Shown: piece after piece, positions 1 through 64,000 of the stretch
How the letters are laid out: each line of letters opens with the position of its first letter
How positions within the stretch are numbered: position 1 is the stretch's first letter
Assembly: GCF_964355755.1 (NCBI RefSeq)
Contig: NC_092676.1
Location: 19,634,288 to 19,698,287, forward strand
Source: Antedon mediterranea
Taxonomy: Eukaryota > Echinodermata > Crinoidea > Comatulida > Antedonidae
Length of the DNA: 64,000 nucleotides
Reading direction: 5' to 3'
Program-made: the position numbers and the translations under genes
The notes under the pieces: generated by a model
Databases searched by the model: none
The model's input: only the letters and a program-made list of their open reading frames with translations
Told to the model about the DNA's origin: nothing

Positions 1-3000
1 AATATATATTTCTCATTAGGTGAGCATTTGGTTTGTCCTATTTCTAATAAATTTCCAGTCGTACACTCTCTTGTTCCAAATATTAAATCCAAATTCTTAT
101 CTCAGCCTACTTGACTTGATATTCTCAAGAGCCGTACCAAACTGACCAATGTACTTTAATCCTTTTGCACATCCTGGTTCTCGTACTACAAGGTAAAAAT
201 GATTAAAATTGTCCTTTTTAAAATTCATTTTACAAATTATGACAAAAGGATGTTTGCAGTCCGTTATAACAGCAACTATGGACAAATGAATAATAATACT
301 ATAATAATAATAGTAAATGAATGTTTCGATTCTCCATGCAAAAACTAATTAAGTAGCAATATACCATAATTGTGTAAAAATTGGTTCCGCAAAATTAAAA
401 GACGTATTTTTATTTTACTTGTTTTCGTTTCATTAAATAAATGTTTATACTGTACTACAATGTTAACAATAATTTAAAAGCTTTCAAGGTTTATGAAATA
501 AATGTATCGTCAGATTATATAATTTTTGCAATAAAAAAAACCTTCGACTGTTTCATCAAATAAACGATATTTGTAACAATGTCCTCCACATCTAATTTGA
601 TACATCAAGGATTATCTTATCTCAGAAAGCACTTCTTCTTCGGTACTTCAATGCCATCTACAAGGTGTACAACACTAATTGAACTTGACCTTGAGATACC
701 AAGGGAGTGGCAATGTACCGCATGAGATAACATTGAGATCAATGCTAATCAATAATGATCAATGCTGTCATTACGTGTTAAAGGTCATGCGCTAATGAAA
801 GATGTAAAAAAAACAATTAATGAAATTGTGTATAACCTTGCTGATAAGAATTGTGAATTTTACTTCTGTTTCAATTTCTAAACGTAACCCGGGCGACGAA
901 GTCTTAACTTTCGCAAATATGATGTTGACAAAACAAATTTGTATAAATAAACCCATATGCATAAGCGAAACTATAAAATCCACATACAAATGAACAAACT
1001 AAGAATAAATAAATGCTGAAATAACTCAACACTAAAATAAAACAACGAAGAATGAAAAACACAATCTTCTGCATTGTTAGACCTATGTAGTGTAGGAGGC
1101 CTACAGTTTTGTAAACAAGTATTATAATAATGTTATATTTGGGGCGTGCAAATGCCATAAATATTTTCTTATTTATCTGAACTACATCTAATTGAGTTAT
1201 ACAAAAATTAACAAAACTTTTAAAATACTATTACTACAACAATACAATTAACTTTTCCATTTAAAAATAAAATATTAAAAACAACAGAAACAAAGAAGCA
1301 TGCGTCGACGCTTTTAGGTAATTAAATATTACAAACTTTTTATCAAGTTCAATATATCAGACCTCATGGTATTTTAGGCAAATTATTAAATAACTTGATC
1401 TAAGTAATCATAACATAATCCCGAGAATGATTTGCTGATATCGCGAGTTACAGAAGACATGACTCACACTTTTACATTAAAAAGGCTCATTCAAAGATTT
1501 GTGATTCTTGTTGAATGGAAACAACACATTTACGTCTTGAACATGTGTAGAATTTACGCTATTTACGTTTTTTAAGTATTGATAAGAGATCAAGAAAAGT
1601 TTCCCGGTATTACTACCTATTAATTATTATTTTATTTTTGATGTGATACAGCGAGTTGAATGTCTACAGCAGTTTGTAAGTTCGATCATGCGTGAAGCGG
1701 TCCTATTACACAATGTCACATTTTATCATTGGTTCAAAGTGTTATATTATTTGCATAAAGTTTTATCGCAAAAAAATATTTTAATAATGTTAAAAGTGTA
1801 ATGCGTGTTTATCATTCATAAAACTTACCAAAGGTTAACAGCCATGTGTTAAAAACCAATTGTTATTCAAACATAACCAGCATAACTATTTGTTTAGAAA
1901 GTAATTTCACAACCCTTAATAAATTGATCTTCATTCCATTTAAAGTTCATTATAAATACATTGTTTTTCATTTGTTTTGCTGGATTACAAACACTTCAAG
2001 ATACTTCGGTAACACTAGATTGTATAGTATTATCAAGGCCTGGCCTTGGCTTGTATTACTGAATTTGAAAACCATTAGTCGTTTGAGGTCCTTTGGTCGG
2101 GGTGTCCTCCATAGAGAATGAGTGTCCTCGTAGAGCTATCCTTTAACTAAAGGTCTATAATGCATTATATAATTTTGTGTTAATGAATCGGAGGACAAGA
2201 AGAGAAGATAATACATGTTCCCATGAAACTTTATTTTTTAATTGTGAATTGCAATATTATTTTTTGACGTTACTTTACAAAATACAATGAAATCTTAAAT
2301 GTAAAGAAGCGTCGCTGTGAAACTGTAGGCCTAACAAACCAATAAGAAATATAGTGAAAGCAGTCCTTATAAGAACATACTTATTGCTGTATATTTACAT
2401 TTTATTAAGCTATGGGTGGCGTGCTCCCTTAAATTCATTTTTATAAAATACTTTGGGCTCAATTATGTTTTTATTGAAAACATCCGGCTATATTTATTTC
2501 CTATGATTATCTTGAAGGTTATAGTTCCGGAAAACCTCGCAAAAATTAATTTCTAGACAAAACACCTTGATATTGATATTATCAAGATAATAACTAGGCC
2601 TATGGCTGAAGTATTAGGCTACAATTTCAGTTAATTTGTGTTGATACTCATGGGTTTTATTTTCCCGATGTTCAAAATGTTTACCTTTAGGCTATTAAAA
2701 AATATTATATTATAACAGTATTTAATTTAATGTTATTAAAATAATACAGCAAATTTTAAATTAAACCTTAACAAACATTGAAAATGTCATTGTACCATAA
2801 TCTTCAAATAATAACAAATAAAGAATTGTTTGGACAATATTTTTAATTACGGGAGAAGAATTGTTTCCTCTCCTTGGTAAAATTTGATAGGTATAATTCT
2901 TCATTGACATAATGGTTTAGAATAGGATCTATTTTATTACATAAAGAAATGACAGCGCTATTACTGTATGTTTTATTTAGTCTTAAAATATTAGAAAAAC

Positions 3001-3759
3001 ATTTTAACTAGGTCTAAGTGACTTTATTTTTATGTCTTTAATTAAAGTCTAGTAGGATGCCAAATTTAAGTAAGTGTCATAAGGTCTTCTGACAAGTGTG
3101 CCTTTTAATAGTCTACGCGCACGATTCCTAACCTCAGCATCACCAAACCCCACCAAGTTCGCGTGCAGAAAGTGTCTTGGTACCCAGCACATCTTCAAGG
3201 CTGCAACGGCGGGAAGTCGACTGATCAATTAATTTATGTCGGTATCGTTCAGACGCCGACCAGGTATTTTACCGGTAATAATAGGTAGTTATCGTTGCAT
3301 GGCAAATATTGAACCTGGCCTTGAATATCAGCAAGCTACTACCAAGCATGCCGTTATTTCTTGCAGTAAGGATTGGAGATATTTCTCTGTGGGCCTAATC
3401 GTTGCAAATAAAACCAGGTTAATCTATTGAGGACTGTTAATAGGCTTCAAGGTCACAACCCTTTGGGAAAAGTGCTTTCACTGAACAACATATTAAGACA
3501 TAATTAGCTCGTATAATATTATAGTAGTAGGCCTAAATAATAAGGTAGAATATCATTATTACTTATCTGAATTTGAATTCTAAATCTAAAATATATTATT
3601 TATTAATAAAAAAAAACGAACATTTGTATGGTACTCTAATTTTCTTACCTATTTCAAACTTAAAATGTTTTATTTGTTGTTTGTAAAATGTTTCAGCTGC
3701 GCCCCATTTTAAATCTGAAAAAGAGCCGACTATGACTACTATATCTTATAATATACTAT
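1..3759. other. Upstream intergenic DNA, no supported gene
   Basis: AT-rich sequence upstream of the DDX10 locus. I found no open frame with recognisable protein similarity and no RNA gene. A less AT-rich stretch around 3110-3440 contains several CpG-bearing blocks but encodes nothing I can identify; it may be regulatory or an old repeat. The small open frames on both strands look like chance. Confidence 0.5.
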
Positions 3760-3767
3760 AATATAGG

Positions 3768-4310
3768 AAGTATACAAGATACAAGATACAAGAAGATACA
3801 AGAAAACTTTATTCATCCCAACTTGGGAAATTGTGTTGCTGTCTAATAACAATGCCGTATTTAAAAGAGAAATGATAGGCCTAATACATAAGTGTGATAA
3901 TAATAATAATAACAATAAAAGTGTATCGTAATAAATTTCCCTATCTTTGATACCTTTCATTATAGTCTTGTATGCCCCTTGGGAGGAAGGAGAGACGATG
4001 GCGTTCAGTGGATCCCCGTGGCGGCCTCAGTCTACCACTACGTTCCATAAGGCAGTCGGCAATGTCCGAGTTAAGGGGATGACTAACATCATTCCATATC
4101 ACTCTAAACATATTGCGCAACCGTTCATGATAGACCGAGTCCACCACGGGTAATTCACATCCAACTATCCTCCCTGCCCTCCTCACCAACCTGTCTATTT
4201 TATCCCTATCAACCTTACCAACATTCCCACCCCAACCCAACAGACAATATCCCCAAACAGAACTAATCACTGACAAATAAAACATCCTAAGGATGTGGCT
4301 ATCAACATTT
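3768..4310 (-). mobile_element. 5'-truncated LINE, reverse transcriptase C-terminus plus 3' tail
   Basis: On the minus strand, about 4306 down to 3941 encodes the C-terminal end typical of non-LTR reverse transcriptase polyproteins: a hydrophobic SVISSVWGY-type segment, a WGGN motif, a basic LVRRAG segment, then SHPL and a RLRPPR/RHRLSFLP ending. The stop is followed by an untranslated stretch with GGGATGAATAAAG and a short tail of degenerate TGTATCT-type repeats near 3768-3800, the usual LINE 3' signature. Everything upstream of the C-terminus is missing, so this is a dead 5'-truncated copy. The clade is not certain (CR1/L2/Rex1-like). Confidence 0.8.
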
Positions 4311-4780
4311 ATTTTAATATTTTTTTTTTATATTTCGTCAACACCGTTGGTTTAATTTAGCTCGTCAAACATTAAATGGGCCTATTAAATTGTTTAGATT
4401 AACTTATTTATTTGGTAACATACATGATAGTTATGTTTATTGATTGTAAAAGATTTGTAAAAATTGTTATGATTGAATTTGACTTGTTTTTTTAGTTTAA
4501 AACTATAGAGGACGTACTTTAAATGGTGTAGAATTATAGAAAAATAAATACAAGTGTGTTTACAAAATAAAACAACACAAAAATATCATGAGAATATGCT
4601 ATTTACTAATATAAATGGAAAAAAAAAATGAAAAAATGGAGACTTATAGTAAAAAACAAACAAACAGTAAATAATAGACCTAAGCCTAGGCCTAGTAGGC
4701 CTAGTTTAAATAATTTGTTTGTTTGTTATCTATAGGGGGCGTACTGTCTCTTTTTTTAATTGACTCATGGGATATCCAAA

Positions 4781-4942
4781 ATGGCAGCCTCCAGTAATTA
4801 TAAACATGATGGTGGAAAGAAAGGAAAGAAGTATAAAGCTAAATTTAGCAAAAACCGAACACCTGATATACAGCATAAACGAAAACAAAAATGGCAACTG
4901 GATGAAGAAGAAATTGCTTTGCTGAAATCAAAATATGACAGC
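4781..4942 (+). CDS. DDX10: DDX10 exon 1 (residues 1-54)
   Basis: Initiator ATG at 4781 after an AAAATGG-type context. An in-frame TTG 21 bases upstream is not needed. It encodes a Lys-rich basic N-terminus ending in a short acidic helix, as in other DDX10 proteins. The donor is GTATGT at 4943, phase 0. A pyrimidine run just upstream of the start may lie in the 5' UTR. Confidence 0.9.
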
Positions 4943-7900
4943 GTATGTGTATTTATGTAAAAACGTGTGTAGGAGGCCTCCTCTAGCTAGCCTGATAGGC
5001 TAGCTAGGCCTAGCTCTAGGTAGGCTCTAGGATAGGCCTAGCTAGCTAGGCCTAGAGAGTAGGCCTACTACTAGGCTAGCCAGGCCCTCTATAGACTATA
5101 GAGGCCTAACTAGGCCCGCCTACCTTATCCAGCGTAGCTAGGCCATGCTAGGCTAAGTTAGACTAGGCTAGCCGCTCTACTACTACTAGTAGTAGGCCTA
5201 GCTAGGCCCTCTAGCTAGGTAGTTATTAGGGCGCTAGTTCCGTTTCGCACCTGTCATTTATTTCGACTCAAAATTTGTTTAGTAACTTTATCGTGAGTAC
5301 CACACCTTAGAATTAGGCCTCAAAAATACTTTTACGAAGGAGATCACACAAAAAGTAACAAATAAATCCTTTAAATTGATGAATTTACAGACGTGTTTCT
5401 CGCACATCTGTTCGTGAATTTCGCATACGCCATGTTCAATGTTGTTGTGTCTATGGAGCGCCAAAAAAGCAATAATAATAGAGGGACGAAAACTCAATAT
5501 AATGCGTATATTTAATGCATTTATTGGTGAAAATTACGTTCAATTTTAATATATTTTGTCAATGTCAATGCAACAAAAATGTTACTGTTGATACTGTACA
5601 TGGTTTTCGCAGTTTTCGTTAACCTTACTGTACTGTACTCTTAGTCTTAGAGGCCTAGGCTAGGTAGTGATGCTGATTTAGGCCTAGAGTTTTGTTGCAT
5701 TGAAATTGACAAAATATATTAAAATTGAACGTAATTTTCACAAAAAAAGGCATTAAATATACGCATTATATTGAGTTTTCAGCTCTCTATTATGATTGCT
5801 CTTTTGGCGCTCCATAGAAACAACAACATTGAACGCGAAATTCACGAACCGATTGCGAGAAACACGTCTGTAAATTCATCAATTTAAAGGATTTATTTGT
5901 TACTTTTTGTGTGATCTTCTTCGTAAAAGTATTTTTGAGGCCTAATTCTAAGGTGTGGTACTCACGATAAAGTTACTAAACAAATTTTGAGTTGAAATAA
6001 ATGACAGGTGCGAAACGGAACTAGCGCCGTTATTAGGGTAGCCTAGCTAGCTAGGCATAGGCCTATCCTATTTACACAGTAGATGGAAAGTAGGATTAAG
6101 CTAGAGAGGCCTCGGCGCATACTAAAATGGGTGCTAACTAATGCACTTTCGCACCACAATCTCTCGAGCTTACCCAATTTAAAAATATTCACCTGCTGAG
6201 CCTGAGTGGTGGTGATGGTGAGTGACCGCGAAGTCTTTAAATGCCCATTGAAACTGCAGTATTGCCAAAAATGCTGTAAGGTAGTAACGCCGAGGCCTCT
6301 AAATAGTCCCCAGAAATAAGCAGTAGATACTACTAATGCACTTGTCAATTGTATGACCCACTATACGACCCCCGGGAGAAATGCGTCATTTGTCCGATGT
6401 GCGTCATACTTTTGAATACCATGACGCACCCGTGCGTCAAAAAGGTGACTTACCTTTAGGTAACCATGACGCACCCATTTTGACGCACTGTGACCATGTT
6501 GTTTATGATATGGTGGGTGGTAAAGTGACGGACATTGACACACCTTGTTCATTGATGTGACGTACCATCTAGGTTTTTTGACGCACCCCTGCGTCAGTAA
6601 TTATTTGTAAATGACGCACCCATGACGCACCTCTCCCGGGGGTTGTATAGTGAGTCATACAATTGACAAGTGCATAAGGCCTAGTCTACTACTGTACTTG
6701 TAGGATATTATACTTTAGTTTATAATATTAATAATTAGTTTGGACAATTACAACTGATGATGCTAATGCAGTGATGGATTTAATAGTAAATTAATTAAAT
6801 TTTAAAAATAATTATATTGTTTTTTGGCTAAACAAATTCTCTGTTTCTAAGAAATTATAAATACTACTTTACAACTTATATATACTAGGCCATCTAATTT
6901 GTTAATATAATAATTAATAGCTATGGTATAATAATTTTAGTTATATCATGTATCATGTGACCAAGTGTAGATTAAATATTTTCGACTGTTGAGCAAATTA
7001 ATATTAAAGCAGATAGTAATATCGAACATTTATAAAGTGCTCTTTGCCGGAGTCTCACGGTGCAACATGAAAAGAATATACTATTGAAATAGGTGAGTTT
7101 TTGGGAGCGATTTGAATTGAAAAGGGGATGGAGTGTAACAGAGAAAATGGTAAATTTAGACAAAAATAATATTTACTATTTGTCGATAAATGATGTCAAC
7201 TTGTAGAGTGCGCCATCTGTAACTTCTATACAAAATATAAAACTCGAGCGCTGCCATTCATGAAGTAGTCAAGCGTCCTTCAACATTGGAAGACTGAAGA
7301 GACAGAAAAAAATTGAATAAAAACTTTAATACTTTAGAACTGCAAAATGTTAAAATGTAAACAAAAAACAACTATTCTTTGCATTTAAATAAGTTTAGTT
7401 TCAGCATTGATACACTAGAAAAATGACTAAAAGGCCTGCAGTTTTATTCAATTCAATTCAAATTTATTCACCTCCCTTAGGAGAAACATATTAAAACTGT
7501 ACAGCAAAATAGGACACATCAAAATGAAAATTCACATGAATCAAAATATTAAAATGGTTTAACAAGTTAAATAAAGTGTCAAACTCTCAAAGCAATACTA
7601 CTGAAGAATAGTCTTTTGTAATGTAAATTGTCGTGTCTAAATTCAATCGATCTAGGCCTACTGTAGCTAGGCATACTTAATCATGCATATTGGGTAATAA
7701 ATAAAATATTGCTATGAAAAAATCTATATTGTTTGGCTTAATAAAAAAAATAACTTTAAATTTACCATTTGTTTTTTTAATTAATTTTAATAATAAATTC
7801 AATAAATTTTCCATGTGTTAATACCCTTCGGTTAACGTTTTTCATTAAGCTAATTTTCAGAAATAAGGTTTTTAATTTTTCGTAATGCTTGCGCACATGC

Positions 7901-10900
7901 AGATGGATTTGTTTACAAAGTGGGCGGAGCTTGCATGTTGCATGTTGGGAAATAGCATTAAAGTTAACGAGTACGTGCTACTGCGAAAGCTCCCGAATAT
8001 CTCCAGAGCACCTCAAGCTATATTTGAACGTGCCCCTCAGCTAATAAAGATGGTACATATCTGTGCCATCTAAAATGTTTTAGTTACTATTGTAAAGGAA
8101 TTGGTTTTTCTGTCCAAATGTATTTTAGTAATGGTAGTTTTTATTATTGCTTGAAGTTAGCCTACCTTACCATCTTTGCAAGTATAGTGTTTTTAGTCGG
8201 ATACTATATTTAGTCCAATATACAATAACTTAATGAACAAAGAATAAAAAACTTAACCTCAAAAAGTATTTTGCAAATCTATTTTGACCTTGGCAATATG
8301 ATTTAATAAACAATTGGCCTTGGACCTATTTCCCCTGATAATTTTAATCTACCTACGCATTGATATCTCCATGGGTTTTAGACAATTCTCAAAATGTTCT
8401 CCTGTATTTATGTTAATATTAATATATAAATTACAATTGGTTAAAACAATGAGCAATCATATCAATGTGTAACAACTGATCAAAAATATGTACACTCATT
8501 ATTATGTAATTAGGAAATTTTGATACAATGTGACCATACCGTATACGGCAGTTTTTGCATCAAGGAGATAGATAGGTCATAAAGCTTTAAACCGACGCTA
8601 CACCATAAAGAAAGTTCTCTGGTTACGAATATGCTCAAACTGCGTCACAAATAATTTCTGCCCATCTTGAAAACACACCAATCATCTTTTTTTAAATCTG
8701 AAAATGAATTCATTGTTTCTCATAGCAAAAGATTTGACTAATTGTTAAATAAAAAACAATAATATATTTTGAATTGTTTCGCTTCTAGGTAACGCCCACC
8801 AATAAGGTTACAATCTCTGAAGATCTTCACCAGCTTTTTGTTATAAATTTGTATTATTATTTTTTTATTCATTTATTATTTACTAAAAATGTCCTTGTAA
8901 TTCTTGATTTTAAACCTAGAAAAAGTAAACATTGAATGGTAAAATCACCTATATTATATTGTATAAGTTCGGTTATTTGAATTTCTAGTATACTGATCAT
9001 ACTGCTGATGATTTTTAATCTATATAAAATATTTTGATTTTTTTGCAGTTTGATGCAGCAAATGTGGAAACCTTTGATGATTTTCCTATCTGTCAAAGAA
9101 CCAAGGCTGGTTTGCTCAAATCCAACTTCATCTCTCCAACTGATATACAGAAGGCAACGATCGGCCTAGGACTGCAAAGCTTTGATATTCTTGGAGCTGC
9201 TAAGACTGGTTCAGGAAAAACTCTCGCATTTCTAATACCAGTATGAATTATTTTGTTTTTTAGCAGAAAGTAAATTGACAATGTTGAAAATAAAATTACA
9301 GGAAAAACTCTGGAAACTTATACCATTATGAATTTTTATCTTGTTTTTTACCAGAAAGTAAATTGACAATTTTGAAAATAAAATTACAGGAAAACTCTGG
9401 AATTCTTGTACCATTATGAATTTTCATTTTGTTAGTATAAAGTAGTGGTATACAGTAAAACCCCTATTAAATCGATATTGTTGTGGTAACAAGTGTGTTC
9501 CCTGAATAAGGATTTGCTGTAGTGTTATATATACTGTCCATAGTTCGTATGTGGCCCTGAATAGGGGTCCCAAAGCAGGGGTTTTACTGTATATATATAT
9601 TTTGTTGTATAAATTTCTTTTGTAGTGCTTTTTTCAAAAGTCTGATTTATTTATGTTACTTGGTTTTCTGTTTTTATAGTATTTTATTAACATTTTTTTA
9701 GCTTCTAGAATGCCTTTACAGAAACAGGTTCTCAGCTGCAGACGGGCTCGGTGCTTTGGTGATTTCTCCGACACGTGAGCTGGCGTATCAGACATTTGAA
9801 GTTCTTTCCAAAATTGGCACACAGCACGATTTCTCAGCAGGACTTGTGATTGGTGGAAAGGTAAGGCATTTGTTTAAGCCACATTTTATTTTCCATATCG
9901 ACAAGAAATCAACAATTTATTTCTTATGACATTAGGTAAAATATTTCAGTTTAAAATTTCAGCAGTGGTTGGGTAAGTGAAAGTCAAAATAAGATTTCAG
10001 TAAAAATAAAAAAATGTGGTTACCTTATGGACCTAAAATCCCACAAAGGAATTGAGTGAGGAAGATTGTTTTCCCAGAGGGCCCAGTTATGATGAGTGGC
10101 TGTGTGTGACAGTGGCATAAGTAAACTGTGTGCACATGAGCTAGATGTGTACACTGAACCTATGGTTTATAGTCCTTATCCGAGAAGACTTGTTCTACCA
10201 CAAGAGCCATGGAGCGAGTGAGCCTTGTTATGGTTCAACTGTCTTAACCGCTCGGCTACTCACTCGCTTGATAGCTCCTATTCTTCCAACTTTTATATGT
10301 AATGTTTAAGGTACTGTATTTTCTTAAGTGATCATATTACAGTTTTAGTAGCCGTTGTCACGATTTGAACCTAGTACTTGCGGTCTTTAGGCTAGCATAT
10401 AAATATTTGTCAATCAATTTATACATGACCTAATATTCACACCAATTTCCATGAATTATTCAGAATAAAATGATCTTGTAATACACAGTTCATAATGTGT
10501 ATTGCCTAATATTATACGAGTTCAACTTAAGGCCAATATGACCGTAATCCTCCAATCTGAATTGCCCTTCACTATTATCATATAAACAATATTAAACTGC
10601 TTTAAATTGTCAATTCAATGCGTCACATAATGTTTTATGCCCTTGGCCTATGAATTTCACCCTAGTAGCTGTTGTTTAGCTGTTGCGGCATGCTTGTTTT
10701 TCTAATAATGTTCCCTCAATTGGTTGAGTTCAATGCTGTATTGTTTGTATGTACTACTTCCTTTATTTAGTGAGTACATTACAAATGTTTTATCTATTTT
10801 AGTTCTGCTTGTTACAGTAGATGAAACAAACATTCTTTTACCAAATGTGCTTAAAATCTTGATGTACTGGCTACAGTATATCTTATAGAATGTACTAAAG

Positions 10901-13900
10901 TATATGTTCCAGTGGTCAAATTTATCAAAAATGCTTAGAAAAACTATCATTTTACTTTTTTTTAATTCATTGGTTTTACTCAAGTTTAACAAAAATTTAA
11001 TAAAAATAGAATATATTCATGTGTTTTTTCCCTTAAATCTTAGTTTTAATTATATAAAATAGTTTGTTTCACTTGGTATTTTACTGCAGTAATACACTGA
11101 TAAAACTATACATCAAATACATCTTTTGTTTAAATTTAATGTTACTTCTATTTAATATAGTATACTCTATGGTATCACGTAAATGAATGAATTCGCTTAT
11201 TTTGGGCAATTTTCCTAAATATGATAAAGTATAAAGAATAAATAATAAAATAATAATAACGTATACTCAATGATATCAAGTAAATAATACTTGTTTAGAC
11301 TTGAGAGCAGTAAAAGTAGTTAATTCAAGTACATTTTAATTTCTAGTTGGATAAATTGTAAATCTATTTGTTAAAACATAAGATTACAGTGCAGCTTAAA
11401 CACGAAAGGCTATATTTTTTGCGAAACATCTTTTAATGCTCCCCACCTTGACACGGTTTATCTGTTAAGAGTTGACCTCGTATTTCGCTTGTAATGTCCT
11501 AAGTTTATTAAAATTTATTAATTTATATCTCATCTGATTCATGTATATTCATATTTAAAGTATTTAAGAATTTATTGGATTTTATTTATAAGGGTATTAG
11601 ATCCGAAGGATAACGTTTTATAAATACCATATTTTTAAAAAGGGTCAAAATTTAATCATAATAATTTGAAAGCTTATTAAATTATAGGATGTTGTAATGA
11701 CTATTAATTATAATATTACTTTAATAGAATTATTCAAAATACAAGCATAGATTTTGTATTCAGTTTATAGGATAACTAAAATACATTTGAAATACATTTT
11801 TTTCCTTAAATCCATTCTTACTAGTGTTTGTGATACACCATGTGTTTGCAAAAAAAGAATTAGGTTGACTAAGTCTCAATGTTTAGGTTGTTGTGCATTG
11901 TTTTCTAACTAAAATAAAAAGAACTCACTGGCTTGATAAATAAATCACTAGTTAACTGACAATTAGCTAGCATAGAACTTTAGCTGAACTCTATTAAAGC
12001 TGTTAAAACAGTGTAATTTTTTAGGTAAAATTTGGTACTTCTTTCAAATGTTAGAAATGTTCAACTTAATAATATGACCTTGATGAAATGACCTTGAGAG
12101 AAAAGAGAAAACCCCTTGACAAATGGAAAAGATTTATGTATGAGCATTAACTTTACCAAAAAAAAATGTTTTTCCGCACCTGTACCTTTACAACATTCTG
12201 TTAAAAACTATGATCAGATTTAAACGTTTTTGAAGATTATATGTCATGAAGACCTTGAATGCTTGGCCCTTGAGTCCCTGCGGCAGATTAAGCTGCTAAC
12301 TACGATTAACTAGCTTGCCAATTCTAACATAGGCATTATGAATTACAGCTACTTAGATGTGACTTTTATCGTTGCTTGATTAAAACCAGAACAAATCATC
12401 GCAATGATCAGTTTCGTTCTTTGTCAAAAGCAGGTCAACGGATCTAACGATGTCTAAAATATTCTACTTAATATTCGGATCCCTCGAAACGTAAAATGTC
12501 AACTGACGATTTAGCCGTCAATGTGTAAATACACTGTGACGTTTTGTTCTTGGTTGATGACAGGAGGATGTGTTTTTTTATTATTGTGTTAATGGGAGGA
12601 ATCAGTTGAGTGCTGGAAAAGTGATATTTATTTATTTTTATTTTCCCATCCAACAGTAAACTCAAGGTTCACCACTTACAGTCAGAATAACCAATTTATT
12701 GAAATATTACAAATGTATGTTATATTCATGATTTAAAACAATTTATTTCAAGATTCGTTCGTTAAACTGTACATTGTCCTGTCACCATTTCTATGTGCAA
12801 GCCTTCTCTCATGAAGTTATCCCAAGATGTACTGCTCTCAGTTAGTAATATCCAACTGTTTTTGCATTAGAACATTTTAACCAGGCCAGGAATTTGGCAG
12901 AGGTTTCCTTTTTTTTTCTGCAAATAGGGGAAGCGTAATCAACTGAAGAAAAGATGTTAGGCCTGCGTAGCTGGTCTCTAGTTTGTAAAGGGCATCATTT
13001 CAGGAAAAAGTGGGTTCTGTCAAACCCTACGACCACCCCCCCCCCCCCCTTCTCGCTGGTCATTTGTTTTATTATAAACTATTAAAATCTTTATTTAACA
13101 AAATGTTTTGTAAGACCATATTCCCCCATATATAATATATAATATAATACTTAGGGCGATATTTATAATGTCTTGTAAAAAGTTCAAATTTAAGCCTTTT
13201 GTTTTTCAGATATGACACATCCATCGTAGTGGCTTGATCACTGATAATGTGTTTGACTAAATTGACTAATTTCTTTTTTCTATTTTCCTTAATTTGGGCA
13301 ATTTTAGCAAAGACAGCTGCGATTCAGATTTTTTTTGTTTTGGATAATGACCATCAATATGTCTAGTCACAAATTTATTTTCATTTCTTGTAATTTTCGA
13401 CTGTTTGAGGTTTTTGTCTAGACCGCCCCTATTTTTAACTTGATGTACTGGTTATATTCACACTTTATTTAATATTGGGCTTGTGATTTTGTGAATTAAT
13501 TAATTAAACTTTTTCTTTAAACTTTTTTTCTCACTTCCTGCAAATAAATATGGTAGTACTGTACATGTATTATACCCTTTACGTTTGTCCTCTTGTTGTG
13601 TTTGTGTTGTCCTGTAGCGTAATTGTGTAATTTTTTTTACAAATAATAAATATATTTTTTATTTTATTACTACAACTTGTCTGATCTTAAGTTAAGATTA
13701 AAATTTAAGTATTGTTTATTTGTATTTGACACAAGTATTAGTTAATTTTGTACTGGTAAAAACCAGGCTTAAAGCTCTATATTGAGCTTATTTGGTGTTT
13801 TCCAGGCTTTGCATCTTTTATTTAATACTTTGAATTGAATTAATCTGTATAAATAACAAGTTTGATGCATTGTAAAATAAAAACGAACGATCGAAAACAA

Positions 13901-16900
13901 AAAAAACACAATTTGTTTCTATTTTTTTCTACTGGTTGCAATACAAAAAACATCCAAAGTCTGCAAATGGCATTTCGCATACTTAAAATTCCGGAGAAAA
14001 GTTTAACAAAGCAAATTTTAAACATGAGAGCGTTCTCTATTTCGGTGTGCCCGTCTCTTAAAAATTTCTGCATATAAAAAGTACGCCCTCATATTCACTT
14101 GGCGGGCATTTAAAATCTCTTTTTCCTATGAAATAAAACCGCTTCAGGTCCAGTTTACATATCTGACTTGTGTGCACATTAAAGAACCTGCTGCATATTT
14201 CGTCCATTGTGGCTCTATAGAGAACTTATTCCAAATTTTCCTAAAGGAGAATCAACAATATCGAAAAAAACGAAACAAAACAAATACCTCCATTCCTAAA
14301 AACTGTGTTAATTATTAAACTGTAGAGATTGTATTAAATAGAAAATTGATGTTCACTGTTGGCAAGATGCCTATGGATAAGTTATACAAACAATGAAACA
14401 ACCTTGTCAATATATTAAATTTCTAATAATCTCACTCTTTCACGGTCTTGATTGACTCAACACAGCAATAAAAACACCAAAACCCCTATACAGTAACTAT
14501 TTACTGATAGAAGTAAAAGATATATAATATAGCATTACAGCAGATTGTCAGGGTCTTGTTTCCTGATTTGGCACTCTTCCTTGATTCCACATGCTTTCCG
14601 CTGTGGATCGTGGCTTTGCAAATCTCGTGGGCTAAGTTTACTGTCTGACCAGAGGGCCATGTGCAAACATGAGTTATGAGAAACTAGCTTTATCTCACAA
14701 TCCATCACATTATATTTTAAAATGAATGACCTTGCATGTATTATGATATTTCCTGTAGAACAGAATGATGTACTTCTACAGTATGTATAAACAATGTCCA
14801 TTTATTATATAATAATGAAGATGTTATAATCATGTGTAATGCTAGGTTTCTGTACATTTTCAATAATGTTTACCCAGTAAGCGAGTGAAATGATGTGTAC
14901 ATTTTTAGTTTTAAAAAGGCCACATACATGTTTTAAATTAGTTGCGTTTTAACTAACTGTTTTTGCGACCTTATATGGTTACGGTAAATAGAGGATGCAT
15001 TGTAGTATGTAAAGCGTATTATTTTATTTAAAAATTGATTCCTTGCTTTTAATTTTGGTATATGAAGTAGGAATCCTGGAACTCTTTGCTAAAAAGTAAT
15101 GTTTTTTTTAATGGGGTATTTCTTTTCATGAATTGTTATTCCACCAAGAGAAGGTGTTTCTAAAGGTAGAATCCTAATGAATGTAGGCCTCTCTGAATAG
15201 AGTTTGAACAAAAGAGCTATTTCTGAATTTTTATAATATGTTTTGTTTATATAAACATCACAGAATAAATTATAATATAAACTGCCCGGTATACTGAAAT
15301 TTAATTTGAAAGATAAATATGAGGAAATTTATAAATGAGAAAATGTTGCTTTACATTTAATAACCATCAGTTATTTATAAATGGAAAAAAAAAAGGTTTT
15401 TTTCTGTTGATAGTGTACCAGTGTTTATAGAAATTCATATCTGTCTATGAAGGGGTTTCCAATTTAATTTCACTTGAATATTAATTCGGTTACAATTTAA
15501 AATATTGTTAACATTGTAATCAAACAATTTTGCTAAAAAGCTATTAAATTGAAATGTATATTGTTAATTTAATGTCATATGTGAAAAATAACATTAGCCA
15601 GTAGGCTAGGATTTATATTGAATCCACAAAGTGTAAACTAACATTTAGACAATCAAAAGCGAGAATCTTGGGTAGCCTTGAAATGTTATTGGAAAGTACA
15701 GGGATTGTCTCTTGATAATGTAAAGGCAAGATATAAGTGGATTATATCTATAGATGTAATTGGATGTAGATCAACCTGAGATATGTAATTTCAAAAGATG
15801 CAAAACCACAATGTACCTTGTAACACTAACATATTACACGTAGTGGTCGATATGTTTTACTTTCGAATTTGAATGTCCGGGTTCAAATACGATAGAAATG
15901 GATTATATTTCTAGACAATTTAATTAGGTATGACTCAACCTACCAGACAAAATTACTAATACAATACAACAAATTAATAACAGAGTATATATTATGACAA
16001 TGGAGTGGAGTTGTGGCTTGGTGGTTACGATGCTTGGCTACCAATCCAAGGGTCCTGGGTTCATGTTAGGATTTCTTAATGAAAAATTACAACTCCATTA
16101 CCAAAGATTTTGTTTATGTAGAGCATTTTTGTGTATATGTTTGTCTTGTGAACAGGAGTGAATGAATTGCTTATTGAAATTTAATTTGTCATTTTACCAT
16201 GATAAAAAATGTTGCAAACGGGTGCTTTCTTCAACCTTCAGGATCTGGGTCCAAATCAATACAATGCTATTGCTTAACTTTTAAAGTGGAAATATAACCA
16301 CACCAACGCCTCGGGTTCCCAATAGTATAGATTGATGTAGTATGGTTCTGCCATTCCAGAAATGTGCCACTTTCACTGGTCCAATGGGGGAAAAATATGT
16401 ATTTTAAAGCAATTTAAAGTGCATATTTTAAGCATTATTTTAGCAAAGCATGACATTTTAATTGGTAATAATGTCCAACCCAACGCCTCGAGCCAGACTC
16501 ACAATAGATATACTATGTTAAATAATAAAGCTCAATGTATGATATTAGTTGATTTTCAGTTTACAGACTTATGTTTTCTAGGTTAAAAAACCTATAATGT
16601 TAATACCATTGATTTCTGCATTCCATTTTCCATGCATCTTTTCTCTTTTTGTCGCCATGCTTGTCTTGTCAAAAGCCAGCTTCTGTCAGCCACCATATGC
16701 CCTTTAAATCATTTCACAAAATATAATGCCCTATTTTCATCATGTCATTTAAAAAAAATGTCAACACAGTTTCTAAATCAAAAATCAATCGTTAAACAAA
16801 GAAGAAAAAACATATTTCATTCATCATTGTCTGGCCCATTCAATTTGATTATTCTTGAACAAATTTTGTCTCTTGAGATTTTGAGTTTTGGGTAACTGCA

Positions 16901-19900
16901 CTAAAGGCTTAACCTTGGATAGAAGTACTGAATTCAGAAAATATGATAGTAGGTGACACAGACAACAATTGAAACAGGTGTCTTTATAGTAGTAAGATGC
17001 TTTAAAGCATGTAATAATATACATAATGTTTTAGCTATGATAGCGTGCGGCACTGTATTAGTTTGATCTTTTGGTAATAGGGTAGAAGTTCGAATCAGAA
17101 GACTTCCATTTTATATACATTTTTGTCACAAAAAAAATGTTCTTGACAGAAAATGTTATTCTTCTTTAGATAAAAGAAACAATTTTTTTACTGCACTCAA
17201 CATTTTGTGAATGATGATATATGATATAATGATATATCTACTTTTTTAGCTTATTCATTAACTAATTTGCTGTGCATTTGAATTTTGTAAGACTTCAGAG
17301 TTTGGAGTTTATCAGGCTAATTTGGAATCTTGGCTACTTTTGCACAAAACTGTTATGTGGTGACGTTATAGTTCTTTGTGGATGTGAAAACAAAGGCAAA
17401 CTGTGACTATTTCTTAAACATGTATTCAATTAACAATCATGCACACTCGCAATTCTTATCTCAGTTTTTTCTTCAACATTTTACTGTAACTTTACATTAA
17501 TGCAAGGTTTAATTAACTTTTTTGATAAACTTTTTCTTTAAAAAGTGAAAGTTCATTGAACCAGGTCGTCCACATCCTTCTGTCTCATACAGTCTGTAGG
17601 TCATTAACCTTTGTAAATTGTCATGAACCATATCTGACCTGCTATATAACTATCTTTCCTTCCAGTATGCTACATAGATTACCTAATAAACTATTATTGT
17701 AGTATTGTTCAAGTTTGGGAAAACCTTGTAAAAGCTTGGGGAAGTTTCTGTTTTGTTTTTCTATAGTGCCTGGTACTGTATCTAGTACTTTTAAGAAGAG
17801 TTCAAGGAAGCTTACAATAGAAACTAAATTATTATACTATTTTTAGTTGAATAGTCATTAAACTTTATTTCAATGGAGCAGGATGTTTTATTGATGCTAC
17901 AATGATTTTTTCTCTTGTTCATCCCACCCATCATAATCGGGATTTACAACGAAATACGGGCATATCGCCCGGTATGGATCGTTTCTCATGCATAGTATTA
18001 CATAAAATACTTTTAATCTATTTTGTTGTAGATTCAAAATATAACAATTCTGCATTTTTTGTTTGTTTTATTGATTTCCACACATTAGTAATAAGAATAA
18101 CTATATTACTATAAACATCATACATTTAAGATTGATGTGTGGCTGATTGGAAAATAAATTTGAAGAACTTTAAGGCTTACCAACCAGAAAAAGATACATA
18201 ATCTATAATGACGAGTAAAGATGTACATTTAGTATGGTCAATTTAATAATAAGTTTAAAAAAAATACCATGTGTGTACGTGTATATCTATCAACTTTAGC
18301 AATCAGTACAATTTAAATCATTAAATAGGCCTACACAAAAAAAACGAAGCACGAAAAAAAGAAATAAAACTAATAAAAAAAATTAAATAAGTCTACTAAA
18401 AGCGTCATACCCAAAATGTGATGCACTCAGGCAGTCAGATTATGCTGAGTCACTCAAATAATGATTATTTTCATAGTTTGCCCTCATCATCGTGGTCACA
18501 GAAGATCACGTTTATGCCTCTAGAACTATCTTCAGTGACATAAGATTACAAAAGGGTGCGGTAGCACATAATTCCACTTCTTGATTAGAAACAACGAAGA
18601 AATGTCCTCATCTTAAAAATGTCCTCATTTCAATGACATAGCCCTCGACTCCAAGGCAATAACCTTTGTAATTTGTCGGTTTTTTTCACCTTGCTTTTAA
18701 TTTTCAAAAGCAAAAGGTCATTTGAAATGTATTTCTGTGAAAAAAAGAAGCAAATTACATTTATCTCTATGACCTTTAAACTATGGTAATTACTAATTTT
18801 TAATATAGCCTTGTCTTAGATTACCAAAAAGCCTTCCATTAGTACCTTTATAACCCTGCAAGGTTTCTTATGTTATCAAGTTTTTATGTTTTTTCATTTC
18901 CATACTGCATATTGTCCTTCAAGATGTTTAGAAATCTCTCATGAAGGCATTATACCTTTCTGAAAGTTATATACATTGTATGTAAACAATATTTTAGTAG
19001 AATTGCTGATCAGAATCATATCAGAGTTAAGCAACTGATATAAATGCTTCTGCGTGTCCTAAAATCTGATGTAAATCAGATATTTCTCGGTCAACCGATT
19101 GAAGCACTGTTTTTATTAACTCTGATAAATGAAAGAGCGTGTAAACATTAAAAATTGTCTGATATTTTATTTGATAAAGTTGACGATTGTGGCCGTAAAC
19201 AAAGGATACTGTGCATTATAATAAAGATAACTCGCACACATCTGATATTTAGTTAAGCCTTATAAAACAGTCTCGTCGAAATGTCCTACGGTAACTACAT
19301 TTGGCAGTTTTTATTGACCACACGGTAGACTGTTTCACTGCATTTGTATAGCTTGTCACGGATTGTAAGTTGTAACTACAATTGACAAATCAAATGGACC
19401 AACGTATCAGCAAATGGCCGAATAACATTATCAATGTTGTAATTTGATGTTTAAATCCATAGTTCATATCCTATGAAATCCCGAGGGAGAATCCGATGAA
19501 CCCATGATAATGATTCATATTATCCTATCAGTTTTGGGAATATAAATGGAACATAAAAAAAATTTGCAGATTCATAGTTTTCTTTTAAAATGTTACCTTT
19601 GGATACTACACACAGAAACTGCACATGTGCAACTTTTTATATTTCTGTGGCTCAGTAACAAAATACATTTATTGAGTGTGAACAAGAGCACTACTGATCC
19701 TGAAGATAATTATAATGTTGGACTGTGATTTCACAAAGAAAAGAAAAACAGATTTTGTTTCCCTTTTTAGTTCCAAAATGTTAAAAAGACACGTTTGTTG
19801 AAGTCTTTTTGATCGGTGAAAAATAGAATTGTGGTTGTTTTATGTTATGAAACTTTAAAAACTTCATAAATTGTGCACTGCAATGCTTATTTACTGTACA

Positions 19901-22900
19901 AAGTAAAAATAAATGTTAAAAAGACATGTTTTGTTGAAGTATTTTTGATTAGTGAAAAAATGAATTGAAACTAAATTAAATACATAAACATATTTACTAT
20001 TATTTACTGTTCAAAGTAAAAATAATTAAATTTGTGCTTCAGTATTGAAGAGTTTGAAATCTCAGCTTAATTAACTAATAGTTTACAATGAAGTCCATTC
20101 ATACAGTATTGTGTATTGTGTCTAAAAAAAGGTTTAATGAGTGATATTGTGTACATAATGTAAGCAAGAGATATATTTATGAATGTTCTGTTTCTTAACG
20201 AAGGTCATACATTTCTGTAAATTACGCTCTTAATAATTTGTGTTTTAATCACCTATCGACTTAGTATTCATAAAGTTCAACCTAATATAGACATAATAGT
20301 CAGCCAATCAATATAAAAAATTGTATAGTGTTAATCATTTTAATTCGCACATCTCTAAGCACATCCGATTAATTGAATAAGTATGACTTATGACAATATA
20401 ATATAATAGTATTACTTTATATCACTTTTTTAGCTTTGTATTTTATTTAAGTGTCATTTTTGTTCTTTGTGTTTTTTTTATTAAAGTTGTACATTTTTTC
20501 AAGCTTTGCCTTTGTTGTACGTCCTCCATCTTAATATTGTATTTTTGTGAATATGATATGGAAATAAAGATTGATTGTTTGAAATATGTGTATATACTTA
20601 CATAAACTATGTTTCTTAAAGGACCACTTCCATCCAGATACATTCCTTATTGCCAATATTGACTGATATAAATTTGAAGTGTGGAAGTGTTTAGGTAGAA
20701 GAGTTGGTCAAGAAAGTACCTGTCTGTGGAAGTGTTTAGGCGGCAGAGTTTGGAAAAGAAAGTACCTGTCTGTGGAAGTGTTTTAGGTGAAATAGTTTAT
20801 AAAAGAAGTACTGTCTGTGAAAGTGTTTAGATGACATACAATAGTTGCTTTAACAGAAGTACAGCACCTGTATGTGGAATTGTTTAGGTGGAAAAGTGTG
20901 TAGTGGAATTGCTCTTTGTTGAAGTGTTTAGGTGGGAGAGTTGGTATGGAAGTACTGTGCCTGGAAGTGTTTAGGTGGAATAGTTTATAAAAGAAGTACT
21001 GTCTGTGGAAGTGTTTAGGTGGAAAAGTGTATATTGGAAGTGCTGTTTGTTGAAGTGTTTAGGTAGAAAAGTGTGTAGTGGAAGTTCTGTCTGTGAAAGT
21101 GTTTAGTTGGAAAAGTGTGTAGTGAAAGTGCTGTCTCTGGAAGTGTTTAGGTAGAAAAGTGTGTAGTGGAAGTACTGTTTGTCGAAGTGTTTAGGTGGAA
21201 AAATGTATAGTGGAAGTACTGTCTGTGGAAGTGTTTAGGTAGAAAAGTGTGTAGTGGAAGTACTGTTTGTCGAAGTGTTTAGGTAGAAAAGTGTGTAGTG
21301 GAAGTACTGTTTGTCGAAGTGTTTAGGTGGAAAAATGTATAGTGGAAGTACTGTCTGTGGAAGTGTTTAGGTAGAAAAGTGTGTAGTGAAAGTGCTGTCT
21401 CTGGAAATGTTAAGTTGGGAGAGTTTGTTATGACAGTACTATGTTTGAAAGTGTTTAGACAGAAGTTTAGATGGAAATCTGTGTACAGTATTTGAAGTGT
21501 AGCACATTACAGTTTTGAAGGGAAATTTTTATTTCTTTATTACCAATAAAGCGTGGTTCCCACTAGCGACGCAACACAAGAACGTAACGCAACGCAAGTG
21601 AATTAACCAATTACAAGCGATGGCTTATTTGCTTATGATTGCTAACTGTCTATAACTTCGCTTGTCATTGGTTAAAACGCTTGCGTTGCGTTTACGTCCT
21701 TGCGTTACGTTCTAGTGGGAACCAAGCTTAACCAGTATGAGATAGAAATATCATGTCAATGGCATCTGAAATTCTACAAATCTACAAAGATGTTGTTGAG
21801 CTGACTCTACCTTTGCAAAATCAACAAATTTGTATCAAGCTAGGTACTGTAAAAAAATTACTAGGGTTGCTTGGCCATCATTTTTCTTAGTCTCTTAGTC
21901 ATTTCATCCCATGAGCTTAAGATTGCTAACCTTTTGTTAAAGGTAATATTCTCAAAGGGGACGTTTTTACACAAATGTACATTATATGAGTAAACGGTCA
22001 ATGTGACTTTGCATCATTTGTCAGCCACTGCAACATGAATAATGTTTTTAGTTTTTTGTTAAGTTATCCAAAAATAGAAACAAAGTTCAAATAGCACACA
22101 AGTGGAACATATTTCAAACCGTTTTACATAGAGGGAACTATAACTGTGACCATGACTAATGAGAATTTCTTAATAAATCTGATAATTAATTTCACCTAAG
22201 AGGTTATGTTTTGATCCCTGGTTTTTGTGTGTGTGTTTCTAAAATTGTTTTTTGAAAGGTTTGGTTTTCCACACAAAACAATTCATTGGTTTTTGGTTAT
22301 TATCTAGGATCTTATAAACATGAATACAAAAACTATACTATAATACCAATATCAAGAATTCAATTCAATTCAAAAGACAATTTATTTTCGTCCAACAGAC
22401 AATAGATAAAAAAACAGTAATGACAGATTGGGTATATTGATAAAAAAGAATGACACTATGTTGATACCACTGTATTGATAAACAGTAGTGAGTATATATT
22501 AATAGGTATGACTTTTTGTTTCTTATAGGATCTTCAGTCGGAGGCCGACAGAATCTGCCAGACCAACATAATAGTGTGTACCCCTGGAAGGCTACTACAG
22601 CATATGGATGAAACCCCAAATTTTGATTGTTCAAATTTAAAAGTCCTTGGTAAGACCAATTACTGCATTGTTGAAGTAGTTATTTTCCAAAACAATTATT
22701 CATTTGAACAGCAGAATTCCACTGATATATGGTAACGTTGACAGGGAATGGATTCTACTAATCAAACCATCAGTTTTATGATTGTCATGTGACTAACATT
22801 GACCAATCAAATGCCAACATGTTATATAATCTATAATATTTAAGAGATTCTAGGAAAAATATAATGCGCACATACTCAGCCAATCAAAATGTAGAGTATA

Positions 22901-25900
22901 TTGTTTATGAGGTATATTTTCATAAAATTTTAGTCATAATTCAACATTAACAATAAATTACCCACATGCATTTATTACAGATAAAACACTTGTTTTATAC
23001 AAGTGTACCAGAACATTTTGCAGAAAGTTGTGCATTCATTCATGGAATGAATATATTAATTTGTATGTTTACTTTAAAAATCAGCAAATTATTTTAAAGG
23101 TTTTTTGGTAACTTTTAGAGCATATACATTATAAGAATATGTTTTTAATTAAATAATCAATTAAAAGTAGTATTGTAGTCTCAATATAATATAATCAAAA
23201 TACTGTACAAATTCATATAGATTTACTTTGTTTACAACATAAAATTCGTAATGAATGAAATTAGTTTCCCTCATTTGTGCCCTTGTATTCGATGCTTGAT
23301 AACAATGAAATTTGTCTTAATTACTACTTTCTTTATCGCTACAGATATTTATAATTATAAAGCTTTTGTCATTTCAGTTCTCGATGAGGCTGATCGAATT
23401 CTTGACCTTGGATTTGAGAAAACCATGAATGCAATTATAGAGAACATACCTAACGAACGACAGACAATGTTGTTCTCAGCCACACAAACTAAGTACGAGT
23501 TGCCTAATTGCACGAAAATAATTTGTTTCTTAATTCAGGATCAAAATAATATACATAGCTACGCTCGCGCTAAGGTCAAATTTTCGTTCGCCAAAGTGGC
23601 GAAAGGTTTTGAAAAACATTAGCCAAATTGAAAATCCTTTAGCCAAATTTAAAAAACCATAAAAATTCGCAAAAATGTTTATTAAATAAATAATGCATGT
23701 ATTTGTTTGTTATTTTACTTCTTTTACATTTATATTATTATTAGGTATCCCAATGAAGCTGATTTTCGTTACCGCGATTTTAACACGTTCGTGAAATTTC
23801 AAAAAGTGACGTGTCTTTGAAGTTAAAAATATACTATTTCTTATGTACCCATGAGAATAAAAATTATATGCCTGGAAAGATCTTGTTTAAGGGATTATTT
23901 TTATATATTTTTAATCTATGTTTATTAAATATTTTAATAGAAAACGCGAGTTAAAAATGAGGTACAAAAGCCGGCGAGCCGAAATCTGCGCGCTAAAAAT
24001 AACTTTGGAAAACACCTACCCATTTTCGCACCCGATCGCACGAGGTCCTTAATAGGTGGTGGAGTAATTTTTGTTGCATGTTATCAGGCTTTAAATACTC
24101 TTTATTTTGATATGGAAATCGGTTATTATTATTATGTACATCCGCCTCATATGTCAATTTTAACGATAAAAATTCAATTTTTGAGTCTTTCTCATTATCA
24201 AAATCTGGCTAATTTAGTATTGAATTAAAGCTAATTTATATTTCTGTTTGATAAACCACATCGTTTTATTTGACTTTGCGTGGACCTGGTGCGAAGAAAC
24301 CAACAAGACCAACCACTGAAAAAAATAATCCCTACCATAAATATCAGTGTTTACCATTTTCCTTACGGGGGATTCAGTTCTCCGCTTATTACTAAATTAC
24401 CGTCGCCCAGGCAATGTGCATGGTATGCATGTATTAGCGCGTTAATTAATGATTGGATAACCCCCGCAGTGGACTGTTCCATTTTCTGAACTAGTCTTCG
24501 CCGCACACGAGGCATGTCGAAAAATGTCGCCTCTCATCATAGAATATTTGCTTCGAAACGTCAACTTTACCGATTTATTAAATTATTTAATAAGTGGAAT
24601 ATTTATCAATCTATTATATAAAACAAGTACGTTAGGAAGAAATGTACCGCAGAAATTTAAGAAGCTTTGAATTTGCTATGCAGCGGCCGTAACCCATTCT
24701 ATGGGCCGAAACGCGCTTTGGCCAGGGTTGCCGTTGTAGTATACGTTGTTTCTTAGCTATTCAATTTAAAGCGCAACTTTCGGTTAGAATAATCAAAATG
24801 GAAATAAAATTAAACATGTTAACATTATACTATTGAGGTAAATACTTTGTTAAATTTAAAATTCCCCTTTTTAAATAACAGAACAGCCTCGTTTACGGAA
24901 GTATTCGTCCACATGTTTCTGTTTACATTTTCTTCTTGAAGTTCATTTTCTACGTCGAAGAATAGGGACTTCCCCTTTATTCGCTCATCATCACGTCGAC
25001 GACGACCGGCCACGAACCAATCACATTAACTGTGTGTCATTAAAACGTCATCGAGGCACGCTCTGCGCATGTTTAAACAGAACTAAAAAAATGAACACGG
25101 CGATCGTGACGTCGTCACATAAAATGCTGTGGTGGTAAAAAGTGTACCCGAGTCAGAAAGTACTGAAGTGTGGCGAATTCTCGCTCCCATAGAAGTCACG
25201 CCGACCAGGCTAGGCCTAGGCTTTGAAATGTATTTTCGCCAATTTGGCGAACGAGGCAATAATTATTTTCGCCAAATGGAGACTCCAGTCGCCATTGGCG
25301 AATTGGCGAGCGGTTAGCGCGAGCGTAGCATAGCATATCAAATGATTTTATGAATTAAGGATTTTAAATAATACATTCTTGCATTTCATGTTTAAAAATG
25401 GAGAAAAGAGAAATATCTGTAATGTGTTTGCATAGAACATAGTTAAAGCTGATTTGAATCAAATCCCAGTTACAACTGAATAGTGCCTGTGTTATCCGTT
25501 GACTCTCTAAACCTTTTAACTAATATCTCATACTTAAATAATAATCTGTTACATTAATTTTTTTATATTTGTAGATCTGTACGTGATCTTGCCAGGCTTA
25601 GCTTGACAGACCCAAAGTTTATTTCAGTGCATCATCACCATGAATTCAGCACTCCAGTACAGTTAGAACAGGTATGCCATTCAAATTTTATGACAAAATC
25701 AAGAACATGTGGTAATCTGTCTTTCCTTTCTTATTTTCTTTGCTTCAGACTGTTGGTGCCAAACATCATATCTCCTCCTCTGTATACAGGCTTTCGCACA
25801 GTTTGAGAGACTTGAGATTGTCCATTCACTTTGATTCAGACTGTTTGTGCCCAACATCGTAAACCTTCTCCTCTGTATACAGCCTTTCGCACACAGTTTG

Positions 25901-28900
25901 TGAGACTTGAGATGGCACATTTCCTTTGTTTCAGACTGTTTGTGCCCAAAATCGAAAACCTTCTCCTCTGTGTACAGGCTTCTGCACATAGTTTGTTAGA
26001 ATTGAGATGACTCATTTTCTTTGCTTCAGACTTTTGTTACCCAATATCATAAACCTTCTCCTCTGTGTACAGGCTTCTGCACACAGCTTGAGAAACTTAA
26101 GATGGCCCATTCTCTTTGTTTCAGACTGGTGGTGCCCAATATCATATCACCACCTCTGTGTACAGACTTCTGCACACAGCTTGTGATACTTGAGATGTTT
26201 GTTTCAGAGTGTTGGTGCCCAACATCATAAACCTTCTCCTCTGTATAGGCTTCTGCACATAGTTTGTGCGACTTGAGATGGCTCATTCTCTTTGCTTCAT
26301 TCAAACTTTTGTTGCCCAACGTCATAAACCTTCTCTGAGCACAGGTTTTTAATTTGAATTTGACATGAAATTGTCCTTTCTCCTTCTGGTTGTTAATTCC
26401 CAACATCACGAATCCCCCTGTTTAGGAATCTGTATACAGCTATCTGCCAATTATTTCATTGCTTCTTGTTTTCCTCAATCCTATCTCTACTTGTCCTTCA
26501 CAAAGGATAAAACCATTTTTATGTTCCTTCTCAATATGAGGAAGGACATGTACAGGATGCTAATGACGTTAATAAGGACAAATGATAATTGTTGCAATGC
26601 TGATTATGTTGTAGGGTTTCAGTAATTAGTCCTCTCGGATGTTGTTCCCATTGGGATGCGACACAATAATATCAAAACACAGAGTGCATAAATACGGCCT
26701 TGCTCATTACTAGTGAAGTTGCTGTCTTAAAATGGGAATTGTGGCTTTCTTTATGCAAGACGCAACGCTGCAAATTGTGTTTACAGTAACCTTTTTGGTG
26801 CAGAAGGTGTTGCGTTGCCATGAAGTAGGCTATCTAGTGGGAACCATGTTTAAGGGATTGGCTGTGTTAAAATCATATTTCTTTTATGTCATTGTAAGGT
26901 GTTCCTCTTTATGTAGGTGTAACATTTATTTAAGGGTTCTCTTTTATGAATTCTTCTGAGAGTTGAAGGGAGCTGGGTGTGTTTTTCTATAATAATATTT
27001 AGTAAACTATTTGAGTTCCAACAGTGTCACATTATATCTGTTTATTGTTTCATTTGACTGATCATGTGAAAGAATGTATACATTTATTCATTCATTACAT
27101 ACAATTTCATAATTAAACATCTATTTATAGATATTCAGGGTCACATTTAGTAGTGTGAAGAAGCACCTTTTCACATGATGATTGAGAGAACGGCATAGTG
27201 CTCAGTAAAATTGCAAAGTTGAAAAAACAAAATCATTGGAATACTTTACTTCCACTTCGTAGCAGTAAAAATGATTACATAATTGTTAGTAAGGTTATAT
27301 AACTAGAGAATCTAAATGATGATTTATTCATGGTGAGATTCTTCATTAATTCTATGCTATCTCCATATTCCAATATACTATTCTACCATTGAATATATAT
27401 TCATCAATTACAATCTGTTCAATATCGAGCGTAAACTAAGTTGTTCGTGGGTGCCATGTAGCCTTTTTGTCTCTCAAACCAAGGCTAGAAATAAAGACGC
27501 AATATTAACATTGATGTTTAAATAGAAGTCTTAATATACTCGGAGTTGAACGTCCTACTACTTGAGTAACATTACTCTGAACTTAGCCTTTAATAGTTCA
27601 TGGACACCGCAGTGATCAATAATAACTTTGCTTCTATCCAATAATAAACCATGTGCAACAATTACTTTATACGACCTTGATTGTAAGACATTTAATAAAT
27701 GACTGATAACATTGTTAAATACTCGCTTGAGCAATATGTTCATTTTTTTTGCATTTCATTCTCGTGTAGATTCCACTATGGAGAAAGATTGAAAATTTTG
27801 AATAAAACTATTCAGATTTTGTTTTCATAAATTATGCTATTAAACTAAAGTGTTGTTTTGAGTGTAGGAAATTTTTACCATATTTGGTTCGAATTTTTTA
27901 ACATCATCAGTCAAATTAACAAGCACTTTTTATAGAAGTACCTCTGGAACACCCATATTATGGGGATACTATGTTTTAACACTGTAGCTAAACTCTATTC
28001 AGGGGACACCCCTATTAAGGGAAAACTTTCCTTGGAAACAGACTAGAGGGAAATATGTTTTAATACTACGTCTTAACTCTATTCAGGGGACACACCTATT
28101 AAGGGAAAACTTTCCTTGGAAACGGACGAGAGGCAAAATATGTTTTAATACTACGGCTAAACTCTATTCAGAGGACAACTCTATTCAGAGGACACCTCTA
28201 TTAAGAGAAAACTTTCCTGGAAAACAGACGAGAATCAAAATATGTTTTAATACTACCGCTAAACTCTATTCAGGGGACAACCTATTAAGGGAAAACTTTC
28301 CTGGAAAACAGACGAGAATCAGAATATGTTTTAATACTACGGCTAAACTCTATTCAGGGGACACCCCTATTAAGGAAAAACTTTCCTTGGAAACGGACGA
28401 GAGGCAAAATATGTTTTGATACTACGGCTAAACTCTATTCAGGGGACACCCCTATTAAGAGAAAACTTTCCTGAAAAACAGACGAGAATCAAAATATGTT
28501 TTAATACTACGGCTAAACTCTATTCAGAGGACACACCTATTAAGGGAAAACTCTCCTGGGAAACAGACGAAAATCAAAATATGTTTTAATACTACGGCTA
28601 AACTCTATTCAGAGGACACCCCTATTAAGGGAAAAATTTCCTGGGAAACAGACGAGAATCAAAATATGTTTTAATACTACGGCTAAACTCTATTCAGAGG
28701 ACACACCTATTAAGGGAAAACTTTCCTGGGAAACAGACGAGAATCAAAATATGTTTTAATACTACGGCTAAACTCTATTCAGAGGACACCCCTATTATTA
28801 GGGAAAACTTTCCTTGGAAACGGACGAGAATCAAAATATGTTTTAATACTACGGCTAAACTCTATTCAGAGGACACCCCTATTAGGGAAAACTTTCCTTG

Positions 28901-31900
28901 GAAACGGACGAGAATCAAAATATGTTTTAATACTACGGCTAAACTCTATTCAGGGGACATCCTATTTAGGGAAAACTTTCCTGGAAAACAGACGAGAATC
29001 AAAATATGTTTTAATACTACGGCTAAACTCTATTCAGGGGACACACCTATTAAGGGAAAACTTTCCTGGAAAACAGACGAGAATCAAAATATGTTTTGGG
29101 TCGTCCCCTTGATAGGGGTTCTACTATATGTACGCATCCTGGTATTTATTCTCGTACAAGATACGTATTATAATAGAGTATGCAGAGTTGTATTCACCAC
29201 TTATTATCCATTGGTATGTTTGAATTTGTAAGCAGAGCAAAAAAATTCAAAAAGTTAGGTTTCCAAAATTTGCATATGAAAGTAGTTGTTTATTCAAACA
29301 ATGTTTACATTTTCATCACTAACTAAAAACAGAGAATGAGTGAGATTACATCATTGCTTTTAAATTGATCACGATCTTGTAAACATGTTCGTCAATGAAC
29401 GAATCCATAGTAAGTTGAGGATGAGTTCAACAACAGATGCGGATTAGGAGACAATCATGCGTGTACAAAGCGCTTAATTAGTCGTCTTCCGGTAATCGTA
29501 AGAGTACAAAAACATCAAGATTAATACTTACTTCCTGACAACAAATTAATCCTTTTTTTAAAAAAGCATTTAAAACCGAAAAAAATATATATTTATCATC
29601 TTGAAATTTTGAATGTTAACTTATTGCTTAAATTTAAATTTCATAAAAGAATGTAAAAAAATAAAAAAATATTCCTACACCTGTGCTTTTCCTCAGCCTT
29701 ATATTATTATAATTGAGAAATACAAGGCTCAGAATTCGATAATGTAATAATAAAATAATTAAATGAATAAATAATAACGTAAATTAATGACCTAGTCGAC
29801 TGAGTAATATACGTATAATGGAGCCAATTGTAATACTTGATGTCAATATGATGACACTTCATATTCTAATTTTATCAGGGAAACAATTTCTACTTATTTT
29901 TTTTACCAGAGTTTTTTTTTCCAATGAAATTTGTTGATTATTGAAATGTAATCTGTATAACCTTCGATCATAATCTAATAATCCAAAAAGTATAAGGCCT
30001 ATTTAGTTGTACGCGATGTCAACATATATTAAAGATTATAGAGTGTTCTCAAAATGTGTGAAACGTGTATTTGTATCTACAATTGCTACTCTATCATTGC
30101 CAAATTCTGTGATAAAGTGTCACATGTGAGACCAGCAACATTTACAAAACTTGTTTTTTCTTAGCAAGATAATGTTAAAACATTAAAGCTGATAAAATAC
30201 ATTTAAAATACAAATAAAGTACAGACAGTACTAATAAAAATTACATTTAAAGTACTTTGAAAAAATATATATAAAAAAATATTATAAATTGATTGACTAT
30301 ATATGACACTGATGAAGGGCTAGTGTTGCCCGAAAACTCTGCTAATTTTTCTGGCTGTTTTACTTTATCATTTGATCTAGCTTTTTGCTTATTTTATTTT
30401 GTAGTATCTCCATTGAGATCCAGTCACTGATACCCATAGCATTGTCATTTTGCCTTTAAATTTATAAAATACTATATATATTTAAATTAATTGTAAAAAC
30501 ATTTTGCGCCCAGCACCATTAAAGCTTGGGGTGTCTTATATTAAGCTTGGTTCCCACTAGAACGTAACGCAAGGACGTAAACGCAACGCAAGCGTTTTAA
30601 CCAATGACAAGCAAAGTTATAGACAGTTAGCAATCACAGGCGAATAAGCCATCGCTTGTGATTGGTCAATTCACTTGCGTTGCGTTACGTCCTTGTGTTG
30701 CGTCGTTAGTGGAAACCACGCTTACAAATCCTTACATGTGAATAATTTCTATGACCGGTTATTGACATGATATTATAATTTTTAATGATACAAAAGTATG
30801 TTTATTGAATCTCAAAGACCAATACAATGAACAGCCTGCGTTTAAAAGCCTATTTATATATTTGAAATAAAAATGAATGCAATTTCCTACCTACAGCCAT
30901 AGGCTGATATAAATAGCGTTATAAGAAATTAACAAAGGAAAATGATCTTTGCAGTTGCTACTAGTGAATAGATTAGTATTTCAAAATATATATGTAGTTG
31001 GTTGAATAATTGGTATATTATGTTTTCTGAGAAACATCTTTCAATGAATGAATGAAAATATTTTCTCCATTTTGTATTAAATGCCTACTGTTAGTAAACT
31101 AAATATTATTTAAATTCAAATAAATAGCTGTTTCCATTTGAATCGAAAAAGTCCAAGACTCGTGCAAACATTTTTCACTCAGATTTTAGCAGTAGGAGCA
31201 GATACAGTTGGGTTTTCCCATCATGCAATATTCTGGCCAACTGTATTGCATCAATTTCAACTTGAGTTGTTGAGATGTTATGTTGTATGTCACATGATTC
31301 AAAATCAACCAATCAAATGACAGGAAGGTGTATTTGAATTTTTCACTTCTATTAAACTGTTCCTGAACTTGGTAAACTTTGTATTGGAAAATCATGCATT
31401 TTAAAGATTTTTATGTAAACTTTTAGACATTATATTTTAAACATGTGGTTATGTGGTAAATGCTGTCTGGATATCTTAGTGAAATAATCCCTGTCAAAAT
31501 TTGTTACATTTTTTATAAGCTCAATCGGATATTCAGTTTCATGACCTTAAAAAATGTTCCTCTATCCTCCTTGTGACTAGGACAATGAACGACATGACTT
31601 TGCTGGAAAATGAATTCAATTTCCTGCAATTTAAGCAAAATTATAAATGTGGTTTATCATAATATCTCTATGGATTTATCAACAGTGAATAAATTATGTT
31701 TTGTCTTTCGTTTAATGGTAGTTAGTTTAATTTAGAGGAAATACAAACTATATTGTATACTGATGTGATTAGATTAAAGATGGCTATTAAAGATAAGTGA
31801 AAATTACAGTAAGTATACGTTTATTCATGATAAGTTACAATAAAGCTGATATCAATATGCTAAAGCTATACAGTACAAAATAATAAAATATTCCATTTTA

Positions 31901-34900
31901 ATGTCCACAATATTAAAATATAATAGTTAATTATATATCAACCGTAATAGTAATAGTAAATAAATAACGATTATTTTATTTACCTGACGTTTCGCCAACT
32001 ATCAGTTGGCTTTCTCAAAGTGTAGTGACACGTAACTATATTAGTTATTCACATTGACTGAAAATTAAAGGGGACAAAATATCTATATACAGTACCTGAA
32101 AAAAAAAAACCTGTAATTTGAATTATAAATAAATAATAAAGGAATTTATAAACAGACAAAGTTTATACTACTTCTAATCTTTCAAGGCCACACATATGGT
32201 CACTTTTTTCGGTTGTTTTAACAGATAGAGAGTAGAGGGCAGTATTGTATATTTCTTGTCAGTTGCTTTAATGTTTTTTAAGGATAATTGTTAATTTTTG
32301 CTTAAAATAATAAGGTTTAAATACCACATTTTTGTTTCAATACAATGCTTATTTGACACTTATTGCCGCTTATTCTGCGTTAGGCTTGTTTTAATGCCGT
32401 TCAGTTTGATGTTTCTCGTGCATGTAGTTTGGTTTTGAATTTAGGCTATAGCATATACAAAGGTGTTTACATTGAGAAACCGATTTTTCTATAGAAACAA
32501 AAACATAAGAAATTAACTTAAATAAGAAAATGGCGCTTAGTGAAAGATACTAGGGAGCTATCGATTTACGACAACCAATGACCTTCCTAGATCAGATCAA
32601 TCGATATGTCGTCGGTCGTCGCCTGGACTTCATTCGTTCGTTGTCCCATGACCTAGGTGGTTGTAGAGGCGTAGCAGACGAGATACAGTAGTACTCATCA
32701 TAACACGACACTCACTCACGCCTGGACCTACAAACCCATCAAACCTGTGTCAAGGTTAGGAGCTAAGCCTAGGACCAATGTACCAATATCTTTGCAAGCC
32801 CACAATGAATAAACATGACGTAGTTTGGTCATCGGTTTTTGCAAATTGAAAGCTCCATATTAGCAAGCTTTTGTTTTCGAACATTAGAAAGAAGGATACG
32901 GTAATTTATACAAAGATTCCTTTATGTAGGCGTTTAAGCGCTGTATACAGTACATCGTTACGTTCATTAACGGGACTGTTTTGGTCGATTGGACGTGTGT
33001 CCTTGGTCGATCATCTTTAGTGAAAGCTTGTTATTGGCATTTGGCAAAAGTGGCACAGCAATTTACAGTTCTGCAAAAACATGTGCATTCATTGACTGTG
33101 ATGTCAAGCTACAGGTTCAAACATAAGCCCTATGTAAAAACACATCAGCAATGGCTGAAAACATAGTATAAACAGATTATCAGAGATTTGGCATTGTATG
33201 AAAAATGCTTGTTTTTCTCATCCTGAAGGAAATGATGTAGATAATATGGTTTAATGCATGCCAATTTTTTTTCCCTTATGACTTAAATGATTTGTTGAAT
33301 ATCCATTTACAAATACCTTTTTTTTTTACTTTGCACATCGCATAATTATCTGATTGGCAACAATATAGTATAATATCTTTTCCTTATGCGATTGTTATGT
33401 TAGAGTTTTCTATATAGGCTACTACAACCACTTGAACTTGCCAACTATTTTTCCAGATCTTAATGTATTTTAATGAGGAGAATTTGTTTAGTTTAGTAAA
33501 GTAAGTTTAGAAACGTTTGATTGCTTTACAGATATTATGCATACTCTATGGAGATTTTTCTGCTTATTTCTTTTACTTATTGAGATTGTAATTTATAAAA
33601 CAGCTTCTGCCACATATATTCCTTGCCACACAACTGAGTCTTTTTGAAGTTTGTAAGTAATATCCTCGCAGATGCTGTAAGAAATCTGTTGAGAATGATA
33701 CTACCACCACCAGCTGCTACCACCTATATCCTTCACTGCTCATCTGCATCTCTTTACACTTTGTCAGTAACCTTTCACAGATGATGTTAGAAATCTGTTG
33801 AGAATGATACCACCAGCATCACACTACCATGAGGTCCATGGGTGATTGTTTTTTGTATAGTTGTGTATATAGAGAGTTTTTTTATATGTTTGTATATATG
33901 ATTACGAAATAAAGAATAACATGAATGAATGTTGAGTGGATAGTCCAGACTTTCTTGACTTGAATGCAATCAATATTTTATCTTTTTTATCTTTTCAGAG
34001 CTATATTGTTTGTGAGTTGGATCAGAAGTTTGATCTCTTGTACTCTTTTATCAGAAGCAACACTAAATCTAAGATTCTTGTTTTCATGGCCAGCTGTAAA
34101 CAGGTACAGTATGCTTCTTTTGACAAAATGTGTTTTGAAACCAATTTCCTTAAGTGTATAAATGTGAATGTAAATGTGGTGGAATAACCTGTGTTTTGCA
34201 GCCTATAACTGAGCTGAATTGCGCACATGACCCTTCGTGTCAACTCATGATGCCACCAAACGGCGCTCATTCGTGTATTTGTCAAGGCAAAAAAACCTTT
34301 ACTTATCGTTCATCTAAAAGCTGGAATGAACTTCCAAATGAATTAAAAATTAACTTTAAAGATTTTTCAATAACTTCATTCCAAAATGCAATTAGTACTC
34401 AATATTTTTAACTGAATTTTTTGTTTTCTAAAATTGATTACTATTTTTAATGTATATTTCAATTACTCTTTGTCTTTATTTTATTATGTTATATTTTCAA
34501 TTACTGTACCACCTTTGAAATCTGTGCACTAGTACTGAAAGTGCCTACAGAATAAAGAAAGAATAAATAAATAAATAAATATCTTGTAAATAATTATTTT
34601 CTGCTCAATTTTATAATTGTTTTTGATATATAAAATGTATTCTATTACTGTAGCTGTATGTTAGGTAAAACCTGATTAAATAGTTTTCATTTTCTTGTCA
34701 GTAGAAATGAGTGTCTAATAATTACTTAAATTGTGCGACCGTGCCAAATGGAAGCTTAGTTGATCGGTTTGGGTTTTTTTTAACATTGTTAAATCTTCAA
34801 ATTGCTAAATCAACATGGAACTGAATCTATCTCACCTCATGGGTATACATGGTTTGCCACAAGAGTGTTGTATTTAGGGTTATGTCTTCGTTTTGATGAC

Positions 34901-37900
34901 ACAGACAAGTTCAGTCCATCTTCACATTTTTTTCTTCACGTAACTGACATTATGTATAATACCATCAGTGCCATTTGTTATATGAGATTTGAAAAAAAAC
35001 ACAATTTAAAGGACAAAATAATAAAATAAATTTAAATTAATTTTTGTCTTTGTCATTGGTAAATTTTAAGTTTCTTGGTCAAGGCTAAGCACTTTGAAAT
35101 GTAACTAAAAATAAGTACACATATTTCCTAAAAACATAAAGAAGAAATAATAATTTTAAAATATTTTAGGATAAATTGAATTTCCTATAATTTAACTGTT
35201 TGCGTTTGGTCATTATTGTTTGGCCCTGAAAATTCAAAACTATAGATTGAACAAGGCCAACAGCCTTAAGTCGCGTGCTAAAATGCATAGTGATACCGGA
35301 CAGACAGACAGACCGACCGACCGACCGACATAGTGAACTATAGAGTCGCGTCCACGCGACTAAAAACAAAATTTGATGTCAATGTCTAAAACCCATTGTC
35401 CTTAATACTTTGCTCGTTTGGTTCCCAAAATTACATCTTGATTCGACTTTGCTATGACCTTGTCTGACTTAGTGCATTGAAGTTTACAGTAATATCATAG
35501 GAAATTTCCAAAGAATACATATTTTTATTGTTGTTTATATTATCCCAAAAGATAAAATGAAAGAAAGAATTAAAAGAAGTTAAATATCTTGCAATCAATA
35601 TTAACAAATCATAAAGCAAATTAAATTAATCTTAATATTTGATCATCATCATTAGAAATTAATAATGTTCAATTTGGAAATTCCTGTTATTTTATTAATA
35701 TACTACCACAGGTACGATACCATTTTTCCATCACCTTCTGTTTCCCTAGACATACTGATGAAAAGGATGCAGATAGTTTTTACTCAATTAAATAGTGGCT
35801 TTTTGATATTAAATTTAAAACAAATTTTTACGAAAAATATTACTCATATTGATCATTTTGTCTGCAGTTTAACCTTAATAAAAACTACTTTGTCGTATTA
35901 TATTTTTTGTTATCTTTGACAATGTGCAAATCTTACACATCCTGAATCCCTGACCCAGTCTATAGTTATTTCTGAGTTATCTACTCGGTAAACGTTATCC
36001 TTACAAATTGATCAGAAACTGGAACTTGCCGCGACGTTTTCTTATCCAAGCACGCCCCACAGCGCATCCTGTCATGCCGACCTCGAACTGCGCAAAATCA
36101 TCGGAAAGATAAAAGGTAATACTCAATGATACGAACTGAACTGTGATGATTGGACATGTGATGTAAAGGTCGTGAAGTGTAGTGGTCAAGGTAAATCACG
36201 TGTTACGTAAATTATGATGAACACGTGTTTGTGAGCTTGTCTTATTTCCTTTTGGCTTCTATAGTAATTTATCAAACATCAAATAACAATTCTAATGCAG
36301 ATGTAAAACAAGAAATTGTCATAAAAATACTGGAAGAGGACAAATTAGCTGATTGATAGAGATGACATGATATTGTTTTAGTTCTAACAAATAGAAGTTA
36401 TTTTCAGCATTTGAATCACCAGGACATAAGTCTTAAAAAAGTTTTTTTCAACATAACTTTCAAAGACAAATTATTTATTAATAGTGAGTTTACAGGATAA
36501 TAAACTCTCATAACGACATTTTCTTGTTCATATACCTATCACTACAGTAATCATAAGTCTGGTATGGCTCAGATTATCATATATGGTAAATTTCTTTTTA
36601 AGATAACAATAAGATTTTCATTAAAAAAATAATTTATAATAATATTGAATAATAAAAAAATAATTATTTAGTAATTTATTTTTTTAGAATTGTAAAAAAA
36701 ACAATATTTATAAACTCATTGTGACGACACAAAGATGAGCAAATTGTATATATTATGAATTTTGTCATCTAACCAGATGTTTCTGGGTTAATCCCATTGT
36801 CTATATATAGACGTCTAGCCGTCCCTTGCCATTTAAGAATTATACCTTGTGACGTAAAACATGTTATATAAATGAGAAAACTAGAGTGAGTGTTAGCATT
36901 TCAATTAACTGCAAATCTTTGTGGTTTGTTAATATATCACAATTGCATTTGTAAGCTCTGACCTGTTTTTCTTTCTTCGTCATCTGTCATGTTTCAGATA
37001 TTTATTGTTGTATTTTATTTATAATAAATCACTAATGGCGCCTGTCTATTTTAAAACAAAGAATCGATCATTTCTTTCTTCTTGCCAGCAGAAATGGGTC
37101 CACACACAAAAAATACAAAAAAAGAACCAATCTTAAAAATGGTATTATCAAAGATCACAATTAATTTCTGTCTATCATAATGTTCTTAAACCAGTTTTCG
37201 TTGAACAGTTATAATAATATAATAATATTTATTGGTTACTCTCCTTTAAAAAGGTCATAGTCATACAGTAGTTACAATATATATTCGTGTTGTGTCCGTT
37301 GGATATTGTACTCCGCCAACAGAGCAAACAGAATTTCTATGTTTTTTCTTAAAACAAATGATAATAAATGATACTTGACTTGACTTGACTTGATACCTAA
37401 ACTGATTTTTAAGAAAACTGTTTTTTCTTTTAGGATTTTGCAAATAGAAACTTGCCAACTCCATTATTACTCATTAATATTTTAGTTTTGAATAACATCT
37501 AAATATAAATTTATAATTTTGTTGTGAATTTTTTTTATTATACCTTATTCCATATTCAATTTTCTCATTTTTGTTATTTAATAGGTGAAATACATTTTTG
37601 ATGTTTTTTGTATGCTTCAACCGGGAATTTCAGTGATGGCGTTATACGGAACACTTCATCAAATGCGACGAATGGCAGTGTACAGCGAGTTTTGTAAACG
37701 TGAACATGCAGTTTTGTTTGCTACAGACATCGCTGCAAGAGGTCTTGGTATGTATAAAATACTAGTGTACGCTGATTGAAGATGGATTTTATAAAAAATA
37801 TCTCCAAAATAAATAGAGCAAGCCACCAGATTCAATATTTCAAACTTTATTTGTTCATCTTCAGGAAAGAATAATGTTAGCTACCGAGAATGATGGACAA

Positions 37901-40900
37901 TCAATTGACCAATCAAAATTTTCCCTATTGCAAAATCTTTAAATAGGGTTTGATTAAAAAGAAATACCCCTCATTTGTTTCATGGTGATGAGTCCCCTTA
38001 ATAGAGGTGTCTTTATAATCAATTTTATGGGTTCAAAACAAGGGGTTCTACTTTTTTGCTCCTATCCTAAATAATAAGTAAAAGAACATTTGTGCATGCC
38101 GAATTGCTTAGCTCATGCCCATACTGAATTTGGAGGAACTATCATAAGATATTCTAGTATGCATATGTTGATGTAAATGTTATACAGCCTCAAAGTGCAA
38201 GCTAAGTTCAGCTCGCATAGAGAAGATTCCAATAATTTGGTTGAGTAATTACTTGTATCTTTGCTTGTACCATTAACAATTTGATTAGGTTCACTCAAAG
38301 TTTATACACTGATAATTTATTTTATAGATATAATACTGGTATTGTAACCAGCAACACGTATTATGTAAAATGATAAATGCTATTTTTATTTATAAAATAG
38401 GTCAACAAAATAATTTGCTGGTATCTCCAAGCCCCAAGTCTTCAATTGGGCACTGTCATGCAAACAACAGATACAAAAATATTAAAGAATTCCCTCTAAA
38501 AATCCTTTTAGTTTCTGTTTACAAGTTTGCTTGAGCATAAAACTGTATTACAACCCCTATTAAGGGGATGTCTTTGATACCCAAATGTGTTCCTTTCTGA
38601 TAGGGGTATGTCTCCTGCCGACAGACTATTTCTCCTTAAATTCTTTTCACAAGAAAGTGACCCAAATGAGGAGTGCTAATGTATCTCCATATAATTATAT
38701 AAAAAGTGTGCTAATTTCTAATCATTTCTGTTTCATATTAACAGAGAAAATGTGTTTCATTAAAAAAAAATAAAACTCTGAATTTTGCTGCCACATTTTT
38801 ACTGTACTCAACTGTCTTCCACACACAGACTTCCCAGCTGTCAACTGGGTAATGCAACTGGATTGTCCAGAAGATGCAGACACATACATCCATCGGGCAG
38901 GAAGAACTGCAAGATATGAGAAAAATGGCGAATCGCTGCTTGTGTTATTACCATCTGAGGAGAAAGAAATGCTTCGACAACTTGTTGAGAAAAAGATTCC
39001 AATTCAAAAAATAAGGTATACCATATTTTTCCATTTTGTAAAGAGGCTTTTTAGCACATATTATTATTATACATTAGAATTTGTAAATCTATTGAATGAG
39101 ATAAATTTTCATGACTATTAATATCTCCAGCCATTGAACTAAAATACTAAGACATTGTCGTACATTAACCTAACAAATTCAATTTAGTTTTCTTACGGCC
39201 TAATCACAGTGAAACTATTTTCATTGTGAGACTTTGTTTTAGTACTGGTACTGGTACTGGTTCAAATAACCGTCTCACAGAGACATCTGGTAGCCATTGA
39301 CTTAAAGTTGGCATTTGGATGTGTATAGTAGGGTGAGTTTAGTTCAAGTGAAACGCAATTCAACGCAGTAATAATAATGTTATAATGAAGGTATAAGGAG
39401 TATATTAAAATACTGTCATCGTGGTTTTTAATTAAAACAATAGTACATTTTACATTATAGGACAAATCCAAAAAAACAGCAGTCAGTTCAGAAGTTGTTG
39501 CAGTCGTTATGTGCTGAGGACTTTGTACTAAAACAGGAGGCTCAGCGTTGCTTTATTTCTTACATTAAGTCTGTCTACCTGATGAAAAACAAGCAGGTTT
39601 TCAACGTCCAATCACTGCCATTGGAAGCATTTTCATAGTAAGAAGTAGTAACTGTATTGTTAAAAATATATAGTAAAATTGTTGGGAGACAAACTCCAAT
39701 TCACATTGTGCATGATGCTGACAACATTTGAATGCAAAGCAATCTAGTACAGGTTCTACTGTGATATGATAACCAGGCTTATATGCCAATAAAGGTCTGA
39801 ACATTTTTATGGGCCTAATTATATGTGTTTACGACCTCCTCTACATAGTGATTCTTGGGGTGAACACATTTTATTAACAGTGCTTGGGAAAAAAAGAACT
39901 ATAAAATGGAAACATTTATGTTATAAATGCACCATTGTATCTAATTAAACTTTGTCAATGTATTGTACTAATTTATTTTAAGAAAGATGAAGATGACCTA
40001 TGATTAGTAATACAAATTGTTCATAAATTGATTTCAGTTCTTTAGGCCTAGCTGTACAACCAAGAGTGAGGTTCCTAAAAAGGGCAGAAAAGAGGAAAAA
40101 GGAACAGCAAATGTCAAAAAGCAGTGTACCACCAACAGTATCATCAGATCCAAAGGTTCTAAGAATCCGTAAACTTCTTCTGGATGAGGGAAGCGTCGAG
40201 ACAGGTGTGCCACCGTCAAGTCAGGAGGAAGGTGATGATACTACTTTACAAGAATCAGATGACGATTATGGTGAAGAAATTCGTAAATTTAACCTAAAAG
40301 CCAGCAGAGATGCTGAAAATGAACCGACAGCTGATGATGAGAATGGTGAAGATTCAAATCAAAATGAAGAGGAAAGTGATGAGGAAAATGATGGTACCAA
40401 AGATGTACCTACAACAGAGGGGAATGAAAATGAACGTATAAGTTTTGAAGCAAAAACCTTTGAATCTAGTGATGAGGAAGATGAAGATAATTTGTTTACT
40501 GTAAAACAAAAAGACGTTTTTGGGACTAAAACTTATGAGGAGGTACAGTACAATACAAATGTTTTCTTTAATTGCTTTATAAATTCCCATGTTTCTTTCT
40601 TACTGATTTTAAAATGGATTAACCCAAATCTGAGCAGTTTATATTTAATCTGTAATATTGTATTCTTTACATTCGAGATTGTAAAAAAAAATCTAGTGTA
40701 TCCTTGCCCTTTGATTGGTTCCTATTGTATCTTGTGCGTTTCTCCTATTTTAATGATGGCCACAGTATAGTATACAGGTTTTTGCAAATTCTGACTCTAA
40801 TACCCCTTTCAAATCTGCAAAAAGTTGTAACCAGGTTTGCATAGTGTGAAGACAATTTTATGGAAATTCTCTTAGAAAACTAAACTTTCTCCCAATATTT

Positions 40901-43900
40901 CTTGCCGTTCGCGTATGCATGTACAGGTATTAAAACATGTAATAAATTGTGAAATAAAACCTGGTCACAACTTGTTACAAGTTGTAACAATTCATGCAGA
41001 TGTATAAGTCTTCGACATTCGTTTCAAGATGGAAGAGGTGGATTAATTTCATTAAAAAAAAAGGTTTAAACAGTAGCTGTGTTGTAAAACAATTTGAAAG
41101 TTTGTAATCGCTGAATGGGGAGAATATTTTAATTTGTTAAAAGCCTAACAATTTTTTCAAAAAAATCCTACCCCATAAAAATTTATATTTGTATAATAAA
41201 CACACTTTGATATTGTTTATATGTGTGACATGATTAATTTTCTTAAATGCCATTTAAAGATACCTAAGTGACAAATTGTGTTTCAAAGTATAGATAAATT
41301 ATTGAATAAATCATCAACATGATGCATGTCCAATAAAAAAATATACTAAGTATAAGAAATTGCTTCTGAAAACCATTCACAACAGCAGTATGTTTTGTTA
41401 ACTCATCAAGTATATTACACATGACATATGATATTCACCAGAGTCGAGGCTATTCATATTTCTCTATGGAATCGATCAAATGAGAACAGCGTCCTTCATC
41501 ATCCCATAACTATAAGTTGAAATTGTCGTTAATAATTTATTCACGATGTTGCCCATCGGACCTTTGATAAACCTTGTACGCTATGATGTGTACGCTATGA
41601 TGTTTACGATAACGTGAATATTTGTAAATTTAGGTTAAGATGACAAAAAGATACCGTAAAACCTTGAAAAGAAGCCCATGGGCTTCTTTTTTTAGGACTC
41701 CTGCAAAGAGAGGGATTCTATTCGATATGGATTCTGGGCTGGTATTATTAAAAAATGTGGATTTCTTTTTTATAGTGTTTCCTTAGGATCAGTGTTTCAG
41801 TAGGTTTTATCACTACATCCTCCTTTAATCCTTCATTAATCCTTCTTTTGGTGAATACTAAAAGAAGAAGTTTAAATTCATAGAAGTTGATTGTTGTTTG
41901 ACATGTGTAAGAAGTTTCTATATACCAGGTATTAAAGACTTAAAAACAAATAATATAAGATGAAAACCTTTTGTCAACATAGTTTTACTCAATTATAATT
42001 GCTCTTTTCTTTATAGACTGACTCTGAGGTGGAGGAGATGATGAAGAAGAAATCAAAAACTTTAACAAAAGCAGCAATGGTGAAAAAGATCCGTAAGAAG
42101 AAGCTTGTTGTTAACACCAAAGTCATTTTTGATGATGAAGGAGAGGTAACATATACTTTTAACTATATCGCGCTATATTATATCTCCCGCTTAAGATGCT
42201 ATACAAACAAAACTTCCAATAGTGTATAAATTTACCTTTAGGTAAGAAAAATGCATTGCCTATACATTTTCCACAATGTACTTTTTGTTATTCAGTATAT
42301 TACACAGAGGCGGCTTACAAGACGGAACCACCTTAGCTTCAAGGCGCCTCAGATAACAAATACAACATTTAAAAAAAAATCAAATCTTCCAGAATTAACA
42401 AGAAATTGTTGTACATAATAAAACAATAAAGCATTTTCACAAGTACTTAAGTATTTCCATGCTTGCAAAATGCCTTAGTTACATACCCATGGTGTACTAT
42501 AAGTGTTAGTACCTTATTTTCATTTCATTTTTCCAAGTTGAAATGTCTCCATTAAACTCTGGTGAAAAAAACATGATGTTGGGATAATATAAGCGTCTTG
42601 TAAGACGAGACTTGGTTGTTTTGAAATTACCAATGTTCTTCAACTTTTTAAAAATATATTTTAAAATATTTGAGATTACATAATAATCTCTAATCAATTT
42701 CTGGTATCTTTTCTTGCCAAGTAAAATAAACATGTCAACAATTTGACACATTTAGTCATATGAAAAGTAAACAGAATTATCATACGTGTGCTAATAACGT
42801 TACATTTTACTCATCGTTTGAAGTATTGACTTTGACTGTAGAAAATAACTCATCACAGTTCCTAAAATTATTTGATAGTTGTATGTGACAACCTCATTTA
42901 GATGAGTATAAAGATATCTTGTAATACTTCCCGGTAATGATAAAAAATACGTCGGTTACGATCTATCAATCGAATGATTAATACTAAGTAACTGATTGAG
43001 TGACTAACATGATAGATCAAGACCTAGCTTTAAATCCTTTTCCATTCCATCAAGATTTTCCCACGACCTTGTCTTTTTTATTTTCTATCTTTGACTTGAA
43101 ATATCAAATTAATTGGATTTTCCTAGAAACACTACTCCATCTGTTTAAAAATTGTCTATTGTGGTTTTATTTTTTGTTGACATAATAATCTTTATTCGAT
43201 GTGATGTTCATTGAAGTACTGTATAAGTAATGACGTCCATCAAAATTACAAGATTAAATATATATCCCTTTGAGAAAACAATTTCTTTTTGTTGAATAGA
43301 CCATTTTAATATCACATTAAATAGTTAAAAGCCCATTTGTCTGGAACAAACATATTTCTGGTTAAAAAACCATATACACTACCTATAATATAGTAACAAA
43401 CTGTTGATATGTTAGTATAAATATACAGCTATTTATAGTAACAAACTTTTGATAATGTTACTATAAATATACAGCTACTTATAGTAACATATCAACCAGG
43501 CCTTGTTTTTTAAGGCAATCAAGTACGATCTAACACACATCTAAACTGCCCTTGAGGAGTGCGATTTACAAAACGCTTAAATTTGCTAAACACCAAAATA
43601 CAAACAGCACACCTACAGTATCCCTGAATATATTGAGGAGTGCAATTTGTAGCACACCTATAATTTTCAAAAGACAAGGCCTGATATCTGCTGATATGTT
43701 ACTATAAATAGCTGCATATGGAAAGAAAAGTACACCATTTTTAAAAGAAAATTCTAAATTATTATAACTGACCGTCTATAGTTTTACTGGAATGTCATCA
43801 CTCTTATCCTAACCACATTACCATAAATGTTATCAAAACTTTCAGCAACTGCATACATTTTCCTGCATATTCAATTTCCAGATTTACCACTAATAGTCAC

Positions 43901-46900
43901 ATTTACGCCAAACCTAGCAAACTTACTGAATTTGTTAAATCAGGAAACTTTGATAAATAATGAAATAATAATTTTTAAAAATTCAACCAATTTAAGACAA
44001 TTGATGAATTGAATACTGAAATGACTTGATTTGATGATAACTATATTTAAATTAAATTGATATGAAATCACACTTGTTCAGCTACTATTTCAACGATGGC
44101 GGAAGTATGATCGACATTTGATTCCCAAAGGAGATCTTGATGTTATCTGCTTGATTCAGATACCAAGGTTGTTGAATCCTTTATATTTAATCCAATATTG
44201 TGAATGTAATAAACTTGTTAAAAGCTTTTCCATCACTGTTGGCACTGATTGACGTAATGTCTTCCTGTTTCAGGGTGGTTTTTCTTTTTGTACTTTTTAT
44301 TATTATTTAGCTGGTAATATGTTTGCTGTCTTTTATTTTACATTATTCAACGTTTAAGTAAGACTTCAACCATATGTATAATTATATGTATGGTAGAAGA
44401 TACAGTGACACACCTTTTTGACTAGATCAACAACTCGATCCCCTGAACAGCTGGATAGGGATTCGCAATTGGTTAAAACATACTATATCTGTCCACGTTA
44501 AAGATTTTTTTTTGCTTTGAAACTATGAGCTCTCTCTGTTATTCTGTTATACAAATGAATGCATTTTATTTGAAAAGCCCAACACTGTATTTTCCCCTTG
44601 GTTAAAAAAAAGAGCAAATCCCACTACAACTACTTTTCCACTTTCTCACAATCGCACATTCCCTTTTGAAATATAGGTAGTAGGACAACTTTACATTGTA
44701 TAGAATGTCTGTATAGGATAATCAAATTTTGTTGTCATCTTGTCTCTAATGTAGGTGGCAGAACAATGGCCTAAACCACAGGTAGCTAAAGAAGGTAAAG
44801 ATGATGAAGAAGAAGATGAGGGAGGCATCAACATTCAAAAGGCAAAAAGTTTTCTTCAAGAAGAGGATAAGCATGACAAAGAGCTGTTCAAACAACGAGT
44901 GCGAGAGAAACACAAGGTTTGTATTGATCCGTAATTAATAACATCAATAAGAGCCTCTTTAAAGCTCTGTCAAACTTTATGTGACAAAAAAATGTGATGT
45001 GTTCATATATGGACATGATGATGTCATATCACTACCATATTTGGGCACATCACTACCATATATGGGCACATCTTACTAGACTAGTTTGATAGTGTAGACA
45101 GAGCTTACGACCAAACAAAGGAGGAGTTTTATGTAGTTACATAATGGGTAGTGTAGACAGAGCTTACCAAACAAAGGAGGAGTTTTATGTAGTTACATAA
45201 TGAGTAGTGTAGACAGAGCTTACCAAACAAAGGAGGAGTTTTATGTAGTTACATAATGGGTAGTGTAGACAGAGCTTACCAAACAAAGGAGGAGTTTTAT
45301 GTAGTTACATAATGGGTAGTGTAGACAGAGCTTACCAAACAAAGGAGGAGTTTTATGTAGTTACATAATGGGTAGTGTAGACAGAGCTTACCAAACAAAG
45401 GAGAAGTTTTATGTAGTTACATAATGAGTAGTGTAGACAGAGCTTACCAAACAAAGGAGGAGTTTTATGTAGTTACATAATGAGTAGTGTAGACAGAGCT
45501 TACCAAACAAAGGAGGAGTTTTATGTAGTTACATAATGGGTACTGCAAAAAAAAGAAATATAAAAGCGTATTTCAAAACATGATTTTGCCCTTCCGGTTA
45601 ATACAGTTGCTGTTCATGGAATAATAACATCGTGTACTGTAATAGTACAGTTCCATGGTCACACACTAATGTTAAACTGTTCCATATGGCTCCAATTTTC
45701 CAAGGTTCTCCCCTCATCATCTGTATGTCACTTCTCATCAATTCGTTAGCGCGTCATGAGTACTCGTTACTATATCATGACATTTTGCACCATGGCATTA
45801 AGTTTCCTTGATCTTACTTTTCTGTCCCTGACCAAAAATTAAAATCTCGGTTTATGCCATCTAAGTGTTTTGGCTTTTAATGTTTCTTGAATTATTGAAA
45901 GTAATCATGAGTAATTTAGTCGCCATATTGGCATAATGTTGAAGGCCTTGGGTGTATCTACGCTAAAGGTCAAAGGTTATCTGATTCAATTGAATTGGTT
46001 TGGCTCCATAAATGGGATACTTTTTAAAAAAAGTGAGGCAAATCCAGAAAAATTAAACAGGGGAACATCTAACATGATGCTATTATTATTATTAATTATT
46101 ATGACAAATCACTTATTTATTTAAACCATAGACAAATAAGTTATTCTTCATGTTTAAACACACAAAAAACAATGTAAATAATTGTTTTAAACTGAGTAAG
46201 GAACCGTTTTCCCACATGGTGCTATGCCTAGCATTCTAGTAGCTGTGTTAATGCAGTTTCACTCATGTTAAAGCCAATTTACACAGACGATCGGGTTTAT
46301 GAATCGTCTGTCTATAGAAATATACAAAGGTGAAATATGTGATTGTCTATAATGTAACACCACTGTCAATCTTGTTGCAGGCAAAACGACTGAAAGAAAA
46401 AGAGGACAGAAGAAAGTCTAGAAAAAGGAAGGAGGACAGACATTCTGGTGATGATAGTGACGATGGAGAAGGAGGCGGAGTCATGTTGGATGTGCAGTCA
46501 GAAGATACATTTGATGTCGATCTACTACCAGACCCAGATAAACAGAAGTCATCAGAAGATGAGGAATTAGAGGAGGATGAAAAGAAAGTATCAAAAAGGA
46601 AAAAGAAAGACAAATCAGATAGGTACATACAATATAAGTTATGATTGACAACTATCCAACACTTAATGCATATTTTTGGACTGTGGGTTGGTAAATACAT
46701 AATTAAACGATAGAGAAAGATTATGTAATTCTATAGACTATTCAATAATATTTTGGCTCGTACAGTGGTGATATATTTTGTTTAACTTAGAGAAATCTTC
46801 AGCCTAAATGTATTAATATTTTTTATGGTGATTGGTTAATGGTTAGACCATCTATACATCACAGCCAATCACCAGTTCTAAACAATGTTTATTTTTGGAA

Positions 46901-48354
46901 TATTATTCATGAGCAGTAAGATACACGGTACCTTTGATCTAAAGTTGTTGCAAGTCCTTCTGTTTCGTTTTTTGCACTTAAACTAATGCAAGTGCTACAG
47001 ATACATACTGTAAAAACAACAAATACAGAGAATTTGATTAAAAAGATATTTATACAAATAAACGCCCAGCTTCGAATAAATGCCTCCCCTGAATAAACAC
47101 CTCCCATAGAACAACCCTTTTCAATAAACGCCACCCCCTCCCTCTTTTCGAATAAACGCCACATAAACTTTATTTATTTTCTCGAATAAAATCCCCGTCA
47201 CATGCATACAGTATATACACAATATTGTATTACAAAACATTTCTATTTGTAGAAATCATTGATCAGTTTTATGTATTTTATCACTTCTCGGTATTGTGTT
47301 GTATCTTGTCATATCTAAGAAGTATTTAATTGATTATACATTCTAACATGTTACCATATTACACCTAAAATAAACGCCTCCCCCAAGTAAATGCCTCCCT
47401 CGAATAAACGCCTTCCCCTAAAAGCCATCCTGAACAATAAACACCCTGGGGCGAGGGCATATATTCAAATAAATACAGTATATATGAACAAAATTGATCA
47501 TTATTCTACCCCATCCCAGCATCTAAATTTAACATCCTAACATGTTACCATATTACACCAAAAAAAAAATAAACGCCTCAACCTAATAAATGCCTCCCTT
47601 GAATAAATGGTCCCCCTAAAAGCCCTCCTGAACAATAAACTGGGGCGTGGGCGTATATTCAAATAAATACGGTATATTAACAAAATTTTAATTTTTTTTA
47701 TATTGCAGCATCTAAATTTAAAATCCTGCTGTTATAATAATAATAATAAATACTTTATTTTAACACGGAAAAGCTTGTGTCACCATAAAGGTGTTCTTCT
47801 ACAAGGCCGTGATCAACTAACAGTAGTACATTACACATTTAAAAATAACAAATTTTAAAAATAACAAATTTTAAAAATAACAAATTTTAAAAATAACAAA
47901 TTAGAGAACAAAAATATATGAACAGAAACCTTAATTACATTTGTGATAAGAGTACAAAATAAATAATAAATCACACCAATAATTTTTTGAAAGTATTCAA
48001 ATTTGTGGCATTTTGCATTGGTTTTTTTAGAGTATTCCATAAACTAGCACCATGATATGAAAAACTTTTTTTTTTATATTCTGTTGTGTTTTTGACTGAC
48101 ATTTGTCAATGTTAATGATGCACAGTCTGATTGACGATTGATTGACATCCATCTGTCATTTTTAAAATGTCAAGTTCAATTGAATTTGCTCTCATCAACC
48201 TAATTTTTATTTCCTTCATTGCAGTGTACGGAAAAGAAAACAATCCAAAACAAACTCAATGCCATCCGGCGGCGATTTTGATACGGGGATGACTCTAGCC
48301 GAGGATGAGGAATTGGCGTTACACATATTATCAAGCAACATGATATCAATATGA
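4781..48354 (+). CDS. DDX10: DDX10: probable ATP-dependent RNA helicase (15 coding exons, 881 aa)
   Basis: Nucleolar DEAD-box helicase of the DDX10/yeast Dbp4 family, which acts in small-subunit ribosomal RNA processing and release of snoRNAs from pre-ribosomes (family knowledge). Exons: 4781-4942, 9049-9240, 9702-9860, 22529-22649, 23378-23492, 25575-25671, 33999-34103, 37585-37747, 38829-39015, 39461-39637, 40038-40542, 42017-42145, 44755-44916, 46381-46622, 48225-48354. All junctions are GT-AG and in phase. The sum is 2646 nt, 881 aa, close to the roughly 875 aa of vertebrate DDX10. Visible motifs: Q-motif region 63-92, Walker [10 protein letters not shown] 104-112, PTRELA 141-146, DEAD 214-217, SAT 245-247, ATDIAARG near 363-370, HRAGR 393-397. 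An acidic, Lys-rich C-terminal half ends in the family's LAEDEEL signature. The start ATG has a good context (A at -3, G at +4). Intron 1 is about 4.1 kb and intron 3 about 12.7 kb. Confidence 0.96.
4965..5221. repeat. CTAG/AGGCCT-rich self-complementary low-complexity tract
   Basis: About 250 bp built almost entirely from overlapping TAGGCCTA, CTAGCTAGG and AGGCTAG words, each nearly its own reverse complement. The tract resumes at about 6037-6065, on the far side of the foldback element, so that element inserted into it. Shorter AGGCCT words are scattered through the window. Confidence 0.8.
5230..6028. mobile_element. Foldback DNA transposon, ~350-bp arms, 8-bp TSD
   Basis: The left arm (5230 to about 5580) is the near-exact reverse complement of the right arm (about 5690 to 6028); I estimate about 95% identity by eye, with a loop of about 110 bp. 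Termini are GGCGCTAGTTCC / GGAACTAGCGCC. The 8-bp target duplication GTTATTAG lies at 5222-5229 and 6029-6036. It has no coding capacity, so it is non-autonomous. An 8-bp duplication fits hAT, P or Merlin type elements; the GG- terminus slightly favours Merlin. It sits in DDX10 intron 1. Confidence 0.9.
6337..6674. mobile_element. PIF/Harbinger-type MITE with TGACGCAC repeats
   Basis: Terminal inverted repeats begin TGCACTTGTCAATTG and extend about 45 bp to a CCCCCGGGAGA block at both ends. The 3-bp duplication TAA is at 6334-6336 and 6675-6677. The interior holds many copies of ATGACGCACC and its reverse complement and encodes nothing. The 3-bp TWA duplication is typical of PIF/Harbinger elements. 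Confidence 0.8.
7444..7640 (-). mobile_element. LINE-like 3' end with (GAATT)n tail
   Basis: Read on the minus strand, a short non-coding stretch ends in GGGAGGTGAATAAATTTG followed by three tandem GAATT units at 7447-7460. This is the arrangement seen at retrotransposed LINE 3' ends. No reverse transcriptase coding sequence remains. Confidence 0.45.
9049..9240 (+). CDS. DDX10: DDX10 exon 2 (residues 55-118), Q motif and Walker A
   Basis: Opens with FDDFPIC and contains [10 protein letters not shown] (Q motif) and AAKTGSGKT (motif I, ATP binding). The acceptor is TTTTTTGCAG and the donor GTATGA at 9241. The last 27 nt are part of a tandem duplication extending into the intron (see 9214-9434). 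Confidence 0.95.
9214..9434 (+). repeat. Tandem triplication of the exon 2/intron 2 boundary
   Basis: Three head-to-tail copies of an 87-88 bp unit: 9214-9300, 9301-9388 and a shorter 9389 to about 9434. The unit starts with the last 27 nt of exon 2 (GGAAAAACT onward) and continues into intron 2. Copies 2 and 3 have TT in place of the donor GT (ACCATTATG versus ACCAGTATG) and share the change CTCTGGAA versus CTCTCGCA. Copy 3 therefore probably derives from copy 2. Confidence 0.9.
9453..9589. mobile_element. MITE of the CAGTAAAACCCCT family, TA-flanked
   Basis: Inverted ends CAGTAAAACCCCT / AGGGGTTTTACTG flanked by TA on both sides (9451-9452 and 9590-9591), 137 bp, no coding capacity. The TA duplication suggests Tc1/mariner-type mobilisation. 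Diverged relatives occur near 37965-38052, 38545-38620, 51900-52100, 53838-53992, 54890-54966 and 56610-56700, and in the large array at 27945-29130. Confidence 0.75.
9702..9860 (+). CDS. DDX10: DDX10 exon 3 (residues 119-171), motif Ia
   Basis: Contains [14 protein letters not shown] (motif Ia) and ends [12 protein letters not shown], closely matching vertebrate DDX10. The acceptor is TTTTTTTAG and the donor GTAAGG at 9861, phase 0. It is followed by the gene's largest intron (about 12.7 kb). Confidence 0.95.
10040..10270 (-). repeat. tRNA-derived SINE copy (Leu/Ser-like head)
   Basis: On the minus strand the element begins about 10265 with a tRNA-like box A (TAGCCGAGCGGTTAAG), as in Leu/Ser tRNAs. 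It continues through an unrelated body to a module reading CATAACTGGGCCCTCTGGGA near 10071-10095. The same module recurs at about 48665-48695, which defines a dispersed family. No box B is recognisable, so it is not a functional tRNA. Confidence 0.6.
10345..10395 (-). repeat. tRNA-like box B relic
   Basis: The minus strand reads AAGTACTAGGTTCAAATCGTG, resembling the anticodon-arm exit plus box B of a tRNA. No matching box A or acceptor stem is visible; probably a SINE fragment. Confidence 0.3.
11000..15830. other. Intron 3 of DDX10, nothing coding seen
   Basis: AT-rich intron sequence without recognisable genes. A run of 14 C is at 13036-13049. A region around 12240-12480 is less AT-rich and contains homeodomain-like TAATTA/ATTAA cores, which could mark an enhancer or simply an old repeat. 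Overlapping open frames on both strands at 13840-14077 have no recognisable similarity. Confidence 0.4.
15838..15900 (+). repeat. tRNA-like SINE relic
   Basis: Contains GTAGTGGTCGATATG (box A-like) and CCGGGTTCAAATACG (box B-like) at tRNA-like spacing, without a convincing cloverleaf. Interpreted as the head of a decayed SINE. Confidence 0.35.
16000..16080 (+). repeat. tRNA-derived SINE head
   Basis: A box A-like TGGCTTGGTGGTTA is followed at tRNA spacing by GGCTACCAATCC and a box B-like CCTGGGTTCATG. The 3' side does not close an acceptor stem and a body follows, so this is a tRNA-derived SINE rather than a tRNA gene. A related, better preserved copy is on the minus strand at 55835-55910. 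Confidence 0.5.
17040..17105 (+). repeat. tRNA-like SINE relic
   Basis: GCGTGCGGCACTGTATTAG and a box B-like GAAGTTCGAATC lie at tRNA-like spacing. No complete cloverleaf can be drawn; a decayed SINE head is likely. Confidence 0.3.
17110..20400. other. Intron 3 of DDX10, nothing coding seen
   Basis: AT-rich intron. No gene, tRNA or clear transposon ends were recognised. Two related segments at about 19760-19850 and 19915-20010 share GTTAAAAAGACA(T/C)GTTTTGTTGAAGT-like wording, indicating a local duplication of about 90 bp. Confidence 0.4.
20440..20585 (+). mobile_element. Possible LINE 3' end
   Basis: Non-coding stretch ending GAAATAAAGATTGATTG at about 20560-20580, resembling LINE 3' termini (polyadenylation-like signal plus short repeat). 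No coding part remains, so the call is weak. Confidence 0.3.
20675..21475 (+). repeat. Minisatellite, ~44-bp period, about 18 copies
   Basis: Tandem units of the type GGAAGTGTTTAGGTAGAAAA followed by GTGTGTAGTGGAAGTACTGT. The central copies (about 21000-21400) are the most regular; the outer copies vary in length. It lies in DDX10 intron 3, about 1 kb before exon 4. Confidence 0.9.
21550..21728 (+). mobile_element. 179-bp MITE, copy A, TAA target duplication
   Basis: Ends AGCGTGGTTCCCACTAG / CTAGTGGGAACCAAGCT, flanked by TAA on both sides (21547-21549 and 21729-21731). The inner arms contain complementary AACGCAACGCAAG/CTTGCGTTGCGTT blocks, so the whole element folds on itself. The 3-bp duplication suggests PIF/Harbinger mobilisation. 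Copy B at 30544-30722 is about 95% identical by eye and in the opposite orientation. Confidence 0.9.
22360..22520 (-). mobile_element. LINE-like 3' end with (GAATT)n tail
   Basis: The minus strand reads GGACGAAAATAAATTGTC and then repeated GAATT units at 22358-22372. This is a truncated retroelement 3' end only a few bases upstream of DDX10 exon 4. Confidence 0.45.
22529..22649 (+). CDS. DDX10: DDX10 exon 4 (residues 172-211)
   Basis: Encodes [13 protein letters not shown] (motif Ib region). Acceptor TTCTTATAG, donor GTAAGA at 22650. Phase 1: the split codon gives Val just before LDEAD. Confidence 0.95.
23378..23492 (+). CDS. DDX10: DDX10 exon 5 (residues 212-249), DEAD and SAT motifs
   Basis: Contains [12 protein letters not shown] (motif II) and LFSATQT (motif III). 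The acceptor is CATTTCAG. The donor GTACGA is placed after ACTAA, because joining to exon 6 then restores the KSVxDLARL sequence of the family. Confidence 0.93.
23558..25329. mobile_element. ~1.77-kb TIR element with CpG-rich interior
   Basis: Inverted ends GCTACGCTCGCGCTAA / TTAGCGCGAGCGTAGC. Near both ends are palindromic clusters of TTCGCCAAA and TTGGCGAA. The interior (about 23940-25130) is richer in CpG than the flanking intron. It holds paired CRE-like TGACGT words and a CATGCGCAG word at 25020-25120, and a 62-codon minus-strand frame (25013-24825) of unknown nature. A perfect target duplication could not be fixed. Confidence 0.6.
25575..25671 (+). CDS. DDX10: DDX10 exon 6 (residues 250-282)
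   Basis: Encodes [18 protein letters not shown] and then TPVQLEQ, linking the two RecA-like domains. Acceptor TTTGTAG, donor GTATGC at 25672, phase 0. Confidence 0.95.
25680..26345. repeat. Minisatellite, ~94-bp period, about 7 copies
   Basis: Units carry CTTCTCCTCTGTGTACAGGC, then CTGCACACAGTTTG, then a TTTGTTTCAGACT block. Spacing between successive CTTCTCCTCTGT words is 94, 94, about 92 and about 87 bp. The array starts within 10 bp of the exon 6 donor. Minus-strand open frames (for example 26409-26047) are by-products of the repeat period. Confidence 0.88.
26745..26860 (+). mobile_element. Decayed relative of the 179-bp MITE
   Basis: Contains CAAGACGCAACG near 26757 and ends CTAGTGGGAACCATG near 26835-26850, matching the ends of the elements at 21550 and 30544, but shortened and diverged. 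Confidence 0.45.
27945..29130 (+). repeat. ~85-bp minisatellite expanded inside a MITE
   Basis: About 13 tandem copies of a unit containing ACGGCTAAACTCTATTCAG, then GGGACACCCCTATTAAGG and GAAAACTTTCCTGG. The left border (about 27945) reads GAAGTACCTCTGGAACACCC. The right border (about 29100-29130) reads CCCTTGATAGGGGTTCTACT. These resemble the ends of the TA-flanked MITE family at 9453-9589, so the array seems to have grown from within one such element. Confidence 0.88.
29130..30290. other. Intron 6 of DDX10, nothing coding seen
   Basis: AT-rich intron. A CpG-containing stretch near 29360-29510 (with CGCTTAATTAG and CGTCTTCCGGTAATCG) is less AT-rich than its surroundings and might be regulatory. 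No gene recognised. Confidence 0.35.
30300..30450 (+). mobile_element. Retroelement fragment with conserved stem-loop
   Basis: Contains ACACTGATGAAGGGC, loop, GCCCGAAAACTCTG, a perfect GGGC/GCCC stem-loop of a type often found at the ends of degenerate invertebrate retroelements. No coding capacity remains. A comparable module is on the minus strand at 31978-32040. Confidence 0.4.
30544..30722 (-). mobile_element. 179-bp MITE, copy B, inverted relative to copy A
   Basis: Begins AGCTTGGTTCCCACTAG and ends AGTGGAAACCACGCT. Its reverse complement aligns end to end with 21550-21728 with roughly nine differences by eye. Flanks are TTA/TTA or TTA/TAC depending on the exact last base. It lies in DDX10 intron 6. 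Confidence 0.9.
31978..32040 (-). mobile_element. Retroelement fragment with GCCAACT hairpin
   Basis: The minus strand reads GAGAAAGCCAACTGATAGTTGGCGAAACG, written here only as its parts: stem GCCAACT, loop GAT, stem AGTTGGC, then GAAACGTC. This hairpin plus GAAACG arrangement resembles the module at 30303-30340. Confidence 0.4.
32540..33990. other. Intron 6 of DDX10, less AT-rich block and filler
   Basis: The part 32560-32770 is clearly less AT-rich than the rest of the intron and contains GTCGTCGGTCGTCG and several ACTCA-type words, but has no open frame of note. It could be a regulatory block or an old insertion. A near-direct duplication sits at about 33668-33700 and 33787-33812 (AGAAATCTGTTGAGAATGATAC). 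Confidence 0.35.
33999..34103 (+). CDS. DDX10: DDX10 exon 7 (residues 283-317)
   Basis: Encodes [17 protein letters not shown] and [10 protein letters not shown] (motif IV region). Acceptor CTTTTCAG, donor GTACAG at 34104, phase 0. Confidence 0.95.
34200..34585 (+). mobile_element. LINE 3' end (RT C-terminus) with AATAAATA tail
   Basis: The frame ending at 34411 reads [15 protein letters not shown], then SFQNAIS, then a stop. This is the YRxxxxWNxLP..SFK ending of CR1/L2/Jockey-type LINE ORF2 proteins. It is followed by about 150 nt of untranslated sequence and a tail AATAAAGAAAGAATAAATAAATA at about 34550-34580. The copy is heavily 5'-truncated and begins just after DDX10 exon 7. Confidence 0.8.
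35250..35365. repeat. Inverted-end element with (ACCG)n microsatellite
   Basis: TTAAGTCGCGTG at about 35269 and CACGCGACTAAAA at about 35352 are inverted copies. Between them is a run of GACA then GACC tetranucleotides (about 35300-35330). Probably a small non-coding mobile element bearing a microsatellite. Confidence 0.6.
35370..37240. other. Intron 7 of DDX10, nothing coding seen
   Basis: AT-rich intron. A CpG-bearing block near 36030-36240 includes two E-box/CRE-like CACGTG(T) words (36195-36235), possibly regulatory. No gene recognised. Confidence 0.35.
37240..37395 (+). mobile_element. LINE-like 3' end with (ACTTG)n tail
   Basis: Non-coding stretch ending GATAATAAATGAT followed by four tandem ACTTG units at about 37372-37392. 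The same 3'-end style recurs at 60835-60855. Confidence 0.4.
37585..37747 (+). CDS. DDX10: DDX10 exon 8 (residues 318-371), motif V
   Basis: Encodes [18 protein letters not shown] and [11 protein letters not shown] (motif V). Acceptor TTTAATAG, donor GTATGT at 37748, phase 1. Confidence 0.95.
38829..39015 (+). CDS. DDX10: DDX10 exon 9 (residues 372-433), motif VI
   Basis: Encodes DFPAVNWV, then [13 protein letters not shown] (motif VI), then [10 protein letters not shown]. Acceptor CACACAG, donor GTATAC at 39016, phase 2. Confidence 0.95.
39461..39637 (+). CDS. DDX10: DDX10 exon 10 (residues 434-492)
   Basis: Encodes the conserved DUF4217-like region after the helicase core: [20 protein letters not shown] and [15 protein letters not shown]. 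Acceptor CATTATAG, donor GTAAGA at 39638, phase 2. Confidence 0.95.
40038..40542 (+). CDS. DDX10: DDX10 exon 11 (residues 493-661), acidic linker
   Basis: Starts [15 protein letters not shown], the end of the conserved region, then a long Asp/Glu/Ser-rich linker with many EEE/DDE runs and an [14 protein letters not shown] block matching the vertebrate FLKVKRHNVFG. The donor GTACAG at 40543 follows GAGGAG. The reading frame runs on into the intron but without similarity. Confidence 0.95.
40543..42016. other. Intron 11 of DDX10, nothing coding seen
   Basis: AT-rich intron. A block at about 41440-41660 carries more CpG, with a tandem TACGCTATGATGT repeated at 41578-41604. No gene recognised. 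Confidence 0.4.
42017..42145 (+). CDS. DDX10: DDX10 exon 12 (residues 662-704)
   Basis: Basic Lys-rich segment ending [13 protein letters not shown], matching the vertebrate NKKITFTDEGE. Acceptor CTTTATAG, donor GTAACA at 42146, phase 0. Confidence 0.93.
42146..44754. other. Intron 12 of DDX10, internal inverted-repeat relic
   Basis: Mostly featureless AT-rich intron. Around 43380-43720 the words TGTTACTATAAATA and AGGCCTTG/CAAGGCCTGATAT appear in direct and inverted orientation, suggesting a decayed TIR element. No gene recognised. Confidence 0.4.
44755..44916 (+). CDS. DDX10: DDX10 exon 13 (residues 705-758)
   Basis: Encodes VAEQWPKPQ, then an acidic run, then [23 protein letters not shown], a conserved DDX10 C-terminal block. 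Acceptor AATGTAG, donor GTTTGT at 44917, phase 0. Confidence 0.95.
44970..45105. mobile_element. CArG-box MITE, copy 1
   Basis: Runs from AAGCTCTGTC near 44961 to ATAGTGTAGACAGAGCTTA near 45090-45107. It carries CCATATTTGG (45035-45044) and CCATATATGG (45056-45065), both perfect CC(A/T)6GG words. Related copies are at 53236-53333, 55660-55790, 57849-57990 and 58140-58160. Confidence 0.65.
45088..45541 (+). repeat. Minisatellite, 56-bp period, about 8 copies
   Basis: Units of GTGTAGACAGAGCTTACCAA, then ACAAAGGAGGAGTTTTATG, then TAGTTACATAATGGGTA are nearly identical. Each unit begins with the terminal GTAGACAGAGCTTA of the adjacent MITE, so the array arose by tandem duplication across the MITE's right end. 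Confidence 0.92.
46381..46622 (+). CDS. DDX10: DDX10 exon 14 (residues 759-838)
   Basis: Lys/Arg-rich segment ([13 protein letters not shown]), then DDSDDGEG, then [20 protein letters not shown], matching the vertebrate STLPDPDKYRSSED. Acceptor TTGTTGCAG, donor GTACAT at 46623, phase 2. An open frame on the opposite strand is only a shadow. Confidence 0.95.
47040..47690. repeat. AATAAACGCC/TCCC repeat cluster
   Basis: Three patches (about 47055-47165, 47365-47470 and 47565-47675) share degenerate GAATAAACGCCTCCC words and end in CAAATAAATAC(A/G)GTATAT. They look like related copies of a short dispersed element in DDX10 intron 14. Confidence 0.6.
47745..48075 (-). mobile_element. LINE 3' end (RT C-terminus) with (ATT)n tail
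   Basis: On the minus strand, about 48065-47985 reads [13 protein letters not shown] and then NLNTFKKLL, the WNxL..FKxxL ending of LINE ORF2 proteins. It is followed by an A-rich 3' UTR with three or four AAAATAACAAATTTT units and an AATAAAGTATTTATTATT tail at 47747-47775. Confidence 0.75.
48225..48354 (+). CDS. DDX10: DDX10 exon 15, C-terminus and stop
   Basis: Residues 839-881. Encodes a basic stretch then [19 protein letters not shown], the C-terminal signature of DDX10, with TGA at 48352-48354. Acceptor CATTGCAG. Confidence 0.95.
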
Positions 48355-48518
48355 TTATTGATAGATTATTATACTGTAGTAGTAATCGTATCCTGATGTA
48401 TGACAACTGAGATTTTCAGAAGCCATTTTTTATTACTCATTGCATTTAATTGTCAATAATTTTTCTTTTAAATTCATGGAAAACTTTTAATTTAGGCTTT
48501 CTTTAAAAATCTTGGAAC

Positions 48519-48524
48519 AATAAA
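48519..48524 (+). terminator. Candidate DDX10 polyadenylation signal
   Basis: AATAAA 165 nt after the DDX10 stop, followed by T-rich sequence. A later AATAAA near 49384 is an alternative. Confidence 0.6.
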
Positions 48525-48629
48525 TCTGATTTCTGGATAATTTCATAAATTTTGTATGGATATATTAAATAATAAGTTTCTTGTTTACTTTAAAGAACCT
48601 AGTACTTCTTTTGAAACGAGTAGAGGTTT

Positions 48630-48880
48630 ACCCAGTGTACCCCTAGTACACACACAGCTACTGATCATAACTGGGCCCTCTGGGAGACCAGTCTTTGATT
48701 GAAGAGGTTACCCGTATAAATAAATAACAAATGGCATGTGATAGTTGCATAGACTACAGTCTATAGACTACAGCCCTTAACGGCAACTACAATATTCAGT
48801 GTAAACTTGTTGCACATCTCATTGGGACTGTGCCTCTGATTTAAAAGAGATACAATAAAAGTTCAGTTCAGTTCACCATA
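48630..48880 (+). repeat. SINE copy with (TTCAG)n tail
   Basis: Carries ACACAGCTACTGATCATAACTG followed by GGGCCCTCTGGGAGACCAG, the module shared with the minus-strand SINE at 10040-10270. It ends AATAAAAGTTCAGTTCAGTTC at 48854-48876. The tRNA-like head is not recognisable here. Confidence 0.55.
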
Positions 48881-49487
48881 CTGGGAGAGATGAGTGTTTT
48901 TAGGTTTACATGTATCATATATATATGATCTTTTTCCTTCTGGATGTCAGGGTATTTTACTGTATGTGTACAAAATTTGAATGATTTAATTTGTATAATG
49001 TACTGTGGTTTACTGTCTATAAAAAAAATCATGGTACGAAAAGTAAAAGCACAAGAAAATAATGTTTGTATCTTTCACACAAAACAAGGGCAGATCCAGG
49101 ATTTATCAAACAGTGGAATGTTACATATAATATTGTTTTACAAAATTATTTTAAAATTAGTTCATAATTTCATTTGAGTGTCTCTACAAAGAATTATTAT
49201 TCGTACTACAGGTATAATAAATCTGCAAAATCTCAACTACAATTTAATTAAAATGAATTTTATGCAATAGAATATTTATGATAGTAACATAGATAACGAT
49301 CTTTTCTCTGATCATTCTATGCCATTAAAAGACATTACTATTGCACATGACATCATGTTTAATGATGTTATTTGGGTTTTGAAATAAAAACTTTCTGTAG
49401 TGATCTGACATCCATGACAGAAATGGAGTTATTTTCTTGAGCTTCCAGGTCTGTCTAATACTTGTTTACTGAGTAAAAAGCTCAATA

Positions 49488-49657
49488 AGGTTTATCGCAA
49501 ATACCTTGATTTCGCGAGAAACGTCATTCCACAATGGATAATGGGAAGGGTTTGGGAGCAATAGCGCCACCGTATAATACAAACTTTATATACTGGTGGT
49601 GGTATTGTTCCCAAACCCTTCCTATTATGCATCGCTCACGCAATTTGCGATAAACCT
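49488..49657. mobile_element. 170-bp hairpin MITE, TA target duplication
   Basis: Ends AGGTTTATCGCAAAT / AATTTGCGATAAACCT flanked by TA (49486-49487 and 49658-49659). The inner halves are also complementary (AAGGGTTTGGGAGCAATA and ATTGTTCCCAAACCCTT), so almost the full length folds. It lies in the spacer between DDX10 and the fusion gene, about 350 bp before the latter's start codon. Confidence 0.85.
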
Positions 49658-49954
49658 TATGTACATACTGTTATTAAATATAATAAACAACATCCAAAAT
49701 TAATTGTATGAATGGCTATGTTTAAAATATTCTGTTATAGACATGGTTATGGTGCATACCAATCGCATCATTATTTTAAACATAATTATTATTGATTATG
49801 AATACTTTTATGAGAAATTTTTTTTTTTTTCAATATTAAAGAGCGTAAATATATGATTATGTTGTGTGTTTTATTGGTTTTTTTTAATATAAATGCGACG
49901 TTTAAACGCTAAATGAGTATACCATCAGAAAACAAAAACAAATTCATACCGTCA

Positions 49955-49964
49955 CCAATATTGG
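49955..49964. promoter_or_regulatory. Palindromic double CCAAT box upstream of the fusion gene
   Basis: CCAATATTGG is a perfect palindrome presenting a CCAAT box on each strand, 38 bp before the start codon. CCAAT boxes usually lie further upstream of a start site, so this could also be transcribed. No TATA box is obvious. Confidence 0.3.
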
Positions 49965-50002
49965 GCTGAAAATGTTTTTTACTTGGCAACCTTGTCTTCA
50001 AG

Positions 50003-50207
50003 ATGGATCCAATCTTGAATCCTGATGACAAAATTGCTCGTGAAAAAGACGGTTCTTGCTGGACGAGTCTATTTGCTGGGACAATTTTACCTAATTATGG
50101 TTACGTAAACAGCATCGAGGATTGTAAAAAACTCACTGAATTTTACGCCGAAGTAACATCGTCAAAATATGTCGTTACCAAAGTTAATAAAGCTTTCGGA
50201 GAAACCG
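50003..50207 (+). CDS. Fusion gene exon 1 (residues 1-68), CARF domain start
   Basis: Encodes SCWTSLFAGTILPNYGYVNS and KLTEFYAEVTSSKYVVTK, corresponding to the W..(15)..YxGYCxSExEL..H...T..W stretch at the start of the CARF domain. Donor GTAGGC at 50208, phase 1. Confidence 0.85.
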
Positions 50208-53200
50208 GTAGGCTTTTCATCTTCATGTTTAGGTAGTCTACCTGAACTACCGCACCACCACCAATGTGCCCATCATTGCGAGGCGATGTGTAGGATGGAA
50301 TCGAGATTCATAGGCCTAGCCTAGGCTTACACTACTTCTGCCATTATACTTACTTGTGTGGTATTTGTAAGAGTATATCAACACATTGGATGGCTTTCAT
50401 TTATTTTATTTAAACTAGAGGGGCCTATATGTACTAGGCCCTAGTATAATTTTCCTTTTAATTGATTTTTTTTTTTAAATCGTACTTTCTGGCAATTTCA
50501 TTGTTTTGTATTGTAGAGTGTCACATGTGTGATGCAAAATTCAAATTTCATTTTTATTCAAATAATTTTCTTTAAAAAGTAGCCTTGTTTTAAACTAAAA
50601 TTTGTGTGATGCCAATACAATTTATATCGAGAAGTAGTAGAAGGGAAATGAGGCAATCTCTATACTACTAATTACTGTTGTCACTAAACTCTTTTGGATT
50701 GTACAATGTGCTTTTAATGTGACTGTATAAGTACAAAAATAAATTCTTTTCAGATTTCAAAAGAGAACCACATCGTCTTACATGGGAATTTAAATCATGC
50801 GATAGCCAGGGAATGGATATTCCTTTTGATGGAGTACCGTTTATGATCGTAAGCAAGAAGATTATGAGTTGCCAGTATGGATCGGACAAGTGCATCGCAC
50901 AGAAACGTCGTTACAGACAAAAGATGGAAGTAAGTTTTGTATTAACTGTAGCAGTTAGTCGGTACAAACAGTCGTGACCAGCTGAGCGTAAAAAAAAATA
51001 ACAGCGTTTTCAGGGGATTTCACCTTTTCAGGACACCATGTTAATTAAAAAATCGTAATTCCTTTACGGATAGTTGTTTGAGAAAATAAATTACTGTGAA
51101 ATGTTCTTGAAAGATTGGCCTACATCACTGTATGATTGAAAAAAATTAGAAACATTTTTTTCAGTGCTTAAAATTTACATAGTGCTACATTACAAATATT
51201 CATATTTTTTATTGTAAATAAGTTGTGGTAAAAACAAATCGTTTTCATAAACAATAATATACAATTTAAAGGAACAAAGTAAAATTCAATCACATTTTTA
51301 TAATAGGAGCCTGGAGTTACAAAGAAGCGAAGAAACGTTGTGTTCTGCAAAAAGCGAGACTGTCCTGTTCAGATTCGATTTAGAGAAGTCATCAAGTTTC
51401 CAGACTATAAAGTAAAGTGTTCAATTTCGGTCAATTTTTTTTAAAGAAAAAAAAATGCTATGAGTTCGACTTTCATCGTCTTTTCTGTGAGAGTGTAATA
51501 TATTAGCAGTATTCTCGGGACAACATCCCTTTGTTGGGTACTGAAGGTCCTCTTAAAAAAATGGTTTTACTATATAAAAAATTTGGATACGTGTACATTT
51601 TCTGCAAACATGTAGTTTTGTTAGTTAAATCTACAGCTATTACGTCCCTATCCTTCCCAAATTATTGTAAAATTTGATTTTAACCAAGCAAATGGAAATA
51701 AAAATTACATTTAAGGGTTGATAAATTTAGCAATTAATAAATTTGTAAATTCTGAAATCGAATCAAATTGCCAAATTCATGATATCGTATTTCTTAAAAA
51801 GTGGCACTGGCGTTTAAATTAATTTGTTATCCTTGGAAAAATTGCAGCAACTGTTCTTATAATAAGCATGTTTTATATATATGTGGAGCCTGTTATGTAG
51901 GCCTACTGTAAAACAAGGTTAAACATGGTATATATTCCAAAAAAATACCTCCTATTTAGGAGGATACTTTGGAACCCAAAAAGGGATGTCTCCTGATTAT
52001 TGGTTGGTTCTAGTGTTAAAATATATATTGTCCCTTGTTTGTTTGACAGGTAAGTGTCCCCTTCATAATGGTGTCCCTTGAATTGGTGGTCCTAATGTAA
52101 ATTAACCAAATATGGTACTAGTGCATTCTTACACTGAATCAATTTTCAGGCTGCCATTTAAAATTTCAAGAAATTAGAGTTAATCTATTCACACGGTTAA
52201 TAACCGGTTATTTTTTGCCAGAAACATGACCTTTGAAACATGACCTTTGACTGCCACTTGTAGGAACAGAAATGAAAAAAAATATTGTTTTGTTATTTTA
52301 TAAATAATGCTACAGTATATGATTGCAAAAAAGCATCCATAATTTTTTTTTAACTGAATAATGTTTTATCAGAAATTCATATGAAAAAGTAGTTCCTAAT
52401 TTCAAGGGTTGTCGAAGGGTAGGAGTGTCCCCCACCCTCTTGGATCTGCCCTTGATATACACAATGAATTTGTGTTTCAACATGCCCTTTGACCCATTGA
52501 ATAGATTACTAGTTGAAGAAGTGAGTGATTTTGTATGCATATTAGAGAATGCATTTTCAATGGGATGTATAAAATTAAATTATGTCGTTTTTATTTTTTT
52601 AAATTATTGGTTTCTTTTTTATAAAAGGAGAAATCCTTAACCCAAATTAGTCATCGCATAGGGATATGAAATGACCTTGTTAATTGTCCACCCAGTAATA
52701 TTATATCGAATTATTAATTATTAAAATGAGATTTATTATTCAATCTGTCACTTTGATAATTATTAAGGTGCATCTGTCAAATTTAGTGGGTTTTTTTTTT
52801 TTTTAAAAAATGTAATTTTAATTTTTTTCAGTAGTTTAGCTAAGCATTATAAAAATGTTGTGTGCTGTATCAGTCCATATTTTACTATTGTGCCAATTTA
52901 TTTTGGGACGATGTTTTTACTGGCTTTACTAAATCACTCAGTAGTCATCTTAAACAGTATAATTATATTACTGTACAAGAAGTATGTGAGATATCAATTA
53001 ATTAAAGAAAAATAATGAATGTTTATATTCGTAGAATGGTACAAATAATTTCATTCAGTGATTTCTACTATTCCACACACAAACAGTCATTATTTGTATA
53101 CTATTGCATGTTCAGCTTTTTGAAAATACTGTAATGCATGACAGCAGGTTATTTAAAAATGGAAAGTGAATATGAATAGTTTTGATGGAATAAATCTTTA

Positions 53201-56200
53201 CCTCAGAACAGTAGGTGTTTTGACTAACTAGTTTGACAAAAGTGTGATGTGCCCAAATATGGTATTGATGATATCCTGTCCATATATGGGCACATTTTTT
53301 TTTGTCACATAAAGTTTTATAGTGTAGACAGAGCTTTATATTTTTAACTACAGTAGACCAAACTGAAATACTGTACTTATAAAGAAATAAGTCCTTTTTT
53401 CTTTAGGTCGTAAATGACAGTAAATACAACAGAAGAGTTCAATCACGTAAATGTCATCATGACATGAAGACTGGAGTCAATGTGCGATTTGAAAGACAGA
53501 TCTATGTTCTTCTGCCATCACCAGATGATCACCAGTTCCATCCAACCCACAAGGTATGTTTACATCTGGTGCATCTGCATGTATGTCAGAAAGAGGTGTT
53601 GCCCTGTCAATACACTACACAATACAATTTATTTGTCAGGTGCAACTGTAGTTTGGTTTCAAGGTTTTATTAATTCTAATGTCGATGCCTAATGTCAATG
53701 GCTAATTTCCAAAAAGAGCTTGACCTATCTCGTAAAAGTCCTAGACTTCTAACAAAGAAATACATAGTATGGTATGATAAAACTGATAATAATCATTCAA
53801 CAGTAAAAGAAAAACATTACAATTTTAACATACATTAAAACACCTCCTTTGGGACACCCCTATTTAGAAAGATACCTCTATTGAGGGAATACTTTCCCAT
53901 GAAATGAATTCGGGGCAACATATGTTCTTGCACTAGAGACAACCCCTGTTAAGGGGAAAATTTTCTGAGTCCTCAATAGGGATTTTACTCTATCCTAATG
54001 TCAAAATGAAGGCAAATTATTTTACTTTTTTTTAATAAACTGTATAGTACAGTAGGTTATGTCCAACACACCAGACAAAAAATTTTAACCACAGTTTGAC
54101 CCCTGAATAATGTGCTGTTTACTTATTATTAATATCAAAATTAAGGCAAATTATTTTACTGGAAAGTAGTAAAATGTCCAACACATCAGACTCAAAGTTT
54201 AACCATAGTTTGACCCCTAATCAAATTGCTGTTTACTTTTATTAATATCTGTGGTTCCAGCCAAGTTCAAGGCAGTATTACGACATGAAACCTCAGAGGA
54301 ATAGGGAAGTCAAAATATAACCTGGGTTAAGCAGGGGGTCAATGTACTATATTTTTTTTCTAATACTGTTACTGGATTATGAATTTGCACTGTTTATTTA
54401 CTAATTTGACATTTGATTTTTTTCGTTTTGTTAGCGACTTAGTTCCCAAGATCCCATTGGACAGACATCCATTTCCTGCGTTGGTCATGGATTTGTAGAA
54501 AAATGAGTTATAAAAACATTTTGACAGATTAATCTCTTTAAATGAGATAGTACTGTCATGCCATTTTATATTCAATCAAACAAAGTATAAAAACATGTAC
54601 ATATTATAAAGTCTGAGTGGGATTTCTTTATAAAATCAGAGTAAAAAAAACTCATTTGAATTGTGTTAAGTACTGTAACGGTTTAATTCTGGTGTCAAAA
54701 TTATCTTAAACACAGCACAAAAGATTTCAAAAAACATATTGTAAATTGTTTGCAGAAAGTGTTTTACTTGATAGTAGAATTACGCAAATGATCAGTTAAA
54801 ATTCTAACCGTATAATATCAAAGTTACAACATACTGTATTTAGTGACATCTATGCTTACAACAACTACAAAAAGTGTTGTAGTAAGTCTTGGTGGACATG
54901 CTTCAAAGTCCTAATAGAGGACTTTTTTGTGACCTAAAGGTGTCCCTTAATAGGAGTTCTACTGTATATTTTTTAAAGTTAACCAATGATTTTTGACAGC
55001 AGAGATATGCCGAAACTATCCTAATGAGTTAGGTTGGTGTAAAAAGTGGAACTTGGCTCTGTCATGCAATACAGGCTTAAGTTTCAGGGTTAGGCTACTT
55101 ATCCCATAAGCTATGTCTGAGAGCTTTATTAGAATGCTAAAAGATCATTGAAATTTCACCCAGGATAGGTACCCTGGTGGGCTTACAGAAGGTTAAATTA
55201 TAGGTTTCTAATTTGCAAATATATCATTAAGGATAATTTTGGAGGATATTCTCACGCACGATTGAGATGATTTTCCTAAGAGAGATTTAAATTTGATGGG
55301 TGATTTGTTTCTTCCCCCTGATTTAGTTCCTATGGGATTAGGATTGAATAAGCCTAGAAAAGTCTTCCGTTGATAAATGTTTTGTGATTGGGAATTGAAA
55401 ATAAACGTCATCTACGTATCCGTCACCATATACAAATGCGACTACCGCTGTCAGCTCTCCACTTTCTCACTTTCACAAGTTCTACCGAATATTTCAACTT
55501 TTGATTAATTAGAGTAATTAAATGCAACTTTCTATTATTCACAATATTAAAAATTCAGTTTAAATTATTTATATTTTAAGTGTATTTCTAAGATTTTGTA
55601 ACTTAGGAAACTAATTCTATTCTGAAGCTCTATCTACTACAGTATATCGAACAACAACAAAAAGTGAGATGTGCCCAAATATGGTAGTGATATGCCCAAG
55701 GTAGTGATATGCCCAAATGTGGTAATAATATGATGTCGTCATGTCCATATATGGGCACATCTCATTTTTTTAGTGTAGACAGAGCTTAATAGTAATTCCT
55801 TCAAATAATACCAGTCTGGTATTCTATGGGAGGTTGGTGCTATGGACAGGATTTGAACCCAGCTTCTGGGATTGTTAGCCAAGTGTGTTCCCAACAAAGC
55901 TACAATTTTCCATACTGACTGCAAAAAAAATCTCAATCAACCAATTTCTTTACTCTTTTAGAAGGATTTTCGAATGAGAGCAGCAGTATTGGACAAGTCA
56001 ATTGACCAACCGCAGTACAGGTTAAAGGTCATCATTAACAAGGTTTCTAGGCCAGAGCCTAAGAAAAATGAAGTGCGGATAAAAGTAGCGGCAACATCAG
56101 TGAGCAGACAGGACATTGCGAAGGTAATATACGCACATTGTTAAGATATTTGATCCTCGGTAAGCTTGGTTTGAACACCGCCCTTTATGATACCTTGCAG

Positions 56201-59200
56201 CTGTGAGGTTGATATTATAAGCAAGATAATCTATAAAAGATATATAGATAAATTTATTGGGAAATGATTTGTAATTATTAGATAAGCTTTGACATTTAAA
56301 TGGATTTATATTTGGTCAAGCTGAGTGGTTAAAATGGCTTCTTTCCAATCATTGTCAAATAAACTAAAACTATAGCTTGGAATTTAAAATTATATAATAA
56401 AAAGGCTTACAGTCTAAATCAAATTACTTTACTTTTTTTGTCCTGTAATTAAATTGGATCTAAATTTCTTTAAGATAACATCAAACTTTTGAGAAAGATT
56501 TACTTTTCGGACTTTTGTATGTATTATTGAGGTGTTTCTTTCTTATTTTATTTTATTAATTCTTTATAGAAGTGCTTTGGTGGTTTTCTTTGGGAAAGGG
56601 GCAATACAACAACATCAGAAAGCCCTATTTAGGGGGAAGGCACAACTCCATTAAGAGGCCACTTTTTGGTGTCCCCTGTAGGGAATAATTTGGTATTTTG
56701 TTGTCCAAAAGATTTAATATATTTTTGTCCTTAATGTTTTCCAGAGATATGAAAGCTGGCCATTGCCACTAGGAGTCTCCAGCATGGTAGGTACAGATGC
56801 AGCTGGTACAATAGAGAAAGTTGGTGATATCCTTCAGTCTAAGTGGAAAAAAGGTAAAAATATAATGCATGTAAATAATTTAAAAGAATAATAATAATGC
56901 GCTTTCCAACAAAATTTACATTTTACAGTTTTTAATTTATTGTTGCTCTTGTATTTTAGGTGACCGCGTAATGTGTCTTGTATCCCATGGTGGGAATGCT
57001 GAATATGCCATAGCGTTGGAGGATCATGTGATGCCCATCCCAGATTTCATGTCCTTCTCCGCTGCGGCGGCTATACCAGAGGCTTGGATTACAGCGTATT
57101 ATCTACTTCATGTACTTGGTAAGATATATTGCAAATTAGAAATGTATAATCCCAGTTCGAGTATAATTCCATTGTTATCCATTTATCGACAATAAATAGA
57201 TAAATATGCATAACCATATACCCTATCTTTGCTGAAAATAATTTGTTGAAAGTTCCAATAGCAATAATAACGATTTTATTGTTCTTATGGATCATGACGT
57301 CATTTTATTGTATTTAAAAAAACACAATTTGTATCAAAGACACAATAAATGGTTATCTTAAGAAAGACGCATGATTATCTATTTACTGTCGATTGTTAGC
57401 ATTCTGGGCCTTTAGACTCCCAATTATTCTTTGTCAGAGATTGTTCCCTTTTCTTACAATCAATTCCTTTCGATTCGATTATTTTCCTTTTGTAGTAGGT
57501 GGTATAAACAAAGGTGATGATGTACTGATACATGCAGGAGCTAGTGGTGTTGGAACGGCTCTCATTCAGCTGGTCAAATTGGCTGGTGGTCGCGCTATTG
57601 TCACCGCCAGTTCATGGAGCAAGTTGGAGATGTGCAAGAACATTGGAGCTGTAGCTGGATTCAATTACAAGGAACAAGATTTTGCACAAGAAGTGCTTAC
57701 GTTCACCAAAGGTACAGTATGCATGAATAAACCTGAATTTAGTATCAAATATAGAGGGCTCACTTTTTTATAATTAGAGTTTGGGACAATTTTCAGCATG
57801 GAATCTTGCCATGATTTATGACGTAGCGTATGGTAAATTTGTTTACTTAGGCTCTGTCTACACTATCAAAGTTACTGTGACAAATAAATGTGACATGTCC
57901 ATATAGACACTATGACGTCCTATCTCTACCTACCACATTTACATCACATTATTTCTGTTTACACTAGTTTGATAGTGTAGACAGAGCTTGTGTTATGGAA
58001 AATGGGTCGCTTTTATACAATAGCCGCCTCAAGGAGCATTGGACCGAATGTAAAAAATAAACATTCATTCGTTCTTGTTGAGTTCTTCCACCAAACATCT
58101 GTCCACAATATTGTTGTTTGTTCAGTAAAGTTATGGTTGTGTTCCCAAATATGGTACTGATATGACATCATCGTGTCCGTAAATTTTGTTATAAATTGGA
58201 TCTTTTTTTTGTATTTTATAAATAGGGTTGTAAAAAATGTTGAAAAAGATACACACAAACATAAAAAAGACTTTTAAAAACCATTAGACAAATTTAAAAA
58301 TTGTCTAATGGTTTTTGCTAGCTATTTGTTTTATGTATCTTGTTGATGTACAGTATTCTACATTATATCAATTTTATGGTTAATTTGATAAATATTTTTT
58401 ATTTGTCACTTAGATCAAGGAGTAACATTGATCTTAGACTGCGTTGGTGCGATCCACTGTGCTGGAAATGCGCAGGTAATAGCAACAGAGGGCGTGTGGG
58501 TGGTTTACGGTTTGCTAAGTGGAACCGAGACGCCTATTGATCTACTGTCGACGATTTTGAAAAAGCGTGTGAATGTTATTGGAGCATCCATGCAGAGTAT
58601 GGACAACAGTGTAAGTACTTAACCTTGGTATTATAGACTTTTATGTCCTTTGATTTGAATGAATGCTTAGTTCCAAATGAGGATGTATGTATCGAATTAG
58701 TGGTTGTTTTAGTGGTTAATGTTACATTAGTGTTTGATTGTTGCGTTACTGGGTTCTAAAGATGTATACATTATGCAAGTTCAATCAGATATGTATTTGC
58801 ATCATTGTTATATTTTGTGTGACTATATCGTTTAGGTATTAAATAAAATTTCTTAGGTTGGAAACTTATTTTAAATATGCAGTAGTACTCCTGTTTCAAG
58901 AGAACTTGACTGTTTAAAAAAAAATATCAATAATTTGGCATTTATTTACCTTACAGTACAAAGCTGAACTGGTTGCTGGATTTAAAGAGAGACTATTACC
59001 CCATTTTAGTCCTGGGACGCAGTCATCTCTGTCACCCATAATCAACAAGTTATATCCTCTAAAGTGCGTTGGTGAAGCTTATCATTTTGTTGAGTCGAAT
59101 AGCAGCATGGGAAAAGTAATCTTAACATTAGAGGATAGTTTAATCAGGGATGAACAAGCAAAACGAGAACTGTTAGAAGTGGCCAAGAGCTTTGAGGCTC

Positions 59201-60018
59201 TTGCTAATGGTGTTATTGAGGTAGATCAAGGAAAAGTGACAGTAATGCAGGATGGACAAGTCTTGGCAGCTGAAACGCTCAAACTCGGACATATCATTGG
59301 ATTGCGACAACAGAATAACGTTCTACAGAGCGAAACAGAGGAGAGTGTTCAGGTGTTACTAGCAGATAAAATGGATGTTGGATCGACCGTACACGTGACG
59401 ACAGACCAGGTGCAGGGATTGAATAGCACTAATCTTCTAGTTGGTATGCAAAATGTAGAACATGAAAACACTATAGTGTATACAGATCATGAGCGTACAT
59501 TTATTATTGAAAATGAACAAGAATCCATATCAAATGCAAAGGATGGACAATTTACACAAACTTGTGCCGATAACACGTTTATATATTCAGGATCACAACC
59601 AGATAACCAAAACCAAGTATTAAACCATGTGCAATCGATCGAACAATCAAACAGCTTTAACCAATCAGAAGCTGAGCATCTTTTAAATCAAGGTCAAATT
59701 GAAGGACAGCCACAGTTGATTGGTCATATTCAAGAGGTCGAAACCATGGATACAGATCATCTTTATCATGACCAGCCAACTCAGTCATATAACACGACTG
59801 GACAGTCAATAAACATACAAACACAACAAACTGATTTTGATGGTATGAATAGCTCAAATCAAGCACAACATATCGACTCGCAAGGAGAATTGAACCAAGG
59901 ATTTACACAAAAGGTTGTGTACACCAACCAACCTCACCATTCTGGTGATAAACAACAGGAGATAATATTTGTACTAGAAGAAGCTGTAGCAAACTCGTCC
60001 TCTGAATGTCATGGATGA
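50003..60018 (+). CDS. CARF domain fused to TP53I3-like quinone oxidoreductase (10 exons, 844 aa)
   Basis: Exons: 50003-50207, 50754-50929, 51307-51411, 53407-53553, 55962-56123, 56745-56853, 56960-57118, 57499-57711, 58414-58610, 58957-60018; all GT-AG and in phase. Residues about 10-210 match the CARF/ALS2CR8 DNA-binding region of the calcium-responsive transcription factor: YGYVNSIEDC, IPFDGVPF (91-98), CQYG (108-111), RDCP (144-147), KFPDYKV, then IYVLLP and HQFH (204-207). Residues about 214-552 are a complete medium-chain oxidoreductase closest to TP53I3/PIG3: AAIPEAWITA, the NAD(P)-binding AGASGVG (367-373), AGFNYKEQDF, LILDCVG and LLPHFS. No zinc-ligand set is evident, as in quinone oxidoreductases. 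Residues 553-844 are Gln/Asn-, Glu- and Asp-rich. The start ATG has A at -3 and G at +4. A DNA-binding, NADPH-binding regulator is inferred, not shown. Confidence 0.9.
50754..50929 (+). CDS. Fusion gene exon 2 (residues 69-127)
   Basis: Encodes LTWEFKSCD, then IPFDGVPFMIV and MSCQYGSDKC, the clearest CARF signature. Acceptor TTTTCAG, donor GTAAGT at 50930, phase 0. The phase 0 exit is compatible with both 51307 and 60554. Confidence 0.92.
51307..51411 (+). CDS. Fusion gene exon 3 (residues 128-162)
   Basis: Encodes KKRDCPVQIRFREVIKFPDYK, the CP...KFPEY block of CARF. Acceptor TTTATAATAG, donor GTAAAG at 51412, phase 0. Its counterpart in the second module is 60554-60670. Confidence 0.92.
51412..53406. 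other. Fusion gene intron 3, MITE relics
   Basis: AT-rich intron of about 2 kb. It holds a decayed member of the CAGTAAAACCCC family (about 51900-52100) and CArG-MITE copy 2 (53236-53333). No other gene seen. Confidence 0.5.
53236..53333. mobile_element. CArG-box MITE, copy 2
   Basis: GTGATGTGCCCAAATATGG to TATAGTGTAGACAGAGCTTT. Perfect CArG words: CCAAATATGG (53253-53262) and CCATATATGG (53280-53289). It ends about 75 bp before fusion exon 4. Confidence 0.65.
53407..53553 (+). CDS. Fusion gene exon 4 (residues 163-211), CARF domain end
   Basis: Encodes KCHHDMK, then RFERQIYVLLPSPDDHQFHP, matching the WYVQLP..HQYH end of the CARF domain. Acceptor CTTTAG, donor GTATGT at 53554, phase 0. Counterpart 61120-61323. 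Confidence 0.92.
55660..55790. mobile_element. CArG-box MITE, copy 3
   Basis: GAGATGTGCCCAAATATGG to TTTAGTGTAGACAGAGCTTA. CArG words CCAAATATGG (55675-55684) and CCATATATGG (55745-55754). It lies about 170 bp before fusion exon 5. Confidence 0.65.
55835..55910 (-). repeat. tRNA-derived SINE head
   Basis: The minus strand reads GTAGCTTTGTTGGGAACACAC (box A side), CTTGGCTAACAATCCC, then GCTGGGTTCAAATCCTG (box B), at tRNA spacing. No full acceptor stem; related to the SINE head at 16000-16080. Confidence 0.5.
55962..56123 (+). CDS. Fusion gene exon 5 (residues 212-265), oxidoreductase start
   Basis: Encodes FRMRAAVLDK, then PKKNEVRIKVAATSVSRQDI, the N-terminal catalytic-domain strand and VxASxxNRxD motif of quinone oxidoreductases. 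The CARF/oxidoreductase junction falls at this exon boundary. Acceptor CTTTTAG, donor GTAATA at 56124, phase 0. Confidence 0.92.
56745..56853 (+). CDS. Fusion gene exon 6 (residues 266-301)
   Basis: Encodes MVGTDAAGTIEKVGD, the GxExAGxVxxVG motif of the family. Acceptor TTTTCCAG, donor GTAAAA at 56854, phase 1. Confidence 0.92.
56960..57118 (+). CDS. Fusion gene exon 7 (residues 302-354)
   Basis: Encodes GDRVMCLVSHGGNAEYA, then MPIPDFMS, then AAAIPEAWITAYYLL, strongly TP53I3-like. It is 159 nt, exactly the length of its counterpart at 63603-63761. Donor GTAAGA at 57119, phase 1. Confidence 0.94.
57499..57711 (+). CDS. Fusion gene exon 8 (residues 355-425), NAD(P)H-binding motif
   Basis: Encodes GDDVLIHAGASGVGTALIQL (Rossmann glycine motif) and GAVAGFNYKEQDF. 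Two acceptors lie 3 bp apart (TAGTAG). The downstream one (exon from 57499) gives the length seen in TP53I3; the upstream one (57496) would add one residue. Donor GTACAG at 57712, phase 1. Confidence 0.93.
57849..57990. mobile_element. CArG-family MITE, copy 4 (both ends present)
   Basis: Left end AGGCTCTGTCTACACTATCA and right end TTTGATAGTGTAGACAGAGC are inverted repeats of about 22 bp, 142 bp overall. This copy's interior has lost the perfect CArG words. A fragment with CCAAATATGG lies at 58145-58154. Confidence 0.75.
58276..58316. repeat. Perfect 16-bp inverted repeat in intron 8
   Basis: AAAAACCATTAGACAA at 58276-58291 and its exact reverse complement at 58301-58316, with a 9-bp loop. 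It could form a hairpin in the intron about 100 bp before exon 9. Confidence 0.8.
58414..58610 (+). CDS. Fusion gene exon 9 (residues 426-491)
   Basis: Encodes LILDCVGAIHC, then GVWVVYGLLSGTE, then KKRVNVIGASMQS, the cofactor-domain strands that follow the Rossmann motif in TP53I3. Acceptor GTCACTTAG, donor GTAAGT at 58611, phase 0. Confidence 0.93.
58957..60018 (+). CDS. Fusion gene exon 10 (residues 492-844), oxidoreductase end and Q-rich tail
   Basis: Starts YKAELVAGFKERLLPHFS, then INKLYPL and MGKVILTLED, completing the oxidoreductase at about residue 552. The remaining 290 codons in the same exon encode a tail rich in Gln, Asn, Glu, Asp, Ser and Thr without recognisable domains. Stop TGA at 60016-60018. 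Such composition resembles transcriptional activation regions, but that is an inference. Confidence 0.92.
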   Translation, partial: YKAELVAGFKERLLPHFSPGTQSSLSPIINKLYPLKCVGEAYHFVESNSSMGKVILTLEDSLIRDEQAKRELLEVAKSFEALANGVIEVDQGKVTVMQDGQVLAAETLKLGHIIGLRQQNNVLQSETEESVQVLLADKMDVGSTVHVTTDQVQGLNSTNLLVGMQNVEHENTIVYTDHERTFIIENEQESISNAKDGQFTQTCADNTFIYSGSQPDNQNQVLNHVQSIEQSNSFNQSEAEHLLNQGQIEGQPQLIGHIQEVETMDTDHLYHDQPTQSYNTTGQSINIQTQQTDFDGMNSSNQAQHIDSQGELNQGFTQKVVYTNQPHHSGDKQQEIIFVLEEAVANSSSECHG

Positions 60019-60071
60019 GGTCATTTTTTTTTACTATACTATTGTACAAAAATTGTAGTAGAAAATGTCTA

Positions 60072-60077
60072 AATAAA
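60072..60077 (+). terminator. Candidate polyadenylation signal, first 3' module
   Basis: AATAAA 54 nt after the stop codon; a second AATAAA is at 60145-60150. Either would end a transcript before the second module begins at 60554. Confidence 0.6.
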
Positions 60078-60553
60078 CACCATTAGGGGACACTTCGGTT
60101 TCAATTTAGAACCAATTTCTTATTTCAAAGAATTTTTACTAATGAATAAAAATACAATTGTTTATGTATATTTATCCAATGTGTGCTGTGTTGTTGTGTG
60201 GTACAAATATTTTCTCCATCCAACAATTCTCTGTTACATATTCCCTCTATTTTGTCATATTTTACAGCATTTTTCAATGCAGAGTGGCTCAATTTTCCAA
60301 GCGCAGCAGTCATTTATATATATTGTCTTACATATTGTGTAAGACTAGTAGCCAAAGCGTTTGGTAATGTTTTTTTATTATTTAAATAAGCTCCTATAGT
60401 CAATAGAAAGTTACAATTGTATTGATGCCTAATCTCTGAAATCGTCAGGAAGTGAGCCCTCTATATTTATTCAGAAACGCACAACGAAAATTAACCAAAC
60501 CTCTGACAATTTTAATCACCAAGAGCATTGTGTTGTATAACTTTTTCTTTCAG

Positions 60554-60670
60554 CTTGAAACTGAAACAAATGAAGATGCCAAGAAAGGTTGGGTTTCCTT
60601 TATCAGCAAGAAAAGGGACTGTCCGGCTAATGTCACATTGCTGGAAATTATCAAATTTCCAGATTTTACA
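60554..60670 (+). CDS. Second module exon 3' (CARF CP...KFP block)
   Basis: Acceptor CTTTCAG, donor GTATGT at 60671, phase 0. 39 codons against 35 in exon 3, with KKRDCP and IIKFPDF kept. Confidence 0.88.
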
Positions 60671-63600
60671 GTATGTTTTGAGTTACTAATGACTAATGTT
60701 TTAACTATTTGAACTTAACAAATTTATACTGTTCTCAGAGTACATAATCATCATTAAATATGAAAATACAGAGAAACAACACGGACACACAAGCAAACCC
60801 ACACCAACCCCATTCCAATGTTGTACTGTTTGTATGACATGAATAAAGTTGAAAGTAAAGTAATCCTTTGTCACTTGGAATATAACTCCTTTATCCAAGG
60901 TGCAGATTCTGAGAGGCGGATGACCTTACTTTATTTTAGTGGAAACACAACACACTAAAATATATATAAAACTTTGTTTCTTTAATTTTTGCGCTACAGG
61001 TACATGTTCTGTCAAAAACCCTGTCAGGCCCCACTCCTGACCCCTGCAACCACTCAAAAGCACCCCCTCCTAAAGTAAAAACATGTATTATCAACTTATA
61101 GTGTGTATTTTGTTTTTAGCTTGAAGCAGACTCTGAAGATGGTAGGCGGTACGTGTCACAATACTTTTTTACCAAATTGAAGGAAGGAGATGTAAAATCT
61201 GAAAGACGTATTTATATTGCACTACCACAGCAATCTGATCACCAGTTTCATCCTTTCGAAAATGAAACCAAATATGTTCCCCGTAATAGGAGTAATGTTG
61301 AGATCCTTAATGATAAATGCAGAGTAAGTTTCATTAGCCTTCAAAGAAATCCATTTTACCTAGTTTAATGGTTATTTAATTATTTTAACAAATAAATGAA
61401 CCCAACAGAACTCATCTGTAGCAGAGAAGAAGTACTCAGTTTAGTGAAATAATATTTTGGGCTTGAGGTTATTGTCTGTTAGATTGGGCTATATGTTTCT
61501 ACTCTAGTACCTCACAGTGAAAGCAATTGCAAGCCAAATAAGGGGAAATATACTGTATACATCATGCAAGCGTACTTATTATATTTCGGCTACAATTTGT
61601 ACATCATTTTATTGTAAATGCTTTTACTTCAGTATTCCTAATGAATGTAACTTCATTTATTTTATTTTTTATTTGTATATATTGTATGAGAAACCAAAAC
61701 ACTTTCCTCTTTCCAAATTACAAATAATCTAAAAAATATCTCCAAAAAGATCTAACAATCTATTTTTGTTTTCATACCAGATTTCAAGAACCTTGAGGAT
61801 AAAACAAACAATACGGGCCGCAATAGCTTCCAAGTCTGGATCTGTAGAAGACATCAGTGTTAAACGTATCCCAATTTCGATGTATGCAAAAAGTGATGAG
61901 ATAGTTATTAATGTTTTTGCCAGTGCTGCCAATAGACAAGATATTGTAAAGGTAGTGAATGAATTGTTTATTTCTGAGGCAAAATGATAAGAATAATAAA
62001 TGTTTCAAGCATTATAACGATGGAGTGTTTTAGTTTTAAGACAGCAGCAGCCGATTTTATAAACGGTTTCTAAGACCCCAATGTATTCTATTGATCACCA
62101 AGAACTGTTCTTTAACCAGTTTTAAATTTTAGCTGACATAACACAACCATGATCTGCTTAACTCTGAAATCAATGTGAATATTTAAAAGTCAAACTTCCA
62201 CTTAAGGAAAACTGTGTTCTGGCTAATAATATCATTTCATAGTGAAGTATGTACAGTAGTTAACATTAAGTTCTATCATTAATTATTTGTTTTTTCTGTC
62301 TTTTCTATATTTTTTCAACCTTTAGGACATCTCGATAACAAGTGTGGGACAACAGATTATTGGTTGTGAAGCAGCAGGCATTGTATATGCAACAGGCAAC
62401 AAAGCTTCCAAATGGAAAAATGGTAGAGTAACACATTTTATTTTTTCACTTCAACTTCTCGGCATGAATCTTGCAGCCAATTCCAGCTGAAGCTATAATT
62501 TTCTAGTGTATAGATGAATTATGTGCACCACATTTGTCACAAGTGTATTCTGTACACCACATGTGTTTCACAATAGATACATTACCTTTATTATATGCCT
62601 AACATACCGTATTTTCCGGAGTATAGGTCGAGACTTTGTGGGAAAATTTTAATTGCAAAATCGGGGGGTCGACTTATACTCCGACCATGCGATTTTTGAA
62701 AAAAAATCAGGCCGAAAAAATATGTTCCAAAGCCGTCAGCTGTCAAGGCCCAGCAAGGTCAGTGGCCTATCATCAATCACTCACAGAAGTTTTCAATTTA
62801 ATACCTACACTGTACAAAATAATACAACTCCAACAAGTACTGGTCAATAAAATATTAATATATCACAATGACTCATTTTGATATTAATATTATGCTTTTA
62901 AGATAATTAAGAATAAATAGTTTTCTTTATGCTTCTTATTCACTCTCGCGAAAATATCGTAACACACACCACAGACGTCGGAATGTCCATGCAGCATGTT
63001 TGTTATTGCGCGATATTTTCATCTATATGCATGCGCAGTTTGGTTGTTTGTTCGTAATTACAATTACTGCGCATGTCTATTCATAAAATAAATTCTCCTT
63101 AGTCGGGTGCGTGTACATTTACAGATAACGCGATTTACAACTACTCGCCTGTACAATTTAATAAGCCTCCTAACGGAAAACTCGTTTTAATTTATTCGAG
63201 TGACGCGAAAAACATCGCTGATGGCAAGTAATGCTACATCGCTGTCATTTATTATAGGCTGGTGAAGACGGCGGCGGCGAAGTCGTCGTCATTACGTCCG
63301 TCCGATATTGATTAGGCCTACACTTTAATAATATAAACAAATAACCACATTTCATACATTTCTAACCCTCTTTGAACTTTAAAGTAAGTTGTGTTATTAG
63401 CCGATTTTGGGGGTCGATTTATATTCAGGTCATACCAAAATCAACGATATTCTAGGCCAATGTTGGGGGTCGACTTATACTTGGGTCGACCTATACTCCG
63501 GAAAATACGGTAAATCCAAGTTTAACTTTCCATGTCCATATCATGGAATTCTCCTATGTCATATGAAAACTATTCAACATTTGCATATTTTACATATTCC

Positions 63601-63761
63601 AGGTGATAGAGTGATGGCATATTTACATAGTGGAGGATGTGCTGATAAAGTTACTGTACATCAAGATCATGTGATGTCTGTTCCAACATGGATGACACTA
63701 TCATCAGCTGCTGCACTCCCTCAAGCGTGGTTGACGGCCTACAATCTGTTATGTCATGAAG
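60554..63761 (+). CDS. Second CARF-C-half/quinone oxidoreductase module (partial, 5 exons seen)
   Basis: Exons 60554-60670, 61120-61323, 61781-61951, 62326-62422 and 63603-63761 correspond one to one, with the same phases (0,0,0,1,1), to exons 3-7 of the fusion gene. They encode KKRDCPANVTLLEIIKFPDF and IYIALPQQSDHQFHP (CARF second half), then the oxidoreductase start with FASAANRQDI, IIGCEAAGIVYATG and AALPQAWLTAYNLL. The remaining exons lie beyond the window. There is no in-frame ATG in or just before 60554, and no copy of exons 1-2 in the 535 bp after the first stop. The module is therefore either spliced from exons 1-2 of the upstream gene (phase 0 to 0) or has an unrecognised leader exon. 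All splice sites are intact, which argues against a pseudogene. Confidence 0.85.
60700..60860 (+). mobile_element. LINE-like 3' end
   Basis: Non-coding stretch ending CATGAATAAAGTTGAAAGTAAAG at about 60837-60860, in the style of retroelement 3' ends. Located in the intron after exon 3'. Confidence 0.35.
61120..61323 (+). CDS. Second module exon 4' (CARF domain end)
   Basis: Encodes RRYVSQYFFTKLKEGD, then RRIYIALPQQSDHQFHP, plus a longer C-terminal extension (68 codons against 49). Acceptor TTTTTAG, donor GTAAGT at 61324, phase 0. Confidence 0.88.
61781..61951 (+). CDS. Second module exon 5' (oxidoreductase start)
   Basis: Encodes IRAAIASKSG, then DEIVINVFASAANRQDIVK, parallel to exon 5. Acceptor CATACCAG, donor GTAGTG at 61952, phase 0. 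Confidence 0.88.
62326..62422 (+). CDS. Second module exon 6'
   Basis: Encodes GQQIIGCEAAGIVYATGN, then WKNG. Four codons shorter than exon 6 upstream of the GxEAAG motif. Acceptor CCTTTAG, donor GTAGAG at 62423, phase 1. Confidence 0.88.
62607..63510. mobile_element. 904-bp TIR element, TA target duplication
   Basis: Ends CCGTATTTTCCGGAGTATAG / CTATACTCCGGAAAATACGG flanked by TA (62605-62606 and 63511-63512), consistent with Tc1/mariner-type mobilisation. Sub-terminal GGGGGTCGACTTATACT words repeat. The interior (about 62935-63310) is CpG-rich with GCATGCGCAG and TGCGCATG words but encodes no transposase. It sits in the intron between exons 6' and 7'. Confidence 0.85.
63603..63761 (+). CDS. 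Second module exon 7'
   Basis: Encodes GDRVMAYLHSGGCADKVTV, then HVMSVPTWMTLSSAAALPQAW, then LTAYNLLCHEG. It is 159 nt, the same length as exon 7. Acceptor ATTCCAG, donor GTTAGT at 63762, phase 1. The last exon visible before the window ends. Confidence 0.9.
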
Positions 63762-64000
63762 GTTAGTACTGTATATATGTATGTAAGTTCGCAGTACACA
63801 AAAATACTCTTCTATGGCTAGTTTCAATCATTTTCACTGTGAGCCTTGCTATCTTTTTTTAGATAGATATCTATATTTTTTAATTTCATAAGCATCCAAC
63901 CGTGAGTAACTCGCCAATTACAGGATGGATAAACTAAACTTTTGTTTTCACCATGCAAACTTCAAACAATAAAACACTGTATATTGCACATTCATACAAA

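Follow-up and report, generated by a model that had tools for sequence, protein, structure and literature searches.

CtBP is a NAD(H)-responsive co-repressor with a dehydrogenase fold; it functions in transcription and lacks an intrinsic DNA-binding domain. New regulators are known to arise through fusion of host genes with transposases, as represented by KRABINER, SETMAR and CSB-PGBD3, and the host domains in such fusions tend toward the regulation of gene expression (PMC12062965). The plant transcription factors FHY3 and FAR1 derive from MULE transposases (PMC13306707). In the calcium-response factor CaRF (CARF, ALS2CR8), the DNA-binding region is the best conserved part and is sufficient alone for DNA binding, and the protein carries a C-terminal activation domain (PMC2877716).

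We analyzed 64,000 nucleotides of the crinoid Antedon mediterranea (NC_092676.1, positions 19,634,288 to 19,698,287; hereafter, the window), in which a partial ALS2CR8-type domain and a TP53I3-type reductase are predicted to lie in one protein. As in KRABINER, SETMAR and CSB-PGBD3, a DNA-binding domain that appears to be of transposase type stands in frame with a host domain, but the host part here is a metabolic oxidoreductase. FHY3/FAR1 likewise have a DNA-binding domain of Mutator-like transposase origin, although they are plant proteins with another DNA-binding domain, and the opening of the abstract of PMC13306707 mentions no reductase fusion. The response to a nicotinamide cofactor that we propose for the fusion would resemble that of CtBP, itself a dehydrogenase-fold protein in transcription but from another dehydrogenase family. 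Literature searches combining ALS2CR8 with quinone oxidoreductase found no report, and broader queries, a weak negative, returned nothing on such a fusion among the matches listed.

Exon structure and reductase half of the fusion gene

Copy 1 of the fusion gene was modeled as ten GT-AG exons on the + strand (50003–60018) that form one frame of 845 residues, with an in-frame stop codon 5' of the first ATG. Acceptors were set by eye, and of 36 donor combinations tried just one yielded a single open frame. A sequence-only reading of this DNA had proposed a CARF domain fused to a complete oxidoreductase, and the motifs it named (IPFDGVPF, CQYG, RDCP, KFPDY, HQFH and AGASGVG) all fall in this spliced frame:

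50003–50207, +, exon 1: start codon and N-terminal stretch before ALS2CR8 (splice model; upstream in-frame stop)
50754–50929, +, exon 2: ALS2CR8, with IPFDGVPF and CQYG (Pfam; PF15299 match)
51307–51411, +, exon 3: ALS2CR8, with RDCP and KFPDY (splice model; Pfam)
53407–53553, +, exon 4: ALS2CR8, with HQFH, ending in phase 0 (splice model; Pfam)
55962–56123, +, exon 5: start of the TP53I3-type reductase, with an ATG at 55974 (splice model; Pfam; TP53I3-type match)
56745–56853, +, exon 6: reductase (splice model; TP53I3-type match)
56960–57118, +, exon 7: reductase (splice model; TP53I3-type match)
57496–57711, +, exon 8: reductase, with the AGASGVG cofactor motif, S-x-x-K and FNY (splice model; alignment)
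58414–58610, +, exon 9: reductase (splice model; TP53I3-type match)
58957–60018, +, exon 10: end of the reductase, the Gln-rich acidic tail and the stop codon (splice model; alignment)

The predicted protein consists of a partial ALS2CR8/CARF domain (residues 75–218), a TP53I3-type reductase (about 212–550) and a C-terminal tail of 295 residues that is Gln-rich (13% Gln) and acidic, with a net charge of -33. Three Pfam families exceeded their cut-offs: ALS2CR8 (PF15299; residues 75–218, 105.6 bits against 28.9), ADH_N (246–330, 44.7 against 23.5) and ADH_zinc_N (372–495, 71.9 against 31.8). The ALS2CR8 match covers profile positions 8–148 of 235, and in the genome-wide profile match exon 2 aligned with positions 7–52 of PF15299 at 44.1 bits; the oxidoreductase half is complete. 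Exons for the missing part of ALS2CR8 were found neither in intron 4 nor between the copies, and the rest of the domain was not found in the window or the next 30 kb downstream. Residues 118–126 form a basic stretch that could help nuclear entry.

The enzyme half aligned end to end with 2j8z (298.7 bits) and 2oby (298.6 bits), which we take to be human TP53I3 entries (annotated there as quinone oxidoreductase). Of 326 aligned residues, 142 are identical to TP53I3. With this end-to-end match and both ADH families over cut-off, the oxidoreductase proved full-length, as had been claimed. No other locus in the genome matched TP53I3 as clearly as copy 1 and the second, tandem copy described below. 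The NADP(H)-site residues expected to bind the cofactor are kept in both copies (equivalents of Ser151, Ser174, Lys177, Tyr192 and Asn320), their link to VAT-1 contacts being made by spacing. The position of Tyr51, a residue with a role in TP53I3, is occupied by Trp in copy 1 and lies inside a missing loop in copy 2, and catalysis is therefore uncertain. According to PMC4712681, PIG3 with the S151V substitution does not bind NADP. Copy 1 is thus like TP53I3/PIG3 in its end-to-end match and its five retained cofactor-residue equivalents, and unlike it in the DNA-binding-type domain added N-terminally, the long tail added C-terminally and the Trp at the Tyr51 position.

The tandem copy and the join between the two halves

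A diverged second copy, which also contains both the ALS2CR8 domain and the reductase, starts 535 bases past copy 1 and runs from 60554 beyond the end of the window:

60554–60670, +: counterpart of copy 1 exon 3, ALS2CR8 (homology to copy 1; Pfam)
61000–61074, +: doubtful optional in-frame exon (splice-like borders and open frame only)
61120–61323, +: counterpart of copy 1 exon 4, ALS2CR8 with HQFH (homology to copy 1; Pfam)
61781–61951, +: counterpart of copy 1 exon 5, start of the reductase (homology to copy 1; Pfam)
62326–62422, +: counterpart of copy 1 exon 6, reductase (homology to copy 1)
63603–63761, +: counterpart of copy 1 exon 7, reductase (homology to copy 1)
L009:189–401, 1190–1383 and 2116–2502: three further exons past the window (homology to copy 1)

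Copy 2 alone passed the same Pfam cut-offs. Its ALS2CR8 match (59.9 bits, cut-off 28.9) spans profile positions 57–178 of 235, with the initial part of the domain missing; the profile search on which the sequence-only reading had staked its family assignment thus found ALS2CR8 above cut-off in both copies. The two copies share 196 of 487 aligned residues, and intron phases are equal in all seven comparable introns. One Cys of the C-x4-C pair of copy 1 is missing from copy 2, whose short tail lacks most of the tail of copy 1. Divergence between the copies is pS 0.77 and pN 0.41; because synonymous change is saturated, selection on the fused frame is not measurable. A third partial piece (L010:335–502), which shares 90% identity with exon 10 of copy 2, is an exon fragment only. 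Neither the C-terminal tail nor the second copy had been mentioned in the sequence-only reading.

We consider it very likely, judging from these comparisons, that the fusion of an ALS2CR8-type domain with a TP53I3-type reductase is real. A chance open frame is ruled out by the two diverged copies that carry both domains. The join of exons 4 and 5 in copy 1, for which we relied on the splice sites, their phase and the parallel in copy 2, could in principle have been imposed by our exon model on two adjacent genes, ALS2CR8 and TP53I3, that were duplicated as a block: this splice is predicted from sequence alone, the ATG at 55974 stands just ahead of the enzyme domain, and five AATAAA/ATTAAA words occur in intron 4 of copy 1, which is roughly 2.4 kb long. 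Against such a misjoining, which we regard as highly improbable because copy 2 repeats both domains and the intron phases without an in-frame ATG before the enzyme, the first in-frame Met of copy 2 lies inside the enzyme part, and no stop closes its ALS2CR8 exons in the spliced frame. Both copies moreover truncate ALS2CR8 at the same place and continue in phase 0, the remainder not having been found in the region searched. An enzyme-only product from copy 1 is possible, since exon 5 holds the ATG. Copy 2, which has no visible first exons, may splice to exons 1 and 2 of copy 1, in which case two alternative enzyme-plus-tail modules would share one DNA-binding start.

Affinities of the DNA-binding half

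Eight other ALS2CR8 loci were found in this genome, and six of them have a MULE transposase core within the same 10 kb; at L016 and L017 ALS2CR8 and the MULE core lie in one uninterrupted frame. One of the six, a structurally complete 13.2-kb MULE element with ALS2CR8 (C6), has inverted ends matching at 25 of 25 bases and is flanked by a 10-bp target-site duplication. The best non-fusion match of the fusion's ALS2CR8 domain is the C6 transposase. Against transposase-borne domains the fusion domain scored 79.7, 50.1 and 41.2 bits, and against the two CARF-like genes of this genome 36.2 and 34.3 bits, in a comparison that used hand-made, partial models of unequal length. The N-terminal domain of the fusion is thus probably of transposase type, as far as these sequence comparisons indicate.

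An origin of the DNA-binding half from a CARF-type host gene, and hence an ordinary fusion of two host genes, would fit the existence of two CARF-like loci (L013 and L014) where the 10 kb examined contained no transposase core. By eye, intron positions in the ALS2CR8 part of the fusion also agree with those of L014. We regard this origin as unlikely given the higher scores of the transposase-borne domains, bearing in mind the partial models of unequal length behind them. The CARF assignment of the sequence-only reading accordingly stands at the level of the ALS2CR8 family, where Pfam places the domain over its cut-off, and gives way as to CARF specifically; on sequence affinity, the DNA-binding half is best described as a member of the wider ALS2CR8 family. 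An orthologue of CARF was rejected on the same comparison. CaRF and the fusion have the Pfam ALS2CR8 domain in common, but the fusion has only part of it, nearer to the transposase-borne domains, and the description of CaRF includes no enzyme domain (the word "oxidoreductase" is absent from the main text of PMC2877716).

Pfam detected neither an RNaseH-like transposase core nor a SWIM finger in either copy. No MULE transposase core was found in the window or the 30 kb downstream, and the C6 end sequence had no matches in the window with up to three mismatches. A profile of four ALS2CR8 domains had no match among solved structures with E up to 1, and a kinship to FAR1, FLYWCH or WRKY folds, which we considered, is not proposed here, no such Pfam family appearing at E up to 1 or 10. 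A transposon connection is suggested for the "orphan" CARF family. A literature search combining ALS2CR8 with transposase found no report, and "ALS2CR8" is absent from the main text of two MULE surveys (PMC6446971, PMC13359780).

Proposed origin and function

We tentatively favor the explanation, at somewhat less than even odds, that this is a host-transposase fusion acting as an NADP(H)-responsive, DNA-bound regulator. A TP53I3-type quinone oxidoreductase gene would have acquired an ALS2CR8 segment of MULE-transposase type, the two being linked by a phase-0 intron, and tandem duplication of the fused gene would have followed. In the protein, the N-terminal part would bind DNA, the reductase part would dimerize and bind NADP(H), and the tail of copy 1, to judge from its composition, would recruit the machinery of transcription; DNA binding or output would then vary with cofactor occupancy or redox ratio. 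The sequence-only reading had likewise suggested that redox state could be coupled to DNA binding, which we retain as an inference. Its placing of a DNA-binding-type domain and a TP53I3-type enzyme in one predicted protein, with cofactor residues kept, is supported; its specific CARF identity for the DNA-binding half is not.

Alternatively, the protein might be mainly an enzyme, with the transposase-type segment just serving to bring or anchor a quinone reductase to chromatin or the nucleus, where it would carry out redox chemistry locally, and with no transcriptional regulation. The full-length reductase with its retained cofactor residues would suit such a role, as would the basic stretch at residues 118–126 and the short tail of copy 2; the altered Tyr51 position in copy 1 and its absence from copy 2 speak against it, as does the long Gln-rich acidic tail of copy 1, which an enzyme would not need. 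We think this role rather unlikely, and prefer, with the reservation already expressed, a redox-responsive regulator. In a more elaborate form that we hold to be more doubtful still, a TP53I3 gene would have captured a MULE DNA-binding domain and become an NADP(H)-gated regulator whose exons 1 and 2 are alternatively spliced to either of two reductase modules that lie in tandem and differ in their tails, and the CARF family overall would share its DNA-binding domain with MULE transposases. If the favored explanation is true, the union of a redox-cofactor enzyme with a transposase-type DNA-binding domain would link metabolism directly to DNA binding.

Gene structure of the fusion and its tandem copy

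We rebuilt copy 1, the ten-exon fusion gene, from the raw sequence with acceptors set by eye, and just one of the 36 donor-site combinations tested left the frame open throughout, encoding 845 aa (50003-60018, forward strand). The splice table gives GT-AG borders for 9/9 introns, and an in-frame stop lies upstream of the first ATG. Pfam matches over cut-off in copy 1 (protein residues) were:

75-218, ALS2CR8 (PF15299, the CARF-type DNA-binding domain), 105.6 bits
246-330, ADH_N, 44.7 bits
372-495, ADH_zinc_N, 71.9 bits
405-548, ADH_zinc_N_2, 33.9 bits

The top solved relatives of the enzyme half, 2j8z (298.7 bits) and 2oby (298.6), are both annotated as quinone oxidoreductase and are, we take it, human TP53I3 (PIG3); the next was 4dup (167.3). 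Given the 845-aa frame, the Pfam domains and these scores, the observation made in the sequence-only reading, an ALS2CR8-type domain joined to a TP53I3-type oxidoreductase in one reading frame, stands, although its gene description overlooked both a 295-aa C-terminal tail (13% Gln, net charge -33) and a second copy.

Copy 2, which has diverged from copy 1, comprises eight exons in one 513-aa frame, running from 60554 to about 2.5 kb beyond the window end, and one additional, doubtful 25-codon exon. Its own Pfam matches, again over cut-off, were:

ALS2CR8, 59.9 bits, profile positions 57-178
ADH_zinc_N, 64.4 bits
ADH_zinc_N_2, 43.7 bits
ADH_N, 38.1 bits

The two proteins are identical at 196/487 aligned residues, and intron phase is common to both at 7/7 comparable introns, six of which fall within the same or an adjacent alignment column; the seventh, at the junction, sits at columns 236 and 230, within a gapped linker. 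Differences by codon position (0.47, 0.34, 0.65) and a pN of 0.41 against a pS of 0.77 look like constraint, with synonymous change so saturated that a dN/dS value is unobtainable. Because the two reductases are about as far from each other (140/329 identical) as from human TP53I3 (142/326 for copy 1, 130/319 for copy 2), this suggests either an old duplication or fast evolution of the copies.

In both copies ALS2CR8 is truncated early and runs on in phase 0 into the enzyme, and a search of the window plus the 30 kb beyond it did not recover the missing positions. Copy 2 has no in-frame Met in its ALS2CR8 exons, ahead of the enzyme domain or in the open frame that precedes exon 1 of its visible set; the first lies within the enzyme's N-terminal part, and a stand-alone enzyme gene here would be without a proper start. 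These features speak for one gene and not two misjoined neighbours. Counting against this, copy 1 exon 5 holds an ATG (55974), from which an enzyme-only product might be made. No counterparts of copy 1 exons 1-2 are visible for copy 2 in the 535 bases beyond the copy 1 stop. Exon 2 of copy 1 matches ALS2CR8 positions 7-52 and ends in phase 0, the copy 2 match begins at position 57, and a hypothetical join of the two scores 116.5 bits over 7-177, slightly above copy 1 itself. This is compatible with first exons shared by alternative splicing; alternatively, copy 2 may begin with its own short exon, or its first exons may have decayed.

Other features of the region include:

23221-23619 and 38774-39118, DEAD and Helicase_C domains belonging to a helicase gene that lies upstream and is presumably DDX10-like
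27988-29228, tandem repeat whose open frames consist of a recurring peptide unit
45123-45524, tandem repeat with near-identical short pieces every 56 bases (among weak matches)
~49540-49640, just 5' of copy 1, inverted repeat noted on visual inspection around GGGTTTGGGAGCAAT ... ATTGTTCCCAAACCC; it may be a small mobile element
L010:335-502 (a downstream stretch), partial third copy, 90% identical to copy 2 exon 10 and ~8 kb downstream of that exon

ALS2CR8 in the genome and the source of the DNA-binding half

A genome search for ALS2CR8 gave 14 matches (24 candidates scored), grouped here into nine loci, and 10 kb was fetched around each of the eight outside the window. A Mutator-like (MULE) transposase core was found at six (L012 and L015-L019), three of them broken or fragmented (L015, L018, L019); L013 and L014 had no such match in the 10 kb fetched. 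The Pfam MULE model scored 36.2 at L012, 27.8 at L017 and 22.3 at L016 (cut-off 27.6), and SWIM was above cut-off at L017 only (26.3; 14.8, below, at L012). Two loci carry ALS2CR8 and a ZSWIM1-3 RNaseH-like core in one uninterrupted frame:

L016:5129-5800, ALS2CR8 28.0, just below the cut-off of 28.9
L017:4855-5742, ALS2CR8 35.1 (cut-off 28.9)

A second L016 frame had no Pfam family listed. Host genes, too, can be named after ZSWIM1/3-type cores, so some of the remaining loci may be of host origin. The genome's top two ZSWIM1-3 RNaseH-like matches, C1:20159154-20159522 (121.6 bits) and C3:4290186-4290569 (75.5 bits), lie in long open frames, are absent from the ALS2CR8 matches listed and are possible host ZSWIM genes. 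The ALS2CR8 genes at L013 (C2:9.85 Mb) and L014 (C5:1.69 Mb) may be host genes of CARF-like type; at L014, a 397-aa frame has a C-terminal part rich in Gln.

Transposon ends were examined at the C6 locus. The C6 element (C6:9157143-9170366; 13,224 bp; L012, L020 and L021) is structurally complete, with inverted ends identical at 25/25 bases, a flanking 10-bp direct repeat (target-site duplication) and long inverted terminal blocks (~93% identity) rich in tandem repeats. With both ALS2CR8 and MULE domains inside it, this element shows that one or more Mutator-like transposons of this genome carry ALS2CR8. A decayed relative on C3 (L018) has blocks of 883, 631 and 707 bases in common with it at 91-93%.

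The domain of the fusion scored 79.7 bits against the C6 transposase, 50.1 (C4) and 41.2 (C2) against other transposase-borne domains, and 36.2 (C5) and 34.3 (C2) against the two CARF-like genes. It thus appears nearer to transposase-borne ALS2CR8, a lead and not a tree because the compared models were built by hand, are partial and differ in length. Inspected by eye, the introns in the ALS2CR8 part of the fusion line up with those of both the C6 transposase and the C5 CARF-like gene, and intron position therefore cannot separate the alternatives.

The reductase half and a possible redox-linked DNA-binding protein

TP53I3 residue numbers rest on an assumed N-terminus, with which the motif Ser comes out as 151. 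The Tyr51 position, presumably of functional importance, is Trp in copy 1 and falls within a missing loop in copy 2. Conservation between copy 1 and human TP53I3 is highest in the Rossmann part (75/149, against 49/128 and 18/49). Both copies keep the equivalent of Ser151, and an excerpt of PMC4712681 reports PIG3 S151V as unable to bind NADP. Also kept in both are equivalents of Ser174, Lys177, Tyr192 and Asn320; the first three were assigned from their spacing relative to the VAT-1 NADP contacts Ser222, Lys225 and Tyr240, and Asn320, more tentatively, relative to Asn379 (PMC7822847, in part). Together, the kept cofactor residues, changed Tyr51 position and conserved Rossmann part favour cofactor binding over certain catalysis.

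When the reductase half was searched against the genome, 16 matches came up (20 candidates scored), ten of them exons of copies 1 and 2. The others were:

C7:29.2 Mb, 67.6 bits, 27% over 270 positions
C4, two matches, 51.4 and 46.5 bits
C1, two matches, 38 and 32.6 bits
C8, 31 bits

With identities of 25-40%, these six include no clear stand-alone TP53I3; a diverged one may exist.

Host-transposase fusions are already known (PMC12062965, in part), and the literature searched gave no report pairing ALS2CR8 with a quinone oxidoreductase or with a transposase. Therefore, as far as our searches reach, a gene that joins a MULE-type ALS2CR8 domain to a reductase represents a new form of such a fusion. 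The gene structures strongly suggest a single protein bearing both domains. By analogy with CaRF, compared here through its published description, the ALS2CR8 half would bind DNA; according to sections of PMC2877716, CaRF is best conserved in its DNA-binding region and can bind DNA with no other eukaryotic cofactor present. The reductase half would bind NADP(H), judging by its kept residues, and the tail, going by its composition, might activate transcription. More speculatively, the cofactor may control DNA binding or transcription.
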